34,274 nucleotides of DNA from Chloroflexota bacterium (GTDB lineage Bacteria > Chloroflexota > Anaerolineae > Anaerolineales > UBA4823), in assembly GCA_029265355.1 (NCBI GenBank), contig JAJUJL010000036.1:1-34274 (forward strand), read 5' to 3'. The stretch's first letter is position 1. Every line of letters starts with the position of its first letter. This document shows positions 1 through 34,274 of this stretch, piece after piece. The notes below the pieces were generated by a model. The model saw only the letters and a list, made by a program, of their open reading frames with translations, had not been told where the DNA came from and made no database searches. The position numbers were made by a program, and so were the translations under genes.

Positions 1-323
1 AGGCCTTGCGAGCCGGTCGAAAGAAAGCAAAAACCCGCCCATTGCGGCGCAGACGACACAGACCGGGTATTTGCCCGGCGTAGCCCGGCGTAGGGGCGGG
101 TTTGCCCGGGCAAGCCGCGCCGGCTGCATCGGCGCTCGCCCAGGCCTTGCGAGCCGGTCGAAAGAAAGCAAAAACCCGCCCATTGCGGCGCAGACGACAC
201 AGACCGGGTATTTGCCCGGCGTAGCCCGGCGTAGGGGCGGGTTTGCCCGGGCAAGCCGCGCCGGCCGCATCGGCGCTCGCCCAGGCCTTGCGAGCCGGTC
301 GAAAGAAAGCAAAAACCCGCCCA
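1..323. repeat. 141-bp tandem repeat, about 2.3 copies
   Basis: Two full copies (1-141, 142-282) and a partial third (283-323) are nearly identical; one visible difference is ggctgcatc versus ggccgcatc. Each unit carries AAACCCGCCC near one end and GGGGCGGGTTTG further on, so every unit can fold on itself, and it contains a short internal duplication of GCCCGGCGTA. The motif family (GGGGCGGGTTT / AAACCCGCCCC) recurs at 34010-34095. Open frames crossing it are repeat artefacts. No gene is seen here, and the array probably continues left of the window. Confidence 0.9.
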
Positions 324-338
324 ATGAAATCCTCGCAT

Positions 339-344
339 TATAAT
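339..344 (+). promoter_or_regulatory. -10 box of the SDR gene
   Basis: A perfect TATAAT lies 44 bases before the chosen ATG at 388, directly after the last tandem-repeat copy. No convincing -35 is visible; that position falls in repeat sequence. The in-frame ATG at 343 overlaps this box, which argues against it as the start. Confidence 0.5.
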
Positions 345-387
345 GATCGATCATGCCAGCCAAAAATACATGGAGGAACCTTGCACA

Positions 388-1176
388 ATGAAACGCATCG
401 TCATCACCGGATCAACGCGCGGCATCGGATTTGCCCTGGCGCAGGCTTTTCTCCGGCGGCAATGCGCCGTGATGCTCAGCGGGCGCACGGCTGAATCCGT
501 CGAACGCGCCGTGGCGCAGCTTGCGCAATCCACGCCCACCGGGCAGGTTCACGGCATAGCCTGCGACGTGCAGGAATTTGCCCAGGTGCAGGCGCTGTGG
601 CAGGCGGCGGTGGAGCGCTTTGGCGGCGTCGATATCTGGATCAACAACGCTGGTTTGAGCGGAAAAGCGGCGCCCGCCTGGCAGCAACACCCGGAGGTGG
701 CGCGCCAGGTGGTGCAAACCAACCTGCTGGGCGCGATGCACGGCGCCATCGTCGCCGCGCAGGGCATGGTGAAGCAGGGGCATGGCGCGATCTATAACAT
801 GGAGGGCATGGGCTCGGATGGGCGCAAGCACAACGGGCTGGCGTACTACGGCGCCACCAAGTACGCCCTGCACTACTACACCGAGTGCCTGGCAGCGGAG
901 ACACGCGGCGCGCCGCTCATCGTGGGCGCGCTGCGCCCGGGCATGGTCGCCACGGAAATGCTCAGTGCGCAGTACGCAGACCGTCCCGAGGAATGGCAGC
1001 GGGCGAAGCGGGTCTTCAACCTGCTGGCGGAGAAACCGGAGCCGGTGGCGGAGTGGCTGGCGGCGCGCATCCTGGAAAACAAACGCAGCGGGGTGACGCT
1101 CAAATACCTGACCAGCGGGCGCTTGCTGCTCAGGATGCTGCGCGGGCTGGCGGCGAAGCGCGAGCTGTTCGATTGA
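388..1176 (+). CDS. Short-chain dehydrogenase/reductase (SDR), 262 aa
   Basis: NAD(P)-dependent oxidoreductase of the classical SDR family with a Rossmann fold. The cofactor glycine motif TGSTRGIG is at residues 7-14, an acidic D60 (CDV) sits where the adenine ring is bound, NNAG is at 86-89, and the catalytic set is S143, Y154 and K158 (YGATK). RPGMVATE at 183-190 is the usual post-catalytic loop. The length is normal for the family. I chose the ATG at 388 because GGAGG lies 11 bases upstream (372-376); the earlier ATG at 343 overlaps the -10 box. It stands alone, preceded by tandem repeats and followed by a convergent gene. The substrate cannot be told from sequence. Confidence 0.9.
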   Translation: MKRIVITGSTRGIGFALAQAFLRRQCAVMLSGRTAESVERAVAQLAQSTPTGQVHGIACDVQEFAQVQALWQAAVERFGGVDIWINNAGLSGKAAPAWQQHPEVARQVVQTNLLGAMHGAIVAAQGMVKQGHGAIYNMEGMGSDGRKHNGLAYYGATKYALHYYTECLAAETRGAPLIVGALRPGMVATEMLSAQYADRPEEWQRAKRVFNLLAEKPEPVAEWLAARILENKRSGVTLKYLTSGRLLLRMLRGLAAKRELFD

Positions 1177-1195
1177 GGGAACAGTCTCTCAGCGC

Positions 1196-1345
1196 GACGG
1201 GCAGCGAACGGGTCGCCCAGCGCGCGGGTGCGGGGCGACCCGCGCCTCGTCTGCCAGGGTGGCGGTGTGAGGAGACGTCTCGCCGGTCGCATCGGGAATG
1301 GTCTCGCGTGGGTCGCCCCTACGAAAGGCGGCGGGTCGCCCTGGC
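1196..1345. repeat. Dispersed GGGTCGCCC/GGGCGACC repeat element
   Basis: The stretch after the SDR gene holds GGTCGCCC (1211-1218) paired with GGGCGACC (1233-1240), then GTGGGTCGCCCCTACG and GGCGGGTCGCCC. It belongs to the same family as the units at 33898-33987 and 34155-34243. The 1211-1240 stem-loop could also end transcription of the SDR gene, although no T-run follows. The 3' end of the convergent membrane-protein gene runs into it. Confidence 0.7.
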
Positions 1346-2077
1346 TTGATAGCGGCGGCGATCCCGGATGGCGAAAGGCAGATACATCAAGACCACCAGC
1401 GCCAGGCCGATGCCCACCATGGAAAGAATGTACCAGGGCCAGGGACCCAGCCAGTCGAGCAGCGTGGCGGCGGGCGGCTTGTATGCCAGGAAGAGGTAGT
1501 TGCCGCCCAGCAGAGGGTTCAGGAAAAAGATGCCCGTTGCGTATAGCAAAGCGATGGTTGCCACGCGGCCCACAGAGCGCCAGGAGGCTGGGCGCAGGCC
1601 TTCCACCCAGGTCAGGAGCAGGGCAGCCAGGACAACGCCGCCGTGCGAGATGAAGATCTGGAAGAACAGGATGTGGGGGAAGCCGAAGGGGCCCAGGGCG
1701 GGGGTGAGCAGCACCTGGGAGGCGGCGGGGACGCCCAAAAGGTAGACGAACTCGTAAGCGAGCTGGTTGCGGGTGAGCAGGGCGAAAGCCGATAAGAACA
1801 CCAGCAGGTTGCACAGGTTGAGCGGCAGCAGCGCCTGCACCGTCCACAAGCCGAAGTGGGCGTGCCAGGCGTGCCAGAACAGCTCGTTGCCCAGCAGCAG
1901 GAAAGCCAGCCCCAGGCGCGCCGCCCGGCGCAGCGCGCCGGCCTGGGGCAGGCGGCGCGGGGAGAGAGCTGGCAGGCCAAGCGCCAGCAGGGCGATCACC
2001 CACAGCGCGCCCAGGTGGGCCGCGCCCCAAGGCACAAAATCGCCGCCGGTGTAGGGATAGGAGAAATAGACGTCCAT
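1319..2077 (-). CDS. YwaF/TIGR02206-family integral membrane protein, 252 aa
   Basis: A polytopic membrane protein with about six to seven hydrophobic segments. The FVPWGAAHLGALWVIALLAL start, the LPLNLCNLLVFLSAF segment and the HILFFQIFISHGGVV segment are features I associate with the TIGR02206/YwaF family. Function is unknown; no transporter or enzyme motif is evident. The start is supported by AGAGGGT about 9 bases upstream and a TATAAT at 2098-2103. The final residues (about ATRRLS) and the TAG stop are encoded by a dispersed GTAGGGGCGACCC repeat, so the C-terminus looks altered by repeat insertion. The family assignment is from memory of sequence style. Confidence 0.75.
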   Translation of the reverse strand: MDVYFSYPYTGGDFVPWGAAHLGALWVIALLALGLPALSPRRLPQAGALRRAARLGLAFLLLGNELFWHAWHAHFGLWTVQALLPLNLCNLLVFLSAFALLTRNQLAYEFVYLLGVPAASQVLLTPALGPFGFPHILFFQIFISHGGVVLAALLLTWVEGLRPASWRSVGRVATIALLYATGIFFLNPLLGGNYLFLAYKPPAATLLDWLGPWPWYILSMVGIGLALVVLMYLPFAIRDRRRYQARATRRLS

Positions 2078-2097
2078 GCCCGGGGACCCTCTGAGAT

Positions 2098-2103
2098 ATT
2101 ATA
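2098..2103 (-). promoter_or_regulatory. -10 box of the YwaF-like gene
   Basis: TATAAT on the minus strand, 20 bases before the ATG at 2077. The -35 region is poor. Two direct 15-base repeats lie just upstream (2137-2171). Confidence 0.45.
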
Positions 2104-2136
2104 GCTGCATCCAGGGGGTGAGTTGAACTGTCTGGG

Positions 2137-2171
2137 GGTCAAGCGGTCAGCTCGTAGGTCAAGCTGTCAGC
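2137..2171. repeat. 15-bp direct repeat pair, 20-bp period
   Basis: GGTCAAGCGGTCAGC (2137-2151) and GGTCAAGCTGTCAGC (2157-2171) differ at one base and are spaced by two helical turns. They lie upstream of the minus-strand -10 at 2098-2103, so they could be a regulator site. The 11-mer AGCGGTCAGCT also occurs on the minus strand at 25108-25118, so a dispersed repeat is the alternative. Confidence 0.5.
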
Positions 2172-2187
2172 CTGACCAGCATCGCCC

Positions 2188-2613
2188 TCAGCGCAACGAA
2201 TACTCGCGCGGCTTGCCTGTCGCCAGTTTCACAACGACCCGGTCGAGCAGCACCAGCTCGTGCAGCCGTGCGGAGAGGATTTTGCGCGGCAGGCCGGTCT
2301 CGCGGGCCAGCGTGAGCAGGTCCAGCCCCTGCGGAGCGCCGCTCAGCGCCTCGATCACGCGGATCAGCTCAGCTTTTTCGCGCCCTTCACGCCACAGCTT
2401 GAGCCATGACAAGATGGCGTCGGTGACCGCGAAGACCGGCGCAGCCAGGGCGACGGCGGAAAGGCCGTTGGAGATGGGTGAAGGCAGCCCGCCCTGGATG
2501 CCGCTGGCAACCATCTTGCTCAGGAACAGGCTGTAAAAGCCGACCAGGGCCGCGCTGCCGAGAAGGAGGGTGGCAAGATAAACGAAAATAATTTTGAACC
2601 GGTAGAGAAACAT
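2188..2613 (-). CDS. Small membrane protein with C-terminal winged-helix-like domain, 141 aa
   Basis: The start ATG (2613) follows GGGAGGA at a good distance; a longer in-frame start at 2706 has no such site. Residues 1-70 carry two hydrophobic segments (FKIIFVYLATLLLGSAALVGFYSLF and GLSAVALAAPVFAVTDAIL). Residues 80-141 look like a helix-turn-helix/winged-helix fold (LDLLTLARETGLPRKILSARLHELVLLDRVVV). It may be a membrane-tethered regulator or simply a membrane protein with a protein-interaction winged helix. I do not recognise a named family. It precedes the YwaF-like gene on the same strand, about 110 bases away. Confidence 0.65.
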   Translation of the reverse strand: MFLYRFKIIFVYLATLLLGSAALVGFYSLFLSKMVASGIQGGLPSPISNGLSAVALAAPVFAVTDAILSWLKLWREGREKAELIRVIEALSGAPQGLDLLTLARETGLPRKILSARLHELVLLDRVVVKLATGKPREYSLR

Positions 2614-2709
2614 CGTGAAAAGTCCTCCCGATGAAAAAGCCAACGCATCATACAGAGCGGACGAATTATTCAGCAGGGGTGTTCCCGGGGCGAGCTGCAC
2701 GCTCATTTG

Positions 2710-3078
2710 TCAGCGATTATTGCCACCAGGCTCCCCCTCACAAGTCTGAAGTATCACGGTAAGCACACGATCAAGCTGGTATCGCACCTCATCGTTCGTA
2801 AAGCGTACCACCCGGCAGCCTTGGGAAATCAGCCAATCTGTCCGAGCGTCATCGTATTCTTTCTGGTTCAGATGCCCGCCGCCATCCAATTCGATGACCA
2901 GTTTCCCCTGCGGGTAATAGAAATCAGCGATGAATGGTCCGATGGGGTGCTGGCGGCGAAATTTCAGACCATTTAGCCGCCCATCACGCGAGCGAGCCCA
3001 GAGCGTGGCTTCTGCTGGGGTCGGGTCATGGCGCATACGGCGAGCGCGCTTCCGAATTTCAGGATGGATGCGGCGCAT
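2710..3078 (-). CDS. DUF559-family, Vsr-like endonuclease-fold protein, 122 aa
   Basis: This is the DUF559 family, distantly related to very-short-patch repair (Vsr) endonucleases. The diagnostic stretch is FIADFYYPQGKLVIELDGGGH, with an acidic D-x(n)-ExD pattern in the PD-(D/E)XK style, preceded by TPAEATLWARSRD and FRRQHPIG and followed by DWLISQGCRVVRFTNDEV. The length is normal for the family. The cellular role of DUF559 proteins is not established. The start codon sits only about 7 bases from a palindromic repeat element (3087-3190), and no clear ribosome binding site is present. The gene-plus-repeat pair may be a mobile or decaying unit. Confidence 0.88.
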   Translation of the reverse strand: MRRIHPEIRKRARRMRHDPTPAEATLWARSRDGRLNGLKFRRQHPIGPFIADFYYPQGKLVIELDGGGHLNQKEYDDARTDWLISQGCRVVRFTNDEVRYQLDRVLTVILQTCEGEPGGNNR

Positions 3079-3086
3079 GGATTTCG

Positions 3087-3190
3087 CCCCTCACCCGGCG
3101 GAGCTTCGCTCCGCCGCCCCCTCCCCGGAGGGGAGAGGGGTTTCGCCCGCGCCGCCCTCTCCCTGGAAGGGAGAGGGTTGGGGTGAGGGT
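3087..3190. repeat. Palindromic repeat element with nested hairpins
   Basis: Outer inverted repeat CCCTCACCC (3088-3096) / GGGTGAGGG (3181-3189). Inside are a hairpin GGCGGAGC-TTC-GCTCCGCC, then CCCCTCCCCGGAGGGGAGAGGGG, then CCCTCTCCCTGGAAGGGAGAGGG. It is non-coding, of a type dispersed in many GC-rich genomes, and directly abuts the DUF559 gene. Confidence 0.85.
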
Positions 3191-3290
3191 GTAAGCAGGT
3201 CGTCACGGCTTCGCATGCGTTACATGGGCAAGCTCCACGTGACCACAGAAAGCTCTGCTTAACCATAGCATATTTTCACGAAACTGCCAC

Positions 3291-3319
3291 TTGACTCGCT
3301 TTGAAATATTCTATATACT
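3291..3319 (+). promoter_or_regulatory. Promoter of the LacI-family regulator gene
   Basis: TTGACT (3291-3296), a 17-base spacer, then TATACT (3314-3319): close to the consensus at both boxes. Transcription would start near 3326, inside the palindromic operator at 3321-3350, so a bound repressor would block it. Confidence 0.8.
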
Positions 3320-3320
3320 T

Positions 3321-3350
3321 CATGTTACCGGTCACGTGACCGGTAACATG
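3321..3350. promoter_or_regulatory. Perfect 30-bp palindrome: double LacI-type operator
   Basis: The half CATGTTACCGGTCAC is followed immediately by its exact reverse complement. Each half contains its own LacI-type core ACCGGT (3327-3332 and 3339-3344), giving two overlapping pseudo-palindromic operators with centres 12 bp apart. It lies on the transcription start and 27 bases before the regulator gene. Autoregulation is the simplest reading. I found no second ACCGGT operator before the downstream sugar-binding protein gene. Confidence 0.85.
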
Positions 3351-3376
3351 ATCCGCCTGCTCGCCTGGGAGGCGCT

Positions 3377-4387
3377 TTGGCTCGTTCCCGCACCACCATT
3401 CGAGACGTCGCTGCTGCTGCCGGGGTTTCCCACCAGACCGTTTCTCGCGTCATCAACCGCTCTGAGCGGGTCGACCCCGAAACGCGCTCTCGCGTGGAAG
3501 CGGCCATTGCCCGGCTCAATTACCGGCCCAACGCCATCGCTCGCTACATGGCGCAGGGGCGCACCCAGACCCTGGCCTGCATCTCTCCCAACCTGTCCGA
3601 TTACACCTTCGCCGCCATCATCGAAGCCGCGGAAGCCGAAGCCCGCCGCCAGGGCTATTTTTTGTTCTCCGCCTCCGCCGCCAGCGAAGCCGACTTTTCC
3701 GATCTGCTCGGGCGGCTGGTGGATTCACGCCTGGCGGAAGGGCTGCTGGTGATCAACCCCTACGCCGACGGGCGGCATGCCCTGCTGCCGCGCAGCGTGC
3801 CCAGCGTGTTCGTCGGCGCGCGCCCACGTGAAGAGTCCGTCGATTCGGTCTCTCTGGATGACGAGTACGCCGCCCAACTGGCCGCCCAGCACCTGCTTCA
3901 AGCCGGGCACCGGCGCATCGCCATGGTCACCGGCCCCGGCGCGGAAGACTGCGTGCAGGATCGCTGCGCTGGTTTTCGCGCCGCCCTGTCCTCCGCTGGC
4001 GCGGCCCTGCCTGAAGCCTGGGTGCTGCCGGGGGACTGGTCGGCGACGGCCGGCTACCAGGCCATGCTGCAATTGCACCGCTCCGGCAGCCTGCCGACGG
4101 CGGTCTTTGCGCAAAACGACCGCATGGCGATCGGCGTGATGCGCGCCGCCCGAGACCTGGGCCTCTCAGTGCCCGAAGATTTATCGGTGGTGGGCGTGGA
4201 TGATATGCCGCTGGCTTCTTACTTCGACCCGCCGCTGACCACCGTCCGCCAGGATATGCGCGCCATCGGGAGCGCTGCGACTGGCCTTTTGCTGCAACGC
4301 CTGGCTGAGCCAGGCGCGCCCCGACGCCATATCCGCCTGCCCGCCGAGCTGGTCATCCGCAGCTCCACGGCGCCGAGAGGCGATTGA
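3377..4387 (+). CDS. LacI-family transcriptional regulator, 336 aa
   Basis: The N-terminal helix-turn-helix (about residues 6-30, TIRDVAAAAGVSHQTVSRVIN) and hinge (YRPNAIAR) are canonical. A periplasmic-binding-protein-like effector domain fills the rest, with the typical GHRRIAMVTG, FAQNDRMAIGVMRAARDLGLSVPEDLSVVGVDD and LTTVRQDM signatures. The start is TTG at 3377, because the helix-turn-helix begins directly after it and GGGAGG lies 4 bases upstream. The gene is preceded by a strong promoter and a perfect palindromic operator. Its position before an ABC sugar transporter, kinase and beta-galactosidase suggests that it senses the imported sugar or a breakdown product. Confidence 0.93.
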   Translation: MARSRTTIRDVAAAAGVSHQTVSRVINRSERVDPETRSRVEAAIARLNYRPNAIARYMAQGRTQTLACISPNLSDYTFAAIIEAAEAEARRQGYFLFSASAASEADFSDLLGRLVDSRLAEGLLVINPYADGRHALLPRSVPSVFVGARPREESVDSVSLDDEYAAQLAAQHLLQAGHRRIAMVTGPGAEDCVQDRCAGFRAALSSAGAALPEAWVLPGDWSATAGYQAMLQLHRSGSLPTAVFAQNDRMAIGVMRAARDLGLSVPEDLSVVGVDDMPLASYFDPPLTTVRQDMRAIGSAATGLLLQRLAEPGAPRRHIRLPAELVIRSSTAPRGD

Positions 4388-4589
4388 ACTGGCCGCAGGC
4401 AATGGGCCACGTACACAGAAATCATCCTGAGCGATGTCAAGGGTTCAACTTCTTCCATCGCTGCACTCTCTCAGAATGAGACCCTGGTTCAAGGAGGTGA
4501 AGCTCGCCCAAACGAAACCTACCACGCACACAATTTTCTTCCGATTCGATTTTCAAAATTTTAGTGATCTCCCGAGGAGTAGAAAAGAT

Positions 4590-6005
4590 ATGTCTCGCAA
4601 GACCATCTGGTATATGCTCAGCCTGTTGACCATCGGCGCCATGCTGCTCTCTGCCTGCGCCGCTCCCGCCACGCCCGCGCCCACCACCCAGGCGCCCGCA
4701 GCGGAAGCGCCCACCGAAGCTCCCAAGGTTGAGTCTCCCACCGAGGCCCCCGCCGCTGCGGCGCCCACGGAAGCGCCAATGGCTGAAGTTGCCCTGCGCT
4801 GGCGCACCCGCCCCGATAACACCGAAGAAGCCAACGTGTACAGCGAAATCAGCAAGGAGCTGGATGCACAGTTGGAAGGCATCACCCTGGCCTACGAAGC
4901 CGGCGGCAGCGAAACCTCCAGCTACCAGGACGTGCTCAAGACCGAGATCGGCGCCGGCACCGCTCCGGATGTGTTCTGGATCCCAGGCACCGATGTGGCT
5001 GATTTTGCCACCCGCGGCCTGATCCTGAACCTGGCTGACCTGGCTGGCAAGACCGAGGGCTTCAATGTGGATGACTTTTATCCCGGCCCCATGGGTCACC
5101 TGACCTTCAACCCCGAAACCAGCCAGTCCGGCGCGGACAGCGGCGCCCTGTGGGGCTTGCCGCGCGACGTGTCCACCTTCGCCCTGTACCTGAACCTGGA
5201 CCTGATCGCCGAGGCTGGCGCGCCGGATCCACGTGAGCAGGCCGCCAATGGCGAGTGGACCTGGGAAGCCTTCCTGGAGACCGCCCAGGCCGTGCGCGCC
5301 CTGGGCACCGACATCTACGGCTACGGGGCCAGCGCCTGGTGGGGTCCTTACGGCGTGTGGCTGAACGCGGCTGGCGGCGGCTTCTTCAACGCCGACCGCA
5401 CGGCTTGCGCTCTGAACACCCCCGAATCCCTGGCTGGGCTCGAATTCGAGCGCTCGCTGTACGTGGATCACGACGTGGCTGTGCCCTACGGCGAGGACCC
5501 CGAAGCCCCCTTCCGCGCAGGCAAGGTGGCCATGTTCCAGAATGGGCGCTGGGCGACCCCCGGTGTGCGCACGGTGACCTTCAACTGGGACGTGGTGGAA
5601 CTGCCCAAGGGTCCCTCTGGCCACATGGGCAACTGGCTGTTCTGGGGCGCGTACGTGGTGAACGCTAACACCCAGCATCCCGAAGAGGCCTGGAAGCTGG
5701 TGCAGGCGCTGACCACCGCCGAAACCCAGGCCAAGGTCGCTGCGCTGGGCGCCAACATCCCCTCCCGCGTCAGCCAGGCCGCCCTGGATGCCTTCCTGAC
5801 TTTCACCCCGCCCGACAACAACCAGGCTTTCCTGAACGGTTTGAACGACAACCCCGCCACCGAAGGCCCGCTGTGGGCTGGCTCCTGGCCCGACTATGAC
5901 AAGATCATGGGGCCGGCGGTCAATGCGGTGCTGACCGGTGAGACCGACGTCGCCACCTTCGGCGCTACCATCTGCGACGAAGCCAACAAGGTCTTTGGAC
6001 AGTAA
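4590..6005 (+). CDS. ABC transporter sugar-binding lipoprotein, 471 aa
   Basis: An extracellular solute-binding protein of family 1 (MalE-like) that captures a sugar outside the membrane and hands it to the two permeases downstream. The signal peptide ends in the lipobox LLSAC, with lipidated C23. An extended linker of PTEAP/APA repeats (about residues 25-65) then tethers the binding domain to the surface, which begins near ALRWRTRPDNTEEANVYSEI. ATG 4590 is chosen because GAGGAG lies 10 bases upstream and the signal peptide begins there; the frame is open further upstream but without such a site. It is the first structural gene of the sugar locus. The substrate is inferred from the GH42 enzyme: a beta-galactoside or arabinogalacto-oligosaccharide. 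Confidence 0.93.
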   Translation: MSRKTIWYMLSLLTIGAMLLSACAAPATPAPTTQAPAAEAPTEAPKVESPTEAPAAAAPTEAPMAEVALRWRTRPDNTEEANVYSEISKELDAQLEGITLAYEAGGSETSSYQDVLKTEIGAGTAPDVFWIPGTDVADFATRGLILNLADLAGKTEGFNVDDFYPGPMGHLTFNPETSQSGADSGALWGLPRDVSTFALYLNLDLIAEAGAPDPREQAANGEWTWEAFLETAQAVRALGTDIYGYGASAWWGPYGVWLNAAGGGFFNADRTACALNTPESLAGLEFERSLYVDHDVAVPYGEDPEAPFRAGKVAMFQNGRWATPGVRTVTFNWDVVELPKGPSGHMGNWLFWGAYVVNANTQHPEEAWKLVQALTTAETQAKVAALGANIPSRVSQAALDAFLTFTPPDNNQAFLNGLNDNPATEGPLWAGSWPDYDKIMGPAVNAVLTGETDVATFGATICDEANKVFGQ

Positions 6006-6028
6006 TCCTTTCGTGAAACATTGACCTG

Positions 6029-6071
6029 GGGCGCACGGCAGGCGCCCATCGCGCTGCATTGCCGTGCGCCC
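6029..6071 (+). promoter_or_regulatory. Intercistronic stem-loop after the binding-protein gene
   Basis: GGGCGCACGGCA (6029-6040) pairs perfectly with TGCCGTGCGCCC (6060-6071) around a 19-base loop, with no T-run. Placed between the binding-protein gene and the first permease, it could stabilise the upstream message or act as a partial terminator, giving more binding protein than permease. That role is inferred from comparable loci such as malE-malF. Confidence 0.6.
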
Positions 6072-6112
6072 TTCTCCGCCGCGCCGCCCCTTTGAACCAT
6101 GCAGGAGCGCCG

Positions 6113-7759
6113 ATGAAAAATCTATCGATAGATACGCAGCTAAGACTTCTGTTCTTGTGGCAGGCCGCCCTTTGCCTGGCAGCGTTGTTCGGTGGACTGT
6201 GGGTGTTCTTCTCCGCCCCGTGGGGCGCGCTGGCGCGCTACGGGGTCGGTTTGCCGCTGCTGCTGGCAGGCGCGGCTGCGGGGCTTTCCGCCTGGGATAT
6301 TCGCCAGCGCCGACACCGCGGCCGGGTGCTGGCAATCGCCGTCAACTACCTGGGTCTCCTGGCGGCGGGCGTTGGCGCGCTGCACGTGCTGGGCATTTTC
6401 CTGGGCATCGACGCCCTGGCGGGCACTTTTGGGCGCGGCATCTTGTGGCTGCTGCTGGCGCTGGGCGCGCTGTTCATCGGCGGCCTGGGCGAGCGCCTGG
6501 AATACCGCCCGCAACTGGCTCGCCGCCTGCAGCAGGGTGGGCGCTGGATGGCTGCCCTGTTTGGCGTCATCTTCTTGCTGCGCATTGGAACGCTGCCAGC
6601 GCTGCTCTGGCTGCTGCCGCGCCTGCTCCAGCCTCTGCCCCTGGGATTGCTGCTGGCGGCGGCGCTTTTTGGCGCTGCCCTGTGGCTGGCCAGCCGCCGG
6701 CCGGTGGCGAACGCCCTGCATGCCGGTGTGCTCTCCGATGAAGCGATCAGCGGCTTTCTCTTCTTATCTCCGAACTTACTCGGCTTTTTGCTGTTTTTTG
6801 CCGGTCCGCTGATCTTCTCGCTCTATATCAGCTTCACCGATTGGGACGCTTTTGGCACGAAGAACTTTGTCGGGCTGGAAAATTACCAGAAAATCATCGG
6901 CCTGGACCTGGTTGCCCTGGAAGCGCCCGACCAGGCGGCGAACACGGTGATCGACGTGAACCGCTTCAGCGAGCTGGCGCGCTTCAACCTCTTGGGGCGC
7001 AGCTACCTGCTGGCCGCCACCGACAAACTGTTTTGGATCTCGCTGCGCAACACGGTGCAGTTTGTGCTGATGGCGGTGCCGCTCAGCGTGATCCTGGCCT
7101 TGTTCCTGGCGAATTTGCTGAACTCCAACCTGCCCGGCATGCGCGTTTTCAGGGCCATGTACTTCCTGCCCAGCGTGGCGGCGGTGGTGGGCATCGCCCT
7201 GATCTGGCAACTGCTCTACAACGCCTCGATTGGTTACATCAATTATGGCATTACCAGCGCGGTGAACGCCCTGAACGCCCTGTTCGGAACTTCGCTGCAG
7301 GATCCCGCCATCCGCTGGCTTTCCAGCGTGGATACCGCCCTGCTCTCGCTGGTCATCATGGTGGTCTGGCAAACGGTGGGCTTCAACACGGTGCTGTTCC
7401 TGGCGGGTCTGACCAACATACCGACCATGCTCTACGAGGCCGCCACGGTGGATGGCGCTGGCAAATGGGCGCAGTTCTGGAACGTGACCATCCCCATGCT
7501 GGCTCCGACCACCTTTTTCGTGGTCACCACCACCACCATCCAGGCCATGCAGCTCTTCGACCAGGTCTTCATCCTGATGAACCCGCCGGAGGGCCCGAAC
7601 AACGCCACGCTGACGATCGTGCTCTACCTGTACCGCAGCGGTTTCCAGAATTTCCGCCTGGGATACGGCTCCGCCATCGCCTGGATCCTGTTCGCCCTGA
7701 TCTTCGGCGTCACCCTGCTGCAGTTCCAGCGCCAACGCTCCAGCCAGATGGAATACTAG
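6113..7759 (+). CDS. ABC sugar permease (MalF type) with extra N-terminal membrane domain, 548 aa
   Basis: The C-terminal part from about residue 208 is a standard MalF-type permease (FLFLSPNLLGFLLFFAGPLIFSLYISFTDWD). It carries the cytoplasmic coupling motif EAATVDGAGKWAQFWNVTIP at about 440-460, where the ABC ATPase docks. The N-terminal ~205 residues are an extra hydrophobic region with roughly six predicted membrane spans, making the protein nearly twice the usual ~300 aa. ATG 6113 follows AGGAG by 5 bases. The next permease starts 14 bases after the stop, so the two are co-translated and should form the membrane channel as a heterodimer. No ABC ATPase gene lies in the locus. Confidence 0.92.
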   Translation: MKNLSIDTQLRLLFLWQAALCLAALFGGLWVFFSAPWGALARYGVGLPLLLAGAAAGLSAWDIRQRRHRGRVLAIAVNYLGLLAAGVGALHVLGIFLGIDALAGTFGRGILWLLLALGALFIGGLGERLEYRPQLARRLQQGGRWMAALFGVIFLLRIGTLPALLWLLPRLLQPLPLGLLLAAALFGAALWLASRRPVANALHAGVLSDEAISGFLFLSPNLLGFLLFFAGPLIFSLYISFTDWDAFGTKNFVGLENYQKIIGLDLVALEAPDQAANTVIDVNRFSELARFNLLGRSYLLAATDKLFWISLRNTVQFVLMAVPLSVILALFLANLLNSNLPGMRVFRAMYFLPSVAAVVGIALIWQLLYNASIGYINYGITSAVNALNALFGTSLQDPAIRWLSSVDTALLSLVIMVVWQTVGFNTVLFLAGLTNIPTMLYEAATVDGAGKWAQFWNVTIPMLAPTTFFVVTTTTIQAMQLFDQVFILMNPPEGPNNATLTIVLYLYRSGFQNFRLGYGSAIAWILFALIFGVTLLQFQRQRSSQMEY

Positions 7760-7773
7760 AGAGGAGCCCACCG

Positions 7774-8979
7774 ATGCGCTCATCCTACCGCTTGCTCACC
7801 TGGTTGCAAAACGCTGCTGTCTATCTCGTGTTGAGCCTGTTCGCCGGTTTGATGCTTTTTCCGTTCATTTACATGCTGACCACTTCGTTCAAGACGCCCG
7901 CCGACACCTTCCGCTACCCGCCGCGCCTGCTGCCCCGCGACCAGGTGTTCACCCGTGTGCCCGGCTACGAAGGCGAGCTGCCGCTGTATTACGGTGTGGT
8001 GAACGGCGAGCGGCGACCGATGGCGCTGGTGCAGAACAGCATCCGCGTGGGTGTGTTTGCCGAGCCATCCCGCCTGGAGCAAACCCTGACCGTGCCGCTC
8101 GACCAGGTGCAGGCCACTGGCGCCACCCTCACGGTCAACGGCGAGGCGCTGGAAGTCTTTCGCGTGCCGGTGGAAGGCGGCACCACGGTGGAGATGGTCA
8201 AGCTCTCCCAGACCGCCCTGGGACGCTTTGTCGATCCCCAGGACCCAACGATCACGATCCTGCAGAACACCCGCACCAGCACGCCGGTCGAACGCCTGGC
8301 CCTCCACCCGGAGAATTACGCCCAGGTGATCGCGCTGCGCGGCATGGACCGCGCCCTGACCAATACCACGCTGGTGACGCTGCTGGTGATGTTTGGGCAG
8401 CTCGCCACCTCCGTGCTGGGCGGCTACGCCTTCGCCCGCCTGCGCTTCCCCGGCAGAGATACGCTGTTCACCGTCTACCTGGGCACGATCATGATCCCAT
8501 TCGTGGTGCTGATCACGCCGCTGTACCAGATCATGGTGGCCATTGGTTGGGTGGACCACCTGGCCTCGCTGATCATCCCGTGGATTTTCACCGCCTACGG
8601 CACTTTCTTGATGCGCCAGTTTTTTATCACCTTCCCGAAGGAGATCGAGGAGGCCGCCCTGATCGACGGCGCCTCGCGCCTGGAAATCCTGCGCCGCATC
8701 ATTTTGCCCGCCAGCACGCCGGCAATGGCGACCCTGGCGACCTTCACTTTCCTGTACGCCTGGAACAGCTTTTTCTGGCCATTGGTGATCATCAACACCG
8801 GCAACGAAGCCAACCATGTGCTGACCCTGGCGCTGAACGTGCTGCGCGGCCGGGCGGTCGATTCGCCCAACCTGCTGCTGGCAGGCGCGGCGATTGCGAT
8901 CCTGCCGCCGATGGTGATCTTCATCCTGGGGCAGCGCTTCTTTGTCGAGTCGGCCACCAGCAGCGGCGTGAAAGGCTAA
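7774..8979 (+). CDS. ABC sugar permease (MalG type) with large extracytoplasmic loop, 401 aa
   Basis: Partner permease of the preceding gene. The first membrane span (about residues 14-38) is followed by a soluble segment of about 150 residues (roughly 40-192), far longer than in ordinary MalG proteins (~280 aa in total). Then come the conserved spans (ALTNTTLVTLLVMFGQLATSVLGGYAFARLRF) and the ATPase-coupling motif EEAALIDGASRLEILRRIILP at about 290-310. ATG 7774 follows GAGGAG. The long loop faces outside and could help dock the binding protein; that is inference. Confidence 0.92.
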   Translation: MRSSYRLLTWLQNAAVYLVLSLFAGLMLFPFIYMLTTSFKTPADTFRYPPRLLPRDQVFTRVPGYEGELPLYYGVVNGERRPMALVQNSIRVGVFAEPSRLEQTLTVPLDQVQATGATLTVNGEALEVFRVPVEGGTTVEMVKLSQTALGRFVDPQDPTITILQNTRTSTPVERLALHPENYAQVIALRGMDRALTNTTLVTLLVMFGQLATSVLGGYAFARLRFPGRDTLFTVYLGTIMIPFVVLITPLYQIMVAIGWVDHLASLIIPWIFTAYGTFLMRQFFITFPKEIEEAALIDGASRLEILRRIILPASTPAMATLATFTFLYAWNSFFWPLVIINTGNEANHVLTLALNVLRGRAVDSPNLLLAGAAIAILPPMVIFILGQRFFVESATSSGVKG

Positions 8980-9061
8980 TCCTCCTGACTTCACCCTGTT
9001 TTCGCCGGAGGGATAGACAGGCGGGCGAAGGTGGGGAAAAGTCCGCAGGGCGGGGTATTTG

Positions 9062-9070
9062 TGTGATAAT
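9062..9070 (+). promoter_or_regulatory. Possible extended -10 before the HAD phosphatase gene
   Basis: TGTGATAAT resembles an extended -10 (TGn + GATAAT), 18 bases before the ATG at 9089. It would allow separate expression of the HAD-kinase-galactosidase part of the locus, which is about 110 bases from the permease genes. Confidence 0.4.
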
Positions 9071-9088
9071 ACGTGTCGGAAACTGACC

Positions 9089-9865
9089 ATGCTGTCTTAC
9101 GCGGCTTACATCTTTGACCTGGACGGTACGGTGTACCTGGGCGACGCCCTGTTGCCCGAGGCCGGGCGCGCCATCTCCACCCTGCGCCAGCGCGGGCGGC
9201 GCACGGTCTTTCTTTCCAATAATCCCACTCACTCCCGCCAGGATTACGCCCACAAGCTGACCCGCCTGGGCTTGCCCACGCCAGCGGAGGATGTGATCAA
9301 CTCCTCGCTGGTGATGGTGGACTTCCTGCGCCGCACGCTGCCCGGTGGGCGCCTGTTCGTGGTCGGCGAGCAGCCACTCAAGGATGAGCTGAGCGCGGCC
9401 GGCTTCGAGCTGACCGAGGATGCCCGGCGCGTGCAGGCGGTGATCGCTTCCTTCGACCGCACTTTCGAGTACCGCAAGCTGCAGATCGCCTTCGACGCCA
9501 TCCGCGCGGGGGCGCGCTTCTTTGCCACCAATGCCGACCGCTACTGCCCGGTGCCGGGCGGCGGCCAGCCGGACGCTGCGGCGGTGATCGCCGCCATCGA
9601 GGCCTGCACCAATACCCGCCTGGAAGCCATGGTGGGCAAGCCTTCCCGTTACATGGCAGACGCCATTCTGAGCTTGCTGGGTCTGCCGCCCCAGGCCTGC
9701 CTGATCACCGGCGACCGGCTGGAGACCGATGTGTTGATGGGTTTGCAAGCCGGTATGCACGCCGCCCTGGCGCTGACCGGCGCCACCAGCCGGGAGGAAG
9801 CGGCTGCCTCGCCCATTAAACCCACCTACGTGCTCCAAAACCTGGGTCAACTGCTGGAGGAATGA
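9089..9865 (+). CDS. HAD-superfamily (NagD-like, class IIA) sugar/metabolite phosphatase, 258 aa
   Basis: The nucleophile motif FDLDGTVY (D10 and D12) is at the N-terminus. VFLSNN provides the motif-II serine, GKPSRYM the motif-III lysine, and ITGDRLETDVLMGLQAGM the metal-binding acidic residues. The class IIA cap lies between motifs II and III. Members dephosphorylate small sugar phosphates or phosphoglycolate. ATG 9089 is chosen because the HAD core begins there; an alternative GTG at 9059 overlaps a promoter-like sequence. The kinase gene follows after 7 bases, so they are likely co-expressed. The exact substrate is unknown; removal of dead-end sugar phosphates would fit the locus. Confidence 0.9.
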   Translation: MLSYAAYIFDLDGTVYLGDALLPEAGRAISTLRQRGRRTVFLSNNPTHSRQDYAHKLTRLGLPTPAEDVINSSLVMVDFLRRTLPGGRLFVVGEQPLKDELSAAGFELTEDARRVQAVIASFDRTFEYRKLQIAFDAIRAGARFFATNADRYCPVPGGGQPDAAAVIAAIEACTNTRLEAMVGKPSRYMADAILSLLGLPPQACLITGDRLETDVLMGLQAGMHAALALTGATSREEAAASPIKPTYVLQNLGQLLEE

Positions 9866-9872
9866 GCCTTCG

Positions 9873-11366
9873 ATGAAACTGCTCCTGGGATTGGACCTGG
9901 GCACCAGCGGCGCCAAGGCTTACCTGCTGGATGACTCCGGACGGCGGGTTGGGCTGGGCTACTGCGCTGTGCGCCGCCTGCCCACTGCCCCGGGCCTGGT
10001 GGAGCTGGACCCGCAAGCCGTGGCCGCCAGCGCAGCGGAGGCCATCCGCCAGGCGCTGGCAGCCGCCGACGCAAAGCCAGCTCAAGTGCTGGCGGTTGGC
10101 ATGGCTTCGCAGCGCGACACCGATTTCGTTTGGGATGCGCACACGCGCCAGCCGCTGGCCGCCGCAATTAGCTGGCAGGACCTGCGCACCAGCGCCCAGG
10201 CCGAGGCGCACGCCGCCTGGAAGCCGGCCAGCGAGCTGCGCCAACGCCTGGGCTATTACCCCGGACCGTGGTGCGCGGCCAACCACCTGGCCTGGCGCGC
10301 CCAACACCAGCCTGAATTCTGCCAGGCAGCCGCAGAGGGGCGCTTGCGCATTGGCATGGCGGCTGGATGGCTGCTGGCTGCCCTGGGCGACCCAGACGGG
10401 CACATGCACGATCACTCGCTGGTGCAGAAAACCGGCTTGTGGGACATGCGCACGGGCGATTATTGGGACGAGTGGATCGCCCACCTGGGTTTATCCCGGA
10501 TGGGTTTGCCGACGGCAGCGCCCACGCTGTACCCCTATGGATCACTGCGCCTGGCGGATCGCGGCGAGAACGCGCCGGTGCTGGCGATGCTGGGCGACCA
10601 GCAGGCTGCCCTGTTTGGCTACGGCTGCCGACAACCGGGGCAGGCTGAGTGCACCCACGGCACAGCCACCTTCGTCAACGTGTTCGCCGGGGAAACCGCC
10701 CCGCACTCTGAGAATCTGAACGTGTACTACGCCTGGCGATTGGGTGAAGCTGCTGCGCACACCTACTGCCTGGAAGCCGATACCACCGCCAGCGGCTCGG
10801 CGGTGCGCTGGATGAGCGAGCGCGCTGGCCTGCTGGACGGTGAGACCAGCCTGCACCAACTGGCCTCGGCGGCGCCAGACGCTGGCGGGGTGATCTTTGT
10901 GCCAGCTTTCACCGGCTTGAATGTGCCTTACAACGACCACCGCGCCCGCGCCACGCTGCTGGGTTTGACCCTCAACCACGACCGCCGGCACATCGCCCGC
11001 GCTTTCCTGGAGGCGCTGGGGTACCAGGTGCGCGCCATACTGGAGACGGTGCAGGCGCAAACTGGCCTGTCTATTCACGAGCAGTACGTGGGCGGCGGGC
11101 TGTCGCGCGCCGACCTGGCTTGCCAGGTGCAGGCCGACCTGACCGGCATACCGGTTTACCGCCCGGACGAAAGCGAGACCACCGCTCGCGGCGCCGCCCT
11201 GCTGGCAGGGCTGGCAGCCGGGGTGTGGCGCTCGGTGGACGACCTGCCGCCGCTGCCCTCCGGGGGGACCTGGTTCGAGCCGCGCCTGAGCGCCGCTCAG
11301 CGCGATGAGGGCTACGCCCGCTGGCAGCGCGCCGTCGCCTTTGTGCGCGCCTGGGGTTCACAGTAG
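9873..11366 (+). CDS. FGGY-family carbohydrate kinase, 497 aa
   Basis: ATP-dependent sugar kinase with the duplicated actin-like fold. GLDLGTSGAKAYLLD near the N-terminus is the phosphate-binding loop of domain 1. AVGMASQRD and MLGDQQAALFGYG are core motifs, and GGGLSRADLACQVQADLTG followed by PVYRPDESETTARGAALLAG is the C-terminal FGGY signature. The length matches xylulokinase-type members. In this locus it probably phosphorylates a pentose or ketose released from the imported glycoside. The sub-family (xylulo-, fuculo- or rhamnulo-kinase) cannot be settled by eye. It lies between the phosphatase gene (7 bases) and the galactosidase gene (3 bases). Confidence 0.92.
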   Translation: MKLLLGLDLGTSGAKAYLLDDSGRRVGLGYCAVRRLPTAPGLVELDPQAVAASAAEAIRQALAAADAKPAQVLAVGMASQRDTDFVWDAHTRQPLAAAISWQDLRTSAQAEAHAAWKPASELRQRLGYYPGPWCAANHLAWRAQHQPEFCQAAAEGRLRIGMAAGWLLAALGDPDGHMHDHSLVQKTGLWDMRTGDYWDEWIAHLGLSRMGLPTAAPTLYPYGSLRLADRGENAPVLAMLGDQQAALFGYGCRQPGQAECTHGTATFVNVFAGETAPHSENLNVYYAWRLGEAAAHTYCLEADTTASGSAVRWMSERAGLLDGETSLHQLASAAPDAGGVIFVPAFTGLNVPYNDHRARATLLGLTLNHDRRHIARAFLEALGYQVRAILETVQAQTGLSIHEQYVGGGLSRADLACQVQADLTGIPVYRPDESETTARGAALLAGLAAGVWRSVDDLPPLPSGGTWFEPRLSAAQRDEGYARWQRAVAFVRAWGSQ

Positions 11367-11369
11367 AGC

Positions 11370-13373
11370 ATGATGCAATTCGGCGTGTGCTACTACCCTG
11401 AGCACTGGCCTGAGGCGCGCTGGGCGGAGGACGCCCGCCGGATGCGCGCCCTGGGCCTGTCCATTGTGCGCATCGCAGAGTTTGCCTGGAGCCGGATAGA
11501 GCCGCAGGAAGGCCGCTTCGCATGGGAATGGTTGGATCGGGCGGTGGCGACGCTGAGCGCTGCCGGGCTGAAGATCGTGCTGGGCACACCCACCGCCGCG
11601 CCGCCAGCCTGGTTATCGCGCGGCTATCCCGATACGCTGCCGGTGGACGAGCAAGGGCGGCGGCGCAATTTCGGTTCCCGCCGCCATTACTGCCCCAATC
11701 ACCCCGCTTACCGGCGCTTCTCCCGCCGCATCGTCAGCCTTATGGCGGCCCATTTCGCCGCCCACCCGGCGGTGGTGGGCTGGCAGATCGACAACGAGTT
11801 TGGCGGCGGCGGGACGGCGCGCTGCTACTGCGAACACTGCGCAGACGCCTTCCGCCGCTGGCTGCAGGCGCGCTATGGGACGCTGGAAGCGCTCAACCAG
11901 GCCTGGGGGACGGTCTTTTGGTCGCAGGAATATTCCGCCTGGGAGCAGATCGGCCCGCCCATCCTGACCGGCTCGGCTGCCAACCCTTCGCACACGCTGG
12001 ATTACTACCGCTTTGCCTCCGATTCCTGGGTGGACTACCAGCAGATGCAGCTCGAGGCGCTTGGCCCTCACCGGCGCGCAGATCAGTTCGCCACGCACAA
12101 CGGGATGGGTCTCTTCTTCACCGCCCTGGACTATTTCCGCCTGGCCGCGGCGCTCGATTTTGCCAGCCTGGACAACTATCCCACCGCCGGACCGGACCGC
12201 ATCCGCGGCGAGCTGTATGGCGATGAAACCCCGCTGGCGGTCTACGCCCCGGACGTGGGCGATCCGGCGATCACCGGCTTCGAGTTGGACCTGGCGCGCG
12301 GCTGGAAGGACGCCCCGTTCTGGATCATGGAGCAGCAGCCGGGGCACGTCAACTGGGGCTGGTACAACCCGGGTGTGCCGCCGGAGACGGTGCGCCTGTG
12401 GACCTGGCAGGCAGCCGCAGCCGGGGCCGAGGCGGTGGTCTTTTTCCGCTGGCGCGCCGCGCTTTTCGCCCAGGAGCAGTACCACGCCGGGCTGCTCAAG
12501 CACGATGCTTCGCCGGATGTCGGCTTTCGCGCCCTGGAACGGATGGCTGGCGAGCGCCAGCAGCTCGAGCGCCTGGCTTCCGGGCCGGTGCAGGCCCAGG
12601 CAGCGCTGCTCTTCGATTACGAAGACCTGTGGGCGCTGCAGCTCCAGCCACATCGACGCGGCTTCAGCTACCTGCGCCTGGCTTTCACCTGGTACCGCGC
12701 CTTTCAGCGGCTGGGCATCCCCGTGGATATCCGTCCCTACGACGCCGAGCTCAGCCGCTACCGGCTGGTGCTCGCCCCCAGCCTGCACCTGGGGCATGCG
12801 GGGCTGGCCGCGCGCCTGGAAGCCTATGTGCAGGGCGGCGGCGCGCTGCTGGCAGGTGTGCGCAGCGGTTTCAAGACGCCCAGCAACCTGGTCACGGAGC
12901 AGCCCTTGCCCGGAGAATACACCGGGCTGTTCGGCGTGCACGTCCAGGCCTGGCAGGCGCTGCCGCCGGGAGTCGCCTTGCGCCTGGAAGGGGATCTGCC
13001 ATTGGCGCAGGCGGAAGCCAGCTTGTGGGCGGAGAGCCTGGCAGCCCAGGCGCCGGGGGTGGAATTTCCGCTGCGCTACGCCAGCGGGGCGTTCGAAGCG
13101 CAGGGCGCGCTGAGTGTGCGCCCCCTCGGCAAGGGTAGCTGCAGTTACCTGGGCTGGCATCCCAGCTTCGGCCAGGCGGTCGAGTTGCTCGGCTGGCTGG
13201 CGGAGCGGGCGGGTGTGGCGCGCCTGGCAGAGCTGCCGCCGGGATTGATCGCCCAGCGGCGCGCCGGGCAGACGGTGCTGCTGAATTTCTCCGCCGACCC
13301 CCTGAGCGCGGTGGTGAGCGGCGCTGCGGTGGAGGTCGAACCGCGCGGCGTGCGCCTGCTGGGCGAGGATTGA
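11370..13373 (+). CDS. GH42 beta-galactosidase, 667 aa
   Basis: A glycoside hydrolase family 42 enzyme that removes terminal beta-galactose (or alpha-L-arabinopyranose) from oligosaccharides. The N-terminal [21 protein letters not shown] opens the TIM barrel. The acid/base Glu is E143 in WQIDNEFG, and the likely nucleophile is E321 in [14 protein letters not shown]. The GH42 zinc cluster cysteines C108, C152, C154 and C157 are present. A trimerisation-type domain (about 395-600) and a small C-terminal beta domain follow. There is no signal peptide, so it acts in the cytoplasm on imported sugar, consistent with the ABC importer upstream. The start is one of two adjacent ATGs three bases after the kinase stop. 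Confidence 0.96.
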
Positions 13374-13408
13374 ATATCGTGGAATGAACATGGTAGCTCG
13401 CGCGCTGC

Positions 13409-13472
13409 GGGTCAAGCATCCGGCTGGATGGGGCGCATGATGGCTGTGCCGCGCCTGCCGGATGCTTGACCC
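13409..13472. repeat. Perfect 16-bp stem-loop after the galactosidase gene
   Basis: GGGTCAAGCATCCGGC (13409-13424) pairs perfectly with GCCGGATGCTTGACCC (13457-13472) around a 32-base loop. It may end the sugar operon, although no T-run follows, or be a dispersed palindromic element of the REP or MITE kind. Confidence 0.7.
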
Positions 13473-13518
13473 CTACAGGCAAGGGATCGCCGGGAGAATA
13501 GCGCCTTTCTGCAAATTC

Positions 13519-13527
13519 TGCTATAGT
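13519..13527 (+). promoter_or_regulatory. Extended -10 of the small membrane-protein gene
   Basis: TGCTATAGT (TGn + TATAGT) ends 8 bases before the ATG at 13536, so the transcript would begin at or next to the start codon (leaderless). No -35 is needed with an extended -10, and none is obvious. Confidence 0.5.
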
Positions 13528-13535
13528 GTAGTTAT

Positions 13536-13952
13536 ATGAGTGATCTTCACAGCGCACCCGAGCAGAATCTTCATCCAAAAGGACGGGCAAAAGAGGGCGC
13601 GCCGGGAAGCCAGGAGGGCGCTCGCCCAGGCGCGACCCGCGCGGCTGGGCCATTCGGTCAACAGTCCTGGCTGCCGGATATTCCCCGCCCGTTGAAGATC
13701 CTGCACGTCAGCCTGGGCTTTTTCGGCTGGTACCTGCTCAACGCCCTGCTGTGGCAGTTCCCAGGCCTGGTGTGCGTCTTCTTGCCTCTGAACATCCTGC
13801 TGGCGTATGTCCTGGTGCGGACGCGCCGCGGCTGGATGGCGCAGGGCCTGTTCATCGCCTGGGTTTCGAACCTGCTCTTTTCGTTGATCTCGGGCACGTT
13901 TTTGGACGCGCTGCTGCTGGTGCCGTTCTTCATTAATTTGAGCGGGGGATAA
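13536..13952 (+). CDS. Small membrane protein of unknown function, 138 aa
   Basis: The N-terminal ~45 residues are polar, low-complexity and Gly/Ala/Arg-rich. Three hydrophobic segments follow: LKILHVSLGFFGWYLLNALLWQF, LVCVFLPLNILLAYVLV and LFIAWVSNLLFSLISGTFLDALLLVPFFI. I do not recognise the family. There is no ribosome binding site, but an extended -10 sits 8 bases before the ATG. The Tn7-like element inserted at its last codon: the TAA stop (13950-13952) lies inside the 5-bp target duplication, so the protein is unaltered. Before insertion, the 23048-23407 gene would have started about 95 bases downstream. Confidence 0.7.
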   Translation: MSDLHSAPEQNLHPKGRAKEGAPGSQEGARPGATRAAGPFGQQSWLPDIPRPLKILHVSLGFFGWYLLNALLWQFPGLVCVFLPLNILLAYVLVRTRRGWMAQGLFIAWVSNLLFSLISGTFLDALLLVPFFINLSGG

Positions 13953-13953
13953 A
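13949..13953. repeat. Target-site duplication, left copy (ATAAA)
   Basis: ATAAA directly abuts the left transposon terminus and is repeated at 22988-22992 beyond the right terminus. Five bases is the length made by Tn7 and Tn5053 relatives. Confidence 0.92.
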
Positions 13954-14091
13954 TGTAGACCGACAATAAAGTTGTAGACTAAAACCTACCAAAACTTGAG
14001 GAATTACCTTATATTCAGACAATGAAGTTCTGGACTATACCTCATCGAACCGTTATTACTTACTTGTAGATAGACAATTAAGTTCTTGACT
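13954..14091. repeat. Transposon left end with three spaced TnsB-type sites
   Basis: Sites of the form GACAATnAAGTTnTnGACT occur at 13962-13980, 14018-14036 and 14073-14091, in the same orientation and about 55 bp apart. Tn7 left ends also carry three separated TnsB sites. Confidence 0.88.
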
Positions 14092-14131
14092 CCCGATCTT
14101 GGCATGGAGAATTGCGCTGCTTACTGCTGGG

Positions 14132-14162
14132 TTGTGATTTTTGCCACTTTTGGTGCTATACA
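14132..14162 (+). promoter_or_regulatory. Promoter of the cargo genes
   Basis: TGCTATACA (14154-14162) is an extended -10; TTGTGA (14132-14137) is a weak -35 at 19 bases. It lies just inside the left end, 57 bases before the first cargo ATG. Confidence 0.5.
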
Positions 14163-14218
14163 CAAACATTGATGTTATGATCAAATGTGAAAGTTTCTCG
14201 CACAAATGGAGGGTAAAA

Positions 14219-14974
14219 ATGAAAGATCTAATAAGCGGTTTAAAAACATTTCTGGGTGTAGCTTTACTAATTGCTTTTCTTTATATCGCACTACAATTTA
14301 GGCCTAATGCTTCTTTAGGGGCCAATATCTCAGGAGCGCCTGTAACAACAAAGCCAACGGGTCAGGCATATCCCCCACCTCAAGAAAATGTTACTTCTGC
14401 TCAGACAGAAACAACCAGCAATCCTTATCCTATGCCCGGGGAATCAATCAATATGGCTCAGGCAAGCGATTGCACAAAGGCGGGTACATGGATTGAGTAT
14501 GTTAACAAACAGGCTAATTTTTCTTTTCAATACCCGGCTGAGGCAGAGATTTTTGAATCCGTCGACAATAATGGATATCCTAGCATTACCTTGTTCTTAA
14601 AACCGTACTGCTATGTTAAAGAATGGTGGGGAACGAAACAGGTAGATGTAGTGGTACTAATGAATTCTGACAAGCTCTCTTTAGAAGAATTTGTTACAAA
14701 GCAGTACGTCTTTGATGCTTCAACGGATACATTAGCTCTTTCTCGAGAACTGTCAAACTTTTCAACAACAATTTCCGTAGACAAAACTTCGGCAATCCAA
14801 GTAAACGGCGCGATAACAAGAGAAACGCCTCGCGTGTATATTCCACACAATAACTTTGTAATATTTGTGGGTTTGACAGAAACCGCGAATATGCCACCTT
14901 TTGAACAGCCATGTCCCACTATATTGGATTTGTATAATAAGATTCTTTCTTCGGTAAAATTCCTGGACAACTAA
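14219..14974 (+). CDS. Cargo 1: membrane-anchored extracytoplasmic protein, 251 aa
   Basis: One N-terminal membrane segment (about residues 10-27, FLGVALLIAFLYIALQF) is followed by a Pro/Thr/Ser-rich linker (about 30-80). An extracytoplasmic domain begins at TWIEYVNKQANFSFQYPAEAEIFE, a pattern seen in PsbP-like or 'YxNxxxxFSFxYP' surface proteins. It has no enzyme motif. ATG 14219 is chosen because GGAGGG lies 5 bases upstream; the ORF can be extended to 14141, but without a site. Codon use is AT-rich, unlike both the host genes and the tns genes. The M23 peptidase gene follows after 19 bases, so the two are probably co-expressed and act outside the membrane. Function unknown. Confidence 0.75.
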   Translation: MKDLISGLKTFLGVALLIAFLYIALQFRPNASLGANISGAPVTTKPTGQAYPPPQENVTSAQTETTSNPYPMPGESINMAQASDCTKAGTWIEYVNKQANFSFQYPAEAEIFESVDNNGYPSITLFLKPYCYVKEWWGTKQVDVVVLMNSDKLSLEEFVTKQYVFDASTDTLALSRELSNFSTTISVDKTSAIQVNGAITRETPRVYIPHNNFVIFVGLTETANMPPFEQPCPTILDLYNKILSSVKFLDN

Positions 14975-14993
14975 CTGATAGGGGAAACAAACT

Positions 14994-16358
14994 ATGCTTA
15001 ATCGGGGCTTAAAAATTCTTCTCAGTGTTTGGCTAACTATGTTTTTGCTATTTATGGTGGGCCAGAATACAGTAACGGCATCTTCATCGAGCGATTGGAC
15101 TTGGCCACTCGATGGAGGAATTGTGTTATCAAATGATCTACATGCAACCACGCTGGAGAATACGGATTATGATGTAAAAAATTTAGATCTTGTTAACAGC
15201 AGTCACTCAGATCGTATAACCTGTTTTGGCGTTGGTTGGCATCGTCTGTATCATGCTGGCGTCGACTTATATTTGCCCGGCCAAAGTGCCGAAAACGCAT
15301 CTGTCAAATCCGTAGCATACGGCGCTGTAGTATTCAAAGATTCCAGCAACCCCAATAACCAAACTCTGATAATAAAACATACGGCCTATGGGGTTTGGTC
15401 TGTCTATTGGCATCTTAAAAATGTTAACGTATCAGTAGGAAATAACGTTCAAAAGGGACAAATTATTGGTCAAATAGCGCGTCAGGAGTATACCGGGCGA
15501 TTTCCACAAGTACATCCGTATAGTACTGACGACTCTCACTTGCATTTCGAGATCAGAACTTTTGAAGATGGCGGAAATAAATTTCCTAATTTTTCGGGTT
15601 GTAACATCCAATATAAACCCGGCGTAGGTTATACGTACCCAGACAGCCCAGATAATTATGGTTATTTGGATCCAATTGAATTTCTCCAGGAGCGAATACC
15701 TGTCCAATATTCAAACAAGACATTCCTGCCTTTAGTTAGCAATTCAGAAGCAGGTTGCCAGCAAGGCGCAAATTTAATTCAATATAATGCTGGGTTTGAA
15801 TATGCATTGGATGATCCCCGCCCTTGGTTTGAAGCAAGTACCTATTTTGAACCGGCACCTAATCTGACTTACCATTACCATATAGTTGCACAAGAGGTTG
15901 GTACATATGCGGGAGCCCAAGATGCGTTGTTTGGGCGAAATGGTTGGCTCATTAGCCGTAAAGTTGATGAACAATTATTACAGAGCATAAAAATACCCGC
16001 CAACGTTGACTTGTTATACTGGAATCAATACATAAAGCTAAACGGTGCAGATACAGGAGATCGTTTCTTCTTATCGCTACAGGATGCTGTGACTGGGCAG
16101 GAATTAATTAGTAATGTTGATGTTGATCACTCTGCTCCATCAGGACAGTGGTTCCTCCTTCAAGTCCAGATTGATAATGCATCTGCTCTGGGAGGAGAAT
16201 TCATTAGCCTAAATTACAATAGCATCGTTGACGGTGACTTAAGCATATCTAGGATGCGAACAGATGCTGTCGAATTAATAACAAATTGCAGCGGTAATAG
16301 AGCAAATACTATGCCGATTAATGCCGTTATCGTTCAACGTAGCGTTATTGGAAAATAA
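14994..16358 (+). CDS. Cargo 2: secreted M23 metallopeptidase, 454 aa
   Basis: A signal peptide (about residues 1-29, ILLSVWLTMFLLFMVG) leads into a peptidase M23 (LytM-like) domain at about 75-190. The zinc and catalytic residues are all visible: H87 and D91 in HAGVD, H140 in VYWHL, and H182 and H184 in HLHFEIR. M23 enzymes cut peptide cross-links of peptidoglycan. After a segment TFLPLVSN (about 244), typical of Chloroflexota secreted proteins, a C-terminal ~200-residue domain opening GANLIQYNAGFE resembles a jelly-roll, carbohydrate-binding-type module. GGGG lies 9 bases before the ATG. An active cell-wall hydrolase is unusual cargo for a Tn7-like element. The role is unknown: wall remodelling or attack on neighbours are options. 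Confidence 0.9.
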   Translation: MLNRGLKILLSVWLTMFLLFMVGQNTVTASSSSDWTWPLDGGIVLSNDLHATTLENTDYDVKNLDLVNSSHSDRITCFGVGWHRLYHAGVDLYLPGQSAENASVKSVAYGAVVFKDSSNPNNQTLIIKHTAYGVWSVYWHLKNVNVSVGNNVQKGQIIGQIARQEYTGRFPQVHPYSTDDSHLHFEIRTFEDGGNKFPNFSGCNIQYKPGVGYTYPDSPDNYGYLDPIEFLQERIPVQYSNKTFLPLVSNSEAGCQQGANLIQYNAGFEYALDDPRPWFEASTYFEPAPNLTYHYHIVAQEVGTYAGAQDALFGRNGWLISRKVDEQLLQSIKIPANVDLLYWNQYIKLNGADTGDRFFLSLQDAVTGQELISNVDVDHSAPSGQWFLLQVQIDNASALGGEFISLNYNSIVDGDLSISRMRTDAVELITNCSGNRANTMPINAVIVQRSVIGK

Positions 16359-16384
16359 GACCGCGGCGCAAGAGCGACACTTTC

Positions 16385-16417
16385 AACCGGGGGAGATGGT
16401 TAAAATCTCCCCCGGTT
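16385..16417. terminator. Bidirectional terminator-like hairpin
   Basis: AACCGGGGGAGAT (16385-16397) pairs with ATCTCCCCCGGTT (16405-16417) around a 7-base loop. It sits between the convergent cargo and tns blocks. Neither side has a clear T-run, so termination efficiency is uncertain. Confidence 0.7.
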
Positions 16418-16454
16418 GTGATTCAAACACAGTTCAGATTGGACGCATTATATT

Positions 16455-18371
16455 TCAAGCTTCTTTCTCAAGGGCTTTTTGGATTTCTGCAAGCAAAGAA
16501 TTCACCAAAACGTTTAATCCAGGATAGAGTCTCCTTTCAACTCCTGCCTTCCTCATAAAAGAAGATTGACTTGGCGTCTCGTTTTGTTGGATAAAGTAAT
16601 CTCTGGCCCAGAGTAATCGCCGAATGGCGAAAGTATCACCAGACTCTATTGATTCATTTAAGGCACCTTTTGTCATGGGTGTTTTGCATAGCTCATTGTA
16701 GAACCAAGGCTTCGCCCCTATTCTTCTCCCAATTTCCGTTTTTGTGATACGAGCTGGTTTCCCAGGTTCGGAACGAATTACATCTGCCACCGCCGGTATC
16801 ATTTTGGACAAGCTCTCATCACGATCCAGCCAGTTAATTTTTACTTGAGAAGATGGTTTTGTTACTGGCACTATGCAGTCCAGCCATTCACGATCAAATT
16901 TTCTAAGATCAACCAAGGCACTTATATCTTTCTCGGCAAGTTGTTTGCGGGTAAGCATAGGATTTTCGCGCAGCATATCAAGAACCCATTTTCGATGAAC
17001 TAAAATCCGCCGCTGACGAACTTCATCAATGCTTTCTTTAGGAATAAATTCAGGACTTACTGGAAGTAGATTCCGGTCTTTCTCGAGCGAAAGGCCCAGG
17101 CGAATGGCATGGTACTTGAGTGTATTTGAATTCGCAATTCCGAGGCTTTTTTTAATTGCATTGATCGAAATTGAGCCATTGTTCCATAATTCTCGGAACT
17201 TCTCATCCCAGACTTTGCCGTATACAACTACCCGATCATAAACATAACAGCTATCTTCGGCCCGGTCTACTGCCCAACGTCGGTAAGCAAACCCGCATTC
17301 ACATTGGAATTCCGCCCTGGGTCTATTTTTGATGTAGTAGACCTGGCAATCGGTAATTATCGGTTGTCTATAATGAGTGCAAGTCCGGTTCAAACAAGGC
17401 CAGGGGCCGTCACCGAAAGGGTGACGCTCGTCTGGTAAAGTAAAAAGCTGACTGGCGCTCTCGCCTAAAAACTGGATCAACAGCAAGTGGTACAAAGGGG
17501 AAAAACGCGCTCGGTGGTAATGACTCGTCAAGCGATTAACCCATCTCAAATGCTGTTGAAACTGATCTAAAAATCCACAACCCAAAAAGACGAGTAGCTC
17601 GTGCGAATAATAATCCAAGATATCGCGAGGAAGCTTATCTTGATTCATTCCGCGTTGAGATAAATATCCTTTTTCGCGCAGCGCACCACAATATTTTTGA
17701 AAAAGCCCTTCTGCATCGAGATTGGGCTGGTGGGTCAATATCCAACTTGAATTCTGGCTCAGGCAGAACAGCCGTTGGGCAAATAAGGATGCGTCAATAG
17801 GGCGAGTCTCTAAATGGATATTCTGAATAGCTTCCTCGGCTGTAACAGGCCCTTGAGTAAAATCCCGATGTTTGGCGTAGATGCGACTTTTCTCCAACCA
17901 AACGGCATGTTCAGCGCAAATGTGCACTCCTGGAAGTTGGTGCTGGCGGTGCCAGTAAGTTTCTCCATAAATCTGGCGATCGGTAGCCACGCAGACAGGG
18001 CAATAGCTCAGGTAAGTCGGAACATGTTTTCGGAACTTGGATAACGCTCCCAATACATTTAGCTTGACATGTTCGCCCATAATTTGATCCGTCATTTGAG
18101 CATATATTTCCGCCCTGAGAAAAGGACGGTAATAGGGAAGGAAAGAGTGGTTTTGGATAATATCGACAGCGGTCATTGGGCTTCCAGGCGGAAAATGACT
18201 GATAAAAAAAGCCAAACGGCGGGGTACATCCACGGCCATTCGATTGATCTCTTCTCCGAATAAATCCCTGCCGAATGCTGTTTTGCAGGGGTACTTCATC
18301 CGCTCTGCATAGCGATAGCAAAGGCTATTGAAGGTTTCGTCTGGGTAAAGAATTGGGAACCAACCAATCAT
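16455..18371 (-). CDS. tnsD: TnsD/TniQ-family target-selection protein, 638 aa
   Basis: A TniQ-domain protein of the long TnsD type that recognises the insertion site and recruits TnsC. The N-terminal WFPILYPDETFNSLCYRYAER is the usual TniQ opening. The first zinc finger has C124 and C127 (YCPVCV) with C152 and H155 (ICAEH). A second Cys cluster (C326, C331, C357, C359; CLNRTC and CECG) is typical of TnsD. The C-terminal ~270 residues contain helix-turn-helix-like stretches (ISINAIKKSLGIANSNTLKYHAIRLG and ITKTEIGRRIGAKPWFY) suited to DNA recognition. The length is much greater than the ~400-aa TniQ of CRISPR-associated transposons, which supports protein-guided targeting. It overlaps the tnsC stop by four bases (ATGA). 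Confidence 0.93.
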   Translation of the reverse strand: MIGWFPILYPDETFNSLCYRYAERMKYPCKTAFGRDLFGEEINRMAVDVPRRLAFFISHFPPGSPMTAVDIIQNHSFLPYYRPFLRAEIYAQMTDQIMGEHVKLNVLGALSKFRKHVPTYLSYCPVCVATDRQIYGETYWHRQHQLPGVHICAEHAVWLEKSRIYAKHRDFTQGPVTAEEAIQNIHLETRPIDASLFAQRLFCLSQNSSWILTHQPNLDAEGLFQKYCGALREKGYLSQRGMNQDKLPRDILDYYSHELLVFLGCGFLDQFQQHLRWVNRLTSHYHRARFSPLYHLLLIQFLGESASQLFTLPDERHPFGDGPWPCLNRTCTHYRQPIITDCQVYYIKNRPRAEFQCECGFAYRRWAVDRAEDSCYVYDRVVVYGKVWDEKFRELWNNGSISINAIKKSLGIANSNTLKYHAIRLGLSLEKDRNLLPVSPEFIPKESIDEVRQRRILVHRKWVLDMLRENPMLTRKQLAEKDISALVDLRKFDREWLDCIVPVTKPSSQVKINWLDRDESLSKMIPAVADVIRSEPGKPARITKTEIGRRIGAKPWFYNELCKTPMTKGALNESIESGDTFAIRRLLWARDYFIQQNETPSQSSFMRKAGVERRLYPGLNVLVNSLLAEIQKALEKEA

Positions 18372-19912
18372 GATGACACCTCTGGGTTAAAAAACTGCAA
18401 AGCAGATTTAACGCAGCCTGCTTTCTGGAATGCCTGGTATCTGGTCAAATTCTGACTATCCCTTTGATCACCCAATCTCCGCAAATCACCTTCAGGCAAG
18501 GCAACTTCAGTTCTGGTTTTCACCTTCTTCTTCGCAAGGTTGGTTGCTTTGGATTGATCGGGGGAATTTATCTCACTTTCAACCGGCGCGATTTGAGAAG
18601 ATTCCAGGATTGACGCGGATTTTCCAGGTTGCTCTGGTTGGCGTTTGGTCTTGTGCATTGCTCTCGGGTTTTGTTGATATTGAGTATCCAAATTTACCAT
18701 TTGAATATCGGGAACCATCTTGAGTTTTTGCCAGTCGTGAGTGCGTAAGGCATCCAAAACATCTTGTGCAAAGCAAAAACTATCCAGGGCTACAGAGCGG
18801 ATCATTTCAGGAGTGATAGCTTCGATCCCGGTGGCAATGGCGCGCATTTGAGCCAACAAATAAGCCTTCACAGCAAAGTCTGTAATACCCTGGCTGACTT
18901 CGTAAAGGGCATTTGACAGTTGCGGAGTTAGTGAGGTTGGTTGACGCAAATATTGATAGCGCCAGAGCATTTCTACAAACATTTGCCAGACTTCGTCTGG
19001 GTGCATCCTGTCCCATGTGAAATCGCCTTGACCGCTGGCTCGGCGGGCCTGGCGGAACTCACTGGTTAGTAAAGGCAGTGCTTTGTATGTTCCCACCAGC
19101 ACAACGGGCATTCCCATGGTATTGACCAATTGCACGAAAAAGTTGAGCATGCGGCTTATCCCGGCGCTTTTGGCAACGGACAGATGCTGAATCTCGTCAA
19201 TAACCAGGCAGCCTATCCCGTGTAAAGCAGTTAGACGTTTCATATGGCCAAGCATTTCATCTGTGGAAGCCTGCCCGTTGCGCGAATAGTTTGGGTAGTA
19301 ATGAGTTTCCAGAATCTCATCCAATTCCTGGAAGAAATTGATGCACAATCCCTTGATTGAACCATCAAAAGGGCAATCCAACTTCATCCAAACAACTTGA
19401 ACAAAGTTAAAATTGGATTCGCCATAACAATGATGAACAATCACTTGGGGATACAAGCGGAGAATAGCTTCAACTGCTGTACTTTTACCAATCCCGCTGA
19501 TACCCACCAGGTTGAATCCGGTTGCGGTTGATTGCAAACGAGGAAGAGTAGAACCAGTTTGTAAGCGTTGGTCTGTTTCTCGCCAATAGCTCCGAGTGAT
19601 GGGATTGCGAGCTAAATAACCAGCCCGCAACATGCGCGAAAAGCGCTGTTCTAAATCGAGATGAATCCAGTTAGGCTTGAAAAATTGGTTTGCGTTGTAG
19701 ATCAAGTGCATACGTATCTCAGGCGGGAGTTCCCGCTCGTATTCATTGTATTCAGGATAGTGGGCCAGGCGTTGGTAAGCCTCTTCCGGCGAGAATATCT
19801 TTGGCAGGGCTTCAATCAGGGGATTCCCGCGATAGATTGGAACAAAAGGGTCTTGATAATTGGCCTGCTCCAATTGCCCTCTTACCACACGCGGCGCATA
19901 GAAATCACTCAT
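18368..19912 (-). CDS. tnsC: TnsC-type AAA+ transposition regulator, 514 aa
   Basis: The ATPase that links target recognition (TnsD) to the transposase (TnsAB). Walker A GISGIGKST is at residues 137-145, and Walker B CLVIDEIQHL has D239 and E240. A sensor-like VVLVGTYKALPLL follows. The N-terminal ~130 residues resemble the TnsC region that contacts partner proteins. The C-terminal ~130 residues (about 385-514) are polar and low-complexity, then end in a conserved-looking short tail. The start codon overlaps the tnsB stop in ATGAGTGA, indicating translational coupling. The length is close to Tn7 TnsC (555 aa) and longer than Tn5053 TniB, consistent with the Tn7 lineage. Confidence 0.95.
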   Translation of the reverse strand: MSDFYAPRVVRGQLEQANYQDPFVPIYRGNPLIEALPKIFSPEEAYQRLAHYPEYNEYERELPPEIRMHLIYNANQFFKPNWIHLDLEQRFSRMLRAGYLARNPITRSYWRETDQRLQTGSTLPRLQSTATGFNLVGISGIGKSTAVEAILRLYPQVIVHHCYGESNFNFVQVVWMKLDCPFDGSIKGLCINFFQELDEILETHYYPNYSRNGQASTDEMLGHMKRLTALHGIGCLVIDEIQHLSVAKSAGISRMLNFFVQLVNTMGMPVVLVGTYKALPLLTSEFRQARRASGQGDFTWDRMHPDEVWQMFVEMLWRYQYLRQPTSLTPQLSNALYEVSQGITDFAVKAYLLAQMRAIATGIEAITPEMIRSVALDSFCFAQDVLDALRTHDWQKLKMVPDIQMVNLDTQYQQNPRAMHKTKRQPEQPGKSASILESSQIAPVESEINSPDQSKATNLAKKKVKTRTEVALPEGDLRRLGDQRDSQNLTRYQAFQKAGCVKSALQFFNPEVSS

Positions 19913-22082
19913 CTTTCATCATCTCCTTGTCTAACTCACGCAGTAGTTCAATATTACGCGGCGGAGGAATATACCCAACCGGTTGTTCCTGTTTGCTTTG
20001 ATCCATATTGGATGCTGATCCAATCTCCCATGTATTCTTTTGGCGTTCCAAGTCACGTTCGCGGGAACGGTTCTCTCGAATGTCTTTCAATATCTCACTT
20101 TTGCTTTGACCTTTACGTTCGGTTACAGCCGTTTCTTGGGCAGGTTCTACGATATGAGCAATATAGGCATCGAGCGCCGCCTCGGCTTGTTGACGGGCCG
20201 CTCGCCGGGCCGGTTCTTTTTGCCGCTCTATCTCATCCCGATCCAATATCTCATACCAATCATGTCCCCGGAGAGCGCTTTCGTTGGCATGTAATAAGCA
20301 AGGCTCCAATCGTTGGCAATTTGGCAAACGAAGATAGATGGTGTCTAATTGTCGTGGATCGTAAGCTACATTGATTTTCCATCGCCCACTAGCCCTGGCG
20401 CGCACGTACCATTGTTCGCTGGAAGCTCTCTGACAGTCATATTGTCGTCGCCTGAAGATAATCCCTCTTTCAGTTACTGATGCTTCTGCCGTTGGCAAGA
20501 GATTCTGGCGGATGATATCAGCATCGGCTTGACGTAGTTGCCCTACCCGATTCTGCAGCCCCCAATTCCATAAATCCAGCGGATAGGGCTCCACGTGATC
20601 GGCAAGCATAGTTTTATCCATGCGATACTCCTTGAGCTCATGAAATCGGTTGTGAAATAAAAACAAACGGATCATCAGACTACGAAACTGTGACAGGTTC
20701 AGGCAGGCATCCAGGCGATAATCCCGCTTGCCTCTCTCCCGAGGCAAATGAACCGCTCCTGGCATCCAGTGGATTACCTGATCATTCGCCAGGCGAAAAC
20801 TCCGCTCCACAATTGCTTTCCATTCGGCCCTATAGGGTGCTGTATTTGAAATTCCTATTCCTAGACCATTCACTACATAGTCGGCGTTGTATCCTTCCAT
20901 CTCCCCGCGGTCCGCCAGAATTTCTCTGGGAAGGTGTTGGATTGGCCAGTCCTCACTGGAAATGACAATCCCATATTCGGCGCAAAAGGCTTTTTTGTCG
21001 GTTGTGGTATTCTCCAAAGCCAACATTGCACCCAACCAACTGGGCCCTTCCAGGCTGACGCTAAATCCAGCAACCATGTGACTGAAAACATCCACAATGG
21101 TATATAGCACGGGGCGACCAATAATCCGGCCCGGGTCAAGACTTGAAACCAGGTAAATATCGGCAACAGTCGCGTCAATTTGGAAAATCGAACCAGGACC
21201 GAAGGCCATTTGATTAGAATCTCCCAAAATAGCCCGATGACTCAAGTTGAAACGCCGTTCAGTGAAACGTGATATCGCAGTTTGAGTAGGATTAAGGCGG
21301 CCACGTTTGGAATACCAGTATTGAAACTGGCGAAATGTGGGTAGTTCTTCAGCAGGCGGCAAGATTGGGATCAGAACACCTTCTTGTAATTCATATCCCT
21401 GGTTGAAATAGCTCTCTAAGGTTCGTTGATAAGCCTTAGTCAAAGGCATTCTCTGGGGATTCTCGTAAAATTGTTTTACGCCTCGCTGGAATCGCTTTTG
21501 GATGTCTGCGTCAATGACCACGCCACTCGATTCGCCCTTAGCCAGAGCAAGAGCGTTGGGGCGTCCCAATTTGCATACAGCGATCTTCCGCTCTTTGCCT
21601 CTACCTCCACAATTCCTGAAGTCAGGTAGCAATGCGTTTTTCGTCTGACCATATTGCCAGTATTTGCGCAAATAAGTGTAAACAGTTTGCTTGCTTATCC
21701 CATGAAGGTGGGCGCAGGCTGAAACTAGTGGCCCACGCTTCTGGCTCATGAATATGTCCACTTTGGGATATCCTTGTTCATCCATGACCAGGTTCTTGAT
21801 TGCCTCCCATGCCTGATCCCGATGATTGCGATATAACTCCGGCAGGGTTTCGTCTAAACCCCAAAGCCTGGATAGAGGATCCATCTCGATAACTCGAAAA
21901 TCGCCCTTGGATAACAATTGTTCTAACTCGGAAATGGGTTGCCAGATTGGCAGCGCTCGTGGACTGAAGATTTCGATCTTAACCAGACGCCTACCATAAC
22001 TGTCAAGGTAGAGAACGCGTTCTAAACTCTTAGCATCCGTTTGGCTATCGTTTTGAAGGAGCAGATTTACTTGAATGATCAT
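19905..22082 (-). CDS. tnsB: TnsB-type DDE transposase, 725 aa
   Basis: The RNase H-fold transposase that binds the transposon ends and joins 3' ends to target DNA. The catalytic triad is visible as D303 (FQIDATVADIY), D391 (ILADRGEMEGY) and E426 (WKAIVERSFRL). The spacings of 88 and 35 residues are the same as in Tn7 TnsB (D273, D361, E396, from memory). An N-terminal helix-turn-helix region lies near 115-140 (LVSACAHLHGISKQTVYTYLRKY). I use the ATG at 22082, one base after the tnsA stop, with GGAGG inside the tnsA 3' end; a start at 22145 would overlap tnsA by 62 bases. The C-terminal ~150 residues are charged and probably contact TnsC. Confidence 0.96.
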   Translation of the reverse strand: MIIQVNLLLQNDSQTDAKSLERVLYLDSYGRRLVKIEIFSPRALPIWQPISELEQLLSKGDFRVIEMDPLSRLWGLDETLPELYRNHRDQAWEAIKNLVMDEQGYPKVDIFMSQKRGPLVSACAHLHGISKQTVYTYLRKYWQYGQTKNALLPDFRNCGGRGKERKIAVCKLGRPNALALAKGESSGVVIDADIQKRFQRGVKQFYENPQRMPLTKAYQRTLESYFNQGYELQEGVLIPILPPAEELPTFRQFQYWYSKRGRLNPTQTAISRFTERRFNLSHRAILGDSNQMAFGPGSIFQIDATVADIYLVSSLDPGRIIGRPVLYTIVDVFSHMVAGFSVSLEGPSWLGAMLALENTTTDKKAFCAEYGIVISSEDWPIQHLPREILADRGEMEGYNADYVVNGLGIGISNTAPYRAEWKAIVERSFRLANDQVIHWMPGAVHLPRERGKRDYRLDACLNLSQFRSLMIRLFLFHNRFHELKEYRMDKTMLADHVEPYPLDLWNWGLQNRVGQLRQADADIIRQNLLPTAEASVTERGIIFRRRQYDCQRASSEQWYVRARASGRWKINVAYDPRQLDTIYLRLPNCQRLEPCLLHANESALRGHDWYEILDRDEIERQKEPARRAARQQAEAALDAYIAHIVEPAQETAVTERKGQSKSEILKDIRENRSRERDLERQKNTWEIGSASNMDQSKQEQPVGYIPPPRNIELLRELDKEMMKDE

Positions 22083-22083
22083 G

Positions 22084-22893
22084 CTATACCTCCAAAGCTT
22101 GCAATGTGAGTGGTTTTCCTGGATCGAGCGGGATTTGCCAGTCAATTTGCCACTGCCTGATGGCTATTAAATGATAAGCTACCGCTAGGCTGGTTCCCTG
22201 GGCAAAGCCAAGATGCCGATCGCAATCGAGCCCAAGCGTTCTCAAGATAATCGCTTGCTGTTTTGCTTGCTCGGACAGGTAGTTCGTAATACTCTCGATT
22301 TCACCATTTTGTAATTGGTATTCGTTCAGTTCCAGATAATTGCGCAGAAGGCGACAATTCTGTATCAAAGCCGATGGCATTTCTTTTTCGGTGATGATGC
22401 CCCAATCGACCTGGCGACTTTGCCAATAGCGACGCTCTATCTCAAGTTTTTCAATCGTCCGTTTGGATTCCAGGTCTTGACTGTACTTAAGAGTTCTGGA
22501 CACTTCCTCTTGTTTACCATCCCGAAGGCAAGTAATGGCGAAATCTGTCGTCATAACAACCGATTCCTGACTTTTGGGGTGCGTGGGATGGCGCACATCA
22601 CAAGCCTTTGCTATTGTTTGGGTTTCTTCAAGTGGCAGAAGGGGAAATTGTTCGCGGATATCGATCACACCGGGAGAAAACTCCAATAAACAGAAGAAGT
22701 CAGTCTCCAATTTGCTGAGCAGATGGTGTACCCGCTTCGTCTTGTGTCCCAAGATGCGGCTTGCCAGTCCCTGTGACGCCACATCTTGCACAGTGAGCCA
22801 GGGCTGGTAATCTGCGCCCTTACCCTGACCTTTGCCGGATTTGATCCGCTCATCGATTTTAGTGAAATGGTTTGTACGGTCTCGTTTTGCCAT
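22084..22893 (-). CDS. tnsA: TnsA endonuclease subunit, 269 aa
   Basis: The restriction-enzyme-like nuclease that cuts the 5' strands at the transposon ends, so that TnsA plus TnsB give cut-and-paste movement. The expected active-site residues are present: E63 (SKLETDFF), D117 (VMTTDFAI) and K136 (SRTLKYSQD), in the same order as E63/D114/K132 of Tn7 TnsA (from memory). The C-terminal half corresponds to the winged-helix TnsA_C region. AGGAG lies 8 bases before the ATG. Its promoter must lie in the ~94 bases up to the right terminus, overlapping the TnsB sites, so repression by bound TnsB is likely. First gene of the tnsABCD operon. Confidence 0.95.
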   Translation of the reverse strand: MAKRDRTNHFTKIDERIKSGKGQGKGADYQPWLTVQDVASQGLASRILGHKTKRVHHLLSKLETDFFCLLEFSPGVIDIREQFPLLPLEETQTIAKACDVRHPTHPKSQESVVMTTDFAITCLRDGKQEEVSRTLKYSQDLESKRTIEKLEIERRYWQSRQVDWGIITEKEMPSALIQNCRLLRNYLELNEYQLQNGEIESITNYLSEQAKQQAIILRTLGLDCDRHLGFAQGTSLAVAYHLIAIRQWQIDWQIPLDPGKPLTLQALEV

Positions 22894-22919
22894 AAAGTTG
22901 CTCCTGTTTTGGGTATGAA

Positions 22920-22987
22920 AAGTTAGGACTTAATTGTCTCAGTCTACAACTTTATTGTTCAGGTAACAACTTTATTGTCGGTCTACA
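22920..22987. repeat. Transposon right end with three abutting TnsB-type sites
   Basis: On the minus strand, sites matching GACAATnAAGT occur at 22961-22979, 22941-22959 and 22920-22938, at a 20-21 bp period, followed by the terminus TGTAGACC. Dense sites at the right end and spaced sites at the left end is the Tn7 arrangement. Confidence 0.9.
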
Positions 22988-23003
22988 ATAAAAATGGTAG
23001 AAT
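22976..23003 (+). promoter_or_regulatory. Possible hybrid promoter across the right transposon junction
   Basis: TTGTCG (22976-22981) in the transposon end and TAGAAT (22998-23003) in host DNA are 16 bases apart and face the gene at 23048. In the reconstructed empty site the corresponding -35 would be TTGAGC at 15 bases. Prediction only. Confidence 0.35.
22988..22992. repeat. Target-site duplication, right copy (ATAAA)
   Basis: ATAAA follows the ...GGTCTACA terminus directly and matches 13949-13953. Confidence 0.92.
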
Positions 23004-23047
23004 AATTTCGTGTGACTCGTTTTGTTCATCCAAGGAGGCCATCAGGC

Positions 23048-23407
23048 ATGACAGGCTGGCAGCGCAAGATTTCAGAATATGAAGCCAATCTGCACCGCGT
23101 GCAGCGCTCCTGGTTGGAGAAGCTCCTGGGAAGTGGAAAGTACGGGGAGATCGAGGTCGAGCGTTACGAGGGCGGCGAGCAGCGCATGGAGATCGAGTTG
23201 CACGGTGTGAAGTGCCCGGACGGGGCGCAGGTGGCTTTGCTCGTGGATGGCAGGCCGATGCACGAGTTCACCGTGCAGCGCGGCTTTGCCCACCTGCGGC
23301 TGAGTTCGGCGGAGGGGGCGAGCATACCGGATATCGAGCGAGGCAGCCTGGCGGAAATCCGCTACCAGGGAGAAACCTTGCTGCAGGGTGCGTTCAAGGT
23401 CGATTGA
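23048..23407 (+). CDS. Hypothetical protein, 119 aa
   Basis: The start is set by AAGGAGG (23032-23038), 9 bases before ATG 23048; an in-frame GTG at 23012 lacks a site. Residues 1-45 are charged and probably helical (WQRKISEYEANLHRVQRSWLEKLL). Residues 46-119 look like a small beta-sandwich (MEIELHGVKCPDGAQVALLVDGR, FAHLRLSSAEGASIPDIERGSLAEIRYQGETLLQGAF). There is no signal peptide or enzyme motif, and I do not recognise the family. It lies just beyond the transposon right end, so its 5' region is on the side where Tn7 relatives place the recognised attachment site. The Yip1-type gene follows about 107 bases later. Confidence 0.75.
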   Translation: MTGWQRKISEYEANLHRVQRSWLEKLLGSGKYGEIEVERYEGGEQRMEIELHGVKCPDGAQVALLVDGRPMHEFTVQRGFAHLRLSSAEGASIPDIERGSLAEIRYQGETLLQGAFKVD

Positions 23408-23514
23408 GCGGCGCCTGCTTCACAGGCGCACGCTGATGATGTATTCTCAGGCAGACACAATCATTGCTGGAATGCCAGCGCCAGGAATCTCGATCACGAC
23501 CCAAGGAGGCTTTT

Positions 23515-24240
23515 ATGACCGACATCATGGCATCCCCACCAGAGCGGCTATCATTCTTCCAGGTGATGCTCAAGGCTATCACCGGACCATCCTCGGCCAA
23601 CTTTCGCCGGCTGGCGAACAATCCCGGCGCCAGCGCTGGCGTGGCTTACCTGTGGGTGGCGATTGCGGCGGTGGTCAGCTCGCTCATCAGTACGCTGATG
23701 TTCCAGATTTTCCCCTCCTACCGGATCATGGATGAGCTGTTTCGTTACGGCGGAGACTTCGGCTTCAACTTCGACATGCCGGTGCGTTCCGGCGGGCTGG
23801 CGCTGATCACTTCGCTGGTGTGCGGCGCGCCGCTGGCGGCGATTTTTGGCGTGATCGGCTTTGCCATCATCTCCGGCTTGCTGCACCTGATCGCCAGTTT
23901 GCTGGGTGGCAAGGGCGACTATGGGCGGCTGGCGTACCTGTTGGCGGCGGTCAGCGTGCCCTTCAGCATCGTCTCCAGCCTGCTGACGCCGATCCCGTAC
24001 CTGGGATGCCTGGCGCTCTTGCTCAGCCTGTACGTGATTGCGCTGGAAGTGCTGGCCATCGACGGTGTGCACCAGTTCGGGGTGGGCAAGGCGATCATCA
24101 CCATGCTCATCCCGCTGGCGGTGATCTTCCTGCTGGCTTTTTGCCTGGCGGCGCTGATCGTCGCTTTCCTCTTGCCGGTGATCCGCGAAAGCACGCAGCT
24201 CTGGCTGGAGCTGGGGCGCGGGGTGCTGCAAATCTTGTAG
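23515..24240 (+). CDS. Yip1-type integral membrane protein, 241 aa
   Basis: A Yip1/YIF1-superfamily-like membrane protein. An N-terminal cytosolic stretch (FFQVMLKAITGPSSANFRRL) is followed by about five hydrophobic segments, including GVAYLWVAIAAVVSSLISTLMF, AAIFGVIGFAIISGLLHLIASLLGG, and the characteristic YGRLAYLLAAVSVPFSIVSSLLTPIPYLGCL. Such bacterial proteins are widespread and of unknown function. AAGGAGG lies 5 bases before the ATG. It converges with modA; the stops are about 10 bases apart. Confidence 0.8.
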   Translation: MTDIMASPPERLSFFQVMLKAITGPSSANFRRLANNPGASAGVAYLWVAIAAVVSSLISTLMFQIFPSYRIMDELFRYGGDFGFNFDMPVRSGGLALITSLVCGAPLAAIFGVIGFAIISGLLHLIASLLGGKGDYGRLAYLLAAVSVPFSIVSSLLTPIPYLGCLALLLSLYVIALEVLAIDGVHQFGVGKAIITMLIPLAVIFLLAFCLAALIVAFLLPVIRESTQLWLELGRGVLQIL

Positions 24241-24249
24241 CGCGCCGGC

Positions 24250-25065
24250 TCACGGCGCCGGCGGGGGCAGCAGCCCGTGTTCAGCCAACACTTTTTGCCC
24301 CTGCTCAGAGAGCACAAAATCGATGAATGCCTGCGCCAGCTCGGGTTGGGCCGCGCCCACCAACGGGGCGATCGGGTAGCGGATGCGCGGGTTGACTTCT
24401 GTTGGAACGATGAAGCTTTCCAACTGCGGGGCGTCTTTGCCCTGCACGTCGCTGGCGTACAGGATGCCGGCGTCCGCCTCGCCCAACTGCACTTTTTCCA
24501 GCACAGCCTTGACATTCGTCTCATACGAAACGACATTGTCCAGCACCGCCTCACGGTACCAGGGTCCAAAGGTGGGGTAGCCGGCCAGGCGCAGCAGCAA
24601 CTCCTGGGTGTAGATGCCGGCGGGCGCTTCCGGCGCTGCCAGCACCAGGCGCACGCCGGGCTGCGAGAGATAGGCCAGGTTTTCGATGCCAGCCGGGTTG
24701 CCCGGCGCCAGCGCCACAGCCAGTTGGTTGCTGGCAAAGACCTGCACCGTTTCGGAGATCACCAGCCCCTGCTCGACGACCAGCCTCATCTGCGACAGGT
24801 TGGCGCTGGCGAAGACATCCGCCTGGACGCCCTGCTGGAGCTGCTGGACGAGCTGTTGGCTGCCGGCGAAATTGAATTGCACCTGCACGCCGCGCTGCTG
24901 GCGGGCAAAGTCGCGCCCCAGCTCGTTGAAGGCTTCGGTGAGCGAGGCGGCGGCGAAGACCTGCAGGGTGACGGCGGGCGCGGCCGGGGAGGGTTGGCAG
25001 CCTGACAGGAAAAGCAGCAGCAGGCTAAGCAGGAGGGTCAGCATGGGGGAAATTGGTTTTTTCAT
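24250..25065 (-). CDS. modA: Molybdate-binding lipoprotein ModA, 271 aa
   Basis: The substrate-binding component of a molybdate/tungstate ABC importer. The signal peptide ends in the lipobox FLSGC (C23). The mature part starts VTLQVFAAASLTEAFNELG, the hallmark ModA motif with an anion-contacting Ser. GSQQLVQQLQQGVQADVFASAN and EADAGILYASD match the other ligand-loop positions. The C-terminus ends FIDFVLSEQGQKVLAEHGL, as in the family. No modB or modC lies in the window on either side, so partners must be elsewhere. A strong promoter (TTGACG-17-TATACT) ends 8 bases before the ATG, and no ribosome binding site is seen, so the message is probably leaderless. Confidence 0.94.
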   Translation of the reverse strand: MKKPISPMLTLLLSLLLLFLSGCQPSPAAPAVTLQVFAAASLTEAFNELGRDFARQQRGVQVQFNFAGSQQLVQQLQQGVQADVFASANLSQMRLVVEQGLVISETVQVFASNQLAVALAPGNPAGIENLAYLSQPGVRLVLAAPEAPAGIYTQELLLRLAGYPTFGPWYREAVLDNVVSYETNVKAVLEKVQLGEADAGILYASDVQGKDAPQLESFIVPTEVNPRIRYPIAPLVGAAQPELAQAFIDFVLSEQGQKVLAEHGLLPPPAP

Positions 25066-25073
25066 TGGCTAGC

Positions 25074-25102
25074 AGTATAGCTTGCCAGGCGGAGGGCGTC
25101 AA
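25074..25102 (-). promoter_or_regulatory. Promoter of modA, probably leaderless
   Basis: On the minus strand TTGACG (25102-25097), a 17-base spacer and TATACT (25079-25074) lie directly before the ATG at 25065. The predicted transcription start is about two bases from the start codon. Confidence 0.7.
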
Positions 25103-25125
25103 GCACGTAAGCTGACCGCTCGCGG

Positions 25126-25201
25126 GTCATTGCGAGCCCCGCAGGGGCGTGGCAATCCCCTTGATTATCGCGGAGATCGCTTCGCTGTCGCTCGCCATGA
25201 C
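25126..25201. repeat. Palindromic GTCATTGCGAG repeat
   Basis: GTCATTGCGAG (25126-25136) and CTCGCCATGAC (25191-25201) form imperfect terminal inverted repeats, with CAATCCCC and GAGATCGCTTCGCTGTCG between. Elements with these ends are common dispersed intergenic repeats in bacteria. It fills part of the gap between modA and the secreted-protein gene; apart from the hairpin at 25288-25304 I see nothing else in 25202-25331. Confidence 0.8.
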
Positions 25202-25287
25202 AGCAAAGATCAAAACTGAAATTTTCGAACTGCTGTCCGAGGATCAGGGAACAGAATACGATCCGCTGCGGGCGCGCATGAGCAGGC

Positions 25288-25304
25288 CGCAGCTTTGCTG
25301 CGGG
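25288..25304. terminator. Stem-loop after the four-gene minus-strand cluster
   Basis: CCGCAGC-TTT-GCTGCGG, a perfect 7-bp stem about 30 bases past the stop at 25332. There is no T-run, so it is a tentative terminator. Confidence 0.4.
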
Positions 25305-25331
25305 CTGGCTGGTTGCGGCGCGGGCCCCCGT

Positions 25332-25817
25332 TCAGCGCCGGATCAGCGGCAAGTACTGGTGATATTCACCCACCGGGCAGGCAATTAAGCCTGTGCTGCC
25401 CAGCACGTAGGGACCGGGATCGAGCGTATCTTGCCCGATCAGGGTGAGGGTGTAGGAATCGCCGCAGTTGGCGGCAAAATCCTTTGCCACCGGCGAGGGG
25501 CTGTAGGTGCTGCCGGAGAGAGGCGCCGGGTTGGAGAGATCCGGGCGAAAATCGTAGAGCAACCCCTGGGCGCCGGTGCTGGTGCGCGTGGCGTACAATT
25601 GAAAGGACGCCAGCTTTGACCCGGTCGCCAGGTTGAGGGTGAATGGCTCGAGGTGAATGCTGCAGCGGTCAGGTTCTGCCCGGTAGCAGCCAGCCTGGAT
25701 CGGGCTGGCATAGATACTGACCGCCGCCCGGCTGGCTGGCAGGTGGATGCTGGACTGCGCCAGCAGGAGCAGGGCTGCGGCTAGCAGTCCCAGGATGAAG
25801 ATTCTTTTGAGGCTCAT
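25332..25817 (-). CDS. Small secreted protein with C-terminal LPLIRR tail, 161 aa
   Basis: The signal peptide (FILGLLAAALLLLAQSS) precedes a mature domain of about 125 residues starting AAVSIYASPIQAGCYRAEPDRCSIHLEPFTLNLATGSKL. Four or more Cys could pair outside the cell. The last residues, YHQYLPLIRR, match the terminal '(Y/F)LPL(I/V)' tail frequent on Chloroflexota secreted proteins. ATG 25817 follows AGGAAGG closely. It is a clear paralog of the next gene upstream (shared ASPIQxGCY, DFxPDLSNP, SGSTYxPS, FAAxCG and LIGQD), arising by tandem duplication, and is last in a cluster of four same-strand genes, 24 bases after its paralog. Function unknown. Confidence 0.8.
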   Translation of the reverse strand: MSLKRIFILGLLAAALLLLAQSSIHLPASRAAVSIYASPIQAGCYRAEPDRCSIHLEPFTLNLATGSKLASFQLYATRTSTGAQGLLYDFRPDLSNPAPLSGSTYSPSPVAKDFAANCGDSYTLTLIGQDTLDPGPYVLGSTGLIACPVGEYHQYLPLIRR

Positions 25818-25841
25818 GTCGCCTTCCTGCAAGCCTGCCAG

Positions 25842-26303
25842 CTAAGGCACGCCAGCGGGACAGGTGAAATCGCCGGTTCCGCCCAGCACAAATGGGTTGG
25901 CATCGCCGCTATCCTGGCCGATCAACCAGAGTGCGTAGGTTTTTCCACACGTTGCGGCAAAATCCTGGGTGACCAGCGAGGGCGCATAGGTGCTGCCGGA
26001 GAAAGGCACGGGATTGGATAAATCAGGCTTGAAGTCATAGATCACCGACAAATTCCCACCGCTGGGTTGGGCCAGCAATTGGAAGGAGACCAGTTTTGTG
26101 CCGGTGGCCAGGTAGATGGTGAACGGGTCGACGTGCAGGCGGCAGTCGTTGGGAGCAGCGATGTAGCAGCCGCCCTGGATGGGGCTGGCGAAGATCTGGG
26201 TGGCGGCTGAGGCGCGCTGGGGACGCAGCAAGGCTGGCAGGGCGACCAGGCCAGCGGAAAGCAAACACAGCAATACGGCGGACAAAAATAGTTGTTTGCG
26301 CAT
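25842..26303 (-). CDS. Small secreted protein, paralog of the following gene, 153 aa
   Basis: The signal peptide (LFLSAVLLCLLSAGLVALPALL) is followed by TQIFASPIQGGCYIAAPNDCRLHVDPFTIYLATGTKLVSF and the same DFKPDLSNPVPFSGSTYAPS and FAATCGKTYALWLIGQD motifs as its neighbour. It ends at CPAGVP and lacks the YLPLIRR tail, so the two copies may be released and retained forms of one protein; that is inference. AAAGGAA lies 6 bases before ATG 26303. The gap to the upstream NTPase-winged-helix gene is only 21 bases, which suggests co-transcription with the regulatory pair. Confidence 0.8.
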   Translation of the reverse strand: MRKQLFLSAVLLCLLSAGLVALPALLRPQRASAATQIFASPIQGGCYIAAPNDCRLHVDPFTIYLATGTKLVSFQLLAQPSGGNLSVIYDFKPDLSNPVPFSGSTYAPSLVTQDFAATCGKTYALWLIGQDSGDANPFVLGGTGDFTCPAGVP

Positions 26304-26324
26304 CGTGTATTCCTTTTTTATCAT

Positions 26325-27659
26325 TTAATCGGCCACGACAAAGCGGTAGCCTCGGCCGCGCTCGTTCTGAATCGAGGCGGCGATGGAGGGCGAAGCTGCC
26401 AGCGCCAGGCGCACGCGGTGCACGGCGGCTTCCACGGCGCGCTTGCTGGGCTGCTCGCCAGCCCACACCTGGGCTTTCAACTCCTCGAAAGTGACCAGCT
26501 CCCCGCGGCGGGAGACCAGGTAGTCGAGCAGTTGTCGGTCGCGCGCCGAAAGCTCGGACTGGAGTCTTTCCAGGTGCAGGTGCACACCCCGGGGATTTTG
26601 ATCGCGGATGAACAGGCGAAACAGCTCGCAAAACACGCGGTAGCGCTGCTCATCCAGGCGATAAACCAGCAGCCCGCTCTGCACCAGCTCCTGGAGGGCG
26701 TCTTCGGGCGCTTCAGTGGGCTGATCGAGGGCGGCGTGCAGCAGGGTGTGTTGGGCGCGCTCGTCCAGGTGGTTCCAGATCACCTGGAAGGTGTCCTGCA
26801 CGGCTGGCAGGCGCGCCAGTTGCGCCAGCAGCGTGTCTTTGACCTCCGGCCTGGCAAGCAGCTCACCCAGCTCTGGATAATCCTGGCGCAGGTTGAAGAG
26901 GTATTCGCAGGCCAGGTTGAGCAGGGCGGTGTGTCCGCCGGCAGCTTCCAAGAGGAAAGCGATTTCGCCCGGGCTGAACTCGAAACCGCTGGGCAGCGGA
27001 TCTGTGATGAACTGCGTTGCCTCGCGCTCGGAGAGCATGCCCAGCGAGCGCTTGACCAGGATGTTTTGCAGCGGCGAGTAGCGCTCTGGATCGGAGAAGA
27101 GGGCAGAGAGCTTCTTCTCGGTGAACAGCACCAGGGCGTGGCGCGTTGCCAGGCTGCGCAGAAAGGTCTCGTCTTCGTAGGTGAAGGTCTCGTAGGCGTG
27201 GTCGAAATGATCCATCACCAGCACCAGGCGGGCAGAGCGGGCCTCCAGCGCCTGGCCGATCTCATCCAGGTTTTCCTTGGCCTTGGCCAGGTCGCCCACT
27301 GGCGGAGGCGCCCCAGGCAGCAGGGCTTTCAAGCGCGGCTCCTGGCGCAGGTGGTTGGGCAGCTCCTGGAGCACCTCGGCGCCTGTCTTGCGGTAGCAGT
27401 CCACGTAGATGGGGAAGAGCTGCTCGCGGGTGTAGGATTCCAGGTCTTCGGGAAATTGCTGCAGGGCGCCTTCGGGATGGCACAGGAAGCGCGCCAGGTT
27501 GGATTTGCCGATCGTTTTCACCCCGCTGATGCTGAAGGAGCGCGGCGTTTCAGCGCTGATGCCGTGCAGGATGGCGGAAATCACCGCCCGCCGCCCGTAG
27601 AAACCCTGCGGCGCGGTGGATACCAGGAGTTGTGTGTAGGGGTTGGCGAGCTGATTCAT
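26325..27659 (-). CDS. P-loop NTPase fused to OmpR-type winged helix, 444 aa
   Basis: The N-terminal NPYTQ...GFYGRRAVISAIL (about 7-31) is the entry motif of AAA/STAND-like ATPases. Walker A GVKTIGKSN is at 46-54, and Walker B RLVLVMDHFDH has D150. A helical region (about 230-340) includes a winged-helix-like segment. The last ~95 residues (LSARDRQLLDYLVSRRGELVTFEELKAQVW ... VEAAVHRVRLAL ... RGRGYRFV) are an OmpR/PhoB-type transcriptional activation domain. It is therefore probably an NTP-gated transcription regulator. The ATG overlaps the stop of the RSH-like gene (ATGA), with GAGGAGG upstream, so the two are translationally coupled. It shares the NPY...F.GR ATPase type with the C-terminus of that protein. 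Confidence 0.85.
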   Translation of the reverse strand: MNQLANPYTQLLVSTAPQGFYGRRAVISAILHGISAETPRSFSISGVKTIGKSNLARFLCHPEGALQQFPEDLESYTREQLFPIYVDCYRKTGAEVLQELPNHLRQEPRLKALLPGAPPPVGDLAKAKENLDEIGQALEARSARLVLVMDHFDHAYETFTYEDETFLRSLATRHALVLFTEKKLSALFSDPERYSPLQNILVKRSLGMLSEREATQFITDPLPSGFEFSPGEIAFLLEAAGGHTALLNLACEYLFNLRQDYPELGELLARPEVKDTLLAQLARLPAVQDTFQVIWNHLDERAQHTLLHAALDQPTEAPEDALQELVQSGLLVYRLDEQRYRVFCELFRLFIRDQNPRGVHLHLERLQSELSARDRQLLDYLVSRRGELVTFEELKAQVWAGEQPSKRAVEAAVHRVRLALAASPSIAASIQNERGRGYRFVVAD

Positions 27660-30600
27660 GGTTTCCTCCTCACGGGGCTGGGGGATGCTGCCAGGGCGGG
27701 CGCGCCCGGGTAGGTGTGGGCAAACCACTGCGAGAAAAGCGGCACGCGGATGGCGTAGCGTGGCGAGCGGGCGTCTGGCTGCAAGCCGACCGCGCCGATA
27801 TCCACCAGGGTGGACAGCGCTTCGATCAGGCCGCTGCGCTTGACCTCGCTGTAGCCCATGGCTTGCAGGCGCTGGGTGATCTCGCCCAGCTCCAGCCAGG
27901 TGGTGGCTTGCTGGGCGGCTTGCGCCAGGGCGCTCATCACATCGCGGCGGAAGCCGTGGTTTTCCCGCAGGAATTGATGGAAGTGGTGGGAGCCATTGGC
28001 GAGCAGGTTGGGCAGCACGGCCTCCAGGTCGCTGAGATCGAGGTGGCGCTTCTCCTGTTCGCTGGCCCGGCTCACCAGGTCGAGCAGCAGGGTTTGCAGG
28101 TAATAGGGGTGGCAGGCGGTCAGAGCCAGCATGCGCTGGATGAGAGTCTCGTCGAAGCGCAGTTCGCCGCCCATCGGCTCCTCGATCAGCTTGCGAGCGT
28201 CGCTGGGGGTGAAGTAATCCAGCGCCACGGGCGCCGCCAGGCGCAGCAGCGAGCCCAGGGTGAGCTGCGCCCCGTGTATCTGGATGCGCCTGTAGAGCGC
28301 TTCCTGCATGGTGAAGATGCACTGCAGCGGGCTGCGCTCTTCCACCAACGACTTGAGCTGGGCGATGACCGCTGCGGCGGCGTGGCGGTCTTTCCACAGT
28401 TCTTCCAGCAGGTTGATCTCGTCGAAGAGCAGCACCAGGCGCAGTTTGCTCAGCTCCTCAGCGTTCTGCTCGCGCCACAGGTTGAAAGCCTCGTAGGGTG
28501 AAATGTCGTTGCGCTGCAGGTGGCGCGCCATCCGGCGGCTGAAAAGGGGCGAGGCCTCCAGGGTGTGATAAATCTCGCGGTTGACGTTTTGCCAGAAGCC
28601 GTGCTCGCTGTGCTGCGCCAGGCGCTGCAGGTCGATCAGCGCTGGCGTGAAGCTGCGCGCCGGCAGCGCCACGCGCCGCAGGTAGCGCAGCAGGGAAGTC
28701 TTGCCCACCCGGCTGATGCCGTAGACCACCACCGCGCCGCGGGTGTTTTCCAGGGCGCTGACGATGGCGCCGATTTCCGCCACGCGCCCCTTGAAGACGC
28801 GCGGGTCATCCACCGCGCTGGGGCCGTAGGGATTGGACAGCTCGTCGGGTCGGGAGAGCAGCAACTTGTCCAGCGGAGAGAGCGGATCCAACTGCACGTG
28901 GTCCAGCCGGCCGTTGGCTTTCATCTCGTTCAGCCGGTCTTCCAGCAGGTGCACGGTTTGGATGTCGCGCGAATTGACCGTGAACTGGAGCAAGGCTCTG
29001 TGCTCGCGGTCCACGCTGGCGTCCACGCCCAGCAGGTACAGGCCTTGCTGGTGCAGCGGGTAGATTTCATCCAGGATATCGCGCAGCAGGCCCAGGCGGT
29101 CGACCGCCTGGACGGTGACGCGCACGGGCTCACCGGCGCGCCGGTCGCCGATCCAGATCAAGGGGATGGGAGCCTCGCGGGGAGCGCTGGGGCAGCGCGT
29201 GGAATAGACCACCAACCGCGAGGTGGGCTTGCCGGGGTTATCCAGGCGCCCGACGATGGGCTCGCCGGGTTTGAGGCGTTCGGGGCAGCCCTTGTGCTGG
29301 CACTGCGTGAAGCGCACGCGCTCGGGCGGCGCGCCCAGCGGTTTGGCGTCGGCGCGGGCGATGTGGTTGGCGAGCTTGTTGAAGATCAAGTGGGCGACGA
29401 TCTTGCTGGCAGAGATGGGGCGTTTGCCTTCCACCGCGCCCGGGCGGGCGATATCCAGGTACATGGCGTCCAGCGAGAGATAGCCGTACAGCCTGGCGGC
29501 GGAATGCAGGTGGCTCTCGATGTCCTGCGGGCTGATCTTGCCCTCGAGCTGGTAGGCTTTCAGCTCGCGCTCCAGCAGATTGTCGATGATCTGGCGCCCC
29601 TTGGGCGGCTGTTTGCGGCGCAGTGCGACGGCGATGGCTTTTTTGGCGGTGCTGGTTTTGACGATCTGCTTCCAGGCTTCTTCCGGTCCAGGCCAGTCGG
29701 GGTCGACCTCGATCTGCACCAGGTCGCCATTGCGCAAGACGTGGTCGGGCGCGACCGCCTGGCCGTTGATCCAGACGCGGGTGCAATGGTTGCCCACCTC
29801 GCTGTGCACCTTGTAAGCATAGTCGATGGGGGTGCTGCCAGCCGGCAAACCCCGGTAAACTTTGCCGGCCGGGCTAAAGACATACACTTCAGGGCTTTCA
29901 CTCTCGGGCGGGTAATCGAGCAGCCATTGGCGCAGGGCGAGATCATCCCACCACACGTGAGGCAGAGGCTGGGTCGGCTGCTGATCGTAGGCCAGGTACA
30001 GGATGCCCTGCATGGCCGCCTGGTACATCTGGCGGGTGAAGATGCGGAATTCGAGCACCAGGGGCGGCTCGCCTGGCTCTGGATTGTCCAAATGCAGGTT
30101 GGTGATCAGCGCCTGGTAGCCGTTGAACTTGGGGCTGGCGATCAAGTCGCGGAAGGTGGTGCCCTCGGGTGTGCGCCCGTGCACCGGCTGCCAGGTGTTG
30201 TGCAGCAGCCCCAGGGCGCGGTAGCAGGCGTCCACGCTGTCCACCAGCACATCGAATTTGAGCTTGCGCAGCAGTTGGCTGAGCGATTCGCCGCTCTGCA
30301 CACGGCGGTACAGGCTGGAGTTGACGCTCAGGTGCTCTTTCACTTCTCCGGAGATGCCGGCGTATTTGAGCAGGTCGGCCACTTTGTGCGCCACCTCGCG
30401 CCGGTAAGTTGCTTGGCGGGTTTCGGCGGCGGTGCGCTGTTGGTTGATCTTATCCCACAGGCGACCGGGGTTGAGCTGCTGCAGGCACAGGTTGCCCATC
30501 TTGCGGCGCAGCTCCCACATGCCGAACAGCTCCAACAGCGGCAGGAAGATGGCGCGGTTGTCCTCGCACAGCAGCCGCGCTGCGCCGCGATCCAGGCTGG

Positions 30601-31033
30601 CGAGCGATTCCATCTGCACCAGGTGCGAAAGCAGCGCCAGGAGCGCCGTCTCGCGGTCGGTGTAAGCCAGGTAGTACAGGCGGCGCAGCTTGCGGGCGCG
30701 CAGTGCCCGGCGCATGTCCTCGGGCAGGCTGCCGCGCGCCGCGCGTTGCTCGAGCAGCAGCAGCCGCTCAGCGCGCTGGTGCACCTCCTCCGGGAATTGC
30801 GGCGGGGCGTCGCCGCTCTTGAGCAGGTCGAGGCGCGCCAGGTTCAGCGCGGGTATGGTTTGCAGCGCCGCCAGCGGCAAGCGCCAGTTAGCCGCCATGC
30901 GCAGCTCGGCTTCCATGCGCTCCTGGGCGGCGCGCCGGTTTCCCAGGCGGCTGGCAGCCTGCTGCATCTGCAGGCTGAGCACCGCCAGGTCGGGTTTCTG
31001 CAAGTATTCGATCCAGGAGGTGGCGTGCAACAT
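27656..31033 (-). CDS. Long RelA/SpoT-like protein with degenerate catalytic domains fused to a P-loop NTPase, 1125 aa
   Basis: Domain order: pseudo-HD region (about 90-200; EDNRAIFLPLLELFGMWELRRKM matches the RSH helix after the HD site, but no HD pair is seen); synthetase-like domain (235-350; CYRALGLLHNTWQPV, FRDLIASPKFNGYQALIT); TGS (382-445; GSTPIDYAYKVHSEVGNHC); helical part; zinc-finger-like part (575-618; C578, C583, C614); ACT (636-705). A P-loop NTPase follows, with FKGR at 747-750, Walker A GISRVGKTS at 772-780, and Walker B LLFDEINLL with D871 and E872, then a winged-helix-like end. Against SpoT recalled from memory, the Mg-binding Asp is R256, the EVQIRT Gln is R330 and the SLHT His is I310, so (p)ppGpp synthesis is unlikely. 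ATG 31033 is preferred over GTG 31039. Confidence 0.85.
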   Translation of the reverse strand: MLHATSWIEYLQKPDLAVLSLQMQQAASRLGNRRAAQERMEAELRMAANWRLPLAALQTIPALNLARLDLLKSGDAPPQFPEEVHQRAERLLLLEQRAARGSLPEDMRRALRARKLRRLYYLAYTDRETALLALLSHLVQMESLASLDRGAARLLCEDNRAIFLPLLELFGMWELRRKMGNLCLQQLNPGRLWDKINQQRTAAETRQATYRREVAHKVADLLKYAGISGEVKEHLSVNSSLYRRVQSGESLSQLLRKLKFDVLVDSVDACYRALGLLHNTWQPVHGRTPEGTTFRDLIASPKFNGYQALITNLHLDNPEPGEPPLVLEFRIFTRQMYQAAMQGILYLAYDQQPTQPLPHVWWDDLALRQWLLDYPPESESPEVYVFSPAGKVYRGLPAGSTPIDYAYKVHSEVGNHCTRVWINGQAVAPDHVLRNGDLVQIEVDPDWPGPEEAWKQIVKTSTAKKAIAVALRRKQPPKGRQIIDNLLERELKAYQLEGKISPQDIESHLHSAARLYGYLSLDAMYLDIARPGAVEGKRPISASKIVAHLIFNKLANHIARADAKPLGAPPERVRFTQCQHKGCPERLKPGEPIVGRLDNPGKPTSRLVVYSTRCPSAPREAPIPLIWIGDRRAGEPVRVTVQAVDRLGLLRDILDEIYPLHQQGLYLLGVDASVDREHRALLQFTVNSRDIQTVHLLEDRLNEMKANGRLDHVQLDPLSPLDKLLLSRPDELSNPYGPSAVDDPRVFKGRVAEIGAIVSALENTRGAVVVYGISRVGKTSLLRYLRRVALPARSFTPALIDLQRLAQHSEHGFWQNVNREIYHTLEASPLFSRRMARHLQRNDISPYEAFNLWREQNAEELSKLRLVLLFDEINLLEELWKDRHAAAAVIAQLKSLVEERSPLQCIFTMQEALYRRIQIHGAQLTLGSLLRLAAPVALDYFTPSDARKLIEEPMGGELRFDETLIQRMLALTACHPYYLQTLLLDLVSRASEQEKRHLDLSDLEAVLPNLLANGSHHFHQFLRENHGFRRDVMSALAQAAQQATTWLELGEITQRLQAMGYSEVKRSGLIEALSTLVDIGAVGLQPDARSPRYAIRVPLFSQWFAHTYPGAPALAASPSPVRRKP

Positions 31034-31043
31034 GGTCACCCTA

Positions 31044-31049
31044 AGTATA
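31044..31049 (-). promoter_or_regulatory. -10 box of the RSH-like operon
   Basis: TATACT on the minus strand, 10 bases before ATG 31033; the -35 is weak. Transcription would start about 4 bases before the start codon, so the message may be nearly leaderless. Confidence 0.45.
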
Positions 31050-31091
31050 AATCAAAATGCGTAAATTGGCATTATGAATAGGTAAAAACAC

Positions 31092-31120
31092 TTTACAAAT
31101 TGGTAAACTGTGTGTATAAT
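31092..31120 (+). promoter_or_regulatory. Promoter of the SPFH gene with palindromic operator
   Basis: TTTACA (31092-31097), a 17-base spacer and TATAAT (31115-31120) make a near-consensus promoter. The -35 is embedded in a near-palindrome TTTACAAATTGGTAAA (31092-31107), a likely repressor site; another GGTAAA occurs at 31081-31086. Confidence 0.75.
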
Positions 31121-31121
31121 G

Positions 31122-31160
31122 TTGAGTAGTATTTGAGTAACTACGGTAATATTGAAGTAA
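31122..31160. promoter_or_regulatory. Direct repeats TTGAGTA at 10-11 bp, candidate OmpR-type operator
   Basis: TTGAGTA at 31122-31128 and 31133-31139, the weaker ACGGTAA at 31143-31149, and TTGAAGTA at 31152-31159 follow each other at roughly helical-turn spacing, just downstream of the -10. OmpR/PhoB-type winged helices bind direct repeats at this spacing, and one such protein is encoded nearby (26325-27659). From 31161 to 31238 I see nothing further. Confidence 0.5.
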
Positions 31161-31250
31161 GATGTAGCTCGTCATCGAACGAAGTCCGGCGCAACGATGA
31201 AGCCTGCACAGCGGCTGTCGAGCAGGGTGAGTGTGACCAAGGAGGTTAGA

Positions 31251-32696
31251 ATGGCCGACATACACGAAATACGCAGGGCATTGAGGCTCCCGCTGCTGGT
31301 ATCGACCTTGAACGGCGCGGCGGGGCGCTGGGAGCCGGTTTTCTCCTTCGGCGAGATCGTATCCGAGCCGCGCCTGGTGACGGTCGGGCCGCTGGGCGCC
31401 ACGCTGCAGGTGCCGGACCGCCACGTTGCGATCTTGACCGGCAAGATGGGGACTTTCCTCCTGTCGCAGGGTTATCACTACCTGGACCTGCCGATGGACG
31501 CCTACACGGCGCGCTGCGTGCAGATGTTCCAGCAGCAGACGCGCTTGCCGCCGGTGGTGGAGTACACCCAGGACGGCCTGGAAGCGTCCCTGAAGGTGCG
31601 CCTGAGCTGGCGGGTGATCGATCCGCTGGCGGTGCGGGACAAACCCGCCTTTCACCAACTGCTGCACGAGGCCTGCACCGCCACGATCGCTAACTTTATC
31701 CGCTCGCAGCCTTACGCCCGGTTGGTGCAATCGCACGGCGCTCCGCCGGCGATGGCGCTGGTTGAGATCGCCGGCGCGCTGCGGCTCAGCCTGCCGCGCA
31801 ACCGCATCTTCAACGGCCTGACGCTGCTGGACGTGATCGTCGATCCGCCCCAGGGGGTGCGCGAGCTGCAGGAGAGCGCCCAGCACGCCCGGGTGGAGGC
31901 CAGCCTGCTGGCAACCGAAGAGCAGCTCCTGGCGCGGCGCACCTTGCTGGAGACGCGCAAAGCGCGCGCCCAGCGCCTGGTGCTGGAGCAGCAGCAGCGC
32001 AACCGCCTGGTGGAAAGCGAGATGGATGTGCGGGTGGCGCGCCAGCGCCGCCCAATCCTCGACCAGGAGCTGGAGTACCAGGAGCGGCGCAACCAGGTCG
32101 AGCTGCGCGCCGAGAGCGGGCGGCTGGTGCTGGAAGCCCGCAAAGAGGTGCTGCTACGCCTGGCGGACACGCTGACCAACTCGCTGATGACGCCCAACCT
32201 GATGGGGCAGGTGGGCGGGATGAGCAGCGGCGTGGTGGCCGAGATGGTGCGCTCGGTGCTGGACGGGCTGCACCCCTCCATGCTGGCGCCTGGGGAGGGC
32301 AGCGCCGGACCGTCTGTCGAGGCCAACCCGCTCATCCTGCGCCTGGTGCGCGAGATCGCCGAGGCCGAGCTGCGCTTGCCGGGTATGGAGTGGCAGCACA
32401 TGCAGGCGCAACCCGGCGGCGAGAAGCTGGTGCAGTTCGCCTACCGCGGCTGGATCATCAAGCTCTTCGTCAACGAGGAGTACCCACGCCAGGGGCCGCG
32501 CGTCTTCATGCACCGCAGCAGCGCTCGCAACCCGGTGGAGAGCAAAGCCAACACTTTCCGACCAACCTGGAACACGCGCAAGCGGTTGGTGGACTTGCTG
32601 GCTTACCTGGCCAACTACATTGACCATCCCTCGGGCAAAGCGAGGCGCCCCGGAGACGAAGACCCTTTTGAGGCGCCGCCGACTTATGCAGGATAG
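31251..32696 (+). CDS. SPFH/band-7 coiled-coil protein with E2-like C-terminal domain, 481 aa
   Basis: AAGGAGG lies 5 bases before ATG 31251. Residues about 40-205 look like an SPFH/PHB (band 7) domain (VPDRHVAILTGKMGTFLLSQGYHYLDLPMD, DGLEASLKVRLSWRVIDP, FHQLLHEACTATIANFI). A long charged coiled coil follows (about 205-305). There is no N-terminal membrane anchor, so it is cytosolic or peripheral. Residues about 360-460 (LILRLVREIAEAELRLPGMEW, GWIIKLFVNEEYPRQGPRVFM, RPTWNTRKRLVDLLAYLANYI) follow the order of a ubiquitin-conjugating E2 fold, including the 'YP..GP.V' turn. No Cys is present in this region, so it would be UEV-like. The SPFH call is fairly firm; the E2 likeness is by eye. The next gene starts 3 bases after its stop. 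Confidence 0.72.
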   Translation: MADIHEIRRALRLPLLVSTLNGAAGRWEPVFSFGEIVSEPRLVTVGPLGATLQVPDRHVAILTGKMGTFLLSQGYHYLDLPMDAYTARCVQMFQQQTRLPPVVEYTQDGLEASLKVRLSWRVIDPLAVRDKPAFHQLLHEACTATIANFIRSQPYARLVQSHGAPPAMALVEIAGALRLSLPRNRIFNGLTLLDVIVDPPQGVRELQESAQHARVEASLLATEEQLLARRTLLETRKARAQRLVLEQQQRNRLVESEMDVRVARQRRPILDQELEYQERRNQVELRAESGRLVLEARKEVLLRLADTLTNSLMTPNLMGQVGGMSSGVVAEMVRSVLDGLHPSMLAPGEGSAGPSVEANPLILRLVREIAEAELRLPGMEWQHMQAQPGGEKLVQFAYRGWIIKLFVNEEYPRQGPRVFMHRSSARNPVESKANTFRPTWNTRKRLVDLLAYLANYIDHPSGKARRPGDEDPFEAPPTYAG

Positions 32697-32699
32697 ACG

Positions 32700-33857
32700 A
32701 TGAACCTTGAGATGACACCCTGGATCGAGCTGAGCCCGCCGCCGCGCGCTGCGGGGGGAAATCGCCCACCGGAGAGGGCGGCGCTGGCCTGGCGGGCTCA
32801 GGTGGCACTGCGGGTGTGGCCCAGGCCATTCCCAGAGCGGGAAACGCACAAGTGGGGTTGGAACGCGGGCGCTCTGCTGGACGAAGCCCTGGACCGCCAG
32901 CGGCTGTTCTTGTCTGGGCTGCACCCGCGCAGCCTGCATGCCCTGGGCGCGCCGGGGGCGTACACGCGCAGCGTGTGCCTGCGCTGCGTGGCTCGCCCGG
33001 CGGTGGGCAGCCTGAGCCTGGCTGTGCTGGGGGCGGTGAGCGCCGAGGACGAGGCTTCCGCCCGCCGCCTGGCGCAGGATTTTGCCCGCGAGCTGGCGGC
33101 GCTGCTGCCCTACGACTACGGCGTCTCGCTGGCCACCACGGCGGAGCAATTCCGGCGGGCGGCGGGCTGGGACGTGCTGGCAGATTGCGCCCACCCGGGC
33201 GGGATCAGCGAGATCGGGCGCGAGGAAAGCGCCCTGGCTTCGCCGGAGGGACGCATGCCGCTGCTGGGGCAGTGGCAGTGGAGCCGTTTTGCGAACGAAC
33301 ACATCTGGCGCGCCCTGTCCGCCAGCCCGACGCCGCTGCTGTGGAGCGTTTACCTGCAACCCACGCTGGCGGCGGAGGCGGAGCTGAAGCAGTGGGCGCG
33401 CTTGCAGGAGATGGCCCGCCAGGCGGCTGAGCAGGCGGAGGAAGTGGGCAGCGCCGCGCCGGTGGTGATGGAGGCCGAGCGCGCCCTGGAGCTGTATCGC
33501 GCCCACCGCCAGAGCTTGAGCAGCCCCTACCTGCTGCAGGTGCACCTGGCTTCCTCGCAGGTGGTGCCGGAGTTCGTCGAGCGGGCGGTGGGCAGCGCCC
33601 TGACCTTCACCGAGGGGCCGAACCCTGCCGGGCCGGGCTACAGCCTGTACCGCACCAGCGACCCGGCCTGCCTGGAAGCCTGGCGCAGCGGGATGCTGCG
33701 GTTGGAGCCAGCGGCGCTGCTGCCGGGCAACGGCAACGGCTACCAGCGCCTGCGCCTGCTGGCGGGGCTGCGCGAGGCCAGCGCGGTCTTTCGCCTGCCG
33801 TTCCCGCACAACCCGGGCTGGCCGGGGGTGCGCTTCGAGCAAACGCACGACGCCTGA
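32700..33857 (+). CDS. Uncharacterised protein resembling the pre-ATPase region of HerA/DUF87 proteins, 385 aa
   Basis: It starts 3 bases after the SPFH gene, so the two are co-expressed. No signal peptide, membrane span or P-loop is present. The layout (EDEASARRLAQDFARELAALLPYDYGVSLATTAEQFRRAAGW, FANEHIWRALSASPTPLLWSVYLQP, then a helical region ELKQWARLQEMARQAAEQAEE, then PYLLQVHLASSQVVPEFVERAVGSALT) ends in EASAVFRLPFPHNPGWPGVRFEQ. That last segment resembles the 'AxxLFRLP...PG' passage seen just before the ATPase core of HerA/DUF87-type proteins. The protein stops there. It may be a stand-alone partner of a separately encoded ATPase lying beyond the window, or a truncated gene. Similarity is judged by eye. 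Confidence 0.65.
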   Translation: MNLEMTPWIELSPPPRAAGGNRPPERAALAWRAQVALRVWPRPFPERETHKWGWNAGALLDEALDRQRLFLSGLHPRSLHALGAPGAYTRSVCLRCVARPAVGSLSLAVLGAVSAEDEASARRLAQDFARELAALLPYDYGVSLATTAEQFRRAAGWDVLADCAHPGGISEIGREESALASPEGRMPLLGQWQWSRFANEHIWRALSASPTPLLWSVYLQPTLAAEAELKQWARLQEMARQAAEQAEEVGSAAPVVMEAERALELYRAHRQSLSSPYLLQVHLASSQVVPEFVERAVGSALTFTEGPNPAGPGYSLYRTSDPACLEAWRSGMLRLEPAALLPGNGNGYQRLRLLAGLREASAVFRLPFPHNPGWPGVRFEQTHDA

Positions 33858-33897
33858 CACGCATGAACCGATAACCCCCTCCCCCCGCGGTATCCCG

Positions 33898-33987
33898 TAG
33901 GGGCGACCCAGGCGAGATGAATTCGCCGCCCGGCGGGCGAGACGCGCCGCGTCGTGTGCGCCATGGCGGGCAACGGACGGGTCGCCC
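33898..33987. repeat. GGGCGACCC/GGGTCGCCC dispersed palindromic element, copy 1
   Basis: It starts GTAGGGGCGACCCAGG and ends ACGGGTCGCCC, so the ends are inverted repeats; the inside holds GCCGCCCGGCGGGCG and CGCGCCGCGTCG. Nearly identical to 34155-34243. MITE-like in structure; non-coding. Confidence 0.85.
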
Positions 33988-34154
33988 GACCCACACCCCT
34001 GCACGGGCGGGTTTTTCCCACGGATGGCCAGGTTGAAAAGCCCGGCACACGGCTCTCAGCGCTGGCGAACCTGGCTGGCGCAAACCCGCCCCTACGGTGG
34101 GCGGGGATGATGATGGCAACGGACGGGTCGCCCGACTACACCCCCACCCTGTGG
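33988..34154. repeat. GGGCGGGTTT/AAACCCGCCCC spacer repeat
   Basis: CGGGCGGGTTTTT (near 34009) and AAACCCGCCCCTACG (near 34082) form an inverted pair around a non-coding stretch. It is the same motif family as the tandem repeat at 1-323. No gene is seen. Confidence 0.65.
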
Positions 34155-34243
34155 AGGGGCGACCCAGGCGAGATGAATTCGCCGCCCGGCGGGCGAGACG
34201 CGCCGCGTCGTGTGCGCCTCGGCGGGCAACGTACGGGTCGCCC
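34155..34243. repeat. GGGCGACCC/GGGTCGCCC dispersed palindromic element, copy 2
   Basis: Second copy of the 33898-33987 element, 255 bp downstream, with only a few changes (for example CTCGGCGGGC for CATGGCGGGC). A third copy begins at 34263 and runs off the window end. Confidence 0.85.
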
Positions 34244-34274
34244 AGCCACACCCCCACGATTCGTAGGGGCGACC

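Follow-up and report, generated by a model that had tools for sequence, protein, structure and literature searches.

Long RSH proteins are known for their enzymatic output, (p)ppGpp. What might such a protein do when the residues for this chemistry are gone and a P-loop NTPase has been joined to its C terminus? The question is raised by a pair of genes in a 34,274-nucleotide stretch of Chloroflexota DNA (contig JAJUJL010000036.1), all of which is referred to here as the window.

Architecture of the fused gene and its neighbor

Gene A is a single open frame on the minus strand that encodes, in order, pseudo-HD, pseudo-synthetase, TGS, helical, zinc-finger-like, and ACT-like regions, followed in frame by a P-loop NTPase and a winged-helix-like end. 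A first-pass annotation of this DNA had described the domain order of long RelA/SpoT proteins with a C-terminal P-loop NTPase in one frame, a description borne out by Pfam, phmmer, and fold matches. Gene B, which overlaps gene A by 4 bp, was absent from that annotation. The features are as follows.

27656..31039, minus strand: gene A, RSH-NTPase fusion, 1,127 amino acids (GTG start; homologues in other genomes)
30440..31039, minus strand: pseudo-HD region, residues 1-200 (fold match to the Rel N-terminal region; site table)
29984..30439, minus strand: pseudo-synthetase region, residues 201-352 (RelA_SpoT; site table; fold)
29699..29893, minus strand: TGS domain, residues 383-447 (Pfam, E 1.3e-15; fold match)
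29804..29806, minus strand: His412, equivalent to E. coli RelA His432
29360..29698, minus strand: alpha-helical (AH) region, residues 448-560 (alignments; secondary structure of the model)
29150..29317, minus strand: zinc-finger (RIS/ZFD)-like region (C580, C584, and C616 present, spacing changed)
28868..29140, minus strand: ACT/RRM-like domain, residues 634-724 (ferredoxin-like fold matches; Pfam ACT_4, E 0.24)
27950..28834, minus strand: P-loop NTPase (AAA_22/AAA_16/ATPase_2), residues about 736-1030 (Pfam)
28694..28720, minus strand: Walker A, GISRVGKTS, residues 774-782 (G774, R777, and G779-S782 invariant in a 16-row alignment)
28418..28423, minus strand: Walker B, D873/E874 (invariant in the same alignment)
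27704..27949, minus strand: winged-helix-like C-terminal region, residues about 1031-1112 (helices and a strand pair in the model)
26325..27659, minus strand: gene B, 444 amino acids, NTPase (AAA_16) plus OmpR/PhoB-type winged helix-turn-helix (wHTH) (ATGA overlap with gene A; GAGGAGG ribosome-binding site)
26340..26555, minus strand: Trans_reg_C winged helix of protein B, residues 369-440 (Pfam, E 2.4e-13)

The likely start of gene A is the ATG at 31033, two codons after the GTG at 31039. The earlier annotation began at this ATG, and its residue numbers are therefore 2 lower than those used here. A search of the window for RNA families and tRNAs found none.

Of the RSH and NTPase families sought with profile models, TGS (residues 385-443, E 1.3e-15), RelA_SpoT (255-346, E 3.3e-7), and AAA_22 (766-918, E 3.9e-7) lie above their cut-offs, whereas ACT_4 reaches only E 0.24. 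Against PDB sequences, phmmer aligns residues 101-509 with Bacillus subtilis Rel (6yxa, E 7.2e-41), and the alignment with ribosome-bound RelA (5iqr, 5kps) reaches residue 706. Confidence in the predicted models is moderate (pLDDT 63.9, the mean for protein A, and 65.4). The model of protein A matches B. subtilis Rel (8acu) over residues 1-350 (Z 31.5, rmsd 2.6 over 322 residues) and 3hvz over the TGS domain (383-447; Z 10.4, rmsd 0.8 over 64). The annotation had named a missing RSH fold, or homologues present as two separate genes, as outcomes that would refute its reading; instead the fold is recovered, and the same fused layout occurs in 18 genomes, which rules out an assembly artefact.

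The catalytic and reading halves of the RSH part

What is left of the catalytic half? In the window member, the HD positions H53, H77, D78, E81, D82, and D144 are all changed. Pfam finds no HD family in this protein, whose N-terminal region matches by fold; HD_4 is matched in 14/16 fusions, the window member not being among them. The hydrolase ED motif is broken throughout, with E81 present in none of 13 fusions and D82 in one. The synthetase positions K243, D264, and R269 are each found in 0/13 fusions compared to 29/29 ordinary Rels, as are S310 and Q325 (0/14 versus 29/29 each), while H312 is gone in 8/14. As judged from these residues, the synthetase of the gene A family is dead, and the ED motif of the hydrolase is broken too. 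The annotation had called the RSH part catalytically dead, and the absence from the fusions of five positions that are invariant in 29 Rels agrees with it. Two of its individual substitutions, Arg for the Gln of EVQIRT and Ile for the His of SLHT, hold in the alignment. The third, Arg for the Mg-binding Asp, is supported by the phmmer alignment, but MAFFT places a Lys one column over; there is no acidic residue either way.

The reading half has fared differently in one domain. E. coli RelA His432 is described in PMC4974054 as intercalating tRNA C74/C75. The positions of this histidine and of P411 are kept in 17/17 fusions, while that of RelA K412 is kept in only 2/17. The histidine is also present in other TGS proteins, and its conservation may have a structural reason as an alternative. 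Residues that never change make up 10 of the 32 canonical near-invariants in TGS versus 7 of 146 in HD and SYNTH together (Fisher p 7.5e-5, a test whose assumption of independent alignment columns does not hold). Mean retention is 63% in TGS, 48 to 53% in AH, ZFD, and ACT, and 45 to 47% in the dead HD and SYNTH, so TGS alone stands out and the other reading domains barely exceed the catalytic ones. The dN/dS ratio is 0.04 to 0.27 in every domain, as measured in five close, overlapping pairs from one subgroup.

In the zinc-finger-like region, C612, C613, and C638 are kept in 17/17 fusions and H634 in 16/17, the exception being the window member, which has Tyr as its His ligand and altered cysteine spacing. 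A second alignment of 14 fusions has C613 in 13, the exception again being the window member. Other RelA residues are poorly kept (R629 in 1/16 fusions, D637 in 9/17), and the residues through which RelA contacts the ribosome or tRNA are in part lost from the fusions, R629 and K412 among them. Residues 638-723 of the model match the ACT domain of Mycobacterium tuberculosis Rel with Z 10.4, a score that unrelated ferredoxin-like folds equal there.

The NTPases, the DNA-binding partner, and their distribution

The FKGR, Walker A, and Walker B motifs named by the annotation are indeed present in the NTPase of protein A, at 749-752, 774-782, and D873/E874. AAA_22 is the sole family above the cut-off in the window NTPase, nSTAND6 falling below it (E 0.014); at E 0.01, nSTAND1 is matched in 4/16 fusions and nSTAND2 in 2/16. 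P978 is invariant within an HP(Y/F) stretch of the 16-row alignment, which may correspond to the GxP-like motif of STAND NTPases. Foldseek gives a weak match to Cdc6/Orc1 (1fnn, E 8.6e-5, TM 0.28). The winged-helix-like end has no accepted family match and is seen solely in the moderate-confidence model. A match of residues 941-1115 to the wheat resistosome (VIA-align, Z 10.2 over 164) is near the helical background and was set aside.

Where might a signal from this protein go? Gene B adjoins gene A in 15 loci, with gaps of -55 to +65 bp, and its start is visible before the contig ends in 3 more; it is seen next to every fusion but one, whose contig stops first. The Trans_reg_C wHTH is found in 14/14 partner proteins scanned, and its Foldseek matches in protein B are the DNA-binding domains of SaeR and PhoB. 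Receiver families looked for in these 14 proteins at E 0.01 were not found; AAA families occupy that place. Because the constant partner is an NTPase with an OmpR-type wHTH, the likely output of the system is transcription. Contact between A and B is suggested by their pairing. Distances among A proteins correlate with those among B proteins (r 0.98 for 12 pairs, falling to 0.53 among the 49 comparisons at the greatest distances), and matched distances are also expected from plain co-inheritance. Upstream of 15 fusion genes, a scan for repeats spaced by 10 to 12 bp found no autoregulatory site for B and gave no link to target genes; equally good shuffles made up shares of 0.02 to 1.0 (the lowest being 0.02 and 0.04), with just 5 bp of upstream sequence for locus L071 and 80 bp for L086. 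The share was 0.23 for the window, and the idea of such a site was dropped. When open reading frames of at least 120 amino acids were compared at E 1e-6, the window had no neighbor besides A and B in common with the remaining loci; the exceptions were shadow frames of A and, in L087, ABC-transporter genes that lie apart from the pair.

The fusion is present in at least 18 genomes from nine tool-labelled families and at least two classes of one phylum, the Chloroflexota; such genome counts are lower bounds, with at most 2 candidates scored per genome. Of the 18 copies, L061 contains an in-frame TAG that interrupts it, L068/L069 is split over two contigs, and L075, at a contig end, is without its N terminus. 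Three more named contigs (L090, L092, and L093) also carry the fusion. A scan of named genomes with the window protein alone as the query gave no match. A second scan used an NTPase profile drawn from one subgroup, and is therefore biased to that subgroup; it gave 13 loci, one of which (L097) starts inside the NTPase and cannot show a fusion. In the tree, which bears on a possible single origin of the fusion, a branch with a support of only 76 sets 17 fusions apart, and there are long-branch warnings. Relatives carry related NTPase pairs in which other sensors, mostly GAF, occur with kinase or DNA-binding outputs; of 14 loci that have a related NTPase and lack an RSH part, 11 have as the neighbor a second NTPase carrying a kinase or Trans_reg_C domain. 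The annotation knew of no described RSH-NTPase fusion of this kind, and the literature search, with preprints and most subscription papers outside its scope, likewise found none.

A proposed relay, its rivals, and known systems

How might these parts work together? The best reading, to which we assign a probability of roughly one-half, is that a noncatalytic RSH sensor feeds a relay of two NTPases leading to transcription. Protein A would be a stringent-factor pseudoenzyme, its RSH part predicted from its residues neither to make nor to break (p)ppGpp while keeping the reading half of TGS, helical, zinc-finger-like, and ACT-like regions. Most likely it would bind uncharged tRNA on stalled ribosomes, or sense a related state of translation, and pass this state to its fused STAND/ORC-like NTPase, whose nucleotide state would change. 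The constant pairing and domain content suggest that this NTPase acts on protein B, the second NTPase, which would then switch genes on or off through its OmpR/PhoB-type DNA-binding domain. The A/B system may thus be a starvation sensor that switches genes directly, without the usual alarm molecule. Since another RSH gene is present in 18/18 fusion genomes, the relay would run in parallel, linking starvation to transcription while bypassing (p)ppGpp. More tentatively, at somewhat less than even odds, this would amount to a second, (p)ppGpp-free stringent response and to one case of an undescribed class of sensor-NTPase/NTPase-output relays in the Chloroflexota, laid out like two-component systems yet built of NTPases, in which the sensor (RSH, GAF, HAMP) and the output (Ser/Thr kinase, OmpR-type wHTH) can be exchanged.

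Could protein A instead respond as a receptor to (p)ppGpp or GDP/GTP made by the ordinary Rel, binding these through the pseudo-synthetase and pseudo-hydrolase, with the TGS half merely holding it together or at the ribosome? The Tyr at the Y308-equivalent position, presumably the guanine-stacking residue of the synthetase, is kept in 14/14 fusions and N306 in 12/14; Y319 and D309 (E. coli numbers) never change, H77 and D78 of HD are both kept in 9/13 fusions outside the window's own branch, and purifying selection covers HD and SYNTH too in the pairs tested. However, K243 of the G-loop, Q325, and S310, on the phosphate/catalysis side, are lost in all fusions and H312 in many, none of the HD metal positions tested survives in the window member, and the never-changing residues concentrate in TGS. 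We consider a receptor role unlikely. That protein A still makes or degrades alarmone through altered chemistry deserves very little credence: the window member, alone among 14 fusions, keeps the synthetase Glu (E323), and the catalytic region retains its fold, but the five synthetase positions and E81 of HD occur in no fusion.

A module for defense or conflict, in which the RSH-like part detects a phage-induced change in translation and STAND-like NTPases trigger a response, would suit the frequency of STAND-type NTPases in such systems, and the portion consulted of a 2020 survey of NTP-dependent conflict systems (PMC7159879) lists RelA and TGS as linked domains. We nonetheless find it improbable, as PADLOC has no family for protein A at E 0.1 and matches protein B to SspC alone (E 0.0015 to 0.0016, without a passing stretch), a search of the viral collection with one subgroup's NTPase profile gave no relative, no repeat superstructure family is among the matches of 16 fusions, and the output is a transcription-factor domain rather than a toxic effector. 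A phage origin was rejected on the same viral search. The ubiquity of another RSH gene would also suit a regulator of the ordinary Rel, with the dead RSH part dimerizing with Rel or competing for ribosomes as set by the NTPase. This would leave unexplained the constant DNA-binding partner and the sibling pairs with unrelated sensors, and we rate it as quite improbable. The overproduced C-terminal half of RelA inhibits growth of E. coli, an effect reported in PMC6719525 not to depend on native RelA, so a reading half cannot simply be assumed to dominate Rel.

If the relay reading is true, a sensor of ribosomes or tRNA can be connected straight to transcription, the fusion is a natural separation of sensing from catalysis that could help to work out how TGS, ZFD, and ACT pass their signal, and NTPase pairs with exchangeable sensors and outputs are a form of signaling that merits mapping in a large phylum about which few studies exist. 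With long RSH proteins (Rel, RelA, and SpoT), gene A shares the domain order, the N-terminal and TGS folds, the TGS histidine, the zinc-finger cysteines, and a sequence match to B. subtilis Rel (E 7e-41). It differs in being without synthetase and hydrolase residues, in having about 390 extra residues (NTPase and winged-helix-like region), and in being paired with an NTPase-wHTH gene in cells that have another RSH gene. The linkage of RelA-type and TGS domains to an NTPase module is shared by gene A and the conflict systems of the survey mentioned above (eLife 2020, PMC7159879), whose RelA is named, in the part consulted, as an alarmone-generating domain, whereas that of gene A appears dead; vWA and MoxR families had no match among ten scanned window neighbors. 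Like STAND/ORC-like P-loop NTPases (AAA_16, AAA_22, ATPase_2, and nSTAND1/2), protein A has an invariant Walker A, a DE Walker B, and weak Cdc6/Orc1 fold matches, but it is without a matched repeat superstructure, its N-terminal sensor is an RSH part, and a second NTPase is always next door. Finally, protein B shares with OmpR/PhoB response regulators the Trans_reg_C winged helix and a SaeR/PhoB DNA-binding fold match, while an NTPase stands where their receiver would be.

The fusion gene and its fold

Gene A, the RSH-NTPase fusion, lies where the first-pass annotation had placed it, and comprises 1127 codons from a GTG, with the likely start at the ATG two codons further in. Its stop overlaps the start of the adjoining gene B (ATGA), which has a strong ribosome-binding site ahead of it.

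Features of the window
27656-31039, minus strand: gene A, RSH-NTPase fusion
26325-27659, minus strand: gene B, NTPase (AAA_16, E 2.6e-9) plus OmpR/PhoB-type wHTH (Trans_reg_C, E 2.4e-13)
16455-18371, minus strand: TnsD/TniQ (TnsD, E 7e-69)
18368-19912, minus strand: TnsC/TniB-like
19905-22145, minus strand: TnsB-like (Mu-transpos_C, E 3.7e-4 only)
22084-22893, minus strand: TnsA

RSH regions joined to a P-loop NTPase in one frame had been proposed for A, and this holds: TGS (E 1.3e-15), RelA_SpoT (3.3e-7) and AAA_22 (3.9e-7) all exceed the Pfam cut-offs. ACT leaves only a Pfam trace (E 0.24), and there is no match to an HD family. Among PDB sequences, B. subtilis Rel matches at E 7.2e-41, and the alignment to ribosome-bound RelA reaches residue 706. 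In a model of A (input, the window protein and nine relatives; mean pLDDT 63.9), residues 1-350 overlay B. subtilis Rel with a Z of 31.5 and an rmsd of 2.6 over 322, and the fit of the TGS domain to 3hvz has an rmsd of 0.8 over 64. Residues 638-723 match the M. tuberculosis Rel ACT domain with a Z of 10.4, a score that unrelated ferredoxin-like folds equal there. By these searches and superpositions, the pseudo-HD/pseudo-synthetase and TGS parts are true RSH-kind folds and no chance resemblance. Foldseek adds weak matches to Cdc6/Orc1-type ATPases for A (1fnn, E 8.6e-5, TM 0.28) and to Orc1/Cdc6 for the model of B (pLDDT 65.4; 2qby, E 1.2e-4, TM 0.29), whose C terminus gives good matches to SaeR/PhoB DNA-binding domains.

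Several other features surround the pair. Directly behind B, two similar, apparently secreted proteins of ~160 aa (25332-25832 and 25842-26324, minus) have no Pfam match, and no relative of theirs was found near other fusions. The window also carries a Tn7-like transposition set (16455-22893, minus). Divergent from A is a plus-strand neighbor (31197-33857) that Band_7/SPFH matches weakly (E 0.008); the 385-aa gene after it has no family match in the window-neighbor scan. The divergent intergenic stretch holds an exact 7-bp direct repeat, TTGAGTA-4-TTGAGTA (31122-31139), with PhoB-box-like spacing; in a repeat scan of the regions upstream of fusion genes, that of the window was not significant.

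Lost catalytic residues and a kept reading module

The synthetase site had been called degenerate from the window protein, and the comparison of 13 to 14 fusions having the region with 29 ordinary Rels of relatives extends this to the family. In Rel_Seq numbering, K243, D264, R269, S310, and Q325 are kept by no fusion, and E323 by the window protein alone. Among the hydrolase positions, E81 is kept in 0/13 and D82 in 1/13, with H77 and D78 both present in nine of 13; the window protein is without H53, H77, D78, and D144. Judged by these residues, catalysis by the RSH part of A is shown to be lost. Why, then, are the dead domains still there? dN/dS is 0.04 to 0.27 in every domain, dead ones included (five close, overlapping pairs from one subgroup), so they are evidently kept for some role.

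The reading module (TGS, helical, zinc-finger-like, and ACT-like regions) was compared in 17 fusions with E. coli RelA as the ruler. H432, P411, C612, C613, and C638 are kept in all 17 and H634 in 16, while K412 (2/17), R629 (1/16), and D637 (9/17) are poorly kept. RelA H432 intercalates between tRNA C74 and C75, with P411 and K412 contacting A76 (PMC4974054). Uncharged tRNA fails to activate the H432E mutant; C612A C613A and R629E counteract the toxicity that depends on the ribosome but do not fully abolish activation (PMC7058999). Thus, the grip on the tRNA end is largely kept in the fusions and the ribosome contacts are partly changed. Near-invariant residues of ordinary Rels that never change in fusions number 10/32 in TGS, 4/23 in AH, 4/25 in ZFD, 1/15 in ACT, 5/68 in SYNTH, and 2/78 in HD (with columns taken as independent, Fisher p 7.5e-5 for TGS versus HD plus SYNTH and 5e-4 versus all others). 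Mean retention of near-invariants is 63% in TGS, 48 to 53% in AH, ZFD, and ACT, and 45 to 47% in HD and SYNTH, so by this measure TGS alone clearly stands out.

Spread, descent, and the constant partner

Searches of 101 relatives (query, the window protein), 396 class genomes (the first homologue), and 400 phylum genomes (an 11-row profile) found the fusion in 18 genomes among 829 (G000-G828), a lower bound, with at most two candidates per genome scored in the class and phylum searches. These 18 span nine tool-labeled families, and one (G704) is outside the class. One copy has an in-frame TAG (L061:8215-11472, in G337, whose sister genomes carry intact copies), another is split between two contigs, and a third is without its N terminus. 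TGS, AAA_16, and AAA_22 occur in all 16 proteins scanned, RelA_SpoT in 15, and HD_4 in 14. The window protein's closest relative, L074, is 37% identical over 42-1106. A named-genome scan with the NTPase part of one fusion subgroup gave 13 loci, all labeled Chloroflexi, Anaerolineae, or Ardenticatenaceae; L090, L092, and L093 add three fusions, and L097 is a fragment at a contig end that begins within the NTPase. In L088-L092, ~60 bp around the called A start contain a conserved promoter-like TGGACA ... TATACT inside the called ORF (5/6 aligned rows; the sixth is incomplete), which argues that a later ATG is probably the true start in this group.

Does A stand in for Rel? Another RSH gene is present in 18/18 fusion genomes, in 17 of them at least 41% identical to the window genome's ordinary Rel, itself on a different contig; in G328 (assembly 83% complete) only a 34% identical RSH was seen. 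A is not a substitute for Rel. Five f49 genomes (G337, G346, G434, G451, and G481) have, in addition to the fusion and a closer Rel, a further long RSH paralogue that shares 32 to 35% identity with the Rel of the window genome. In a quick tree (56 rows, two identical), 17 fusions fall on one side of a branch with support 76, apart from 38 ordinary Rels, a separation that is provisional because of long branches. Support is 97 if L059:1417-3510, a free-standing f64 RSH placed beside the fusions in this tree, is counted with them; by eye, it keeps the HD motif, has degenerate synthetase motifs, and is without the CC zinc-finger motif.

In the 18 genomes plus L093, the partner lies downstream of A on the same strand in 15 loci (gap -55 to +65 bp). 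By eye, its N terminus is visible ahead of the contig end in L067 and L073; in L074 its first 100 residues find a match beyond the end of A, and L070 has just 24 bp left after A, too few to show a partner. Trans_reg_C occurs in 14/14 partners scanned. A-NTPase and partner distances correlate at r 0.98 (12 pairs; Mantel p 0.0005, the minimum possible with 2000 permutations) and at 0.53 over the 49 most distant comparisons; so far as distances tell, this shows co-inheritance and is not evidence of A-B contact.

The window NTPase also matches RSH-less proteins in related genomes. In 11 of the 14 such loci examined, the NTPase protein adjoins a further NTPase that bears either a Ser/Thr kinase or a Trans_reg_C domain; the neighbor is an nSTAND2 protein in which no output domain was matched in L041 and a P0002-like protein in L035, and no second NTPase neighbor was found in L048. 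Eleven sensor-side proteins were scanned: six have GAF (one weak), one of these also HAMP, and that of L041 has an N-terminal NTPase with TPRs behind. The RSH fusion thus looks like one sensor option among sensor-NTPase/NTPase-output pairs. L039:2734-11609 has three genes (NTPase-Trans_reg_C, a sensor-NTPase that GAF matches weakly, and NTPase-kinase), and a single sensor there may be able to feed two outputs.

Proposed mechanism and known systems

What is established for A and B is their architecture, the sequence-level loss of catalysis, their conservation, and the constancy of the partner. How might such a pair work? TGS and the domains after it would let A sense uncharged tRNA on the ribosome, its NTPase would then switch, and B would be recruited or switched, changing transcription. 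The strongest rival holds that the pseudo-active sites of A bind guanine nucleotides, and the tyrosine equivalent to Y308, kept in 14/14 fusions, and N306, kept in 12/14, speak for it.

The first-pass annotation knew of no described RSH-NTPase fusion, and in the literature searched, with preprints and most subscription papers outside it, neither the fusion nor the A-B pair was found described. A 2011 RSH survey gives Chloroflexi Rel[HS] and small hydrolases (PMC3153485), and a 2020 conflict-system survey has RelA, as alarmone producer, and TGS among linked domains (PMC7159879). A is an RSH protein by descent and fold, but by its residues it lacks the catalytic features that define RSH enzymes.
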